Assembly: GCA_950295325.1 (NCBI GenBank)
Contig: OX485806.1
Coordinates: 25,918,001 to 25,982,000, forward strand
Length of the DNA stretch: 64,000 nt
Direction of reading: 5' to 3'
DNA from: Polytrichum commune
Lineage: Eukaryota; Streptophyta; Polytrichopsida; Polytrichales; Polytrichaceae
Of the stretch, positions 1 to 64,000 are shown one piece after another. Position numbers and translations under genes: made by a program. Each line of letters starts with the position of its first letter. Position 1 is the first letter of the stretch. The notes under the pieces were generated by a model. That model saw nothing but the letters and a program-made list of their open reading frames with translations. It did not search any database and was not told the DNA's origin.

Positions 1-1500
1 CACACAGTCCTTGCTATTCATTTACCAACAATCTACTAACGGATTGTGAAGATTTACTAAACATAGCACTTGCAACTCAACCATGCTATATGAAGGATAA
101 GTTTCCGTCACACTAAATGAGGCTTGTAAACCAAAAAGGGTAAACTAGCCACCGCCAACTGTGACAATTGGCGGGGCCCAACCACAAAATGTTGAATGAC
201 AACAATGTCTTCTGACACCTCCAGCCTAGGTCATGGGAGGTTAACCTGTCATCCGCTCTGAACCTTGCCCATGTCCCATGATCTAGATCTTGGAACTACG
301 ACACATCAGACTTATAGAACATGAACATGGTCACATTTTGGGACAAGCACATGTCCCAAACAAGGTTGCACTTTGGTACATTATGTTTGAACGTGGAAAT
401 TCATGCCATCATGCAGAGCATGTACCAAGCGACATTCTAAAAAAAACAAAAATAGATTTGGACATTTGAAATGAGATTTGAAAATTTGAAACTAGATCTA
501 GGCGGCATGAACCACCAAGGAAATCCTAATGAGACCCTAGGGTACTGACATGGATGAAACAAATCAACCTTTTGCTCAAGTATAATGTAGTGCCCAATGT
601 TTCACATTGCATTGGTGTATTGGTGCTAATTTGGTGGTGTAAGGCTTGCATGTAGACATTGCAACACATTGTGATATGTGTTCTAGTTTATATATTGGAT
701 TTGTGATAGAGGTTGCACCACATTGTGGTGTTGGGGTTCAACATTAGCACTCTTAGTGAGGTTATTTCCTCTTGCTAACTTGTTTTGAAGCCCTCATTGA
801 GGTTGCCGCATAAAGGTTTGTGAGCTTTCATCTTCTTGCATAGGCCTTTGATTTTTTTTTCCGCAAGCATCCTATTGTAACACAAAGGTTCGCTCAATCA
901 AAGATCCTGCAACCTTGTTTTGAAACCATGACTATTGCTACCTCATAGGTCCTGACCTATGTTCACTTCATTCTCATCAAATTTGACACTTGTTGGCCGC
1001 CGCTTCAAAGTTCTTCACTGGCATTACTCTATCTCATCATCATCATCATCTCTCTTCTTCACAACCTACATTGTTCTGTAGCTATTGTCAAAACTTGTGC
1101 AAAACATGTTTACGCTAATTGTCAAATATGACCTTGTGTGAAACATAAATATAGTTTGACCGTACCAAATATTTTATGGGGAGAACCAACTTCTATTACA
1201 AATGAACTACACTAAATATGATATTCAACGTTTGATACACTAAACATAAACACATACACTAAATGTCAATAACCCTATGAAAGTAAGTAACATTAAATGT
1301 AAACTTAAACACTAAATATCAACTATGATAGTATGTGGAAGTTACATGTTTGAATATAGTGTTAATAAGGATATGAAAAAAAAATGGGAAAAGGAGAATT
1401 CTAGCATATCTTCTAACACTAATTGCCAAGGAACTGAAAATTAGTGTTGAGTAGGGTATGGTGGTAACAACACTAAATATAATCAAACACTATATACCGA
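1..1500. other. AT-rich intergenic DNA without recognisable gene
   Basis: I see no open frame with recognisable protein content on either strand. The stretch is AT-rich and has scattered short motifs resembling the termini of the mariner-like MITEs found later in the window (for example CACTAAAT near 1,260 and 1,310), which suggests very old MITE debris. A short ATC trinucleotide run lies near 1,035-1,050. Confidence 0.5.
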
Positions 1501-2104
1501 TCATGTTAGAGAACTACATGAAATATACCTCGCATAAGTAAAGGAAACCCGAAAGATATTAACATGTAACCGATTGGACTTGGAAACACTAAGATCTTGA
1601 CCAATGATGCCCCAAAGTCTCCTCAAACACTCTTCACTTCCCGAGGGGCATCCACATGAGCTTCGTCAACCCATCATCCACATGTTGGATGAAAAAAATA
1701 CACTTCGGGTCCATTTAGCATCTGCCTAGGTGGCCATGATCATCCAGTCCGAGAATAGGGCTCCGTCCAAGCTGGCAGCCACGAGGGCACAGGGGAGGGT
1801 GGGAATGCCAAACCCAAATGGGAGAGAAGGAGCTTGGGACCTGCTTATTATTAATAACAATAAACCCCACAAACGCATTTCCTAACCAAGGATGAGTTTC
1901 GTGACTTTCGTCTATTCTGGGATGCAAATGGATAAGTTAGGAGTGTGGAGTTTCATCCATATTTGGGGTTCCCACCAACTTATTATATCACCTCTAAACC
2001 AGCTCCCTCACATGCCACCCACCTCACTTAGGTGTTGGTCAATGAACGCACAGAACTGACCGCTAAGTCATAAATGATTTACCGTCGAGTTTGAGAAATA
2101 ACCA

Positions 2105-2850
2105 GTGGAAGTTCAAGGCTTCAGGAAAAGTACCGATCGTTTTAGAGGAATTTGTGGAATATGCTTCAAATTACTAGAGATAAACCGTTGGATCACAAGT
2201 GGACTTGGAAACACTAGGACCCTGATCGATTTTGCCCTAAACTCTCCCTGCACACTGGTGTGGGTTCACGAGAAGAATTATCTTCACACATCACTATACC
2301 ATGTATGGTGTTTTGTGTAATCGATTGAAGTTCAAGACTTCAGGAAAATTAGCGGTCGTTTTAGAGAAATTTATGGATTATACTTCGAATCTCTAAAGAT
2401 AAACCAGTAGATCACAATTGGACTTGGAAACACTAGGATCCTGATCGATTTTGCCCAAATTAAACTCTCTCTGCACACTGGTGTGGGTTCACGAGAAGAA
2501 TTATCTTCACACATCACTATACCATGTATGGTATTTAGTGTAACCGTTTGCAGTTCAAGACTTCAGGAAAATTAGCGATCGTTTTAGAGGGATTTGTGGA
2601 ATATACTTCAAATTATTAAAGTTATCCCATTGGATCATGCTTGGACTTGGAAACACTAGGATACTGATCGATTTTCCCCAAAAATCTCCCTGCACACTGG
2701 TGTGGGTTCACGAGAAGAATTATCTTCACACATCATTATATCATGTATGGTATTTAGTGTAACCTATTGAAGTTCAAGACCTCAGGAAAATTACGTATTG
2801 TTTTAGAGGGATCTGTGGAATATACTTCAGACTTGGATTACTCAAAAAAA
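2105..2850 (+). repeat. Tandem array, ~220 bp unit (repeat family R1)
   Basis: The phrase GAAGTTCAAG (with one GCAGTTCAAG variant) starts at 2,108, 2,327, 2,550 and 2,769, so the unit is 219-223 bp and there are a little over three copies. Each unit then contains TTTTAGAGG, GGACTTGGAAACACTAGGA, a CTGATCGATTTT block and TGTGGGTTCACGAGAAGAAT. The same sequence occurs as single dispersed copies elsewhere in the window (39.6, 42.3, 44.4, 56.5 and 60.9 kb), and a partial copy lies at 1,555-1,620. No protein is implied; the short ORF starting at 2,105 merely crosses the first unit. Confidence 0.85.
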
Positions 2851-3772
2851 TAGTCAATGGTCTTGCAACTTATGATTCTCACATACATGGCAAAAGACAA
2901 GTCTACATACTCTTTAGAGAAATTAGATTTCTACAATGTCAAGAATGTTCTTCAAATTCCGTTAACGCTCAAAAACAAGTCACGTAGAGAGAGCTATTTC
3001 TATAGGATTGCTAGCCTATATGTCTTTTGATGAGCAAATGTCAATATTCAATATACACGCCCCTTTCAATCAAACTATGGTCCTTTCAATCACTACTTCC
3101 TAAAATCTCAAGACAATAGCCTATTCAGACATGTCTTACTTAGGAGTTTTCTAATTCAACTACTATCATATTCTCACTTACTTTTTGATTGTGGTTGAAA
3201 CAATAAAAAATCTATACCACAAATATTTTAATATTTAAAAAATGAAGGATTCCATAATAATCTTTATTTTGTCTCTTGAGATTGGAGGTATATGCTATTG
3301 ACTTTTATATTTTATCATTGGAAGTTCTTTCATCAACACCAAAAAATAAATAAATAAATGTCAAATTTTTTTTGAAGATTGGTATGCAGTATATATCTAT
3401 AATGGTATGTTATTTCATTTATTTGAGACATGTTTATCTTCTTAATTTATTTCAAATGTTTCTCATTAGACCAAATCAAGGGTCTCTAAACTCACCTTAG
3501 GGATCGAATTGGCTTTGAATAGAAATCCCCTCACTATACAATGAACTTCTCTACTTTTTCACCGTCCCCCATTATAGGTGTTGTAAAACTCTACTTGTTG
3601 GTCATAAGAGTGGCTAGTGAATTATAATCTTCTTGTTTCTTTCTATATTTTAAAATGAAATTGCAAGTGAAAGAAAAATGAATGATCTTGCCACTTGCAT
3701 GAACTACGGTGTTTCTTCATTTACAAGTTGGTGTAAATCTACATGTAATCCCGAAACTGGCATTACGAGAAC

Positions 3773-4145
3773 TACACTTAATATGTTATTTATTGTCATA
3801 TGTATTTTATGTCACTATGGTAACATCCGGGTGACACTTCTTATGAATAAGTGAGCAAATATTGTCATCAATAATGGAAGAGTCATCCATTGGCATAAAA
3901 ACTACCTTCTCTTGTCAACAACTTGTGATGAAAAATTGTCATGGATGATTGAAACTTAGATGAAAAAACGCTTGGTAAGTGACAATGATTGCAACACTGT
4001 AAATCTATAATCTCCCAAAAGAATTACAAGGAATGATAAATAATGTTGGGTTAACATATAGTAGTGGTGACACTATACAACAGTTTATAATTAGTATTGA
4101 GCAAGACAATTAGAATTGGTGACACTTAATATCATATTTAGTGTA
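3773..4145. mobile_element. Mariner-like MITE, 369 bp, TA target duplication
   Basis: The element spans 3,775-4,143 and is flanked by TA on both sides. Its terminal inverted repeats are imperfect: the left end reads CACTTAATATGTTATTTATT and the right end, read inward on the minus strand, reads CACTAAATATGATATTAAGT. A second copy of the whole sequence lies at 41,599-41,971, sharing internal segments such as GACACTTCTTATGAATAAGTG-like text and the TTGTGATGAAA block. TA duplication and short inverted repeats are typical of Tc1/mariner-type non-autonomous elements. The family assignment is inferred, because no transposase is present. Confidence 0.75.
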
Positions 4146-4850
4146 CCTCCTTATCAAAGGTGAACACCTTGAACAAGGGCGAACAAGATGGCTGACACTT
4201 ATCTCCCCAAAGCCCCAAAGTTCCCATAAGATTGGTGGAAAACCACTTGTTCACTATGATACCCCCATTATGATCGGGTGGATCATAGGTGGTAGGGTGC
4301 ATCAAAAATCAAGTCATAGGAAGGTCACCCATACAAGTATTATTCTAGCCTTAAGCAACTTAACCCCGGAATTCCCATGGGATCCAGGTTAAGGCCTTGG
4401 GTTTAAGCCACCCTAATGGCAAGTAATACCATTAAAGAGGTAAGCTACCACTATTATGGCACCTTATTACCTCAAGTTGGGTTTGGAAAACAAAAAATCA
4501 AGTCAACAAATTAGAACATGACCTTCAAGAGCAATCCATGCAAGTAAGGGAGAGAGGAAATCATCATGAACAAGCCTACCTCTCATTCATCCAACATAAA
4601 AGCCATCAAACAGTATGTAACCCCATATATACTATTTGTAGTTTGATTGACACCATAATTAGTTTTAAAGACCCCAAATTAGTACAGTTCAAGTCATTTG
4701 AGGTGAAACAACCACAAATCTATAGGGGTCAAGTTTCAATGTTGGATATATACAAGGACGCTCGTATGCAATAATCCTTCTCTTTGAACATCAATGTAAA
4801 TTCAAGCCTACCCCACTGTAGCATTCATGAACCTCAAATTGGTTATGGAT
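4146..4850. other. Intergenic stretch, no gene recognised
   Basis: Two short plus-strand ORFs (83 and 78 codons, at 4,141-4,392 and 4,538-4,774) run through here, but neither has a recognisable motif. The first starts inside the preceding MITE. I treat the stretch as non-coding. Confidence 0.4.
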
Positions 4851-4853
4851 AAA

Positions 4854-5849
4854 CTAACAAGCCTTTTGAGGCGGGTTGTTGACAACTAAGGTTGTGTTAA
4901 TGCGTAGCTTGGATGGGTTGCCGGTGTCCCAGTCATGTGTTACGCTAACCTTGAGTTTCTCATGGTTGTAGAATAGGTTGTGCTCTAAGATCGAGTCTCT
5001 TGCTTTTTCGGTGGCTAGAGTAAGTAATGCATAGTCTTTTGAAACTTCCGGTTTTGTCAAGGTCAAGAACTCAAGTTTTGGCCTCCATAGTAGCTTTCAT
5101 GTACTAGAATTTTGAAGTTGTTTTCTGTAGTGTGGCAAGGTAGAGTGTCACCTTTGATGTGGAGTCAAAGGTTTCGCACCTTTGTGACCAACTCAAGGCC
5201 CTTTTCAACTTTACCGATGACCCACTCTCCTCCTAGTGCCACCACAAATGCACGTTCTCCTCTCAATAGTGTTAATCTATTTTTGAGCATGTGCTTAAGA
5301 TGTAGCTTGAGAAACGCCCAATTCTTGGTGATTTGGTTCAAACCAACATCAATTGGGCTTGAGTAGTCCATACCAAGAAGTATGTTCATCTTATGTAGAT
5401 AGTTGACTTCGGACATCTCCTTTGATGAATCCGGTGTCGAAGCAAATAGTGATGTGAAAGCCCTCATATAGCCCAGTGTCTCGTTTCATCTTTTCATGTT
5501 TTGGAAGTAGTGTGAAATGAAGGTGGTGTCCAGAGACCACATCCGGCCTCTCATGTGGGTAAAGGCATTGACGTCTCCTCAGGAACGATTAGCGGAAAGT
5601 TCAAAATTCTTTAATTTCGGTGAGTGTTGTCCCCATGTTGAAGAACTCTCCAACATCCGATTGGGTGTCCTTGAAGATAAGTTTGCCTCGTTGAATGGCC
5701 ATGTCTTCATGGGTGGGATATCCATACCACATTTGTGTGACAATTTTGATGCTAAGGATTGCTACCTTGTGGTGTGTCCGACTGTGTGAGCCCTCCATGT
5801 TGCTTTTGGGTTGGTTCACACAAGTCCCAAGTCCCAAGTTCCAAGTCAC
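4854..5849 (-). pseudogene. Degenerate coding remnant, probably mobile-element derived
   Basis: Three minus-strand ORFs follow one another in the same direction: 5,849-5,601, 5,467-5,165 and 5,066-4,854. Together they read like one broken protein. The first piece contains YGYPTHEDMAIQRGK, the second HLKHMLKNRLTLLRGERAF, and the last contains YNHEKLKVSV followed by INTTLVVNNPPQ, which resembles the start of an RNA-binding (RRM-like) fold. Stops and frameshifts separate them. I do not recognise the family. The setting among repeats, and the absence of splice-like boundaries at the breaks, favour a decayed element gene over a host gene. Confidence 0.35.
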
Positions 5850-6184
5850 ATGAGGTCAATCCATGCAATCTCAATTATTGAGAGCATGAAAATTGGGACT
5901 TACCACTTCACATGGGATCCCCAGTCTTAAATCCCAACTATGACATGGATGCCTACATAGCAACACTTTTTGGAGGTGAAGTTTGGGACTTGTGTTGCGA
6001 GTTGGGTCGAGCAAAAGAACCAGACCCAACTCTCAACCCAGTCCCATGAATATTTTTTCATAAAATAATCAATATCTGATCTTAATGATATTTAACCATG
6101 TTTTAGTGATTACTTGAGACTCACAAGTTGGGACTTGCTAACATGAGTGGGACTTGGGACTTGGGACCCATGTGAACCGGCTCT
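5808..6184. mobile_element. MITE with ~30 bp inverted repeats (GGTTCACA family)
   Basis: The left end reads GGGTTGGTTCACACAAGTCC and continues into CCAAGTCCCAAG. The right end, reverse-complemented, reads GAGCCGGTTCACATGGGTCC and continues into CCAAGTCCCAAG, so about 24 of 31 terminal positions match. The interior repeats TGGGACTTG-like words in both orientations. The termini are related to those of the nested MITE at 43,157-43,536 (GGGTCGGTTCACAC/GGGCCGGTTCACAC), so this is one family. I could not define a target duplication with confidence. Confidence 0.7.
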
Positions 6185-6439
6185 AAGCAAATCAGGCCTG
6201 CTTACATTTGATACAAATAGCTGATTGCAATCAAGATTCAGATCCGAAAACTACCCCAAAGATGTGCAAATTATATGCCTATTTGTAGAGCAACTTGGAC
6301 TACCATCAAGGAGGTATCATTCAACCTTCCTTGGCCCTTCCAATGCATGTAGACAAACTCACTGCATGCTGAGTCCTATCATAGAAAGACAATGTTAAGT
6401 AAAGCAGATGAGATCATGGGTTTAGTACTAAACTTTGCG

Positions 6440-6515
6440 TTTATGAGAATTAACATAAAATTGGCTCAGTTGGCCTTCTGTGACTGTCTCAAAATAAAAT
6501 AAAAATAAAATAACG
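6440..6515 (+). mobile_element. Tiny 3' tail of a plus-strand LINE
   Basis: The sequence CAGTTGGCCTTCTGTGACTGTCTC followed by an A-rich tail (AAAATAAAATAAAAATAAAAT) closely matches the 3' end of the minus-strand LINE beginning at 6,561, whose end reads GGTTGGCCTTCTGTCTC followed by poly(A). It is therefore a severely 5'-truncated copy of the same LINE family in the opposite orientation, lying tail to tail with the larger copy. Confidence 0.6.
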
Positions 6516-6560
6516 TCACCTAGGTTTTCTGGATGCTTAAATTATCGTACACAAAGCGTT

Positions 6561-8040
6561 TTTTTTTTTTTTTTTTTTTGAGACAGAAGGCCAACCGAGC
6601 CAACGCCAAATGAATTGAAACCAAAGGAAAAACGCGCCCATCAAGAGGGGAGGCGGGGCCCCTCGGACGCGAAACACCGCCAAGGAAAGAGAAAGGACAA
6701 ACAATCCCCACCAAGGACAACCCCCGGAACCACCAAGCCAAGGACCACCCCCACCCCACCGGCCAAGGACAACCCCCAAACCACCAAAAGAGAACCACTA
6801 CCTATCACCTTTGCCTTTCCAATTCCACTCAATATGTAAATTGCGTCTTCTACATAAAACATTCCTATTACCCCAAGTCTTGTTGAAACCTTTGAGCATC
6901 GCCACCGCGGAAAAGCTACTAATTTTGATTTGTTTGATCACCCGATTCCAAGTTGCTTTGGCGTATATGATAAGTTCATCCCAAATGCGGTGTTTGACCT
7001 TAGTTTCATGCCACTGCTCATTGTTGAAGACCCTATCATTGCGTTCGATCCAAATAGTCCAGAGGGTAATGCCCCGGAGTAGATGCCAAATCTTACTTTT
7101 CTTACCAAATTTACGCGGGAGCCTTTCCCCAAAAAGAGCTTGTTTCCAATTGAAATTGTCGTAGTTACCGGTCCTGACCCCACACAGTTCGTGCATAATG
7201 AAGGTGGCCCATCTCCATGCCCTTCGTGCTTGGATACAATCCCAAAATTTGTGTTTCACTGATTCGCTCGTGTTAGGAAGGCAAAAAGGACACTATTTAG
7301 AGATAGAAACTGGGGCGATACGAGCCCTCCATTCATTAACGGCAACTGTTTTATGCCAAATTGACCAGATGAAGGCGGCCTCCTTTCCGGCCCGGAGCGG
7401 ATCCCACACTTGCGACCAATAAAATTTGTAGTTACCTGGAAGGTAACCTTGCCATTTATCGGCCGCGCGGGTGGTGTCTGGGTTTCTTTTACTAATTGCT
7501 TCCCTACCATCCTTGGTGGTGTAATCAAGGAACTGTCCTCCATCACTCCATCTCCACCGGTCTGGATCCCACCCAAGAGTGGCAATCTTACCATAGAAGA
7601 ACGTGATTAGTTCTTTGTCTTCCCCTTCCCATTTCAGCCCTCTTTGGGTAGTATGATCTTAACTTTATGGAAAAAAACCCTCAGTTCTCCTTCTGGTTTT
7701 TCCCATTCCCTGAGGCATCTCGAGTGCGTGCCAACCGTGAAGCACTGCACTGGGAGAGGGATGACAAGGTGTTGCAGTTGCATACATGCTGGTGCGTAGT
7801 CCTCTTCACAACGGAAAACCAATGCGGGGTCCTCTCCTCCGTCCACATAGAATCCTACCCATTCCCCTTGGTAAGTAGAGTCCTCGTCATCTTCTAGTAA
7901 GTTTCTCCATTTACCACTGATCTTATCCGTTAGCATATGCCAATCCCCTTCGCCTGTTGTAATGAGGCCAAATTTGTTCTTAGCCTCCTCCCATGTGAGA
8001 AAGTTCCGTTGCACGCTATCCCAAACGTCATCCACACACT
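6561..8040 (-). mobile_element. L1-type LINE, 3' part: zinc-ribbon region and poly(A) tail
   Basis: On the minus strand this is the downstream portion of the LINE split by the CACTA insertion. The poly(A) tail appears as a run of 19 or so T residues at 6,561-6,579. Reading upstream of it, 6,798-7,259 encodes KHKFWDCIQARRAWRW and LWTIWIERNDRVFNN, the conserved reverse-transcriptase-associated zinc-binding (zf-RVT) region and following segment. 7,256-7,600 adds YFYGKI- and KWQGY-like segments in shifted frames. 7,634-8,037 carries CVDDVWDSVQRNFLTWEEA. Frameshifts separate the three blocks, so the copy is dead. The coding sequence stops abruptly at 8,040, where the CACTA terminus begins, and resumes at 34,436. 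Confidence 0.85.
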
Positions 8041-9207
8041 CACTACTACAAAACACGTCTTTTACAACTGGGTTTTCCAACTCATACAAGTGAGAAAACC
8101 AGGACTTTACTGACGTGGAAAACGACCAGTCGCTCCGGACAAGCAGTAAAGGAATATCGGACAGGACGTTCCCAATGGATACGTTCCCAATGGCAGTGAA
8201 GTTGGACTTGCGACGCGTGCCTTACTTCATAGAGTCATGTCCTATTTCACTATGTTTTGGCAATATAAGTAAGATACGACACACGTCCATATAACTCAAC
8301 GAAGTGATACAATATCACGGGCACTAGTCATGTAAGGTTTTGTTTACTTCACTGAACAAAGTAATACAATGAAAAATGTGTATACATACATTCCAAATTA
8401 CTAGTGAACGATAAGAACGTGGTTGAAACAAATATGTAACCACATGGCTAAGATTAATTGAATTAATTCTCACACATTACTTATTCCAGTAATCGCGGAC
8501 AACCAAGTGGGTAGTCAATAACGTTGCGTAGTTAGCTTCTTTGACTTTAGGTAGTAAATACATACAACAACTGCATATTTTCTTACTTCACGTCGTCATG
8601 TAAACATCACTGTCTGGAGTGATGTTTACCTCAACCAGTGGTTTATGATCTACGTTGTTAGGTCATGTGGTTCACGAATGTCTTTTTTGTGTATTACTAG
8701 CAGTGAAATATACATGATATTGCCAAGTGTATGTATAACTGTACGTAGTAAGTGTCTGTGACTACCAAGAGTGAATACATATTTAGATGGCATATATTTC
8801 TTACTCGAAGTCATGATATCTATATTACTATGTAACGTAATGTAGACAACAAATTCTGGTATTTTTTGTACGTTGTGAGGTTATGTGGTCTTCACATGTC
8901 TTTAGTGTATATTATTGGTACTGCAGTGAATATCGACTGCGCTAAGTGGCATGATTAGGCTGCAACTGTGCGCGTTTACTGCTACTAGTAACATGCGGCT
9001 GACTCAACATAGTCATAAATTTATGGCATTAATAATATATTGATATTTATCATACAAGGATCATCGCAAACATGATCATTTAGTTCAAAAACCAAATCAT
9101 ATTCATCCAATAGTATCATGAATGTTTCACAAATTGCTTCTAACAATGGTAAACACTGAATTCCAAATGTCTGCAAATCAACCTAGATCTACAAATCCAC
9201 TTCACAC
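8041..9207. promoter_or_regulatory. Left subterminal region of the CACTA element
   Basis: No protein is recognised here beyond the end of the TnpA-like gene. The sequence is AT-rich and repeats short words such as TACTTCAC, AAGTAATAC and GATGTTTAC in both orientations. In En/Spm elements, subterminal repeats bind TnpA, so these are plausible protein-binding sites, but that role is inferred only. Confidence 0.4.
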
Positions 9208-12200
9208 TCACGTAGCCGCACATAAATTTATACATTCGCTTAACCAAAGAATGTAATGGCCCTTCGCTTTGCCAATAGTAGTCACTGGAGGGTCGTCTCC
9301 AGTGAGAGGTTCGAGCAAAGGATAGTCGTCTTCAAGTGACTCCGTGATGGCCAATGATACATAACCATTGCCAATCACCTTCCCATGCAGCATCCCACCT
9401 GCTACATTTTGAACTACACCCTTCCCAATGGTTTTCGCTTTCGAATCCGGAGAATCATAGCCACGCAGGTAAACCAAGTCCCCCGTAGTCTGCACAATTT
9501 CCACGTACATATGTTACTGTTCCAAATTTTGAGCACGAATCACACTATTTTGCTGGTGTTGATATTTTCAGATCAAAGAAATATTCAATCCAAAGTACTA
9601 AAGTTACATTGTTGTCATATCTACTTTGCTATGTCAGTTTTTCTTTACTATGTCAAGTAATGTTTACTATGACATGTCCAGTAATGTTTACTATGTGCAG
9701 TAATGTTTACTATGTGCAGTAATGTTTACTATTTCATGTTTACTATGTCCAGTAATGTTTACTATGTCATGTTTACTATGTCCAGTAATGTTTACTGTGT
9801 CCAGTAATGCATCATCAGTTTAATTAACCCTGCAGAAATATATGAAATGTGCTTCCAAATCAAACATATAAATCATAATGAAAGCATCAACCACCTTAAG
9901 CCGAATTAAGTAAACAAATTGCGTCTTAAATCCATAATGAAGTAATTGAGAAACTTGAATTAATGTGCTTACTTGCACTTAGCTACCAGGCTTCATTAGT
10001 TTGACCGAATGCTCACCAAATCCTGAATGGGTGATGTCTTCTTTGACGCCTTTGTGCCAAGGGGAGGTTTGTCACCCCGGCGCTTGTCCGCCATTTCCTT
10101 GTCTCCTTCTTTCTCCGTTTTCTTCGAGCCTTTTTTTAATGGGCTACCCCTGGATTTTTCTGCAATGTGCAATCAAAACTACATATATTTAACAGATACT
10201 TTTCTATGTGCTCAAAATATATTAGCCATTCTAGGCTCAATAGTCAACATAATTGGGGGAATTTACATGACCACTTAAAGAGCACAAGACCTTCACTTTG
10301 ATATTGAATAACATAGTCATATGAAGTCTGAAAATCTTGAGGTTTACATGGATTGGCTTTCATCTGACTTAGGGTAGTAAGCCTCATTGACTTATGGTAG
10401 TAAATAGAAACAGTTACAATGAGCATTATCTCACTATTATTTTCACTATTCTATGTTTAGGCTACCTTTCGGTAGCAAGGGACCGGCCTCTAGAGTAAGT
10501 TTCTGTGACTCGCTGAGCCGAGCACGCTTCGGCCTGGGTCCCGAAGCCGGCTTTCCACCGTCAGCCGATGTTGCTTGGACAACTGACGGTACGCCGCCAC
10601 TGGAAACGTCCGGTGCCTACAACCAACAACAAATTAAGAGCGCATTAAAGCCCAACATTGAGCTAAAGAAGATTACACTATTACACATGAGGTTCTGAAA
10701 TTTGGAAATGATAGATTTACGTAATGGAAACATATTTATCATATGCCAATGCTTTCCAACGGAACCAATTCAAACCTCATACCTGTTCAGCCTCGTCATG
10801 CAATGAGGAGGCTTTCTGGGAGCCGCAGGGGATCTCTGGGCTCAGTGAGGTGACCTTCTCACCTGCAATGCCAAAGTCCATGGTCTTGCTTACCGGCTCC
10901 TTCGACTGAGAGCGTGCGGGTGGTGATACACTCTTACGGGAGTCTGCTCTGCCTTTGTGATCACTGGAAGGTTGCTCTCCACCTGAGGGAGCGCTGACCA
11001 TTCTTGAAACTGTGATGCCAAGCTTGGCCATCACCAATTCAATCGAGCTCTGCATTGCATTAAATTTATTTTCTAGGGCATTAAACCTGAGGTCTACCTC
11101 TGCCCTCCTCTCCTCCATTCCGGCATCCCGAGTGCGACTTACGTGCGGCGATACTCCAAACCCGCCCTCATACTGGGCGTCGCTGACTCCCCCCCTCGAC
11201 ATATTGGAACTGTTTGGTCGGCCGCCTTTGGACTTGGAGGTGTTCTTGTCGCGGACAAGTTCATCCTCGACCTCGTCCTGCCGAGGGTCCCTGTTTAATT
11301 CGGATGCCTGCAAGATCAATAATGAAATACTCGCATTTAGATAAATTGAACACCTATCTTTGCTCTACCCGCTGATGGTTAACTGTACAAAGTAACATCC
11401 AGAGCCTAATTGTCACGTCTACTGTGCATAGTTATAGGTGCATAGTAATATACAACTTTGCATAGTTAAAGGTTCATAGTAACCTACAACTTAACATTAA
11501 CTTTGAATTGAACATTTGTTTTCAACTATGCTAATATTTGGAGGTCACATTTATGTCTAGCACTTACCATCACGGTAAAGAATAGGGTGGTAACAACACT
11601 AATTATAATCATCGATACTCAAATATTACAATGAATTTACACTAATAACTCAAGCTTGCTCACCAGCCGGGCTCGGACCTCCCCTTCGGAGCGTCCAAAG
11701 GTAGAGACCTTCTTGACGCACTTCCTCGCCTCCCTCATCACATTCGCTTGATAGATTTTGCGAGGATCGCGTGTCAGCTCAACCATGTGCTGCCAGTGGT
11801 CTAATCGAATAGACTCAGGTCTGCATAAACCTTTTAATATGCGCATCTTCATCTGCGCTCTCTTACTTTTCAGCTGCTGACCTAGGTTAGATTTGAAAAC
11901 TTCATACCTCAACACCCTCGTTTCTCCTCTCGAGCCGCGATACTCCCAGTTCTCCTTCATCCGTGTGAATATGTTGTCGAGAGCCATTTCGGACTGATCG
12001 TTTACGTTGTCCACGCTCCAGTCCAGATCGCTGGAGTAGCCTCGCAGCGCGTTCAGCCACTGCGGCCTATACACACCGCTAGGATTGCCTACAAAAAACT
12101 ATACGAATCAGCCACAAACCTCCTTCAACAAATAACAATAGTCATGTGTTAAGGGCATACACATTATATTGTCACAGGTTGTAGTAGGCACTAACTCTAC

Positions 12201-14060
12201 TTAGTAATCATCTGCGACTGCTCAGAGTGAATACATATAGTAATGGGTTATATCTCTTACTTCAATGAGTGATAAACACTTTACTATGTCAAGTAATGTT
12301 GACAACAAGGTCTCGTATTACTACAAGTAGTGAGGTACATATCGACTTCGCTAAGTCTACAGAATGCAAATGAGTTCGGTTACTGTAACAAGTAACATGC
12401 AGATCACTCAACTTAGTCGTATGTTTATAGCATGCATAATATGTTTACACTTATCATACCAAGATCATTGTGTTGAGTCATATTCTTATTGACAACATGT
12501 TATGCAGCGATAGTTCTTGAAGTTTGGATGCCTAAGAAAACATCTAATTAACATTGGATAAAATACTAAGTTGGATATGGTTTACCATTATCGTCAAGAT
12601 CGACAACGAATCTTGGCTTTCCCTCCCTTGCTCTCTCATCGAATTCATCCCGGCATGCTTTATTCGCTGCCCTCCTCTTCGCCTTCATCTGCGAGTTGCG
12701 ATTAGTAGTCCTTCGCCATTTTCCCTCTCCTCCATCTTCCTCTTCATCGTTGCTATCCTCCCTCACCGAGTGGCGGCGTGATGTTAATGCCAACTCCCGT
12801 TTCATAATCAACAACTCTTTCTTTTCTATCTCTAAAGCCAGCTTGGCTGCACTACTATCCTTGGGAGGGCTTAGAGCATCCCGCCGAGGATGCTTTCCTC
12901 ACGCCCGGACATAGTCTCTCCCGTCCTCTATCAAGATTGGTTGAGTCCAATCGAAATCTTCTTCTTCCTCGTCCTCATCCTCTTCATTCTCACGTAGTTG
13001 CGAACAACCTTCAGGATCTTCAACAGGTAGTTTCCTCTTCCCTCTGCGAGGTGAAGCCATTTCCTTCTTCCTAAAAGTCCAGCTTCTAGGATTGTCTCTC
13101 CTATGCAAAAACACCCAAACAATATTCTTATTGACTATACATTGTGACATCCAAGGCCACATAGAAATTGCCTACTGTGCATAGTTAAGGGGTCAATTAA
13201 CATACAGCTTTGCATAGTAGAGTTCAACTACGTGTAGTAAGGTTCAACTGGACCAAGTAATGTGCACAACTAGACAGAAGTAAGATCCAATTCCAAATGA
13301 CTACAACCCCACCCACAACACTTATGAAGATTAGGAATGCGTTAAATGCATGAAAGTGACCAACTTCAGGCATGCAATAATTAAAGTGACATATGCAGCC
13401 AGAGGTCAAGATTACTTACCGGTTTGCCTTGGGTTGCAAGGGGTTTTATGTGGTCTTCTTCTTCTTCTTCTTCTTCTGCTGATTCTACGTTGTACTCTAT
13501 GTCCTTATCAATTTTATGCTCACTAGACACACCATCTTCCTTGCTACTCTCCCTTTCCTCTATATGCGTTGAAATTAATGGTTTAGTTAACAACCTGGCA
13601 CTCCTCCTGGGTGGCTGAAGGGAATCGGATTGTGGGGTCCTGGCATCCTCGAAAGTATTAGCAAGCAGATCTTGCATTTTGGCTAGCAAAGACGAATTGA
13701 TTGCGGGAAATTTGTGAACCTCTAAAAACAAAGTCTTCACGTCTTCATCGCTCAATGTTGCTATTTCTCTAAGTAAAATTTTCAGCTTAATCTCCATAAT
13801 AATCTGATGACAGTTGGATAGCTGCGACAAATGAACTAGGGTGAGGGTTCCAAATTAAGTTTATAAATTTAAAGTGTAAACAGTTCTCAAAGTACACTAC
13901 AATCTCAGGCATACCAACAAGTAATGGAAGTTTACCTCTTCAAAATAGCTGACGGTTGCACCGAAGCCGCCAATGCAATAAGTCCCAAGGATTCCAACTT
14001 CCTTGTGTTCGCTTCAATTTTAGATCGCCTTAGTCGCTCGTATTCGGACTCCACTTCCAT
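9208..14060 (-). pseudogene. CACTA TnpA-like gene (Transposase_24 type), multi-exon, one in-frame stop
   Basis: This is a minus-strand accessory transposition gene. The best exons, in transcription order, are about 14,060-13,937 (contains YERLRRSKIEANTRKLESLG), ~13,830-13,420, 13,100-12,586, 12,088-11,664, 11,307-10,783, 10,616-10,466, 10,159-10,017 and 9,489-9,208. From 13,100 onward the GT..AG sites agree in phase. Exon 12,088-11,664 holds the Transposase_24-like core (RPESIRLDHWQHMVELTRDP). Exon 11,307-10,783 includes a coiled-coil-like LRFNALENKFNAMQ segment. The last exon (GKGVVQNVAGGMLHGK ... GHYILWLSE) resembles the conserved C-terminal domain of plant TNP1/En-Spm proteins. A TGA interrupts exon 13,100-12,586 at 12,901-12,899, which fits a CGA-to-TGA change. 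Phases at the two 5'-most exon joins do not agree, so the start is uncertain. The family role is to bind subterminal repeats. Confidence 0.75.
9646..9810. repeat. Tandem array of TTTACTATGT(C/G)CAGTAATG units
   Basis: Eight or so imperfect copies of an ~18-20 bp unit, GTTTACTATGTGCAGTAAT, follow one another in the intron between the last two TnpA-like exons. The unit resembles the scattered GTGAAGTAATG words found in other introns and spacers of this CACTA element. Confidence 0.8.
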
Positions 14061-16670
14061 AAATTAAGTACACTACATATGATATAGGACCAGAATAAGG
14101 CAATACACAAAATAATATCTACTTTATATTTGAAGAACGGGGTCAAACATAAAAAATGTTTGCATCAGCCATTGAGCATAGCTTTAAAAGACATGTTTTT
14201 AAAAAAGATTGGACTGCACACTCAAAATTTGTTAACCATACTACTGTCAATAACCGACAAGTTAACGAGGTGCAATGTTCATAAAATTATGGCCTCAATT
14301 TGGATTTGCTAATTATCTCGCACTAAGCGTGTACTTGATATCCACAGAGAAGTGGGTGCAGAGCTAATAGTGTCCATTTCAGGCCCACTTACCTTGCTGG
14401 AAATTAGAACCTGCACTGCAATATCCACCAGGATTCACGAACTCAAAACGCAATAAGTAGGTGACTTGCCCAGTTTGGAATGCCTCACAATCCGAGTCCT
14501 GGCAGGTTCTAGTTACTGAAGAATTAAACCAGGCTCGCAAACTTGGAGCTTTTCGACTAGCTAGTACTCTTCACCAGCAAACCTGCTTACCCACTTCAGA
14601 GGCTCCATTGCACTTGTAGAAACTGCGCCAGTACTAGAGTAAGAGCTTGATGAAAAGTCACTGCGGATCAACACATGCATAATGGAATTTATAGCTGGAA
14701 AAACCTACTTACATTGAAATATTATCCACCAGAAACTCAAAACTAGGTGACCCACCACCCAGTTTGGGGTGCCTCAGGCTCAAAGTCCACAATCTCCCCT
14801 AAACCCCCTAGGTTCCCACGTTGTTTGGTTGTAAGCTAAATTGGATGCCAAAGTGATATCATTAAGTCTTCCCATAAGGCTATATTGGGCTACTTTCATA
14901 CCACTTGAAAAAATCTGAGTTTACATATGTGATAAAAATGAATAAATCTTATTTTTGCAAACAGCCTCATGAGAACCTTTATTATTAGCCTACCAAGTCT
15001 TTGTTTGATGAAATAGTCGTTTAAACCAAAACCTTACAAGGGTGAGAGGTGATGAATATACACCATACTCTTGCATTCATTGCAGCAAATATGCAGACCA
15101 TATGTCTATACATCACACTTTGCAGCTTACAATTCATATAGCAAAATCAAAATATAAGTATTTAAAGACCCACGTCTGACATGAAAGTCAACAGTTTGTA
15201 GTATTAACTTGCGAATAGCTGCAGCAAAACAATGAGTTTTTCAATCTAAAGCAACAAACACCTGAATTGCTGGGCCTGACCCTGGACACTACATACCTTA
15301 GCGTAATGTCAGCCATCAGTCTATGACAATTCAATTCTTGACTAAGATCTCCACTGAGAGCTTAGACTTATATTTTCGTTCAAACAGTCAATTAAAACTG
15401 CAAAATGACAAAACTTGGAAAACTCAAACAAACGAGATGTGCACCTTTGCAAGTGTAATAGCAGACGGGTCCAATGAGCATGGGATCAGCCCACTTGCGA
15501 AGCTCTAAGGTATGTGGTTGTTCTTCAGTTTTTTGTACATGTTCTCCAACTTCTACCAATTAAATTAACACAACACAACCTGTGGTACATTAGCAAATCT
15601 ACAATGAAGCAGCAGCAGAAATCAGATTGAGAATGGGACCACCTCTATTTAGTTATGGTTATCAGAAGTGCAAGTTTGTTGATTCCTTAACTGATCACAT
15701 AGGTCCTCCCAGATGTATTCAATATTGAGTGTGGAGTAGTTAATTAAAACATAGTCCAACCTCTGATATATACATGTCTTTATAATGTTTGTTCTTTGAT
15801 CCTCAGATAACCACACACCAATCTAATATAGGTGGCTGGTTAAGAAAAATAACCAAATAACACTCGCACACCTTATGTGAAGAATGTTGTCTCCTATTTT
15901 GCTCCAGCTTGAGGACTCATCTTCATCTGTATATAGTTTCACACTGGCAGGCAGCCCACTTGTGTCCATAAAACGCAATGCAGGTTATGAGGCCACTGCT
16001 CTTAATTCCGCCAAATCTGATAGACTATCAGCCAGAATTTCAAACTTATTGCACCTACTCTGCCACTTGCTGCTAAAACAATCCAAGGCTGCCAAACTCC
16101 CCATTTCTCCCACTCTAGTAGGGTTCAGGTGATCTCTTGTCCCTAAACCCTAATGACAAGATCTGCCTGAAGCGGCATTGATTTTCACGTCCAACATCAC
16201 TTGAATTTATATCCATTGAAGATCCAACAATGAACCTAAGAGGAAAAAAAGATTGATGGAGACCATCCGCATGTCCTTATGATATTCAATTCAATGCAGA
16301 TAAATGGCATGCAAAAAATTTCAAAGAGAAAGTGAGCAGCCACATGAAAGAGATTGCTAACTAGATCATCCACAGGATCCGTGAACTTACATGATGCATT
16401 GACCAAAAAATGACAATCATTGTTCCCACTGCATAGCTCCTTCAAAAATAAAACTCAGCACTGAGAATAGAATGCACATTTTACGCCTGTGAGCATGATT
16501 GATTGAGACTATGGCAATCAGTTGGTGACTAATGAATGAGTTAGAATACCATAGAGTGCTTCCGCATTCGACTTTTTAATTGATGATTGTTCTTAAACTT
16601 TTGCCACGTGGCAGTCTTACATTGTTTGAGACCATTCAAATTCCACATGGAAATTATAGTTGGCCATCAA
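14061..16670. other. CACTA interior, possibly with captured host fragments
   Basis: No intact gene is visible. A block near 14,400-14,530 (TATCCACCAG ... CTCAAAACGCAATAAG ... CCCAGTTTGG.ATGCCTCA) is repeated, diverged, near 14,710-14,790, a ~300 bp tandem duplication. On the minus strand, 16,132-15,884 can be read as LAALDCFSSKW- and LSDLAELRA-like text, reminiscent of leucine-rich repeats. Stops break it and I do not trust the match. 16,445-16,236 (minus) holds a 69-codon ORF of unknown type. The sequence could be captured host DNA that has decayed. Confidence 0.3.
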
Positions 16671-16715
16671 GTAGTGAAGTGGGTGTTGGAATAAAAGACG
16701 TGTTTTGTAGTAGTG
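16671..16715 (+). mobile_element. Orphan internal CACTA right terminus
   Basis: These 45 bp are identical to 34,391-34,435, the right end of the large CACTA element, including the final GTAGTAGTG. The sequences upstream of the two copies are unrelated. The next bases (CCT) do not match the ACT duplication at 8,038, and the flanking DNA is not LINE, so this is not the partner of the left end at 8,041. I found no matching left terminus for it nearby. Confidence 0.85.
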
Positions 16716-17869
16716 CCTCTACACAAACTTATTATTTCTGAAGAATGGGAGCATTTGGATGTGCATGAACTTAAGTTGGCAGCTAAAAAGGCGAAAGAGT
16801 AGGATGCCCTACGTCAAAAGAAGACTTATCATTCAAAAGACACTGACAACTGCAGATGTTTAGTCTAACCTACAAGAATGAGACTACTAATCCTAATTCC
16901 TGATGCTACTGGATTTCAATTTGGACAAGAATAAAATAAAACGTAAAAAACAGCTCAAACCCAAATTTGGGTGAAGAAATGGATTGTGCGTAAAGAAAAG
17001 ATGGTCACCTAAGCATGGAAAGGCAGCAGCCGAGGAAGCCAAGCGAGCAGCAGTTGTAAAGTTGTTTTCTGATGCGATATGGATGTGAATGTTGCTCCAG
17101 TCTTCTTTGCAGATGCTCTTGCTGGTATAATCGATTACCACTACATTGGCCCCAGCACGAATCCAAAGCTCTAGTCAAATCTGTCTACAAATACACATTC
17201 TCTTACAAGAGGACACTAACATATCACATAGACATCAAGTAATCAGAGGTCATTAGAATAAATCCATCGACTCCTCAAAATGAAGTGGCCTTCAAGAATA
17301 CAGCACATTGCATCATTCTGTGGCATCCACTAGGCTCCTGCAAGCACCCACCCTCACATGTTTCCCACTTTCTGTGAAATTTGACAATTTCCCCAGGACC
17401 CCATACTTGCAACCCTAAAGTTGTCCAGCGAAGACAAGTTGTCCAAATTTTGCAAAAACTGGAGAACATGTTCAGAGCTAACAGACTGCTGTTGCACTCA
17501 AATTGCAACATGCTGTTCACATCAGTAGGCTCGCCGAGACGCCACCTTTCAATCACTGCAGACGTGGACAAAAGGGTGATGAGTCGATCAAAGGCACTCT
17601 CTTCACAGGACTGAAAACCCTGGATCTCCTGGTTGCGCTGATTTCGTAGTGTAAACAAATTTAGTATAACCTGCACTCATTTCCCACACTGAATGGAATA
17701 ATCAGTGTAGTACCTGCAAGAGAAGGGCCGATCAATGTTATGAACCAAAATTAGCAAGGGTTCAAATTCTACGTAACCATGATCACAGATACAAAATATT
17801 AAGCAAACTATTTGTGATGAGAGGAGCACATGTGTATTTAAGAATGGATTCAATGTAAAGAAATCCTCA
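16716..17869. other. Captured or pre-existing DNA between CACTA parts
   Basis: Short coding-like pieces occur on both strands. On plus, 16,740-16,800 reads EEWEHLDVHELKLAAKKAKE before a stop. On minus, 17,141-16,893 encodes 82 codons preceded by an [10 protein letters not shown]-like phrase. Also on minus, 17,676-17,275 encodes 133 codons, and an alternative frame gives QNLDNLSSLDNFRVASMGSW, which looks like a leucine-rich repeat. None is complete. A host resistance-type or ankyrin gene fragment is possible but not shown. Confidence 0.3.
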
Positions 17870-18541
17870 CTGGGTGTGGGAGTCCAAATTCGACGGAAAG
17901 ACGGAAATACGGAAATACGGATTCAATTTCCGTATTTTACCTTGCTTATCTGAGGATAATAGGGTCTATTAGGACAAAATTAATGGTACTAGGAAATAGA
18001 GTAGTCTAACCCCGCCTTGTGCGGTAAAACGACTCTAAATAAGTACTATGACCGGTCCGTCAAATAGGATGGGCGGACCATGTAATCATGGTCCAAACCC
18101 TTGGTCCGGACCAAGTGACGGACGCGCCAAGATTACCCAACGGCCCGGAAGTGGCGGTTACAACGGGCCTTATGGCGGTTGGGGGAAAAGAGAGCCGTTG
18201 GTGAAAATGTTAGTAAAACCGTTGGTGGGAACCGCCGGAAAACGGTTGGTAACCGTTTTCCGTTAAACCGAACGGTAACAGGGGAAGGAAGAGGGAGGAA
18301 AGATATTTAAGGGTCCCTTCCTTCTCCCTCCCACTCTTTTCTGGAAAAAGGCAACCTGTTGAGAGAACGAGTCGTGAGGTGTTCCTTCTTTCGAGCCGCC
18401 AGCAGTTGGATTGCTGGGACTCAGCACTTTTCAGTCACCGGCAGTGGGCTTGCCGGGACTCTGTGGCACCTAGACGGAAGAGAAGGACTCCGGAAGAGAG
18501 AGAGAGAGGTTGCAAGCCAGAAAGGGTGAGAGGAGAGGAAA

Positions 18542-20614
18542 ATGCCGGAAGCACGGGAAGAGGATCAGCGGGAACCCATCCCGATTCCGCTGAAAGCCCT
18601 CACCCCTGCAATTCCGAGGGAGGATAGAGAGCTGCAGGAGCTCGCGGAGGATCTCAGGGTCATGGGTTGTGCGGGATTGCTCTCCAAACCCTGGAATCTC
18701 AGAGCGGAAGATACCCTCCGCGAGTTTAAATTCGAGAGGGGAAATCAGTGGCTAGGCACAAAGAGGAGGGATCCGGAACATTGGACTCCGGATACGTGGA
18801 ACAGGGTCTACGGGTTTCCCAGGGGAATCACGGAGGGGTGGGCCGGCCGCCGCGACGGCCTGTTCGCCGGGAAATTCAGAGGGGACGCGGATCCAAAGGA
18901 CGGATTCCACCCAGGGAACTGCCGGAATATTAGGGAGCGGAGAGTGCTAGAGTTTCTCCTGCCCATTCTCAATCCGGACAAGCCGAAGCGGATTAACCTC
19001 ACCATGGCTAACACGCTGTTTGGTGCAATGTCCGGAGTCCGGCCGGTGAATTGGGGCCTGATCATCCAGGAGATAGTCGGACGGGCCCTCCCCCATATTG
19101 GCCGGAAACCCTCCTTCCTCTCCCCCTTCATTTTGCACCTCTACCAGCATTTCGACTGCATCACGGCAGAGGAGGAGGACCTGCTCACAATAGCGGCGGA
19201 TGAGGTCACCTACAAGCTGCTCCCGGAAGCCGGAGACGTCGAGACGGAGACCTCCAGCGACCCTATTCTTCCGGAAGCACCTCCCTCATCACCCGGAAGC
19301 CCGCCACCAACCGTCTCGAGGCCACTCTCTCCCCCTCCCCCGCACCAACATCCGGAAGCCGGACCCAGCCGGGAGACCCCATGGCGAAATGTGGACCTAT
19401 CCGCTTGGGACTTCCCGGAGAATCCATTCAAGCGGTTCCAGGAGGGGATGGAGGACCTCAAGACCCAGTACTACCGACTGGAGCACATCGTCAAGGGGGC
19501 GAACCATGCTCTGGACGACTGTGGACCCGGAAACATTCTCCGGGAATTGGCAAAGAGGGCGGACCGGAAGGAGCTGGAGCAGGCCAAGACGGAGAACGCC
19601 CACCTCACCGCACAGGTAGCGGCTATGACCCAGGAGCTGAGTCAGAAGAGTGAGGAGATCCGGAAGTACCATGCGGAGCAGGCAGTGCTCTTCAGCCGGA
19701 TCCGGGAGCTGGTGGGTCATCCGGCGGAGATCGTGAACAAGGCACATCTCTACGACCGGATGATGGAGTCCGGAGAACCGGCTTCCGCCAGGCAGACCCT
19801 CCCCATCCTCGTGAAGTATTCACGGACGATGAAGGATCTCCTGGCGGAAATCCAGAGGGTGGTCCCGCCAAGCGGAACACCGCGGAGGGTGCTCTATCCG
19901 GGTCCGCCAGGGTCACCAACCGGAACCCTCTACGAGGTGGTTGGTGAAGTAGCCCTGGTTCAGAATCCGCCGGCCTCTGCAGGACCCAGCCAGCAAGGAG
20001 GCGGCTCTCGGCCTGGTAATTCCGGAGGGGCTCCGGAAAGGGTCCATCCTCCCCAGGTGAGGCGGAAGAGCACCGGGTCGGTCCGATCCGGAAGGGGCCA
20101 CTCCCCTGTTCCGCGGAACTCGGATAGGTCCCGGACTCCGGATAGGGCTCGGACGCCGATCCGGCACCAGACTTCCGATCGGGAGGCCACTCCGAGTAGG
20201 GGCAAGGCTCCTATGACCCACGCCTCGCCATCGTCTCCACGGGACTGCCAATTGGTGAGTCCATTTCCTCCGCCACACTCGAGAGCGGCCTCCAACAGGG
20301 ATCCGCGGACGGCTTCACTCTCGGGTGGACGGAATCCGGAGCAGGGCACCGGAAGCGATCCTTCTCCAGTCCGAAGCATCCGGATGGGGACAGCTTCCGG
20401 AACCCCAGGGACAGTCTCCGGGACACCAGGGACCGCTACCCCACGGACCGAGAGGGCAGCGGATTCGGAGGACGAGGCTGCTCCGTCTCCGAACATGAGG
20501 AGGATGCTCACGCGGCTGCAGAAGGCGTCGCCGGCCGGGGGCTCATCCGCCATCAGCGGATTAGGGAGTCACTCAAAGGAGGGATCGGCTCCGAAGAAGC
20601 ACCGGTCTTCTTAA
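18542..20614 (+). CDS. 690-aa ORF of the GC-rich element, gag-like or unknown
   Basis: One uninterrupted frame of 690 codons fills the core of the GC-rich insertion. Residues 1-240 are the ordered part: FKFERGNQWLGTKRR, VYGFPRGITEGWAGRR and RRVLEFLLPILNPDKPKR are followed by a hydrophobic helical stretch (NWGLIIQEIVGRALPHIG) and ITAEEEDLLTIAADEV. Residues ~240-290 are proline-rich. Residues ~330-395 look like a coiled coil (RADRKELEQAKTENAHLTAQ onward). The C-terminal ~230 residues are Ser/Pro/Arg-rich and probably disordered. No zinc knuckle, protease or polymerase motif is seen. The layout (helical domain, coiled coil, basic tail) suits a gag-like structural protein, but I cannot name the family. 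The first in-frame ATG was chosen; it sits ~230 bp downstream of the TATA-like motif. Confidence 0.7.
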   Translation: MPEAREEDQREPIPIPLKALTPAIPREDRELQELAEDLRVMGCAGLLSKPWNLRAEDTLREFKFERGNQWLGTKRRDPEHWTPDTWNRVYGFPRGITEGWAGRRDGLFAGKFRGDADPKDGFHPGNCRNIRERRVLEFLLPILNPDKPKRINLTMANTLFGAMSGVRPVNWGLIIQEIVGRALPHIGRKPSFLSPFILHLYQHFDCITAEEEDLLTIAADEVTYKLLPEAGDVETETSSDPILPEAPPSSPGSPPPTVSRPLSPPPPHQHPEAGPSRETPWRNVDLSAWDFPENPFKRFQEGMEDLKTQYYRLEHIVKGANHALDDCGPGNILRELAKRADRKELEQAKTENAHLTAQVAAMTQELSQKSEEIRKYHAEQAVLFSRIRELVGHPAEIVNKAHLYDRMMESGEPASARQTLPILVKYSRTMKDLLAEIQRVVPPSGTPRRVLYPGPPGSPTGTLYEVVGEVALVQNPPASAGPSQQGGGSRPGNSGGAPERVHPPQVRRKSTGSVRSGRGHSPVPRNSDRSRTPDRARTPIRHQTSDREATPSRGKAPMTHASPSSPRDCQLVSPFPPPHSRAASNRDPRTASLSGGRNPEQGTGSDPSPVRSIRMGTASGTPGTVSGTPGTATPRTERAADSEDEAAPSPNMRRMLTRLQKASPAGGSSAISGLGSHSKEGSAPKKHRSS

Positions 20615-21049
20615 TTAGGGGAGTGGCTAGATTGATTAGGCAGAAGGGAGGTAGGCAGGTAGGACTTAGGAGTTTTTGAAGACGATTAATAAAATTTTCC
20701 TTTGGTAGTGTCAGCGGAAAACCCGGATCTGGATCCGGGAAATCCGGGAGACCGGGGGTAGTTAGGGTTTTCTTGAGCGGCGGCCGCTTGGGCCGCCGCC
20801 CTCAGTTTAGGGATTTTTGAGCCTCTACTTAAGGCTGAATAAGGAGCTTGAGGGGGGTTCCTTCTCCATTGTTGTATTGTGGTTACTCCTACCCTGAATA
20901 AATGTCTTTGCTTCTCACCCCTTGACTTCTCTTGATTGATGTGTGTGTGAATGACCCGGAGATCGTTAGTGGAAGAGAAAGGGAGGGCATGAGGGATAGG
21001 AGTTCCGGATAGGACATGAGAGAGGAGACCCGGATCAAATCCGGTTACC

Positions 21050-21545
21050 GCCTTGTAGATCCTCTCTGAGTGTAGTGGGAGGGAAACCTCACTAATCCGG
21101 TAGGTTGGGTAACGTCTAGGTGGGATAGCCGCTGGGAAGATTGGGTGAGATCCGGAAGGAATCCGGACTTACGCCAATCTGATCTTCTGAAGAGGTCCCA
21201 CCGTCCTTAGACGGACCTGCCCGGATTAATGGTACGGATCGCCTAGTTATCTCAGATTGAGTAGAATCCAAGGTAAAGGTAGCCGGACAGATCCGTCGGA
21301 CGGAGAAGGAGAGGTCCGGATCGGTAAGGATTTCGATAGGAGGCCACCTCCGGAGTGCAGTAGGAAGAGATCCTCATTGTTCCGAATGCCTGGGTAACGT
21401 CCATGTGAGATAGCCGTCGTTAGGACTGGGCAAGATCCGGAAGGTGCCGGACTTACGCCATCCGACCTTCTGAAGAGGTCTCACAGTCTTTGGACGGGGT
21501 AATCCGGAAAGTGGTACGGGTCACCTACTCATCCCGTCGAGTTAG
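21050..21545 (+). repeat. Diverged 285 bp tandem duplication in the 3' part of the GC-rich element
   Basis: GGGTAACGTC starts at 21,107 and again at 21,392, and each is followed by GATAGCCG, AAGATCCGGAAGG-like text, GGACTTACGCCA and CTTCTGAAGAGGTC. The two copies differ at many positions, so the duplication is old relative to the insertion. Confidence 0.75.
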
Positions 21546-22004
21546 ATCTCCGGTTGGAATCCGGACTCCTCTGGCCACTATGGTCCCAAGAAACAATCCA
21601 GATCTCTCTGCGTGACCTGCCAGGACGGACCTGATCAATCCGGATTGGTTGTGAAGGAGTTCCCGGATTCTAACCTTATCAAGGACGTCTTCACCGGAAG
21701 AAACCAATTATTCTAGAGCGTAGACGTAAAGGGGTGGGTAAGTATTATAAAGAGGACCTAGAAATAACATCCGGAGAGGTACCCTCCGGAAAAAGGCTAA
21801 GAATGTCCCCAAAGACCAAATATCCGGAAATTAGGATTTCCGGAAATTTGGCTAAGGAAGAAGAAATAAGCAGGTACGGAGAGTTTTAGACCTCCTACAC
21901 TTCACAGAATCCCTGGACGATACTAGGGTCATCCGGACAACCCGGATTAGGCACTTAAAACCGCCAATCCGGACATTTTGGTGTTCGCGTGTCCCCACAC
22001 TGGG

Positions 22005-22543
22005 CTGCAAATCTTAAGACACATCGAAACAATGATGTCACAAGCGTCAATCTGATGAAATCCTGGAAATGGGTCAGTTGTGTTTGTCTACGCAAGTGAG
22101 TGTGCAGTAATCCAAAGAAGTCGAACAACATTGGATGTCATTACAAACTGAATTCGCTGTGGTAATTTGTTGTTACACCAGTAAATGTGACATTGGAACA
22201 AAAATATCTACGCCGTAAGTGAATTTTGGCAGCCATCAGAAAGGCCTACAGCTTCATGACATAAGCCCTTCGGCTCCAGGAACCTGTAGTGTTGCCTCCA
22301 CAACGATAGTAGAACAGCTGAATGAATGAGCTTTGAAGACACCAAGAAAATAAATTGATCTGTAGGGAAGGCCAATCTAGATCTGTTCACAGTCAAGGAC
22401 TCTGCATCGACATCCTAGTATTCAAATCAAGATGGTAAGCACAATTGGCCCAGCTACAAATTAGTCCAAAGGACATCACCGCATTTCTATGACGATCTCT
22501 GGCTACGAAAAGCTTGACTAAGGTTTTAGACACTGCAAATAAG
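22005..22543. other. Continuation of the DNA split by the GC-rich insertion
   Basis: This directly continues the sequence that ends at 17,869. A 62-codon minus-strand ORF (22,396-22,208) is open but unrecognised. I see no other feature. Confidence 0.4.
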
Positions 22544-23508
22544 TACAGTCTAACCTTGATAATGTCACACCATCCGTTCCACCAAAAAGAGTGATATAAA
22601 CAAGGTGTGACATATTTGATAATGTCACATTTTGAAGATTTCTGCATAATGTGATATTATCAAAAAATAGATAGAAAATCAAAATAAAATTACAATGTTA
22701 AAAAGAAAATAACAAATACGAGACTTCAATGTTTTTTAATGTAAAATCTAATTCAAAATTGTGAATAACAACAAGAGCACATCATAATGTGTCATTGAGA
22801 TCAGGTAAAGACCTCTCACTAGAGACAAAGAAGCTTCTAATGTCACATTATTTTGTTGATGTTAAATGTGCAACACCAATTCTAATGAGTTTGTCATGGA
22901 TTTTTTCCATTCCTAACAACTCCAAAGTGTTGAAAATTTGAGAACCTTGGCTAGCCATAAAATTCAAAACATCTTTAGCATATTTTTGTGCATCCCTTAG
23001 CTTCACTACTTTAGATTCATCATCACTGCTATCAACAATCAATGGATCTACTTCCATGGAATCAAGAACATGTTTGCCATCTTGCACTAATTGCACAAGC
23101 TCCTCAGTAGAATATTCCACCTCAAAATCATCTTCACCTTCCATGTTTATGTACTCCAAAGGACAAAGCTTTCCTACAGGCTTGCCTTTGACATCCAAAC
23201 CCAAATTCAATGTGGCGATGAGGGTTGGTGCACGATCAAGTTCCAAGAATAGCATTGCATTTATCACAGGGGCGGCGCATGACCCTTTTGGCTACTACAA
23301 TTTGTCCATCAAACCATCACATACAATCCATCCATACTTGGTATTATCACATTTACACTACGGATTTTGGAAAAAAATAGTGACATTACCAAGGGTGATA
23401 GGGATAGTAACAAGGGAGTTTTACACTATGAAAATCGGTTTCAAACTTTTAGGTGACAATATCAAGGTGTTCTATTAACAAGGGTGACATTATCAAGGTT
23501 AGACTGTA
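22544..23508 (-). mobile_element. Internally deleted pogo/Tigger-like element, TA duplication
   Basis: The element spans 22,546-23,506 (961 bp) and is flanked by TA on both sides. Its ends are near-perfect inverted repeats, CAGTCTAACCTTGATAATGT plus CAC on each side. TA duplication and CAG-type ends are the signature of the Tc1/mariner superfamily, pogo/Tigger branch. A full-length element would be 2-3 kb, so most of the transposase gene has been lost. Confidence 0.9.
22848..23267 (-). pseudogene. C-terminal remnant of a pogo/Tigger-type transposase
   Basis: This 139-codon minus-strand ORF inside the TA-flanked element contains YSTEELVQLVQDGKHVL, an acidic VDSSDDES stretch and LRDAQKYAKDVLNFM. 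Such acidic, helical tails are found downstream of the DDE nuclease in CENP-B/Tigger-like transposases of plants. No DDE residues or CENP-B helix-turn-helix are present, so it cannot act alone. The assignment rests mainly on its position between Tigger-type ends. Confidence 0.5.
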
Positions 23509-23843
23509 GAGCGTTTGTCAAATCTTCTGTCATGACTTAAAAGCCGAAGAAATTTGGAGAGACAACGTCCAGAAGAGGATGACTGTATAAGTAGACACTT
23601 TTAAGTGAACGACCTGACCGATCAATAGCTTTCTTTCAGGACACAAAAGGTGACCCACCAGGATGTACCTTTGACTCTGTCACTCATTGAAGGGAAACAA
23701 TAGACAGACAATGGTCTGCATGTAGAGGTTCGAACTTGAAGAAGATGGATATTGCAGACTTACTAAAGAAAGAGCATGAAGAAAGCCACTCCGGATCAAT
23801 TACACACTGCATCGACATGGAGTTCTGGCTAGAAAAAACTTAC

Positions 23844-25666
23844 ACTGCTGTGAGGCCAAACCCCCCACCCTTAAGCGTCCGTAGTCCGAGTAGTGGGTTT
23901 GGGCTCACATTCCTCCGCGGTATTGGATTTGGACTTGGATGAGTCCATAGTGCAAGGTTCACCCTTCAAGTGGTCTTGGATTTAACTTTGGTCTTTGCTT
24001 CCTTTGTCTTGCCATCGCGAGAGTGCTCCACATTCTCCATTAAGTTGTGCACGTGGTTTATTTTTAAAGAGAGGATGCAAGTGTTAAAAAAAACACTATT
24101 CTCTATAGTCAATCTCAAATACATTTACTTGTGAAAGCCACACATAACACTAACTAGCATAATGTAACTAACTACTTGTCTATGAGCTAATTAGGTAGGC
24201 TATCTACTAAGCTCCTTCATGAACCCATCTCTTTACTTTCTAATTACATAAACCTAGCTCCTTCATAAACCCAGCTTCTTAGCTTCTAACTAAACAAACC
24301 CAGCTCCTTCATAAACCCAGCTCCTTCATGAACCCAGCTCCTTAGCTTCTAACTAAACAAACCCAGGTCCTTCATAAACCCAGCTCTTTACTTTCTAACT
24401 AAACAAACCCAGCTCCTTCATAAACCCAGCTCATTCATGAACCCACAACTTTGTAGTTGTAATCCCCAACTACCTCACTAATTATTCAAGCCCTTAACTA
24501 ATCTTCCTACCTAATTTCCCTAATTCTACTAACAACCCCTTTCTAATCACACAATTCTTCTCTAATCCTAAAATCCTAAAATCCTAGAGAGGAGAGGGGG
24601 AGAGAGAATTTCCTAACTTCACTAAGACTAACTAATCCACACAAGTATATTTTTGCACTCATCACAACATCAAGTGCTCAACTCTTAAACATGGAACTTG
24701 CAACCACGTGTATTCAAAACATGAACTTAAAGTACCACAAATTGGAATCATGAATTAACTTTAAAATCCTTCACGTCAACACTAATTCTACCAAGAGGTC
24801 AAGCCCTCTTCAAGGCTAACAAGCCTTGGCTCTCAAACTAAAAACTAAGCACACACATGTGCTCCAATATGGCTTCCCACACCCACACTTATAACTCGTG
24901 GGGTGCCTTGGAGCACAAAGGAAAGAGAGGATGAGTGAGGGAAGAATGAGGGATTATATAGTAAGCTTGAGGGGGTGAGCACCCTCAAGGCTCACGATAA
25001 GCCCTTGAGATTTCCTCCTACTTAGTAGGCGCCAATCCTATCTTCTAAGCCTTCCTCCCTCAAATGATCAACAAGGATCCTAATTCGAACATTTAACTAG
25101 CCTTGGCTTTCTACCTACCACACTTTACCAAACTTGGGATGTTTCAACCCAAACTTAGCCTCCTTCGCTTTCCGCCGCCATAACTTTCTCCCCTTACTTT
25201 CCCAAATCGTCGCTCACCACTTAATTCAAACCACGATGCTTAACTCGTGATTTGATTGGTGCTTTGAGAATTTGCTTATCCTCCACCTTGCATTCTTCCT
25301 TGGGCCTTCCCCATTAAGTGGCCATGATGAGGTGGTCCACTTGTGCGCTCCATGTGATCCTCCATTCATCCCAATTCGAATGCACTTGCCTCTTGAGTCA
25401 CTTTGGTTGTCTCCATCCATTTGTACTAGCCTACTCACTAACTACTCAATCCAAGTTCTCCTTACCTATCCTCATTCACTCAAATCCTTCCGAAGGTAAA
25501 AACACAATAACAACTCACATCCTAGCCTCTTACAACATGGTACTTCTAAGACTAACATTTCACTCTTTTTATATTTTTGTGAAGTAACATGCTACTTCAA
25601 AGTGCATCAACTAACGTTTCAAGGGTCTAAGACTAAATGTGGGCACCCTTTTGGGCTCACAACTGC
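23844..25666 (-). mobile_element. Solo LTR, 1.8 kb, with ACTGC duplication (family L1S)
   Basis: The LTR spans 23,849-25,661, begins TGTGAGGCC and ends GGGCTCACA, and is flanked by ACTGC at 23,844-23,848 and 25,662-25,666. A relative at 62,583-63,658 has the same end sequences and its own 5 bp duplication. On the minus strand a TATATAATCC motif lies at 24,951-24,960, followed by a pyrimidine-rich stretch, so transcription was probably leftward. No internal retroelement genes are present. It therefore formed by LTR-LTR recombination. Confidence 0.85.
24205..24450. repeat. Tandem AACCCAGCTCCTTCATAA repeats inside the solo LTR
   Basis: At least eight imperfect copies of CCCAGCTCCTTCATAAA or CCCAGCTCCTTCATGAA occur, alternating with TTAGCTTCTAACTAAACAAA. 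The array helps to explain why this LTR is ~740 bp longer than its relative at 62.6 kb. Confidence 0.8.
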
Positions 25667-27146
25667 AACATACATAATCCCCCAAGAACTTGACTCGAAA
25701 AAGGTGCAGTACAACTCGATCAAGGGAGCCAACTCCGGCCAACTCACCAAATCTCGCTACTCCGGCGAAGATTGTGGCTGAAAAAACCCTAAGCTTTCCC
25801 TGCCCGTTGCCAACAACCAGAAATCATCCATTCCCACCTTCGCTAAATGCCGTTGAAACCTCAAAGCTGCACACAAACCTCAAAGCTACACACAACCTCA
25901 AAGCTGGGTCTCCGCTGCGTCCACGAGAGCTTCCGCTAGGGTCACCGCGTCTAGCAAGCTTCCCCTAGGGTCGGAGCCAGTCTTGCGGTCATCGTGCATA
26001 GTCTTCACACGGTGGCATTCGCCGTTCACACGAGAGCCCGAGGTGCTTTACGGCTGCAGGGCAGATTTTGCCCGTGGTAAATACTCAGGTAACATTTGAC
26101 TTTTCTGACCCTTATATTTCCCCCCTCTCTCAAGGGTTTGTTGGCTCTGTTTTTAGACAGAGACTATGCATCAACTTCTCAGTTTCAAAGAGTAAATTTC
26201 CTAACCACTTTGCGTTCACACTTGAATGTTTCATGCTATTTTTGGTCCAATTCATTGAATATGGATGTTAACTATAGTTATATACTTAGTTTTTGCTGTA
26301 GTGGCTACCTAGAATGTATTGAAAAAAATATAGTTAACTATACTAATTGTGTTGTGTATAGTAATGAAGGCTACCATTTGGAGTGACGTGTTGCTATAAC
26401 CTTTTACATGAAACTTTTTTTAGCAACTAAGTTATAGCATATCATTAAGTGCGCCGGCTAACTACTTATTTCATTTGTAATAGATAGGACACTCTCGGTA
26501 AAAGCTATATCAACACGGAATTCCAAGTATTAGCCCAAGTGTAGTTGACAATACAATGTACACTAAATATAATAAGATTTAATGTGTTGGTTCCAGCTTC
26601 ACATGTTCTATAATTGCCCCTTCAACTGTGAAGTAATGTCACTCTTTGAAGTAATGTGATTTACTTCATGGAGTAATGTCATGTATCAAACACATACTCC
26701 TTCACTTTGGTGTATCAATCACTGTGAAGTTCTACTATGTGAAGTTCTACTATTTGCGGGCACATCTACTTAATATCTAAAATTCTTCATGAATGCAGTT
26801 GAGAATCACATTCAAACTTATACACTCATGTCTGATTTGCTCTTCGACATATATTTCTAGGTTTTGCAATGACTTCCTAGTTTATATCTACAAATGTGTC
26901 GCCCAATGGTAAGTATCTAATTAACTGATGAACTACTCACATTATACGATTTTGGTTATTAAATTACATATAACTACATACAATTGTTGTTCACTGTGTC
27001 AACTACATACAATTATTACTCAACTACATACAGTTATTACTTAACTACAGTTGTTGTTCACTGTGTCAAGTAATGCTAATTACTACATCAAGTAACGCTG
27101 TCCATTTTAAGTAACAAGATTTTATTTGCTGAAATACAGATTCAAA
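25667..27146. other. CACTA interior upstream of the SET gene
   Basis: There is no clear gene. 26,120-26,290 matches 61,395-61,560 (GTTTGTTGGCTCTGT, AGACTATGCATCAACTTCT, TTTCCTAACCACTTTGCGTT), a dispersed repeat. From 26,600 to 27,120 the sequence is dense in CACTGTGTCAAGTAATG-type words, and this part probably contains the promoter of the SET/TNP2 arm. Confidence 0.45.
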
Positions 27147-28029
27147 ATGGACGGATCTGCAAGGCGCGCAATGTTGGACCTGGAGCTATGGAACTTGGAG
27201 GAAAAAGAAGCAGACAGACAAAGATTGGTTAAGTATCGATGCCCCTGTAGTATGTGTGCAGGGGGAAAGGTACTGTCTAGAGCAACCATACGGAAACATC
27301 TCCGTCGATACAAACGAGATCCCGCATTCACGAAATCCATATTGGTAAGTGTTATATTTGTGTTCATTCAATTCTATTGTTTTGTAATTGAGGCATTTTA
27401 ATTTTGATGTAATAACGATTCCATTCGTGTAGGCACAAAGAAGACCTTTTGTTGAGGAAGCAGCTAAGACGGCTATGGAAGAGTTTTTTAAAGAGATGAC
27501 AACCCCCACACTTGTCCCTCAAAAGAAAACTTACACTAACGAGGAGCTGAAATTGATGAATTGGAGGGTTGACAAATTCGATGGGCAGTGGTGTGGTGGA
27601 CCCATACCAAAGTTTAGTACTTTCAACTTTCATGATAGAAAGTGGGAAGTTCAAATTTCTAAGTTTTCGTTCATGGGCTGGGGTTTATTTGCAATGGATC
27701 CCGCAAAAGCAGGCGATATCCTTTTGCCATTTGTGGGGCCTCAATACACTAGGACAAAATACCGGAAGATGAAAAGTCTTGTACCCCGCTTCAAAAGCTA
27801 TGTCCTTAAAGTTGAGGATGACATTTACATCGACGGGAGAGTGGAGAGGGGCAATGTTGCAGGATTTATTAATAGCTCCATAGGGCGAGAGGAAATCGGC
27901 AATGTAGTGTGGGAGTATAGTTTGCTTCCAAAGCCTTGGAACAAGAACGAATGGGGTTTTGTTATGACCATTGCATCAAGGGATATAGAAGTAGGAGAAG
28001 AGCTGTATGCATATTACTCCGTGAATTAA
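27147..28029 (+). CDS. SET-domain protein with N-terminal Cys/His motif, encoded inside the CACTA element
   Basis: Two exons (27,147-27,344 and 27,433-28,029) join in phase 0 across an 88 bp GT..AG intron, giving 264 aa without a stop. Residues ~28-60 form a compact Cys/His segment, YRCPCSMCAGG ... IRKHLRRYKRDP, like the CPC-x2-C-x-HL motif in N-termini of plant TNP2-type proteins. Residues ~125-264 are a SET domain: GWGLFA (the GxG S-adenosylmethionine loop), AGDILLPFVG, YIDGRVERGNVAGFINSS, and IASRDIEVGEELYAYYSVN (the A-RDI-x2-GEEL-x2-Y core). The usual Asn-His-Ser is Asn-Ser-Ser here, and there is no post-SET cysteine cluster. SET domains methylate lysines on histones or other proteins; the substrate is unknown. 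It lies ~0.6 kb upstream of TNP2 in the same direction. Exon 1 could instead be shared with TNP2 by alternative splicing. Confidence 0.8.
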
Positions 28030-28621
28030 AATTGTGTTATTTTCTCTAAGATATGTCGCGTACGCACTTCATTGCATATTTGAATATCAACTTGCATTAC
28101 TTGACCTAGTGAACCCCAACTGAATGCAGTTAAAAACAAGTTAACCATTTGCATTCCTTATAACTATAAAAGGTTACTTTGAAGTTTCATGCAATGCAAT
28201 CTTATTGTAGACACATATACCTGATGAAAGTAATAAGGCATGTTGTGTTGGATAGCTTTACTTGATGCAGTAATTTGCAATACTCGACACAGTGAACTAG
28301 TATTGGATGAAGTTGAAAGTGCCAGAAGAGATCATGTGAAAGTAATGGTTCCTCCTGGATTTGTCGTAAACATACAAGGTTACTGGATCACAAAATGTAA
28401 TGATTTCTTATTCCTGATGCAAACACATGTTCAACACCAGGAGGCTTCTTGTGCTGGATAGTAAGATGTCGCCTTTTGCATTACTTGTCGTAGTGAGTAT
28501 CAACTTAATGCAGGTGAAAGGACTAGAAGAGAACATGTGCCAAAAATTTAACCCACTAGATTCAACATGTTGAGACATTGGATTAATAAGAGTAAATGTA
28601 TTGTTTCTTGTTGTTGATGCA
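28030..28621. other. Spacer or intron between SET gene and TNP2
   Basis: A 73-codon ORF at 28,240-28,461 has no recognised motif. The phrase GAAAGTGCCAGAAGAGATCATGTG near 28,315 recurs, diverged, as GAAAGGACTAGAAGAGAACATGTG near 28,515, so the spacer holds a degenerate ~200 bp duplication. Either piece might be an old exon. Confidence 0.35.
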
Positions 28622-29020
28622 CATAGAGGAAGTCAACAATGACATCTACACTGCTAATCGTGACATATGGAATGCGACACAAGAAGGGAGGTACATGACA
28701 GTAGAGGCAAACAATGATACGGGACAAGATGTAGATGGAGACATATTACTAGAATCAAATACGGAAACAGTGGAAGATAGCAGGGAGGGAGTGGAAGTAG
28801 TTCGGATGGTGAACGAGTGTTTCAAGAGGTATGATGGATTGCCCGCACGCGCAAACACCACATCACGCAATGAGGGTATGGAGGAAGAAGACGAAGGTTC
28901 ACAAGAAGACGAGGACGGGATGGCCAACATGGAAGTACCTTTACTTGAAGAGAGCAATGAAGAAAATGACTCAAGTATGGAGGATTTATTGAAAGAAGCA
29001 AGAACTCCGCTCTTCAAGGA

Positions 29021-30003
29021 TAGCTTGTCGCAACCCTTGCTAGCCCCCCTTGACAATCTTACCAATTTTCATTTCTAGCAAAGGTTACGAGCGCTAACCA
29101 TTCGCATTCCACCATGCTAATGGTTAGCTCCTCCTACCCCGGACCATATAGTTCATAGGAGGGAACCAACCCTCCTACTTTACTTTCGGGACTCACCCCT
29201 TAATCAGTAACCCATTCCTAGATGTGGACTTCCATCCATGGAAGTCCAATCCCATGTTGATCATCGCGTTGCCGGAGCAACACTAGAACAACCCGAACCA
29301 TACTAGGCAACTATGGCCTCACATTGGGCCAATGCCCATGGAGGCCGTGCCGTTCGGCCTCGGGTGGGTGAGGCCACACCACCTCACCCATATAAGCCTC
29401 TAGGACTTCACGCGGGGCCCCTACCCCACCGTCAACCAACCTCTTGTCTCTCTACCAAGAGTTGGGGCCAAGTGGACATTGTCCTTTAGCTGCTGGGCCT
29501 AGAACCCCCCAGCAGCTTCAGACCATCATAACTTCCTTGTATGATGTCTGATCATAACAACCAACCACTCCATCCTCATCTACGCTTCACGTAGATGCCG
29601 ATGGACTCCTCACTTGCCCCATTTGAGCAAGTCTTGAGGAAGTTATGCCTGTTTGAACCTTGGCAGTCCCGGGAATCACTCCCAGGCACTGCTGTACCAG
29701 GGCGCTGTCCCGGGACAGCGCCCCACTCAAATGGCCATAACTCCTAGCTCACACCTCCGATTGAGGTGTTCTTGAGCTTTCTAGAATCACCACGCCATGA
29801 GCTACGCATAACTTATGGACTTACCCTTGTGCCTCCTAATCTTCGTGGGTGGGAGGCGTTCCCAACGCCCGGGGCCCTCACCCACACTAGGATCACTTGG
29901 GCCCTCTCACCAACGGCGCCACAAGTCCTGGGTGTCACTCCGGGGTCCCCCTTGTGCCCATGGTGTTTCGGACACTCCTCATGGAGAGGTGCGCGACATA
30001 GCC
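29021..30003 (+). mobile_element. Solo LTR, 973 bp, inside the TNP2 coding exon
   Basis: The insertion spans 29,026-29,998, begins TGTCGC and ends GCGACA (6 bp perfect inverted termini), and is flanked by TAGCT (29,021-29,025) and TAGCC (29,999-30,003), a 5 bp duplication with one change. A TATAAG box lies at 29,391. No retroelement protein is encoded, and the ORF that starts at 29,766 is LTR sequence running into TNP2. Deleting it restores the TNP2 frame exactly. Confidence 0.88.
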
Positions 30004-31172
30004 CCACCAACCGCTTGCAAGCAATCCTAATGCTCCTCAATGTATGCAACATTTTTGGAGTTCCTAACGCATGTGTGGACGAGTTGCTAAAGTTGCTTAA
30101 ACATGATCTACTCCCCAAAGAGAACACTTGCCCTCCTTCACATTACGAGGCCAAGAAATTAGTGAGGAAGTTGGGTTTAAGCTACAACACTATTCATGCG
30201 TGCAATAATGAGCATTGCTTGTTCAGGAATGAACTGAAGGACGCGAAAGAGTGTCCTCAATGCAAAGAATCGCGGTATATTCCCGGTAGTGACCGCATTC
30301 CAGTGAAAGTGTTGCGACATTTTCCTCTTATACCTCGGTTGCTCCGAATGTACCGTTGCAAACGGTTGGCAGAGCTTATGACGTGGCATGTGGAGGGAAA
30401 AAACAATGACAACAAAGTGAGATCGGTAGTGGATTCAAAGGCATGGAAACACGTGGACGCAAGGTGGCCGGACTTTGTGAAGGAGCGAAGAAACCTACGT
30501 TTGGCACTAGCCTTGGATGGTGTCAATCCATTTTCCAACCAGTCTTTAAGTCATTCAACATGGCCAGTGATTTTGTTAAACTACAATTTACCACCATGGC
30601 TAGTTACGAAACGGTTTTTTGTGATGTTAACCCTAATCATTCCCGGAAAAGAAAGTGTGAAAGAGGAGAATATCCATGTGTATTTAGCACTACTTATAGA
30701 GGAGCTTCAAAGGTTGTGGAAAGGCGTGATGGCAATAGATGGATCCGTTTTGGAGAAGGGGAGTTCAAGTGAGGGGAGTATTTATTCCACAAACCCAAAT
30801 TTCAACCTTCGTGCGATTCTTATGTGGAGCATACATGACTTTCCGGCGTATGGGTTGCTTGCCGGACAAGTAACGAAGGGGTATAGGGGTTGTCCCCCAT
30901 GTGGGCCACATGTGTCAACGAGGAGGTCCAAGTCGTTGGGGAAGAACGTTTACCTCGGTCATCGTCGTTACTTGGCAATGCACCATCCGTATAGACGCCT
31001 AAAAAATAGCTTTGATGGAGAAGAGGACCACCGAGGTCCCCCGCGGGTAATGTTTGCACATGATCAATTGCGGTTTGCAAAACAAAGAGAAGACTGGTTG
31101 GCAAGCTCGACTGAAAACAAAGAAGGAGACAAACTGGATCCAATCCACGAGCATGGAGTGAAGAGAAAGAAT

Positions 31173-31975
31173 GCACTCTTTGTATTACCATATTGGAAGG
31201 TACACACTAGCGACTATTGTAATACTTTGTGAAGTAATGCATGTTTATTAAACGTAAACACATTTTACTGTGTGAGGTAATGCATAATGACTAGAGAAAG
31301 TAAGTGTTCACTTATAAATGCATTTTTTCTAATACTCTAATACTTATAGAAGTAATGGTATAGTCATATCGGACAACCATTGTTTCAACACTTTGCAACA
31401 GTTTAATATATGGGAGTAACTTAGGTCTTGCAACAGTTTAATATATGCAGCAACTTAGGTTTTGCACTCTTTGCATTACCATATTGGCAGGTACACACTA
31501 GCGACAATTGTTTTATTTTGTGAAGTAATGTATGCTTATTAGAAGTAAACACACTTTACTGTGTGACGTAACGCATAATGATTGGAGAAAGTAAGTGTTC
31601 ACTTATAAATGCATATTCCATAATACTCCAATACTTATAGAAATAATGGTATAGTCATATCGGACAATCATTGTTTCAACGTTTTGCAACAGTTTAATAT
31701 ATGGCAGTAACTTAGGTCTTGCAACAGTTTAATATATGCAGTAACTTAGGTCTTGCACTCTTTGCATTACCATATTGGAAGGTACACACTAGCGACTATT
31801 GTTTTACTGTGTGAGGTAATGCATAATGACTGGAAAAAGTAAGTGTTCACTTATAAATGCATTTTCCCTAATACTCCAATACTTATAGAAGTAATGGTAT
31901 AGTCATATCGGACAACCATTGTTTCAACACTTTGCAACAGTTTAATATATGGCATTTGACAGACAGTGTACTTAA
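31173..31975 (+). repeat. Triplicated 291 bp unit carrying the TNP2 exon end and splice donor
   Basis: GCACTCTTTG(T/C)ATTACCATAT begins at 31,173, 31,464 and 31,755, a period of 291 bp. Each unit contains the last codons of the TNP2 exon (ALFVLPYWK), a GTACACACTAGCG donor-like sequence, GTGAAGTAATG-type words and CATATCGGACAA(C/T)CATTG. Three nearly identical donors therefore precede one acceptor at 31,998. Confidence 0.9.
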
Positions 31976-34052
31976 CCAAATTTTGTGTGCACCAACAGGG
32001 TCTTCTTATACGCAATACATTGGATGTAATGCACTGCGAGAAGAACATCACAGAAAGTCTTATGAAAACCATATTTGGGAAGAAGGATACACTCAAGGTT
32101 CGCATGGATTTACAAAAAGCCAACATACGGCCGCATTTGTGGCCCATACCGGGGAGAAAACCAGGAAGCCTCACTTTGCCACAAGCCCCATATGTGCTCA
32201 CAAAGAACGAGAAGGAGGTATTTGTGGATGTTGTGCGGCAATTGAAAACTCCAACCCACTACGTGGGCCAATTGCGGAAAAGAATTAACGTGGATGGGAC
32301 ATTGAAAGGATTGAAATCCCACGATTACCATGTCCTTATGCAACAAATTTTGCCCCTTTGTGCACGCACAATCATGAAAAAAGAAGTGCGTATATGCATA
32401 ATAAGATTAAGCCGCATATTCAAACGGATATGCGCTAAAACCATCAATCCGTTGGAAATGAGTTCCTTGAGAGAGGATACGGCCATCACCTTGTGCATGC
32501 TTGAAAAATAGTTTCCATCGGCATTTTTTGATGTCATGACGCACCTTGTGGTGCACTTGATTGAGGAATTAGATATTTGTGGGCCTATACATGTCCGTTG
32601 GATGTATCCTATGGAGAGGTATTTGAAGACATTGAAGGGCTATATTCGAAATCACAATAGGCCCGAAGCTAGTATGACCGAAGGATATGCCATAGATGAG
32701 GCGCTTGGCTTTTGCACGGAGTACATAACGTCATATTCCATTACAAGTCGCAGGGTATGGGACGACAAAAAGGATCCTACAATGAACGACGAAATATTGG
32801 AAGGTATTGGGCGACCAAGGATACTAACTCCCAAGATACGTGAGTGGATCCATGAATTTATGGTGAATAATGTGGTTCCCTTGGAGTCGTGGAGAGAGTA
32901 AGTTACTTTATAACTTATGTTCCTGGCCGTGACATTATATTCCAGGCACAATGATATGTTAATGGTATGCATATTATAATTTCACTAGTCTTACTATGCA
33001 ATAACTATACGTAGTAAACGTCTGTGACTGTCAAGAGTGAATAAATATGGAAATGACATATATTTATTACTTGACATAGTGATATCTACGTTACTATGTA
33101 AAGTAATATTAACAAAATATGAGTGGGATTTGAAAGACAACATAATATTGTATTTTTCTGCAGGCGCCACACCGCAAGCATGACACAGCGTAAATTGGAT
33201 CGTGAGGAATATCGAAGGAAGAAACGAAATGGCAGGATTGTCTATCCCGAAAATCTCCAAGATGAGCCCTTTCACAATTGGTTCAAGTTAGAGGTTTCAC
33301 GTGCCAAAGCGGCGGGAGAGGAGATTGATGAAGATGTATTGGTCTTGTCTCTTCCACCCTCTAGCCAAACAACATCTTACCGCTCCATGTATGCTTTTGG
33401 AAACCATATCTGTGTGCGAAGTGCAGAGGGGACATTGATAACATGCGACTCTGGCGTGGCCGCCACCTTCTCACAGAATTGTCGATCAAGTGCACGTGCC
33501 AAGAACATGAAGGCGGCGAACTTGGAATATGTGGGATGGATGGAGGAAATATTGGCCGTAGACTATGGTCGATATGAATTGGTTGTGTTGTATTGTAATT
33601 GGGTGATGGCAAATATGGTTGGACACAATGCCACCATGAAGCGAGATGAGTATGGGTTTAGCCTAGTGAATTTTGATAGGTTGGTACCATTATTTGCCGA
33701 ATCTTTCGCATTTCCACTCCATGTTGAACAAGTTTTCTTTGCAGATGATTTGAACAATCATGGGTGGAAGGTGGTTCTACAGAAAGAGCCAAGGGGAGCA
33801 AGAGTTGTTTCCAACAAAGATTATATGCCGGACATAGGTTGCCTATCTCTAGGCAACGTTGAAGAGCATTGTGGTTTGGTGCCCGCATCTTTAGAGAATG
33901 ATGCAACACCAACTGACCCAATATTGGATGAGGTTGTGGTTTTAAGCAACAACGAAGTGGTCGTAGCTTTAAACGCAATTGAGCACGCATCTCCTTTTGA
34001 AGATGATGATGACTTTGGAATTGAAGAAGATGGAAATGTTCAAATAGATTAA

Positions 34053-34435
34053 ATTAGATTATGTTAGTTGTGTAGAAATGCCTCACTGTATATAAATGTG
34101 TACATTCCATTATGAATTGTAAAACGAGACGCCCCTTTTTGGTGAATACTCAGTCTAAACCCTTGAAACACATGACAATCTGACCTGGAAATCTTTCCAA
34201 ATCAACCACTTCACTACCCACAGTAATGCACGTTCCATTGGGTGTTCCCAAGCACGTTCACACGTGCGTTCTCAACTGAATTGTTGTCCTACTTCACTAC
34301 CATGACTCCTCAAAGTAAATTCGGACATTGAATGAACAACATTGAATTTCGTGCATTCCCCAAATCACTCTTCATAGTAGTAAAAGACATGTAGTGAAGT
34401 GGGTGTTGGAATAAAAGACGTGTTTTGTAGTAGTG
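34053..34435. promoter_or_regulatory. Right subterminal region and terminus of the CACTA element
   Basis: This is non-coding DNA between the TNP2 stop and the right terminus. It contains repeated TTCACTAC and CGTTC words and ends in the 45 bp segment also found at 16,671-16,715. Confidence 0.6.
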
Positions 34436-37400
34436 ACTTAATCCCCTTGCGGTATAGTTCCAAACCTTTGGCATATTCAAACCCATTATTGATGAGCGCC
34501 ACTCCATCTGACCACCAGAGATTAGAGTGAAGTAGTTCCATCCTGGCCTGTATCTAAGCATAGTTTGCAAGTTGGACTCATGGGGCTCCATGGCCTTAAC
34601 GATCCATTTGCACATTAAACTCGTTTTAGCTGCTTCCGGATCTACTAGTCCTAGCCTGCCATTTTTCTTTCTCATGCAACATTCCCTCCAACTAACTCGC
34701 GTGCGGGTTAATTGTTCCTTCCCTGACCAAAGATAATTACGAATGGCGCCCTAATTTCCTCAAAATCTTATTGGATCCCTCCCACACGGTGATAAAAAAC
34801 CAAAGTGTGGATAACAACACTTGATTACAAATTACCATTCTACCTACAAGGGCAAGCTTCATGGTGCTCCAGTAATCTAGTTTCTTGGATATTTTCCGGT
34901 AGAGGACTTGGTCGATATCAGGAGTATTGAGATTAAGTCCAAAGGGGGTACCCAACATTTTGGATAGGTCTCCGTCCTCCGCCCATTGCCAGTTGTAACC
35001 TGATAACCATTCCGGTTTATGGGTGTTTTGTCAAACCAATAGGCGCTTGACTTTTCCTAGTTAATCTCCATCCATGATGCCTCACTAAACATTTTTAGGA
35101 TCCGCACCAATTCGTCCACGTATCTTTTATCTCCTCTAACCATGAATGATGAGTCATCCGCATACTGGGATATGCTTTGTTGTCTTTTCCCCCCCGGGAG
35201 AGACACCCCTCTTAGCCTACCTTCCTTGACTGTTTTTTTGACTACATGTGTAAGTACTTCCCCTACTATGAGGAAGAGGTAGGGTGCTAGTAGGCAGCCT
35301 TGTCTGACCCCTCGTTCAATATGGAAGATGTCCCCCTGATTCCCATTGAGGTTTACTGCTGCTGAAGCATTCTAAAAAAGGAGCTTGACCCATCTTATAA
35401 ATTTCTCACTAATGTTCATTTCTTTCATTATATGGAAAAAAAAACGCCATGACACTTTGTCATATGCCTTGGAAAAATCCAACTTGAGGAAGACCGTAGG
35501 TTGTTTCGATGTTCTTGCCCAATGTAGTGTTTCCTGAGTTAGCACAATATTATCAAGTATAAAACGCAATGGTAAGAAAGCGGTTTGCTCCGGATTGATG
35601 ATATCTCTTAGTATATGTTGAAATCTTAGTTGAAGAGTTTTGGCAAAGATCTTGTATATTGAGGTGAGTAACGTTATAGGTCTCCAGTAATTAAGGTCCT
35701 TTACATCTCCTTTCTTTGGTATTAGGCTAATAAGCCCCTTGGTGATTCCTTCATGCAATGTTCCACTTTCCATGCCCTTAGATATCATTAGGTAGAGGTC
35801 TTGTCCTAAGGAGGGCCAGAGTTTTTGGAATAATTCTACCAGTATCCCATCATGTCCGGGAGCCTTTCCCTTAGCCATGGACATTACCGCACTAGACAGT
35901 TCCTTCTCCGTAAAATCTTTGGCCATGGATTCATTCATGTCATTTGTAAATGTTGTTGGGAGTCCCTCCATGATCTCATTGAGTGTGTCTTCCGAGATGT
36001 CCTTGTGCTTGTACAAATCCCTATAAAAGTCGTAATATATCCTTTCTAGGTCCTCTCTTCTTGTAAAGCTTCGGCCATGTTTGTCATTTAGCTCTGTAAT
36101 GTGTGCTTGGGTGTTCTTTTGCCTAACTGACTTAAAGAACTCAGCGGGACATTTGTCACCAACCTGTTGTCATTTTACCCTTGCTCTCACCGCTGCTCCC
36201 CTAGCCTTTCTGTTGTCTATTTCTCCTATTATGTGCCTGAGTTTCTCTACCTCTCTTTGCTTGTCAAGATTATGTATGTCATTATATAATGCCGTTGTAG
36301 CTACTTCTAAGTTGGCCTTTGTATCTAATTCCAACTTTCTATTCTCTCTAGCTTTAAGCTTGCTTATCTGTCTATAAAGCCTAGAGATGTTCTTCAACTT
36401 GTAGAAGAATGATGCATTATTTGGTAGTGCTTCCCACCTTTCTCTAAGTTTTCCGGTTATTTCTTCTTGGAGATAATACACATTCCATTTAAAGGCCGAC
36501 TTCCTTACCTCCCCACTACCAATTTGCAGTTTTATTTGTACTGGGGAATGATCCAGTACTGAGTAGCCATGGATAAGGTAATCCCCATGATGTATGCTTA
36601 GCCTAGTTTGTTTTGGAGTGTAAAACATATCCAACATTGCTAGTCTTCTTGTTTGCCCCTTTTGTCTATTATTCCATGAGTATCTCAGACCTCCTTGATG
36701 AACAAACATGTCATTAACTTGGAAGGCGTTTAATAACTCATTCCATGTAAAGTTTTCTAAATTGCTTATGGCTCTACCACAATCATTAGATTTGTCCTCT
36801 GGTCTTTTTGTCATATTGAAATCACCTCCTAGAATCCATTCACAATCTTTTGGTAGTGCATCTACCATTATGTGCCATAGGTGGCGCCTCTCAGTGGGGA
36901 TATTAGGCACGTAAATGCAAGCAAATCCAATATTGTCCCCTTCTATTCCCTCAAGTTTTATCCATATTAACATGTTGTCATACAGGGATCCCTGTGCCGT
37001 TACCAACCTTGCATACTTCCTAGCTAGTAGAATTCCTACTCCCCCCTTTCCAGCTGCATTGGGGTTGAGCCAATTTTTTTTCTCCTGGGGCTGCTTCTAA
37101 TATCCAACTTGCACATCCAGGCATGAGTCTTGTTCCAAGATTTTCTAATGCTTTCCCTCTAAGTTTGTGTTCTTGGATCATGACTATATCCGCTTTAGGT
37201 GTTAATGCGTTGAGAAATCCTCTTTCTTTTGCAATACTGTCCGGGTCATTAAGTTCCCGGATGTTGTGTGTAATGATGTTCCACTTCGTGTGTAAGCTTG
37301 GAGACCCTATTATCCTAACCACCCAAGGGAGATTTATTACGGGCTTCCCACATTCTGCCCTGCCTTGGGGTGAGTACATGCTTCCCTAGAGCTATAAGGC

Positions 37401-37565
37401 TACTTGCACTATTGCGAACGGGAGTGCTAACTCTTTGCATATCTTGACCTTTTTCATAATCACTATTCCCACTTCCCCCTCTTTTTTCTTGTGAGGTTGT
37501 GGGACTATCTAGTCCTATGCTTGCAAGTATATCCTTGTAAAAGTGTCACGGTGGTGTTTTGAGAC
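34436..37565 (-). mobile_element. L1-type LINE, 5' part: ORF1 end, endonuclease and reverse transcriptase
   Basis: Minus strand, read from 37,565 downward. The end of an ORF1-type protein (IGLDSPTTSQEKRGGSG ... MWEARNKSPLGG, ~37,510-37,325) leads into an AP-type endonuclease (ITHNIRELND, MIQEHKLRG, ILGGDFNMT near 36,820, LDHSPVQI near 36,550). A reverse transcriptase follows: KAPGHDGILVELFQ, YWRPITLLTSIYKIFAK and LDFSKAYDKVSW at 36,016-35,372, then YADDSSFMV near 35,165. A TAG at about 35,370 and several frameshifts (near 37,050, 35,030 and 34,700) show it is dead. The 5' end is cut by a Tourist-like MITE at 37,566; I could not follow the LINE beyond the MITE. Confidence 0.92.
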
Positions 37566-38161
37566 TTAGGGCCACTTCACACATGAGCCAAGAGCCGTGA
37601 CCTTGTAATGGTGAGGACCCTTGACTCTCATCCAAAGGCCGTACCATGGGTGTTGGGAAAGCCATTTTATGTAGTCTTTGGCCCTCAAGCATAGTGTGAA
37701 GTGAGATTGAACCATGTTGCAGGACCATTGCATATTTTGTTGGCAGAAAAAGAGGGGAGGATTTGGTTTAATATAATATGTCTCCAAGTTTATCAATTTA
37801 AGATAACTACTTGGTGGTGTTTGTCTGTCCTGGAATCTGTCTTGGAATATGCTCTGCAGTCTGTCCTGAAATCTGTCATGTTGGAAAAAATATTAAAAAA
37901 ATCATGGTCACCCGGCATTTGCGTCAAGCTCACCTCTTGGAGGTGGGTCTTACGCAAATTCCGGTAGACCATGCACCCTTATCCACAACTAGCCATGTAG
38001 GACTCCATGTAGATTTTTCATCCACGAACTTTTCTTTGGGCCTTTAGGCCTTCACCTCCTAGTGTGAAGTGAACTTGGACGGTCTCCGCCTTTTCGACCA
38101 ATGAGAGCTCTTACATTGCCATGGTCAAGGGCCTTCAGCCTTGTGTGTGAAGTGGCCCTTA
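37566..38161. mobile_element. Tourist-like MITE D1, 590 bp, TTA duplication
   Basis: The element spans 37,569-38,158, begins GGGCCACTTCACAC and ends GTGTGAAGTGGCCC, and is flanked by TTA on both sides, the 3 bp duplication of PIF/Harbinger transposition. It is inserted in the LINE. Related copies are at 40.25, 54.2 and 54.8 kb. The intact Harbinger genes at 57.9-60.4 kb could in principle supply transposase; that link is inferred. Confidence 0.88.
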
Positions 38162-39624
38162 TATACTACAACAACTAGCAAGTGCAACTGGAGGCTTACA
38201 AGGTTGGCCCTCTCAATTCGAAGAATGCATAGATTAAATCAATTGAAGTACATAGTGATAATGATATACATTGTTGCTACATTGTCAGCAATGTAGATAT
38301 GCCTAATTTAGTTATTTCTCTTAACCAAACACCTACATTGGAGTGGTATGTTGTTTTGTGTGGTTCCAAGAATGGATATGAAAAATAAAATAAAATAAAA
38401 TGTTGTAAGGAGATTAGACTGTGTGCGCAAGATAGAACAAGTAACCATTATAGGCTCAATAGTCAATATAAAAGGGAGACGTATATGACCATTCAATAAG
38501 CATAGGAATCTTCACTTTGATAACGAATCAAGCTCATACCCACTAGTATCTAGAATTTGGTGGGTGAACGGCCTACATGGAAACTCAACCCTAAACATCT
38601 GGTTCAAATCCCATGTTTCATATTCTAGAAGAAGTGAGTCAATTAACATTAGAACCACCATTTAAGATCCATCTACCTTAAGACATGCTTGCACTTGATA
38701 CCTAAGGCCCTCTGTCCTTAATCTCTCTGCCCGCGCTAGTCCCGTTACATGGACGACACCCTATGGAAATCAGGCTTTGTAAATTAATTAAAAGAAAAGC
38801 AGACCATGGAAGTTGGACCATCAAGTTGGACCATGGAAAAAGGCCATCTTCCATGGTCCGACTTCATGGTATATGGTGTAAACCGGCCCCAAGACATTAG
38901 GAGTTAAACATGCAAATTTTGCAAAAAGTAGTTCCAATAGCTTGAGAAACATGTTGAAGATGACCCAAATTAGAAGATACCAGGTCCTCAGATTCTTTTA
39001 TTCTACGAATCTAGGGATCAAGGAAGTTGGAACATACCTATAGCCTAGGGACTCAAGGGCACCCTCCTTATAAGTTGGCACATGACACGGCACAAAGCTC
39101 CAACTTCAACAAGAACATGGCCACTTTGTAAGGCCCAAATGGGGGAGCTCGAAATTGAATTGCAAGTCCACCTCGGCAAGTAGTGGACCCACTTAAGTTT
39201 GAAGGCCCAAATGATTTAGGATTAGAGCACATATACATAGTAGGACTTTGCAAGTAGCTTCTCATGCCAAGGACCGGGGAGAACTGACTGGTGTGTATTT
39301 TTGACAAAGTTTTTGCAAGTTTTTGACGTTTGACACGCAAAAACTTGCACAAACATAAACTGCATGTCAATTGACATGCACAATTTAGATTTTGACATGT
39401 AGTGTGACTTGTGAAGAAAAAAACTACTCGTCGATTGTAACTTTCCAAATTGACACTTTGGAAATTGAAATGACACGTATTACTAGGCATGTGACATTAA
39501 GGTGACATTTTAGAAGAAAATGTAGATGTCAATTGACATTCATATTTGTTTTTTGAAAGTGTCATGTGACACTTTGGATTTAAAATTGAACGTCAAATGA
39601 AATTTGTCAAACATACACACTGGA
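38162..39624. other. Intergenic, no gene recognised
   Basis: No convincing coding sequence is present. The 140-codon minus-strand ORF at 39,490-39,068 has no motif and overlaps low-complexity TTGACATT-rich DNA. A small inverted-repeat patch near 38,805-38,895 (TTGGACCATGGAA ... TTCCATGGTCCGA ... AAACCGGCCCC) looks like a damaged MITE end related to the GGTTCACA family. Confidence 0.4.
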
Positions 39625-40195
39625 ATTGATCGCTATTTATAGATGAACCGCTCAAGTTTGAGGAATAACTGGTTCACGTTCAAGACTTTAGGAGAATTAC
39701 CGATCATTTTAGGGGATTATATAGAATATACATCAATTTCATAAAGAAAGCTTGGAAGATCACAACATGTAACCGGTTGAGCTTGGAAACACTAAGATTT
39801 TGATCGACTACACTCTAAACTTTGTAATATCACGCTTGTGGCAAACAAAGTGCACACAATATTAAGGAGTTATGTAGTGTTACTTTGAATGCGTGATAAA
39901 TGAGAATTTGTGTAGCATGTGATATTATGGATCAACACAAAGTCAACATTGCAATAGAGACAATAATTTCAACAATAACAACGCAATGTGTGTGAGCGTC
40001 TAGTTTGGATTCGTTGGTGGTTTGTTTTAATGTCAAATCCCATGATATAGAGAGGGAAATGTGCCAATAAGGAGTAAGATTCAAACCGAGAATGGCCATT
40101 TCCTAGGGTTGGGATATAAGAGAAGGAGTGACATTAAGGAGGTTGACATTATGGAGTTTAAATTGTATGCCTAAAAATCTTCCCGAATGCTATTT
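39625..40195 (+). repeat. Dispersed repeat R1 copy, split by a TA-flanked MITE
   Basis: 39,625-39,810 carries the R1 features (TGGTTCACGTTCAAGACTTT, ATGTAACCGGTTGAGCTTGG, AAACACTAAGATTTTGATCGA) and 40,166-40,195 carries its continuation (TGCCTAAAAATCTTCCC). The join matches intact R1 copies such as 44,560-44,610 and thereby fixes the insertion point of the MITE between them. Confidence 0.8.
39809..40167. mobile_element. Mariner-like MITE, 355 bp, TA duplication, nested in R1
   Basis: The element spans 39,811-40,165 with TA on both sides. The left end reads CACTCTAAACTTTGTAATAT and the right end read inward is CAATTTAAACTCCATAATGT, so the inverted repeats are imperfect. The interrupted R1 copy gives the empty-site sequence. 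The ends resemble those of the Tigger element at 22.5 kb (CTAACCTTGATAATGT), so it may be a distant derivative. Confidence 0.75.
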
Positions 40196-40252
40196 TGAGG
40201 CTCTTTACAAGTTTAGTTGAGGGGTCCTTATATATATGCACTCTTGCTAGGC

Positions 40253-40762
40253 TTAGGGCCACTTCACACAAGAAACTGAGAGCCCATGACCAGTAAACTT
40301 CAAGCACTCTCATTGGTGGAAAAGGCGGAGCCGGTCCAAGTTCACCTCACACTACGTTTGAGGGACCAACAAAGTATGTGAATGCAAAGATGGAGGTAAA
40401 GTCTACATGGATTCCTACATGGCATCACATGGATCACGTTTCACAGTCACTTCAACTAGTTTCAAAAACCACCTCTTGGAGGTAGGCCTAATACAAAATC
40501 GGGAGACCATGGCACTCTGAATGCTCACAACCGTTGATTTATTCTATTTTATCATGCGTGAGGACCCGCATGAATAGACATTCATTAAAAAAAGAAGCAT
40601 TTGGTTGACGACCCCATCACATATGACTTCACACTACACTTGAGGGTCCGTGACCACACTACATGATCTTGGAGGTGTCTTGGGACAACCTTTGGACACT
40701 TTCTTTTGGGCTCTCACACATTCATGGTCACAACTCTTGGCTCGTGTGTGAAGCACTATCCA
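40253..40762. mobile_element. Tourist-like MITE D2, reverse orientation
   Basis: It begins TTAGGGCCACTTCACACAAG. Its right end, CTTGGCTCGTGTGTGAAG, is followed by a damaged CACTATCC instead of TGGCCC. The interior is the reverse complement of D3 and D4 (GTGTCCAAAGG, CACCTCCAA, CATGTAGTGTGGTCAC). The right terminus is damaged, so the target duplication is not visible. Confidence 0.75.
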
Positions 40763-40779
40763 GGAAGAACTGACAATTA

Positions 40780-40870
40780 GTTACAGATGAACCGGTTGGA
40801 AGTTCGAGACTTCACGAGAATGACCGATTATTTTAGAGGAATATATAGAAGAATATACCTCAACTGAATG
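40780..40870 (+). repeat. Partial R1 copy
   Basis: The sequence TTACAGATGAACCGGTTGGA, then GAGACTTCACGAGAATGACC and GATTATTTTAGAGGAATAT match the first half of R1. The copy ends where the hAT-like fragment begins. Confidence 0.7.
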
Positions 40871-40879
40871 AAAGTGAAA

Positions 40880-41053
40880 CGGGTAGTTTCATTTTGCAAA
40901 CCGGTTTGGGGACGGGTTGTTTTTTCTTTAACCTTTCCATGGACGGGTTGGTTTAGAAATTACCGGTTTTAGGACGGGTTGCAATTTCTTCTGCCTTTCA
41001 ATTCAAGGTTTTTGGACGTGGACGGCAAAAAACTTTGGGAAAAATCAGCCCTG
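40880..41053. mobile_element. Right-end fragment of a hAT-like element
   Basis: The sequence (GGACGGGTTGGTTTAGAAAT, ACCGGTTT..GGACGGGTTGC, GGACGTGGACGG) closely matches 56,990-57,109, the right end of the complete hAT-like element, and ends CAGCCCTG at 41,046-41,053. No left terminus is found, so it is truncated. Confidence 0.7.
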
Positions 41054-41596
41054 CTACTGTAGTGTGGAAGTGGCCCTTATTTGGCTTTCCATGTACAGTG
41101 GCAGTATTTAGGGGCTCTTCAGAAAGCAGCTATTTCTTCACCGTCAGCCGAGCTGGAGGAGGAGTGTGCTAATACCAGTTTGAACCTTAAATGGCAATGA
41201 TCTGGATTCTAGAGGGGTAGGTGATCTAGTTTAATAATGTAAAGTAATGTTAACTTAATCCTCTTTACTATGATTACCTTCCCCCAAATAGTAAACTTAT
41301 GAAGCAGGATATTTTACACAAATTAAGAATGAAATTAAGTATCTCATGATAATCTTGAATATATCTAAGTAGGTGTTTCCTTGTCCAAAGGCCAAAGTAT
41401 AAATCCATTAGTTCATGGGGAACTTTTGCTTGTGGTACTGAATCCGTACCACTATGAGGTCCTTCATCAGAATTAAAAAACTTATTTTCACCGTACCCTA
41501 GTGTCAACCTTTATTATAGATATGCTTCCTAAGTTTGTTATAACCGTTCTAGCAAGGCATAGACCCAAATTTAAGCTTTCTACCTACACTCACTAC

Positions 41597-41973
41597 TGCA
41601 CTAAATATGCTATTTAGTGTCATGTGGTATTTAATGTCACTTTGGTAACTTTTCGGATGGCACTTCTTATGAATAAGTGAACGAATACTATCATGGAGGA
41701 TGGATAAGTTCATCCATTGGCCAAAACCCTACCTTCTTTTGTTAGCAACTTGTGATGAAATATTGTCATGGGTGATTGAAATTTGGATGAGAAATCACTC
41801 GGTAAGTGACAGTAATTGCAACACTGTAAATCTATAATCCCCCCAACAAATTTACAAGGAATGACAAGTAATGTTGGGTGAACAATTAGTGTTGGTGACA
41901 CTAAACTGCGGTTTACAATTAGTATTAAGCAAGACAATTAGAATTGGTGACACTAAATATCATGTTTAGCGTA
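41597..41973. mobile_element. Second copy of the 3.77 kb mariner-like MITE
   Basis: The element spans 41,599-41,971 (373 bp). It begins CACTAAATATGCTATTTAGT and its right end read inward is CGCTAAACATGATATTTAGT. It matches 3,775-4,143 along its whole length. TA follows the right end; the left flank is TG, presumably a mutated TA. Confidence 0.8.
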
Positions 41974-42261
41974 CTAATCTCAATGGCAATTAGTGTGTAC
42001 TGTACTAATTCTGCATTTAATACAAAATTTGCCTTCGACAACCCTTTTACAAGACTACGTGTGTGTGTGCGATAGAATTATATGAACCTCATTATTCATA
42101 GCCGTAATTGTTTCAGGTGTTGTTTATGTGTTTTCTAGTGTTTATTGGACATAATCGCAATCAATACAGACCATAACAAGTGGTCCTTGCAACATGAGGA
42201 GCGCTATGTTTGATATTGTACACCAAGGAGTATTATTACATGTTGTAGCCAATATCATGGG

Positions 42262-42455
42262 AGATTTTTGGGCATAATCAGTCAAAATCATAGTGTCTCC
42301 AAGTCCACCTGGTTACGTGTTGTGATCTTTCAATTTTTTATATTTAATTGAAGTATATTCCATACATTTCTCTATAAATGATTGGTAATTTTCTTGAAAT
42401 CTTGAACTTCAATTGGCTTTTTCTCAAACTCAACCAGTTCATCTTTAACTAGCGA
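42262..42455 (-). repeat. Dispersed repeat R1 copy, reverse orientation
   Basis: On the minus strand it reads through AACCAGTTGAAGTTCAAG-like, TTTAGAGA, ACCAGGTGGACTTGGAGACA and GATTATGCCCAAAAATCTCC in the order seen at 44,400-44,620. It carries no gene. Confidence 0.75.
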
Positions 42456-42552
42456 TTGGGTCTCCCCGTTCATTGGTTGTAGCATGACTCCTCATGTCCA
42501 ATATCTTGTACATAAATGTTTGACTATAAAATATTGTACGACTCAAATGTTG

Positions 42553-43690
42553 AAATACCGTTTGTGGTATTTAGTATCACGTACACTATTTGCGAAGGGC
42601 CTAAAGTAGATGTTTAGAGATCTCAAAGTGTCATGCCCGCTAAATGTTGATATAATTCCATTCATCAACAGAATCACTAGTAAAAAACTATGCCAAAAAG
42701 AACCACAACCGATTTGAAAATACCTTTCCAACGGTATATTACACACCCCAAAACATTCAAAATTGCAGTGGCAAAACAAAAAAGAGAAAATGTAGTCATT
42801 TAGTGACTATGGATCAAGCTATTCAAAAGAACGGCAGTCGTTTTCAGTTGCAGTTTCTTTGGGCATAATTTTCTACTTGTGCATTAACTTCTTCAAGTGA
42901 AAAAATAATTTTGTTCTAACATTTAGAGTAGTACATTAGATGATAGTCTTGTGTTCTAGTATGCAAGGGGAAGATATTTTTGAGCTTACTAATGGTAAGT
43001 GTCATGTGTTTATATTTTAGTATGCAAGAGCATGTTATTCATGAGCTTATTAATGACAAGTGTCATTTGTGTATACTTTAGTCAAACTTGTAGACCATTA
43101 TAGAACATAAACATCCACCTCATAACACTATTGAGTAGTCTCATGCTAAAATAGTAGGGTCGGTTCACACTATGGCCAAACTTCGAGAGAAGAAGCGTTT
43201 GGACCAATGAAAATGCATAAATGTCCAAAGTCCGTCCTCTTGGCCTTCACGTAGAGGCCGAAGTCCAAAGGACGTCGCCTCCAAAAGAGCCTAGGTGGCA
43301 ACACTTTTAGGAAGTTATGGTGCCAAGAGTTCGGCCTCTCGAGCAAAATTTGGGTCTAGCAAAATGCTCGACCCAAACTTCCATCGAGAGGCCGAACTTT
43401 TTTTTCATTAAAATATTCAAAATCTGACAGTGGATTATTTAATTTTTTTTAAGCCCAAAGGCTTCTCCTCTCGACATAGTTTGGTCCAGAAAAGTGACGC
43501 TTCTCCTCTCGACTTGGGCATAGTGTGAACCGGCCCTTAGTAAGCGCACTTGAACGCCAAGTTTCATGAAACAACACTTATGATGAAGTTGTTAATCATC
43601 AACGTAACCTAACCTAGCATACGCTTCACAATAGGGTAAGTGACACTATTTCACATATGTAGATGAGTAGTAATATATATATTTTTTCAT
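42553..43690 (+). mobile_element. Mariner-like element copy C1, split by a nested MITE
   Basis: The sequence from ACGTACACTATTTGCGAAGG through GTATGCAAGGGGAAGA and GTAAGCGCACTTGAACGCCA matches 46,561-47,115 in the same orientation and 44,640-45,698 in reverse. It is longer than C3 because of the 380 bp MITE at 43,157-43,536 and extra internal DNA. Its termini are decayed. Confidence 0.7.
43152..43542. mobile_element. Nested MITE with ~40 bp inverted repeats (GGTTCACA family)
   Basis: The element spans 43,157-43,536. The left end reads GGGTCGGTTCACACTATGGC and continues to GAGAAGAAGCG. The right end read inward is GGGCCGGTTCACACTATGCC and continues to GAGGAGAAGCG, nearly identical over 40 bp. 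The uninterrupted sequence survives at ~46,955-46,985. TAGTA lies on both sides of the insertion, suggesting a 5 bp duplication, although TTA or GTA cannot be excluded. Confidence 0.88.
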
Positions 43691-44399
43691 TTTACTATGT
43701 AAAGTCTAGACCTAAACTTTCATTACAACTTGTTGCATGCATAATGCTTGTCGTTGCGGAAAGTTTTTGAAATCGATCACAATGATTTCTATCATTGGTT
43801 CATGTCCTCAACATCATGCACAATGCTAACCAGGCTAACAACACATCAATTTAGTACTTGCTTGTGTGTAGAATTGAGTGACAATTTAGATTCCTAAACA
43901 GAAAATTTAAGGGTGGGAAGAAGACTTGGCACTTGTGAAAAGAAAGTGAACATTTAATAAATCCTTGGGCATAGTCTTTTTTTTTTTTTTGAAAATTTTG
44001 CGGAAAATTATGTTTATCTTTCTTTTAGTCTCGGGGGGTTCACTGGCAAAAATCGTAGAACAACGTGCAATAAAAAATAGGGTCCAATATATTCATTGTA
44101 GATAAATTTTGTAAAAAATGTACATGTAAAATAGGGGATTTTAAAATTGTGAAACATGTTTACATGTAAAATACCATCACCTTATAATCTTTTCTGCAAG
44201 GTAAATAACCCCCCCCAATAAATAGGTCCCGAACGCATGTGTATGCAAAATATAAGAGGGAGTGAACCCCCCGAGCTTTTAGTTTGACCACCGTTCTTAA
44301 ATTTCTCTTCCAATTTGACCACCACCCTGACCACTAATCAACCTCGAGTCAACTTTCTTCCAATTCGACCACCATCTTGATCTCAACAATGAACAAGGA

Positions 44400-44620
44400 G
44401 AATTGACTGCTAGTTACAGATAAACTAGTTGAGTTCGAGAAATAACCGGTTGAAGTTCAAGACTTCAAGGAATTTACCCATTATTTTAGAGGAGTTTAGG
44501 AAATATACCTCAAATTAATCAAGAAAAACTAAAGATCACAAAATGTACCTGGTTGGACTTGGAAACACTAGGATTCGGACCGATTGTACCCAAAAATCTC
44601 CCTAGACATTGGATCTTAGC
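44400..44620 (+). repeat. Dispersed repeat R1, well-preserved single copy
   Basis: The copy runs from TGACTGCTAGTTACAGATAA through AACCGGTTGAAGTTCAAGAC, CATTATTTTAGAGGAG, GGTTGGACTTGGAAACACTA and ACCCAAAAATCTCCCT. It is the best reference for the unit, at ~220 bp. The word AGTTCAAGACTTC faintly resembles a polymerase III B box, but I do not claim a SINE. Confidence 0.75.
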
Positions 44621-44639
44621 CCCTATCTCACTACACTTC

Positions 44640-45698
44640 GATACTCACTATTTAGTGTCACATGCGTTATAGTGTCACTTACCCTATTTTGAGGCGTATG
44701 TGAGATTACATTGATGATTAACAACTTCATTATTAAGTGTCAACTCATGACACTTGGAGTTCAAGTGCGCTTACTAATATCTTGGCTTGAGTAAGTTCCA
44801 TAGTGTAATGAGGTGCATGCCTATGTTAAACAATGGTCTACAAGTTGACACTTGCCATTAGTATGCTCAAGAATTATATCTTCCTCTTGCTTGATAAAAA
44901 TTTAAACACATGATACATGCCATTAGTATGCTCCAAAGCCCAACATTGGGTGCCCATGCCCATGCCCATGGGTTTTGGGTGGGCATGGGTGCGATATTAT
45001 GTTCATGGGCGGGCATGGGTGGGCGTGGGTGCGATATTATTGTTCATGGGTGGGCATGGGATATAGCAAAGCATATTGAATGAGCTCTCATTCAAATGCT
45101 TTCGACGGTTGCGTGGAGGACTGGACTGTGTTACATGCTGGATTACTCTACTAACCCCTTATGACTTTCTCTTCTCAAAGTAGTGAAGTTGAAAGCTCCA
45201 AAATACAAAAGCCACTGGGCAAGGTTGACTACATTGGCACAATTTTTGAATAGATGGGTGCAATTTTTGAATACATGGGCACAATTTGAATAGCATGGGT
45301 GGGCATGGGTGGACACATTCATGCTATGGGTGGGCATGGGTGGGCATGAGTGGACACATGTCATGCTATGGGTGGGCATGGGTGGGCATAGGTCGCTGCT
45401 GATGGTCATGGTCTAGGTATGGGTACAAATTCGAAGGGAAATGTTGGGCTCTGGTATGCTCAAAAATATCATCCCCTTGCATGCTAAAATGCAAGACTAT
45501 CATCTAGTGCATCCCAATGTACACTAAAAAATGTCATTATGTAGATATTTTTCACTTTAAGAAGTTACGTATGATAACAATGGAATCATATTGGCCATTT
45601 ACATGCATGCACTTTGAGACCTCTAGGCATCTACTTTAGGCCCTTAGCAAATAGTGTATGTGACACTAACTTCCATGAATGATGTAGCTAGTGATGAA
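44640..45698 (-). mobile_element. Mariner-like element copy C2, reverse orientation, with nested hAT
   Basis: Read on the minus strand it matches C1 and C3: TAGTGTCACATACACTATTT, GCTAAGGGCCTAAAGTAGAT and TTTGAGCATACCAGAG-type text. TA-type ends are visible at the right (TA after CATCATTC read inward). Its interior is interrupted at 44,934 by a 520 bp hAT element. Confidence 0.7.
44926..45461. mobile_element. Non-autonomous hAT element, 520 bp, with internal GGGCATGGGTG minisatellite
   Basis: The element spans 44,934-45,453 and is flanked by a perfect 8 bp duplication, GTATGCTC, at 44,926-44,933 and 45,454-45,461. The ends are inverted repeats: CAAAGCCCAACATT on the left and CAGAGCCCAACATT read inward on the right. 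8 bp duplications and CA-G-type ends are hAT hallmarks. Much of the interior is repeats of GGGTGGGCATGGGTG. The 88-codon ORF over it is only the minisatellite in translation. Confidence 0.88.
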
Positions 45699-46560
45699 CT
45701 TAAGTCCCATAAGCCTTTTGGTTTTCCAGACTTTAAGATCAATGTCATTTGAGGTATGTGGGTGTTATTTGGTTCATTTACCAAGTTCTCCAACTTCTAT
45801 GAATTAAACTTACACAACAAAACTTGTATTGTATCAACGAATGTACAACGAAACATATGCAAAATTGGATTGAAAATTGGACCTCCCTTGATTTATTTAT
45901 GATTATTGTTAGTGCATGTTTGTTGATATCTTAACTTGATAGATAGGTCCTCCTGGTTATGTTCATTATTGAGTGTAGAGTAGTTATTGATATTCGAGGA
46001 TGTAGTGAAATCTCTTTTAAACATGTGTTTTTATGATTTTTGCTCTTCAATCTTGGCCAAACCACATACAATCAAATATAGGGGTTTGATAAAGAAAATG
46101 AGCCACTTAAGACCCATGTACACTAGAAGGATTGTGGGGCTTTTTGGACGATCCCATTGAGCCAAATATGAACCATCATGCCCGTTCCCACTAGGCTCGA
46201 AGGTAGTGGACACCATGTACTATCTAACACTCACATGTGTGGATGGGGGTTGAGGCCTACAGACCATTTGCAAAGGAGTCATTTGACATGTTTAAATTCC
46301 ATTTGAGTTGTATTCCCGGGTAGTGTGTCAAGTCCAACACCATGACTAACTTAAGTAGATTGTATGCATAATTCTTGTTGGAGCGTAATTTTGAGATTTT
46401 TTTATTGAAATTTTATGAGCCAAAGGAAATTTATGTTTCACTTTCCACATTTCACAGGACCTTTCATATTTCTAAAATACCTACATGGTAGGAGACACCA
46501 TCACTACTAGGATTATGGTGTCTACAACTTCACTAACTAGGATTATAGTGTAGACACTTG
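45699..46560. other. Intergenic between mariner-like elements, no gene recognised
   Basis: A 61-codon minus-strand ORF at 46,216-46,031 has no motif. 45,785-46,060 resembles the block at 15,540-15,830 (CCAACTTCTACCAATTAAA, GATAGGTCCTCCTGG, ATTGAGTGT.GAGTAGTTA), so a dispersed repeat links this stretch with the CACTA interior. Confidence 0.4.
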
Positions 46561-47117
46561 CTTGATCCTAGACACCGTTTATGGTATTTAGTGTCACGTA
46601 CACTATTTGCGAAGGGCCTAAACTAGATGTCTAGAGGTTTCAAAGTGTCACGCCCACTTATTGCCAATACTATTCCATTCATCAATATAAGTAACTTCTT
46701 CATGTGACATAATATTTACATTATGACATTTAGAATAGCACATCGGGATACTTTACATGATAGTCTTGCGTTTTATTATGTAAGGGGAAGAACTTTTTGA
46801 GCATACTAATGGCAAGTGTCAAGTGTTTATATTTTAGTATGCAAGAGGAAGATACTCTTAAGCATACTAGTAGAAAGTGTCATTTGTGTACACTTTAGTC
46901 AACTTGTAGACCATTGTGTAACATAGGCATGCACCTCATAAAACCAGTGAACATACTCATGCTAAGATATTAGTAAGCGCACTTGAATGCCAAGTATCAC
47001 GAGATGACAATTATGATGAAGTTGTTAATCATCAGTGTAACGTAGCATATGCCTCAAAAATATGGTAAGTGACACTATTATGCATGTGACAATAAACACC
47101 ATAAATGGTGTAGTGCT
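46559..47117 (+). mobile_element. Mariner-like element copy C3, ~555 bp
   Basis: This is the most compact copy. The left end reads ACACCGTTTATGGTATTTAG and continues TGTCACGTAC. The right end read inward is ACACCATTTATGGTGTTTAT followed by TGTCACATGC, about 24 matches in 30. TA lies next to both ends (TAGACACC and GGTGTAGTG). It carries no coding sequence and serves as the empty-site reference for the MITE nested in C1. Confidence 0.8.
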
Positions 47118-47594
47118 ACGTTCATTTCATTTCATTTTGGTTGTGGATGGGGTCAAACTCAAAGGCAAGAGTGCTTAATGACATCAGCAAACCCGAACAT
47201 AAGCCCATCTGACAACATCAGCAAACGAGGATAAAAAGTCAATAATAAGAAACTTATGTACTACCTCTACATCTCCGGGCCGGTAACTATTTTCCTGGCG
47301 CTAACTTAACATAAAAGCAAAGATCGATCTATACATAGCTTTGATCAAAGTTACATACTTTTACATTGATCGGAGACTCACTCGCTCACTCTCACTCGAT
47401 CGATCGATCGATAACCTCGGATTCATGGATTGGAAAGCTTCAGGAGCACCTTCCTGCAGGCTCAACTCAATAATCTAAATCCACCCTGCTGGTCGTCCAC
47501 AGTCGGAGGAGTAGGCCCCTGAAATTCAAGCATGCCCGCACGTTCTCCTTCCGATTCTACAGCCTCATGCACCGCCGGTCACAGCTCCCACTAG

Positions 47595-47600
47595 TATAAA
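47595..47600 (+). promoter_or_regulatory. Putative TATA box of the pectate lyase gene
   Basis: TATAAA lies 213 bp upstream of the chosen start codon, in a pyrimidine-rich context. A usual TATA-to-start spacing would leave a 5' UTR of about 180 bp. A GATC tetranucleotide run lies further upstream near 47,397-47,412. Confidence 0.5.
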
Positions 47601-47812
47601 CATAGCTCCTATCCCTCCCCGCTCTTCTGTTCGATCACTCCTTCAGTCCCCCGCCGAAACACCAAAGCATTCCATGCCAACTAGTTTCGAGGTGCTAGTT
47701 GCAGACTGTAATGCGACCCAAACCATAGGCATCATGTCGACACAGATCTAAGCTCATTCAGCACCGCAGCCCACAACAGGGTCGATCAGAATTGCAGAAC
47801 TCGGTTGCAGAG

Positions 47813-50800
47813 ATGGCGAAGAGCAGGATGATGAGCGCATCGATGAAGCAGGTTACGACGGTGGTGGTGGTGGCGGCGTTGTTGGGATTTCTGGTGGCCA
47901 TGGTGCAAGCCGAGGTTGAGGGGCAGGTCAGTAATGCCACGTCATCGTGGGACAGTTTCATGGAGAAAGGTGCAGGCGTCGTGTCAAGCTCAAATTCGAC
48001 TTCGCCTCCGACGACAACTCCTGGTGAATCTTTCGCAGCTGAGAATGTGACTGAGTCATCCTTTGCATCTGTGCCTACTGGACCTGCTTCGGCTCCTGAA
48101 GCATCAGTATCATCATTAGCATCCAATGAGGTGGGGGATGTGGGGACAGGTGGGAAGCTGGTGAGCGATGCGGATTCCACGTACACCGATTTTGGCAATT
48201 CCAGCTTCGCAAATGATCAGTACTACGCTGGTGGGGATGATCAGGCCACTGAGAATCTGTTTGGTGACTTCAGTGCCATCAGCAACCCCGCTCCCACGAC
48301 GGACTTGAATGCCAGGTTCAATGATGTCACATTCGATTTGTCGGAGACTCCCGACGTCGACCCGACGTCAGACAGGTAAACTTGATCAATGTGTGCAGCT
48401 TTGGTGATGGCTCTCGTTATTTTTTGGGTTTGGAAGTCTAGTGGATGCATGGCCTGCTGATGTTGATGATGACAATGGGGTGTTAGGTGGCACTCTCGAG
48501 TGAGCGAAGCTTTTGGGTTTTTTTTTGTTTCGGAGTACTGCTGCAGTTGAGGATTTTGTCAAGTTCTCTCTCCTGGGTGGTTACCTTGTGTCGATGTCAA
48601 TAAAACTGGTCTTAGGATGACACGTGATGTTATGTACAACAATTTGCTTTAGTCTCAATGTGTTTGGTTGCACTAAATGGTTTGTACTAATGGACTGCTG
48701 CTGCTGTCTCCACATTCCTTAGATGCCAATGGGCTGTTGGCTGCCCGTTGGTTGACTCTTGAATAAGCTGATTTTTTTTTGGGCCTAGTATTTCCTACTA
48801 CCTACTTCAGGGTTTTGTTACTCTCCTGATCTGACATTGTGTCGATGAAACTGTGTTGAGGTCTTAACATAACACATTAATATGCTATGCAACAACTTGT
48901 TCTTGAGTCTTTCTCTGGAGACAAGTAGCAGAAACTCTGCAATACAAGTATCCACTGGAGAGTGGCTTCTTTCCTGCAGAGCAGAATCAATTACCTCTCT
49001 TCTTGATTCTTACTTTGCGCCAGGTTCCTGGTGAACGCCTGGTGTTATGTATCTGTTAGTGTTGTTTGAATATCAACACTTACAAGGATAATGTCATTTG
49101 CTACTGGTGGCCTGTTTCCACATCCCTTTCATTGCCTATGTGGGGGTCAAGTTGAGGTTAACCTCGATGATCTGGCCTTTGTCAGCACTCTCTGGTACAC
49201 CGTAGTACCATGTCAAGGTTCTTGATTATTTTCGTGCCATATCAACTTTGTCACAGGGGTTCCAGTCATGAGTTATTTGATTCTTATTTTGGGCCGGGTT
49301 CCTGGTTAATAGCTGATCATATATTTGTCGGTCTTGTTTGAACATCATCGACACTTCCAAGGGTAATGCCATGTGCTACTGGCCTGCTTCCACATTCCTT
49401 AAATTATCAGTGTGGTCGTCTTGAGGGTAATCTCGATGATCTGGCCTTTGTCCTGCAACCATGGCAGGTTCATCAATACTTTGCATGTCAAATTCTAATT
49501 CTATTTTATTGTCTCATCAGCTTTCTCATGGGTTTCAATCAATAGTTATGTGATTCTTATTTTGTGCCGAGTTCCTGGCGAATGCCTAATTATCTGTCAA
49601 TTTGTTTCCTTAACATCAACACTTACAATTATATTTCATGTGCTGCTGGCCTGCTTCCCACATGCCTTTCCACTGCCTCCAATGTGGGCGTCAAGTTGAA
49701 GTGAACCTCAATAATCTGGCCCTTTTCTCAGTACTGCCTGGTGTTCCATAGTATATCATAGCAGGTTCATCAACACTTTGCATGTCAAAATCCTAAATGA
49801 TTTTTACTGCCCCGTCCACTTTCTTGTGGTTTTCAGAGAATAGTTTTCTTACACTAATAAATATCTAACTAATGGTCCACTGTCCAATTGCTTCCTTAAT
49901 TGCAGTACCCAAACCTCGTTGGCTTCGACTTACAGTAGCGGCAGCCAATGCTCCAGCGGCAACCCCACCGACGACTGTTGGCGGTGCGACCCCAACTGGG
50001 CTTCCAACCCTCAGAAATACGCGGACTGCGCTTTCGGGTTCGGGCGCAACGCGTTAGGCGGCAAGAACGGCAAGATCTACGTGGTGACGTCCCCGCGCGA
50101 CGATAACCCTGCCAACCCCGCCTACGGCACACTGCGATGGGGGGTGACGAGGTTGGAGCCTCTGTGGATCATCTTCAAGACGAGCATGACCATCCGCCTC
50201 AAGAACGAGCTCATGATCACGAGCTACAAAACGATCGACGGCCGCGGCGTCACGGTCCACATCACCGGCGGGGCGGGGCTGACGCTGCAGTACGTGAGCC
50301 ACGTTATCATTACCAACATTGCCATCCACGACATCTCGCCCACGGGGCCTGCGACTATCATGACGTCGACCAGTCACGTGGGGTCGCGGGGGAGGGCGGA
50401 CGGGGATTGTATCTCTTTGTATACAGCCACCGACGTGTGGATCGACCATTGTTACTTGGCTAGGGCTGCGGATGGGCTGGTGGATGCCATCCGGGGCTCC
50501 ACACGCATCACCATCTCCAACAACTACTTGACCCAACACGATAAGGTGAGTCTATAATTTTTTTATATAGTATCATCTGGTCATCTCAACTTAGGGTTTA
50601 AGATCATTGAATCTCTCTTCTTGATGGTTCTGAGAATGATTCTTCACATGTGAAGAAAGTAATGCCGGTGTTATTCGGTTTTTGAAATGTAAAAATTGAA
50701 CACCTTTGATTGGTGTGTGGTTAGGTGAGGATCAAAGAACAAAAGCTTTATGAACTACTCCACCGTCAACATTGAACACAATTGGAAGGACCTCTGTATT

Positions 50801-52347
50801 GAGTCAAAGAATCAACAAATATTTGCTTTTTCCTATGACCATAACTAGACCAGGAGATGTTTGCTTTTTCAGTCTGATTTTTGCTGATGGTTCATTGTAG
50901 ATCCGCTAATGCAGCACAAGTTTTGTCGTGTAAATCTAGACGATAGATGTTGGAGAACAAGAAAAACGAACCGAATAACACCCACATACCTTACTCCAAA
51001 AGGAAGGTATCAAAAACAAGAATGAAATAGAGAACAAAGCTCACAAAATGCGCCAAAGCCAAATGGTGACAAGTCATTTGTGTAGGGGCTTACCATCATC
51101 CACAAAAATCTGCATGGAAGAAACTTTAGCAGGTTCTGCTCTGTCTCAGAGCATATAAGAAGTCTCAAGCGAATTGTTGCAGAGCATTTGCCCGAAGAGA
51201 GATCACCGCTCTCTCTAATTTGGGTACCGGTGGCCTTGTATGTTCCTTTTTTGCACAGATACTATTCGAGTTAGGCTAATGCCAAAATTCATATGTTTCT
51301 CTTTCTCAGTGCATTCTGCTGGGAGCACATAAGAATGACTACGAAGACAGGAACATGCAAGTCACGGTGGCCTTGAACGTCTTCGGACCAGGACTCATCC
51401 AGAGGATGCCCAGGTAAAATTTATTACTCTTCACAAATCCTCTTTCTTTCAAATTCAGCAAAAGCTTGGTCCGTCCATCATAAGCTGCAACACCTTTGTA
51501 TGTATGTATGGTAACACTGTGATTTGTTCATTTGAATGAGGTTGAGAACTCAGCACAACCTTCTTGAGCCTTCAAGTTAGGACGCTCCTTACAAAGTTTT
51601 TAAGTTAGCCGGATAACCTAAGAATTGTTCCATGTGTGACGAAAGACCAGATATATAGGCTTTTCAAGAAATGTTATTGTGAATGGCCGACCTCATTCAT
51701 GTCATCCTGCATGCCTCAGACGTCAATACTTGACTAATTCTTTCAAGAGTAAATTCTTTCTCCGCGTTCCTGAAAGAGCTTATGTGATCCTCGACCTAAT
51801 TCTCTCAAGCTAGTTCTTTCTCGAGAGTTTCGAGATAACATATAGACTTAGACCAACTCGAAGATGAAGAAACAATATAATTCGACCCGGTAGGAACATC
51901 AACCCTAAATTTTTTAACTTTAAACCCTTAACCTTCTTCTGATACTCGATCTAATTCTTCGACCTGATTTCATTCAGGTGCCGATTCGGATTTTGTCATG
52001 TGGTGAACAACCATTACCCAAATGGCTGGGGCATCTACGCCGTCGGAGGCAGCGAGGCTCCCACCTTCCTCATCGAAGGCAACCTGTTCAACCCCGGCAA
52101 GGGCGCCAAGGAGATTGCCAAGCGCATCGACGACGGCGGAAGCGCCTTCGGCGGGCCGAACAACTGGAACTGGAAATCCAGGGGCGACCAGTTCCAAAAC
52201 GGTGCCTTCTTCAAGCCTTCCGGTTCTCAGTACGACATGCAAGCTTACGCAAAGGCATCCAGCTGCGCAGCCCGGCCATCCTACATGGTTCCCCAGATGA
52301 CTGCTGGGGCAGGACCTCTCAAATGCGTCCGCGGAAGGCACTGCTGA
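47813..52347 (+). CDS. Pectate lyase (polysaccharide lyase family 1), four exons, 558 aa
   Basis: Exons 47,813-48,375, 49,906-50,545, 51,310-51,413 and 51,978-52,347 have GT..AG introns and consistent phases. The enzyme cleaves de-esterified pectin in the cell wall by beta-elimination, using calcium. Residues 1-33 form a signal peptide (hydrophobic [17 protein letters not shown]). Residues ~34-190 are a Ser/Thr/Asp-rich low-complexity segment of unusual length. The PL1 domain follows: [96 protein letters not shown] and [13 protein letters not shown]. The catalytic arginine region IQRMPRCRFG spans the exon 3/4 join. The usual HSD after LLG is changed to AHKND. The ATG at 47,813 was preferred over 47,792 because it leads directly into the signal peptide. 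Confidence 0.93.
49005..49810 (+). repeat. ~270 bp tandem repeats in pectate lyase intron 1
   Basis: Three diverged units start near 49,006, 49,280 and 49,550. Each has GATTCTTA(C/T)TTTG.GCC, GTTCCTGG, ATGTGCTACTGGCCTG-type text, CCACAT.CCTT and GATGATCTGGCCTTTGTC. Weaker related words occur from 48,690. No exon is hidden here that I can see. Confidence 0.8.
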
Positions 52348-52832
52348 TGATTCAATCATTAAATCAATCAATCATTCATTCATTCATTCATTTATTCCTT
52401 GCTTTTTGAAAAACAATTGACATTGATTTGTACACTAACTTGTAGACTGCTGTGTTTCCTACACAAAGATGTGTTGAGGCCGCGCTAGATCATGCGGCCC
52501 ACAGTACCACCAAAATTCCTCACAAGATCGGCAGGCGTTCATCGATCTTGTGCTTATTCATTTTCAGGCCATAATTCAGTGGATTCGCTCTAATTTCATT
52601 CTTTAGGGTTTGTAGTATTAGCCCAGGATTCATTCATTTGCTGTAATAAATTGGGAAATGCCTTTATACGAAGGACGATTGATGTCTATCATCAGCATCA
52701 GTAGACCTTGCAATCAAGGTTGTCAATGTAGGGAATCTCGTGTTTGCATATCTTTAATACACCTTGCTTGGTTGTTTCATGGCTTCTTGCGTGGGTCTGC
52801 TTTTTCCTTGGAACAAATTGTCAAAATGCAGG

Positions 52833-53050
52833 AATGAGACTGTTGGGGCAGCAGCGCCTCTCAAATGTTTCCGTGGAAGACACTGCTGACATTCAGTAAT
52901 TCATTCATTACTTCATGCTTTACTCTTTTTTTGAAGAAATTGACATCGATTACTTGTAGATTGGAAACCCACAGTAACAAATTCTTCACAAGGTCGGCAG
53001 GCGTTCATCGATCTTATGCTATTCATTTCAGGCCATAATTTCAGTCCAAA
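52833..53050 (+). pseudogene. Duplicated fragment of the pectate lyase last exon and 3' UTR
   Basis: GAGACTGTTGGGGCAGCAGC, then CCTCTCAAATGTTTCCGTGG and AAGACACTGCTGA repeat the end of exon 4 (…ACTGCTGGGGCAGGACCTCT, CAAATGCGTCCGCGGAAGGC). The UTR words GGTCGGCAGGCGTTCATCGA and TTTCAGGCCATAAT repeat 52,530-52,580. It lacks the rest of the gene and lies ~545 bp downstream, so it is a tandem partial duplication. Confidence 0.85.
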
Positions 53051-54200
53051 GACCATAGTTTATGTGGAAGGTGAATCACCCCCTTGGCCGGCTAAAATAT
53101 GTACAATTAAATTGGGGGCGCTTTAAACAAGGCTAGTAGAAGTGAAGAAAGACTGAACATTATTCAGCTGAGTATGGAGGGTACCGTAGTTTAATAACAA
53201 GTTCGGCACAAAATAATTCTAAAAATAGATGTCTAAAATTTTGGAATATTATTTGTATTTTTTGCCGAATACAAAATTAATTATTTTTCAAAATCGCCAA
53301 AAAGTAAGAAATTTTACTTCTCACTAGAGTTTTACTTACAGTGGAAGCATATGTGAATTTTGAAAGAGAGAAGGTGCTCCTTTTGTAATCAAGCTCACTT
53401 ACATTAGTCCACAAAGAATATGGGTTAAGAAGTAGCAAGACTCTAGGTAAGGCTTTTCAAATGTGTTGTACACAAATTTTTGGAGTCCAATTGAGCATAG
53501 AAGATGAAGTTTTATAGAATTTTGTCCAACTAACAAAAGTTGAGAAATCAATCCTTCTTCCACCTCCAACAAGTTTTGTGTCAAAATAAGTCTTTATGCA
53601 AAAGATATGGGCAAAACATTGCAGCCGTGTAAAGATCAAAAAATTAAAATGCGTTCATAACAGTTTTTCGGAGCTCATTTGTGCATAGAAGATCAACTTT
53701 TTTGGAATTTTGTTCATCTAAGAAAAGTTTAGAAATCAAGTAATCTTTCACCTCCAACAAATTTTATGTCATTTGAAGACTCTATGCAAAAGTTATGCGT
53801 GTTATAAAAATGAAGTCTAACTCTGGGCTTCACCTCAAAGTTTACATATCCCATATGCATTGTTGAACACAACTCCACTCTACTTGCATAAAGCACAGAG
53901 CATTCTCAACTCTTCACTCACATCTTACTTGTCATTCAATGCAAAAGAGACGTACAGGATATAACCTTAAATAGAAAATTAAAAATGAATTTAAGTTGAA
54001 TTTTTAAAAATTAAAAGAGAAAAGTGACGAAAATATGAATATACTATTTTTAGGTGCCGAACTTACATTTTGAACTTTAATTAATTATTCGGCTAACATG
54101 TGTCGAACCAGCTATGAACCTACAGTAGTGGGGCCGTAAATAAAATAAGTACTATTCGAGGCATAGTATATATCATGGTTATTCTCTTAGCAACACTATT
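53051..54200. other. Intergenic, no gene recognised
   Basis: This stretch is AT-rich. 53,480-53,600 and 53,660-53,790 are diverged duplicates (GAAGATGAAGTTTTATAGAA versus GAAGATCAACTTTTTTGGAA, then TCCAACAAGTTTTGTGTCA versus TCCAACAAATTTTATGTCA), a ~180 bp tandem duplication. No coding signal is seen. Confidence 0.5.
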
Positions 54201-54205
54201 ACCTG

Positions 54206-55330
54206 AGATTGAAGGACACTTCACACACAAGCCAATAGCTGTGACCATGAAATTGTGAGAGCCCAAAAGAAAGTGGCCAAAGGTTGTCCCAACACACCTC
54301 CAAAATGATGTAGTGTGGTCACGGACCCTCAAGTGTAGTGTGAAGTCATATGTGACCGGACCCTCAACCAAATGCTATGTCAATGAATTTCTATTCATGC
54401 GGATCCTCACACATAATAAAATAGAATAAACCAACAGTTGTGAGTGTTCGGAGTGCCATGGTCTCCCGGTTTTGTGTTAGGCCTACCTCCAAGAGGTGGT
54501 TTTCGAAAATAGTCCAAGTGACCATGAAACATAACCATTAGATGCCATGTAAGAATCCATGTAGACCTTTACATCCATCTTGCATTCACATACTCCATTT
54601 GTACCTCAAGCTTAGTGTGAAGCGAACTTGAACCGGCTCCATCTTTTCAACCAATGAGAGTGCTTGAAGTGCAATAGGCATAGGCTCTGAGTCTCGTGTG
54701 TGAAGTGGCCTTCAACTTGATAAACTCGGGTGAAGCATTATCATTGAATGCTACATTGATAAGATGTAGGACCACTTCACACACGAGCCAAGAGCCGTGA
54801 CCATGAAATTGTGAGAGCCCAAAAAGACAGTGTCCAAAGGCCGTCCCAAGACACCTCCAAAATCATGTAGTGTGGTCACAGGCTCTCAAGTGTAGTGTGA
54901 AGTCATATGTGACCAAGGCCTCAACCAAATGCTATTTCTAAGAATTTCTATTCATGCGGGTCCTCACACATGATAAAATAGAATAAACCAACGGTTGTGA
55001 GTGTTCGGAGCGCCATGGTCTCCCAATTTTGTGTTAGGCCTACCTCCAAGAGGTGATTTTTGAAAATAATCCAAGTGACCATGAAACATGCTCCATTTGA
55101 TGCCATGTAGGAATCCATGTAGACTTTACATCCATCTTGCATTCACATACTCCATTGGTCCCTCAAGCGTAGTGTGAAGTAGCGAACTTGGACCGGCTGC
55201 GTCTTTTGCACCAATGAGAGTGCTTGAAGTGCAATGGTCACGGGCTCTTAGTCTCGTGTGTGAAGTGGCCCTCAGCTTGATAAACTTGGGTGAAGCATGA
55301 TCATTGAATGCTACATTGATAAGATTTAGT
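54206..55330. repeat. Tandem duplication (~560 bp period) containing Tourist-like MITEs D3 and D4
   Basis: D3 (54,214-54,710) and D4 (54,770-55,272) have ACACTTCACACACAAGCC- or CCACTTCACACACGAGCC-type left ends and GTGTGTGAAGTGGCC right ends. Both are followed by the same ~60 bp: CTTGATAAACT.GGGTGAAGC, then AT.ATCATTGAATGCTACATT and GATAAGAT. Because this flank is repeated with the element (TAAACT at 54,721 and 55,281), the array arose by duplicating MITE plus flank, not by two insertions. No coding sequence is present. Confidence 0.85.
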
Positions 55331-55656
55331 GTTCCTAATGTCACTGAAGGAGTTTTGAAATGCCGCAAATTGTGCCTGAAGTCAGGATTTCAGTAATGTC
55401 AGCATTCAGACATTAAAATCTCTCCAGCGTGAAGTGAGGCCAAGTGGGCACCTGCAATGTCAGAGAAGTTTGGCTTTCTCCACTTCCAGCTTATCACCCC
55501 TTCCTTTCAGCAGAGACTTTCTGGAACTTCAGTAAATGCCTCATCTGCTTAGAGCAAGGCCGGTCATGCCTGCATCCGCATCCGCATCTGGAAACAGAAA
55601 GTGGCCTCTGTCCGGGATGCGAGATGCAGATGCAAGGAGGCCTCCCACTCGTCTGC

Positions 55657-57117
55657 CACCCCACCAGGGGTGTTTTTTCACAAGGTCCCTAACATGTCTA
55701 GGGACATGTTCATAAAAAAAAAAACACATTTCCAGTGGACGGGTTCTTAGAAAATGAACCGGTTTTGGGACGTGTCAAATTCACTTTGGACGGGTTCTAA
55801 AAATAACATTTTTAAATTAAAAAAATGGTACAAATATCAATTATGTTATGTCATATATGACATGTGAATATAAGTATAATGCAATCAAACCACTAATACC
55901 CAATCAAACTATCAATCTTGAAGTGCTTGATTCACCTGCATACATTAATTCATCAACCACAAAATTTAGAACCTTTTTAACATAATTTCAAAGATTATAA
56001 TTGAAGGTAAACTTAGTAATTGAATAAGAATTAGTATATATAAACATGTTAAAAAGTTTAAAAATAAAGAGCTACTTACCCTTCAAAGAAGTGGATGAAT
56101 TCTCTTATCCTTCATGTGATAATTTATCCGTCTCTCTAAACTTGCAGACCTTGGAACATCGGACTTGAAAGTGTCACAATTTCTTCATCGGAATTGTGAT
56201 GGGGCTTGAGACTTGAACCTGCAAAATCAATCCAACTAATAAATAGACAACGCTTGCACTATCCTTGCAAAGACAACGCTTCCACCATCTTAGGCACATG
56301 TAAGGCTCAAATATCTACTCATACATTGACCCAACAACTTACAAGCTCAACCCTGCAATTTGCTAGGGTTTAACTCGAATTGACAGAAATTTCCTGCACA
56401 ACCCTCGAATCTGCACTCAACCCACAACAAAAGAGAGGAATGAGACTCTCAAGATTTAGGATGCTAATGAATCGAACATATGCAACTGAAAGCTAAAGCA
56501 ACTGAGAGACCGGTGAGAGATAACTTGATTGCAGTCGTCAAATGAACCGGTTGAGTTTGAGAAAACACCTGTTGAAGTTCAAGATTGCAGGAGAGGATTG
56601 TTCCAGCGGCACTCTTCAACTTCTTGAATTCGAGTTAGTTTCAAATGAACCGGTTGAGTTTGAGAAAACACCCGTTGAAGTTCAAGATTGCAGGAGAAGA
56701 TTGTTCCAGCGGCACTCTCCAACTTCTTGAATTCGAGTTAGTTTCAAATGAACCGGTTGAGTTTGAGTGACTGAGTTTGAGTGACTGAGTCTAGTTCAAT
56801 TTCTCTGAACTAGTCTGTGGACAAACAGACAAAATGGGGTAGTGGCAGGCTGGCAAATTGGTAATTATAATAGAAAAAGCATAAATGAACGAAGATAGTA
56901 AGATACTATTGTTTCCAAGTGGCAAGTGCACCAATCACATGCCGACATCTTTCGGGTTATCTTTATCGATTTATTTTTTCCTTTAACCTTTTCATGGACG
57001 GGTTGGTTTAGAAATTACCGGTTTTGGGACGGGTTGCAATTTTTTTTTGCCTTTCAATTCGAGGTTTTGGGACGTGGACGGGTAAAAACTTTGTGAAAAA
57101 ACAGCCCTGCACCCCAC
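55657..57117. mobile_element. Non-autonomous hAT element, 1,445 bp, perfect 8 bp duplication
   Basis: The element spans 55,665-57,109 and is flanked by CACCCCAC at 55,657-55,664 and 57,110-57,117. The left end reads CAGGGGTGTTTTTTCACAAG and the right end read inward is CAGGGCTGTTTTTTCACAAA. GGACGGGTT and ACCGGTTTTGGGACG words recur near both ends, as in plant hAT elements. No transposase is encoded. A 103 bp tandem repeat derived from R1 lies inside. Confidence 0.93.
56539..56775 (+). repeat. 103 bp tandem repeat built from R1 sequence, inside the hAT element
   Basis: CAAATGAACCGGTTGAGTTT begins at 56,539, 56,642 and 56,745. Each full unit continues GAGAAAACACC(T/C)GTTGAAG, then TTCAAGATTGCAGGAGA and a TTGTTCCAGCGGCACTCT segment. 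The first part is the start of R1, so an R1 piece was captured and then duplicated. Confidence 0.88.
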
Positions 57118-57872
57118 TCGTCATGCATCGTCGTCGGGTAACTTTACTCGACAGTAGTTGGTAGTCTATATATATACACACACATATATATATACATATA
57201 CATGCACATATACATACACATATATTTTATATATATATACAATATAATCAAATAATTATATGAAAAATAATCATATAATCATATAATACTTTTATTACTT
57301 TTATTTTTATTTTTATTATCATATATTTTTGGGAATTATACATTCACAATGTTATTATTGTTATTTACTAAGCGCTTTTTTATCCAAATTTCAATCATCC
57401 ATGATAACATTTCATTTCTTAAGAGCACACCACTCGACTATAACTATATAGATTATTGTTGTGTTTGATTTAGGTAGGTCTTAGGGTTTTCATTATAAGG
57501 AATTTTTTCGGATATTATTATAAAATCTTATTATGACCACATGTTTACGACTCAACCTGCATATAGGTTAGATTATAAATCTTGCATGTAGGCTAAGATA
57601 CAAATATATATATATATATATATATGTAAAAAACAAAATTTAGGGGATTCCAAAAACAAATAATTACATTTTATTCAGACCATCATAAATATCTGCTATT
57701 GTGGGGTCCCCCATACACATGTCTCTACTACTCATATGAATGTAATAGATGCAAACACCTTATAGTCCGATATTGAATGATGATTATTATCTATTAAAAT
57801 GAATCTAAATATGACATAAGCATAATGTATAGGTTCCTAACATAGTCTAATCACGCTAAACACACCTAAAAG
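57118..57872. other. AT-rich spacer with (TA)n tracts
   Basis: Alternating TA/CA microsatellites lie at 57,163-57,240 and a TA run at 57,605-57,625. This stretch should contain the left terminus of the Harbinger element, but I could not identify its inverted repeat. Confidence 0.5.
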
Positions 57873-59153
57873 TCATAAATTTCCTCTTAAATTCCATAAA
57901 TGTTCTATGAGATTGTTCCTTAATTGAAAATGTTGATCTCTGTTTTGAATTTCAACGTGTCCTTGGAGATACTCTTCAAAGTTAGGATTTCGATGTGTAT
58001 TTTCAACACGCACAGGCTCTAAAACAACTGAAAGATTATGATCTCTTTCATCCTCAATTATCATATTATGCATGATGCAACAGGCAATTACCACATTTTC
58101 AATATCACAGAGACCCCACAAGCGACTTGGTCGTTGTAGAATTGACCATCTCGCTTTGAGCACCCCAAAACACCTCTCCACATCTTTCCTTACTGCTTCT
58201 TGTTCGTTGGCAAAGTGTTTTCTTTTCTCACCTTGTGGATCTTTTATAGATTGTACAAATATTGACCACTTTGGATATATGCCATCTGCTAGTAGATAGT
58301 ATTTGAAATACCGTCGATTGTTTACATCAAATGATATATCGTCATACTCCCCAGATAAGAAATTTCGTACCAAAGGACTTCTTTGTAAAACATTAATATC
58401 GTTGTTGGATCCCGCAGTTCCAAAAAATGCATGCCAAATCCAAAGAGATTGGTCTGCTATTGCTTCCAAAATAATTGACATGTTCCCATCTTTGTCTACA
58501 TATTGTCCATTCCATGCTACTGGACAATTTTTCCATTGGTAATGCATGCAATCTATTGAGCCAAACATACCTGGCCAACCTCTTGCTTTGTTTATTGACA
58601 TTTGTTTTCCCAAATCTTGTCGCGTGGGTTGTCGTAAATATTGTTTTTCATAAACCCCACGAATAGCTCTCACAAACCGCTTCATACTCTCCATGGCTGT
58701 ACTTTTTGCCGCTCTTGTGTATTCGTCTGTTGCATCGGAGGGCACACCATATCCTATCATACGAATAGCAGCTATACATTTTTGGATACTTGACAAGCAA
58801 AGTGTACCAGTTGCATAAACTTTTTGTACAAAATACGAATCGAACGCACATATTGCCTCGACAACTTTCAAAAACAATCGTCTAGATATTCTAAACCGAG
58901 TGCGGAATTGGACATCATCGTACACAGGATTGTCGCAAAAGTAATCTCTCATTATTAACTCATGATGCACTAATTTGCCTCTCTTGTGATATGCTAATCG
59001 ACCAGGCATAGACCCTCCACGTTTTTTAGGCAACGGTTGCACGTCAATCAAATTTTCCAACAAACTATAAGCCATTGACAATTCATGGTCATCAACATCA
59101 TCTTCTAAAATTCTTGTGAATCGTTCTCTCGATTGTCTATAAAATACATCCAT
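57873..59153 (-). CDS. PIF/Harbinger transposase (DDE_4 type), intact, 426 aa
   Basis: An uninterrupted single-exon ORF. The N-terminal third contains the helix-turn-helix-like region (FRTRFRISRRLFLKVVEAI). The nuclease has all three acidic residues in context: D in GSIDCMHYQWKNCPVAW, D in LLADGIYPKWSIFVQSI, and E in DVERCFGVLKARW, followed by NVVIACCIMHNMIIEDE. Length and motifs are normal for plant PIF transposases, so it may be functional. It lies back to back with the Myb-like gene at 59,444, 290 bp apart, the usual divergent pair. The transposase cuts and joins elements that create TWA duplications, such as the Tourist-like MITEs in this window. Confidence 0.95.
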   Translation of the reverse strand: MDVFYRQSRERFTRILEDDVDDHELSMAYSLLENLIDVQPLPKKRGGSMPGRLAYHKRGKLVHHELIMRDYFCDNPVYDDVQFRTRFRISRRLFLKVVEAICAFDSYFVQKVYATGTLCLSSIQKCIAAIRMIGYGVPSDATDEYTRAAKSTAMESMKRFVRAIRGVYEKQYLRQPTRQDLGKQMSINKARGWPGMFGSIDCMHYQWKNCPVAWNGQYVDKDGNMSIILEAIADQSLWIWHAFFGTAGSNNDINVLQRSPLVRNFLSGEYDDISFDVNNRRYFKYYLLADGIYPKWSIFVQSIKDPQGEKRKHFANEQEAVRKDVERCFGVLKARWSILQRPSRLWGLCDIENVVIACCIMHNMIIEDERDHNLSVVLEPVRVENTHRNPNFEEYLQGHVEIQNRDQHFQLRNNLIEHLWNLRGNL

Positions 59154-59443
59154 ACTTAAAATTTTTGATATACAAATTCACATAGAATTAACGAAAACAT
59201 GTCTCATTTTCAATTACATATTGCAATAATTGCATAATTTAACATTTGTAAAAGTTGGCTGTTATTTTTTAAAGGAATATAGTTCTATAACGAAAAATAA
59301 AATAAAAGTTAAACATATTTTTATTTTATAATATACTAAAGTTAAAATACATATTTTGACTTTTTGTCTAAATTTTGTATAGATAGTGAATACGAGGAAT
59401 TATGGAATTTATTGTCGTAAAATATCATTCCTAAGTACACAAA
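59154..59443. promoter_or_regulatory. Shared divergent promoter region of the Harbinger gene pair
   Basis: These are 290 bp of AT-rich DNA between two divergently oriented start codons. Several TATA-like runs occur (for example TTTTATAATATACT near 59,323-59,336), but none can be assigned to a gene. Both promoters must lie here unless UTR introns exist. Confidence 0.5.
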
Positions 59444-60430
59444 ATGGAAAGTGTATCAGGTCGTAATGGAAATGTCGGCAAATCATTTCGAACCAAGAAT
59501 TTTAACCCATGTGAGGATATTCAATTGTGTAGGAGTCATGTACATATTTCGCAAGATCCTATACAAGGGATAAACCAAACCTTGGCCACATTTTTGCAAA
59601 GGGTGGCAGATCATTTTAATGCAATGGATATCAATAACTGTAAGAGAACTCCAAAGTCCTTGGAGTCTAGGTGGAGACTAATACAAAGAGAGTGCAGTAT
59701 ATATAATGGATATTATTTGAATGTAAAAGCACTAAATGAATCAGGCACTACAGAGGAGGACATACAACAAAAGGCGCAAGTCATGTACAAAGAAGCGCAA
59801 AAGATAATTTTTAATAAAGCTGGAAATCCTAAGGATAAGCAACCATTTCGATTTATGCATTGTTGGTTGTATTTGAAGGACTATCCACAGTGGTTTTACA
59901 GAGATCCAGCAAGAGGGGTACAAAACACTCCCAATAAGCGCAGAGCTGTTGATATAGATTTGACATTGGATGAAGGTCAAGCGGGGCAAGGCTCGGGTGG
60001 AAGTTCAACTGGCGAATTACAACGCCCGGAAGGACAAAAAAATGCAAAAACAGCAAGGCTTAACCAAAATCTACATATGGCTGCATTGAAAAATGCAGCA
60101 GAGGCATTCAAACTCATGAGTGAGTCGTCTGCGGAGAAGACCAGAGTACTAAAGGATGCTAATGATGATGCACTGTTCAGTCGTCCCGGACGACAACCCG
60201 ATACGATATCTGAAGCATATTTCAAATTAAGAGAAGAACAAGCCTTTTTGGAGCGAAAAAAATACGTGATGAAATTGCGGAAAGAACTCCCAGGTTCAAC
60301 CCAAATACCTCCAGTGATTCCTATAGATGAAGAAGAAGCGGAGGAAGAAGAGGAGGAAGGAGGAGGTCTAGGAAGAAGCCCTAGCTTATATGGCACACTT
60401 GATTTGAATGCCGATGCGGGTGGCTCTTAG
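59444..60430 (+). CDS. Harbinger accessory protein, Myb/SANT-like with NAM-associated C-terminal domain, 328 aa
   Basis: An uninterrupted ORF. Residues ~20-85 form a SANT/trihelix-like DNA-binding domain: CRSHVHISQDPIQGINQ, then LQRVADHFNA and RTPKSLESRWRLIQRE. Residues ~90-150 continue the conserved region (YKEAQKIIF, PFRFMHCWLYLKDYPQW). The C-terminal half matches the NAM-associated C-terminal domain pattern (ARLNQNLHMAALKNAAEAF, FLERKKYVMKLRKEL) and ends in a Glu-rich run. In PIF/Harbinger elements this partner binds element ends and helps the transposase enter the nucleus. Being intact beside an intact transposase, it supports recent activity. Confidence 0.9.
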   Translation: MESVSGRNGNVGKSFRTKNFNPCEDIQLCRSHVHISQDPIQGINQTLATFLQRVADHFNAMDINNCKRTPKSLESRWRLIQRECSIYNGYYLNVKALNESGTTEEDIQQKAQVMYKEAQKIIFNKAGNPKDKQPFRFMHCWLYLKDYPQWFYRDPARGVQNTPNKRRAVDIDLTLDEGQAGQGSGGSSTGELQRPEGQKNAKTARLNQNLHMAALKNAAEAFKLMSESSAEKTRVLKDANDDALFSRPGRQPDTISEAYFKLREEQAFLERKKYVMKLRKELPGSTQIPPVIPIDEEEAEEEEEEGGGLGRSPSLYGTLDLNADAGGS

Positions 60431-60865
60431 ATAGGACGGTTTAATATGTAATATTTTTGTTATGATATTCAAATAATCATATTCATTTTTTCCTTTATAT
60501 TGTGGGCTAAATTTAGCATTAAGTGTGTGGATATTTATTTATTGCTCCAATGAATATTAAAATGTTATGGATTTTTAATATTAAATGCTAAATATAGTCC
60601 AAAACCTTAAATGAAAATTATCCCTGTATTCATTAAATAAGTTAATAATAAATAACTCAAAGTTCACAATGTTTATTCATTTCAACATATGATCAATATG
60701 TTAGTTATTCATAAATAAATTATTTAAAAAACAGTTAATTTGACAAATAGTCAATACAAAAGTTATTTTGAGAAAGTTACCTCGAGAATCAGTTAATTCA
60801 AGAATAAATTAATTCGATAATCAATTTATTCTAGAATAATTTTATTCAAGAAAATCAGTTCATTC
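60431..60865. other. AT-rich region with an inverted repeat at 60,507-60,600
   Basis: GGGCTAAATTTAGCATTAAG at ~60,507 pairs with the reverse complement of the sequence ending ATTAAATGCTAAATATAGTC at ~60,600, forming a ~95 bp hairpin. It could be a tiny MITE or lie near the Harbinger right terminus. No coding sequence is seen. Confidence 0.45.
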
Positions 60866-60867
60866 CA

Positions 60868-61055
60868 ATGCTTTGGAAAATTTTAGGCATAATCTGTCAA
60901 GATCCTACTGTTTGTAAATCCAACCGGTTACATGTAGACATCTTCCAACTTTGCTTTTATTCATTTGATATATATTCTATAGATTCTTCTAAAATGATAA
61001 GACAATTTCATGAAGCCTCCAACTTGAACCGGATATTTCTCAAACTCAACTAGAG
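60868..61055 (-). repeat. Dispersed repeat R1 copy, reverse orientation
   Basis: On the minus strand it contains GTTGAGTTTGAGAAATATCC, then GGTTCAAGTTGGAGGCTTC, CATTTTAGAAGAATCTATAG, ATGTAACCGGTTGGATT and GATTATGCCTAAAATTTTCC in R1 order. It is diverged from the 2.1 kb array. Confidence 0.7.
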
Positions 61056-61553
61056 CAAGCCCAAATCAGAGCAAGTACATTTACTATTAGAGCAACAAGT
61101 ACTAATTAACTCAAGTAAGTTACCTCGGGAGTGGTCACGTCAGAAGGTTAACCCTGGTCTCACTTTACCTTGTCTCATCTGTCATAATTGTAAAATGTGC
61201 TTGTCTTGCATGGATAGCAGAGACCCTGCATAACTGAAGGTTATGCAAGCAGTTGGCTGCACCCTGTATAAAACTTCATCCCCAATATGCAATATTGACG
61301 ATCACTGGGCTAATTCCCTGCAGTGGCATCTGCATCTTGGATGATAAAGAGGCGATGCAGATGCAGGTTCCAGCAGACTGGCCTTGCCCTTATATTCCTA
61401 CTATCTACACCTAGCCTATTTGTTGGCTCTGTCTGTAGGACAGAGACTATGCATCAACTTCTTCGTTTCAAGAGCAAATTTCCTAACCACTTTGCGTTCA
61501 CACTTGGACGTTACTTGTTCTTGTTATTTTTGGTCCACTTTATTTAATGTGGA

Positions 61554-61617
<64 letters not shown>

Positions 61618-62577
61618 GCTCCCTAAAATGCATTGAAAGAAATCTAGATAACTATAGTTATTTTGGCAGTTCTTGATTATTCAGTTTAAAATTTTTGAGT
61701 GATAAATGAGTAGCTTCAATCCTTGACCCGCATTTGAGAAGAAGGTGCCCAAAATCCAAGAAAGGTTTGGTATAGTGAATAACCATGGATTGGCATGAGC
61801 AAAGTGGACAACTACAATTGTAGTCTTTCATAACAAAGGACAGAGCCTCACGGTTCTACCGTTTTCTTGTTTGTATCACATTCCATTTCTGGCCATAACA
61901 GTTTAAGGGCCAGGGCTACAAATCTGGCATGCAATCCAAATTCGCAATTTGACGACATCTGTGTCGAAGTTTCTTTTCTAATGACACCATATAAAGTTAC
62001 TGGGAAAAAACGGCGTTGGCCTAACAACCTTCTGTTCCCAAAAATAAAAAGTCACTGGAAAATCTGTGTGAATGCTTTGTAAGGTAGAAATACCATAAAC
62101 CGTGAAAATAAGGTGATTCGCATTGAAGATATTATCTTAAAATCATGTGATCATTTTCCAACATAGACGAGAAGGATTCATGAAGAATGCATGTTGTTTC
62201 ATATTTTTATTCCCTGTAAAAACATTCTAAACTTTTCAAAGTGGAAAGTTTGTCAAACCTCCTACTCGTTCACTAGATTCTTCTTAAACCGAACACGGTT
62301 ATGCTCATTTCCACACATAGCATCACCTAAACCGGTTAACTCATGAGTACATTAAAATGTGATTGATGATAGTCAAACATGACTAAATTTGGCTAAATTG
62401 ACTGTACACACATATCAAGTTGCCATCCTCGCAATTTTCGGTTTCAAAAATGGCACTTCATTATTCTGACAAAAATCTAGTGCATAGGTAGAGGGTAGTT
62501 CACGGTTCATGGTTTTTCTACCTTACGGTTGAATTTCACCTAGGCTTCTTCACAATGACGTCCTATAAGTTTTATAT
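61056..62577. other. Intergenic with dispersed repeat and microsatellite
   Basis: 61,395-61,560 matches 26,120-26,290 (TTTGTTGGCTCTGT, CAGAGACTATGCATCAACTT, CAAATTTCCTAACCACTTTG). A (TC)n(TA)n microsatellite covers 61,553-61,614. The short ORFs here are not recognised. 61,820-62,560 shows nothing identifiable. Confidence 0.5.
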
Positions 62578-63663
62578 CTCCGTGTCACCAAAAAGCCTCC
62601 ACCCTTCAATTTCGTCCTAGCCCGAATGGAGAAGTTTATAATGACATGTAGAGATTTCTCTCTTTGTAACACAATGTATGATTCCAATCTATCGTTGGAA
62701 TATACGCAACTTAGCCAAGTCTATACTATGTCTTCTTACACTCCTTAATCTCGAAGTTTGGAAGTTTGGAAGTTTGGACATAGTCTCGGTTTTTTGGCTC
62801 TCAAAAATTCATATGAAGTCCAAAAAATGAGTTCTTGGTATCCATGGATAGGTAATGAAGTCCTCTACATGAATATGCAATAATATTTATACTGCCACAA
62901 AGTATATGGTCGCAATTCTACGCTGTTCCCTTTGAACCTACATTTTTTCACTAGTTTTTGGAAGTTTGGACATAGTCTCGGTTTTTTGGCTCTCAAAAAT
63001 TCATATGAAGTCCAACAAAACTAAATGCTCCAATAAGAGACTTTGCACATCCGCATAAGTATAAGGCTAATCAATGTAAATCCAAGTATTCAAACAAAGC
63101 CATAAATTAAACTTTAAATCATTCACGCCCAACTATTACTAACAAAAGGTCAAGCCCTCTTCAAGGCCAACTAGCCTTGGCTCCTAACCTTACATTCATG
63201 CACACACACGTACTCCTATCTTGCTTTCCACGCACCCACACTTATAACACGTGGAGTGCCAAGGAGCACGAAGGAAAGAGAGGATGAGTGAGGGAAGAAT
63301 GAGGGATTATATAGTGAGTTTGAGGGGGTGAGCATCCTCAAGGCTCACGATAAGCTCTCGAGATTTCCTCCTACTTTGTAGGCTCTTATCATATCTCCTA
63401 AGCCTTCCTCCCTCAAATGATCAACAAGGATCCTAATTCAAACATTTAACTAACCTTGGCTTTCTACCTACCACACTTTACCAAGGTTTGTCCTTCTCCT
63501 ACTTAAATCCACTCCACAAAAGCCTAATGATTCAAACTAAGCTTTCTTCAAGCTTCACTCTTTTTATATTTTTGTGAATAATCATAAATCACCAAAACAC
63601 CACTTGTAATGTTTTACAAGTGTTAACAACCAATGTGGGCATCAATTTTGGGCTCACACTCCG
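62578..63663 (-). mobile_element. Solo LTR, 1.08 kb, with CTCCG duplication (same family as 23.8 kb)
   Basis: The LTR spans 62,583-63,658, begins TGTCACCAAAAAGCC and ends GGGCTCACA, and is flanked by CTCCG at 62,578-62,582 and 63,659-63,663. It shares AGGTCAAGCCCTCTTCAAGG, GGAAAGAGAGGATGAGTGAG and GATTTCCTCCTACTT with the LTR at 23,849-25,661. A 60 bp direct repeat (GAAGTTTGGACATAGTCTCG onward) occurs at ~62,768 and ~62,960. The TATATAATCC motif is again on the minus strand, near 63,303-63,312. Confidence 0.82.
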
Positions 63664-64000
63664 GTTCTAGACATTGTGATTATAACATGTAACAACAATT
63701 GCATTTAAGCATATGTTAAAACTTTGTCATAACATTGTTCACTTGCTATCAACTGTTTTATTCTAATAATATTTAGTGACAATGCTTCATCCGTATTTCA
63801 CTCATTTTTCAAGCTGAATCTATCTATAGACAATCATCTATAAGGTGTAATTATAGCACCTTCCATGAAATATTCCCGGGCCCACTCATCATGGTCACTT
63901 AGCTGAATAATGTTATGGTTTCAATGTGTGTAAATGAGAGCTAGTTTAGTTAATTAAAGTTTTGTAATGCTTATTTTTATATTCATGATTACACAAGTGT
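63664..64000. other. Intergenic end of window
   Basis: AT-rich DNA in which I see no gene, repeat or terminus. Confidence 0.5.

Follow-up and report, generated by a model that had tools for sequence, protein, structure and literature searches.

Co-inheritance of a SET-domain gene with the TNP2 transposase in CACTA transposons of Polytrichum commune

The SET gene

The window analyzed here, a stretch of 64,000 nucleotides from Polytrichum commune (contig OX485806.1, positions 25,918,001 to 25,982,000 of assembly GCA_950295325.1), carries a two-exon SET-domain gene at 27147-28029 on the forward strand, as the original prediction had claimed. Exon 1 (27147-27344, +) encodes a 66-codon Cys/His head that is similar to the Transpos_assoc domain and corresponds to the N-terminal exon of the transposase TNP2. 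It is followed by an 88-bp phase-0 intron with GT..AG borders (27345-27432, +) and by exon 2 (27433-28029, +), which encodes the 198 residues of the SET-domain portion and includes the stop codon. The reading frame is open in the window copy, and the joined product has 264 residues. In a profile search, Pfam SET (PF00856) matched residues 148-261 over positions 1-104 of the 105-position profile, with an E-value of 7.9e-10 and a score of 39.5 bits against a curated cut-off of 22.4 bits; the products of three other lineages also score above the cut-off (E 1.7e-9, 8.5e-7, and 2.5e-5). Profile matches of the SET protein to chains of known structure include ASH1L (E 9.7e-6) and SET1 (E 1.2e-5). These profiles point toward enzymes of the H3K36 or H3K4 type, at a strength too weak for naming a substrate. 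A one-sequence fold prediction for exon 2 alone gave a mean pLDDT of 34 and did not confirm a SET fold.

Eleven aligned SET proteins share the invariant residues G82-W-G84, Y132, N147, G188-E189, L191, and Y195, the last of which belongs to an ELxxxY motif and is presumably the catalytic Tyr of SET domains. The motif with its Tyr is present at 38 of 45 loci. Only a few residues separate this conserved Tyr from the end of the ORF, and no post-SET Cys cluster comes after it. The NHS-type motif reads NSS at 32 of the 45 loci, NNS at four, NSF at two, and NSY and NST at one each, and was not found at five; in all 40 loci where it was found, the Asn is conserved and the His replaced, and none carries NHS. 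The Asn-Ser-Ser that had been noticed in place of Asn-His-Ser in the window copy is therefore real, and it is a property of the family as a whole. Decay of the window copy was considered as its cause and rejected, since the His is replaced family-wide. PRDM-type SET domains also lack NHS, and some of them are active.

The surrounding element

The SET gene lies within genuine CACTA borders and in the direction of TNP2, which is found downstream on the same strand. The whole element spans 8041..34435 (+), a length of 26,395 bp that includes nested insertions, and is flanked by the target-site duplication (TSD) ACT at 8038-8040 and 34436-34438. Its left terminal inverted repeat (TIR), CACTACTACAAAACACGTC, at 8041-8059 (+), is identical over 19 bp to the right TIR at 34417-34435 (-), where CACTACTACAAAACACGTC is inverted. 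Three matches to CACTACTACAAAACACGTC occur within the window against 0.02 expected by chance, and exact copies number 43 forward and 39 reverse genome-wide, against none for the backwards control. Homology to copies L001, L002, L004, and L005 ends exactly at 34435, and that to L003 one base further. Two full-length relatives end as the window element does: C1:6010256-6028008, of 17,753 bp with TSD TCT/TCT, and C6:26950416-26964162, of 13,747 bp with TSD GTT/GTT. All three full elements examined therefore have perfect 3-bp TSDs (ACT, TCT, and GTT). CACTA-type TIRs, a 3-bp TSD, and a TNP2/TnpD transposase together identify the element as CACTA (En/Spm); its transposase is TNP2, and not the Harbinger transposase of HarbingerS elements. 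A second perfect right-type TIR lies inside the element, at 16697-16715, without a matching left repeat. The same left-right-right order of TIRs is seen at C4:50099544-50121715 and C3:5356102-5376275. Genome-wide, 18 facing pairs of exact TIRs stand 4.2-7.2 kb apart and are probably short, non-autonomous members of the family.

TNP2 (PF02992, E 8.5e-66) is followed by DUF4218 and DUF4216. Its N-terminal body exon (28629..29024, +) begins at a phase-0 acceptor, with the AG at 28627-28628, and is interrupted by an insertion of 973 bp (29025..29997) that is absent from L001-L005. Further along lie the transposase core exon with Transposase_21 (29998..31232, +), the C-terminal part with DUF4218 (31960..32901, +), in which the window copy has a stop at ~32510, and the DUF4216 exon (33123..34052, +). 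A divergent minus-strand gene occupies the left arm at 10780..13854 (-), with ORF blocks at 13854-13384, 13171-12569, 12098-11640, and 11319-10780. It is conserved between the window and the C1 copy and has one stop in one block of the window copy that the C1 copy lacks. The label TnpA given to it in the original prediction was not confirmed, as a Pfam scan of this gene returned no confident family. SET had also been described as the only intact gene of the element's arms. This holds in the window copy, where TNP2 and the minus-strand gene both carry stops, but not in the C1 copy, which lacks the TNP2 stop at ~32510 and has an intact, uninterrupted TNP2 exon of 552 aa. Exon 2 of SET differs between these two elements by one synonymous and one non-synonymous change.

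Several other features were noted in and around the element. A tandem duplication of 291 bp, in 2.2 copies, covers the last part of the TNP2 core exon and continues into the following intron (31172-31824); it is repeated also in L001 and L003. GC-rich DNA nested in the left arm holds an ORF of 694 aa (18530-20614, +) that is gag-like by eye and gave no confident match in a Pfam scan. DNA past the right end of the element has LINE-like ORFs (34310-37385, -), with RVT_1 at E 7.8e-17 in 35372-36169. The motif CTATGTCAAGTAATG occurs in the window at 9644-9809, 27033-27104, 28249-28297, and other places in the element. With up to three mismatches, it is found 24 times in the C1 element, spread across the arm and introns, against 0-2 times in 10 controls, and the count for the C6 element is 16, with Markov controls giving 0-2; the 29.6 kb to the right of the window element hold five copies against 0-1 in controls. 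Copies ahead of the head exon are in forward orientation and those between SET and TNP2 in the opposite one, forming inverted repeats that flank head and SET. The copies of the motif are possible candidates for binding or RNA-pairing sites.

Copies across the genome

A search of the species' own genome (407.8 Mb in seven large contigs) with the SET protein returned 170 matches, the best 150 of which merged into at least 116 SET loci; counts from these searches are lower bounds. At 79 of the 116, a listed TNP2 match lies within the pairing range of 8 kb upstream to 12 kb downstream, and every one of these is downstream and on the same strand, whereas in 200 draws of random placement the number of pairings averaged 0.285 and never exceeded 2. 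SET upstream of TNP2, the arrangement for which a genome search had been proposed, is thus a recurrent one. The distances between SET and TNP2 cluster by lineage, at 764, 944, 1153, ~1230, and ~1300 bp. Eight of the 37 unpaired loci were inspected, among them the four with the highest identity to the window across the length of the SET exon. TNP2 core sequence is present at L044, L045, and L072, the N-terminal part of TNP2 at L043, L073, and L074, and head and SET only at L042 and L075.

No near-identical host SET gene was found among the listed matches examined, including the eight unpaired loci. Three SET queries from diverged lineages brought out no host SET gene among the places listed; the further diverged SET places were mostly fragments with stops, and one group of them (L048 and L049) was opened. 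The group belongs to a far lineage located at C3:52.9 Mb, C5:1.8 Mb, and C1:31.0 Mb, of which L048 and L049 are the C3 and C1 copies. Their SET is 29-31% identical to that of the window and still scores above the Pfam cut-off, their TNP2 is 44% identical over ~45 residues, and the order of SET followed by TNP2 is kept. SET as a component of the element, as the original prediction had it, is borne out by these loci and by the lack of a near-identical host gene among the matches examined. A viral or prokaryotic source was also considered and set aside, as no relative was confirmed by tblastn in the viral contigs or genome contigs scanned. Within the far lineage, the SET exon at L048 (C3:52943600-52947600) and that at C5:1795593-1796177 are 100% identical in protein, and this identity on two chromosomes suggests recent movement.

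Co-inheritance and loss of SET

The loci were assigned to clade I/II (window, L001-L006, L012, L014-L020), clade III (L007, L021-L032, L040), clade IV (L008, L010, L033-L035, L038, L041), and clade V (L009, L036, L037, L039, L044, L045). Distances between SET proteins follow those between TNP2 proteins, with a Mantel r of 0.937 over 43 loci (0 of 9,999 permutations). The correlation persists within clade I/II (r 0.870, 15 loci, 0 of 9,999), clade IV (r 0.918, seven loci, 25 of 9,999), and clade V (r 0.936, six loci, 280 of 9,999), and is not significant within the tight clade III (r 0.438, 14 loci, 785 of 9,999). The SET tree and the TNP2 tree give the same four clades, and single SET-less rows fall inside them.

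Two clades of TNP2 have no listed SET nearby, one formed by L046, L050-L054, L056, and L057 and the other by L058-L061; for L050-L054, L056-L061, and L064-L067, SET-less means that no SET match was among those listed nearby. We also inspected the DNA upstream of L055, L062, and L063, designated L071, L070, and L069, respectively. L069 retains only a SET tail, L071 has the head together with a questionable beginning of SET (E 0.16), and no SET was seen in L070. The TNP2 tree implies a minimum of six gains or losses of SET, or of four when its well supported branches alone are relied on, and does not separate gain from loss. On the evidence of the genome sequence, SET is dispensable for the spread of the element.

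The Cys/His head and its splice sites

The original prediction had seen a Cys/His motif, like those at the N-termini of TNP2-type proteins, fused to SET. The likeness to TNP2 is upheld. Transpos_assoc (PF13963) matches exon 1 of the window with an E-value of 4.7e-4, below the cut-off, as in all SET-bearing lineages scanned, and matches the head of the SET-less relative L047 above it (E 2.1e-8). In L047, the head and the TNP2 core share one uninterrupted frame. In a second SET-less relative, L046, the head exon has a GT donor and the next exon is the TNP2 body, SET being absent from the interval; the L046 head itself carries one stop. The notion of a fusion made for SET does not hold, since this head forms the first exon of TNP2 itself. 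The SET exon of SET-bearing copies would be placed in the intron between the head and the body of TNP2. A weak U-box match overlaps the Transpos_assoc stretch, with E-values of 2.3e-5 for the whole window protein and 8.5e-5 for the head of L007. We set this reading aside because in L047 Transpos_assoc shares a single frame with TNP2; a distant U-box likeness of the head is possible.

The splice sites are conserved. The head donor is GT at 40 of 42 loci, the exceptions being the decayed L042 and the intronless L047, and the SET acceptor is AG at 32 of 34 scorable loci. Phase-0 acceptors also stand at conserved positions ahead of the TNP2 body exon, for example ...cacatacag|GAGGTC for clade I/II and ...ttggcag|GGACCG for clade IV; the acceptor for clades III and V was chosen among several and is less certain. 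With a conserved phase-0 donor and phase-0 acceptors, either the SET exon or the TNP2 body exon can follow the head in frame.

Selection on SET and TNP2

Rates of substitution in SET exon 2 were estimated from the 22 of 44 fetched SET-bearing loci that passed an intactness filter, and those in TNP2 from 26 loci, with the window and its closest copies left out. The median dN/dS of SET exon 2 is 0.173 at dS 0.4-0.7 (16 pairs) and 0.168 at dS 0.7-1.2 (16 pairs), close to the 0.175 (10 pairs) and 0.155 (six pairs) of TNP2 over the same ranges. The dN/dS comparison that had been proposed among copies thus reveals purifying selection on SET exon 2, at a level like that on TNP2. At dS 1.2-3, SET is looser, with 0.248 (21 pairs) against 0.134 (eight pairs) for TNP2, and among near-identical copies SET has ~0.5 (14 pairs) and TNP2 has 0.94 (13 pairs). 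Synonymous sites are saturated in 130 of 231 SET pairs and 242 of 325 TNP2 pairs. The head exon has a dN/dS of 0.138 (24 pairs, dS 0.4-0.7). In the diverged copy L006, DNA similarity to the window spans 27143-28030, almost precisely from the start to the stop codon of the SET gene; none is found between SET and TNP2, and it returns at 28575, ahead of the TNP2 exon. The dN/dS values and a similarity bounded by the start and stop codons indicate that the SET gene is maintained, not merely carried.

Proposed mechanism and alternatives

Reasoning from gene structure and motifs, we infer an ancient plant-type CACTA (En/Spm) lineage that inherits a SET gene together with its transposase, and we give this reading, with the splicing and targeting described below, a probability of about 65%. 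The head would be spliced to the SET exon, whose own stop codon would terminate a head-SET protein, or the SET exon would be skipped to yield head-TNP2, the transposase. The identical N-terminal head on both proteins would help recruit them to the element's own DNA, and head-SET would act as a small lysine methyltransferase brought to that DNA. Its likeliest purpose would be to keep the element transcribed despite host silencing, by H3K4- or H3K36-type marks, with restraint of the element a less likely one. A broader proposal, which we put forward tentatively and at somewhat less than even odds, is that one pre-mRNA gives rise to either a transposase or a histone methyltransferase with a common element-recognizing head, and that elements of this kind mark the copies of their own family genome-wide.

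The same layout could arise if SET and TNP2 were separate genes of the element, the head being SET's alone in SET-bearing lineages and TNP2 starting at its own ATG; SET would still be an element-encoded methyltransferase, lacking a shared targeting head. Of the 22 loci at which the acceptor and an open frame can be scored, 15 have such an ATG in frame ahead of the acceptor proposed for TNP2, and ~570 bp separate the SET stop from the TNP2 ORF in the C1 copy. The ATG is absent, however, from the other seven (L006 and L019, and in clade IV L008, L010, L033, L034, and L041), where TNP2 seems to need the head exon, and SET-less relatives have the head within TNP2, so that we regard separate genes as improbable. 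Nor do we favor a captured host SET exon that is copied along without a function for the element. CACTA elements do capture pieces of host genes, 22 of the 44 fetched SET-bearing loci fail the intactness filter, and some elements have lost SET. Against such a passenger stand a dN/dS of ~0.17 over dS 0.4-1.2, equal to that of TNP2, the same gene order in a lineage whose SET is ~30% identical, and the absence of a near-identical host gene among the listed matches examined; we consider it very improbable. The one-off capture of a host gene was rejected outright, given at least 116 loci, their pairing with TNP2, and purifying selection.

Two further alternatives concern what the SET protein does. 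It could be a SET-like module without enzymatic activity, a scaffold or a dominant-negative factor, and interfere with silencing by binding nucleosomes, SAM, or host SET complexes, as the replacement of NHS by N-x-S or similar wherever the motif is found and the lack of a post-SET Cys cluster after the conserved Tyr would allow. Nonetheless, 11 aligned proteins under purifying selection all share the GxG, the Asn of the motif, and the C-terminal Tyr, and the activity of some PRDM-type SET domains speaks for an enzyme in spite of the missing NHS; a protein with no catalytic role is therefore unlikely in our judgment. About as doubtful is a SET protein that limits the element, controlling its copy number by self-silencing in place of protecting it. 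TNP2 lineages with no listed SET are also present in many copies, so SET would be unneeded for spread, but clades I-IV have lost SET less readily than would be expected of a gene that restrains its own element. The reading we prefer, of a methyltransferase targeted to the element by the TNP2 head, would make this a direct case of a plant transposon that writes chromatin on itself, provided that the protein is active, and the arms race over silencing could then be tested with one protein and one repeat family.

Relation to known systems

In maize En/Spm, a single transcript serves both tnpA and tnpD, and the tnpD frame is placed in intron 1, as outlined in PMC2613891. The elements described here share the CACTA ends and the TNP2/TnpD transposase with it, and the splicing of two proteins from one unit is proposed for them by analogy with that outline. 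They differ from En/Spm in having SET as the proposed alternative product and in that the exon to be shared would be the N-terminal head of TNP2. The alternative splicing of tnpA and tnpD gives the layout a precedent in the superfamily; for the SET product we found none. SET genes have been reported from HarbingerS and MuDR families in Phytophthora (Kojima and Jurka 2014, cited in PMC12730594). As that citation presents them, they are likewise DNA transposons that encode a SET histone methyltransferase, an activity that is predicted here, and they belong to other superfamilies and another host; in our elements the transposon is TNP2/CACTA and the SET exon would lie in a transposase intron, and the comparison covers superfamily and host.

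According to the account in PMC12730594, fungal DNA transposons, EnSpm among them, carry TET/JBP dioxygenases that are proposed to counter silencing. They resemble the present case in having an epigenetic enzyme gene aboard and a proposed anti-silencing role. Theirs, as described there, is a DNA demethylation enzyme that has passed between superfamilies, whereas SET follows the TNP2 tree here. The same account mentions the VANDAL anti-silencing proteins (PMC12730594), which are element-encoded, sequence-specific regulators of silencing. A regulator of silencing encoded by the element is also what we propose. VANDAL elements belong to the MuDR superfamily, and their anti-silencing protein is not known to be a methyltransferase. 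SETMAR joins a SET domain to transposase parts and is a single host gene derived from one transposon copy; the SET gene described here, unlike SETMAR, belongs to the transposons themselves. Our survey of the open-access literature brought up no CACTA element described as carrying a SET gene. As far as we found, then, the known idea of transposons with chromatin enzymes extends here to a further superfamily and takes a new form in its gene architecture.

In the usual picture, transposons receive histone marks written by the host. This family keeps an enzyme-like SET gene of its own, held under selection and wired, in the arrangement proposed above, into the transposase gene, with SET proteins that diverge down to ~30% identity. 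The family also bears on annotation: 90 of the 119 Pfam-SET matches in the genome fall in the transposon SET loci, and counting them as host genes would inflate the apparent repertoire of histone methyltransferases.
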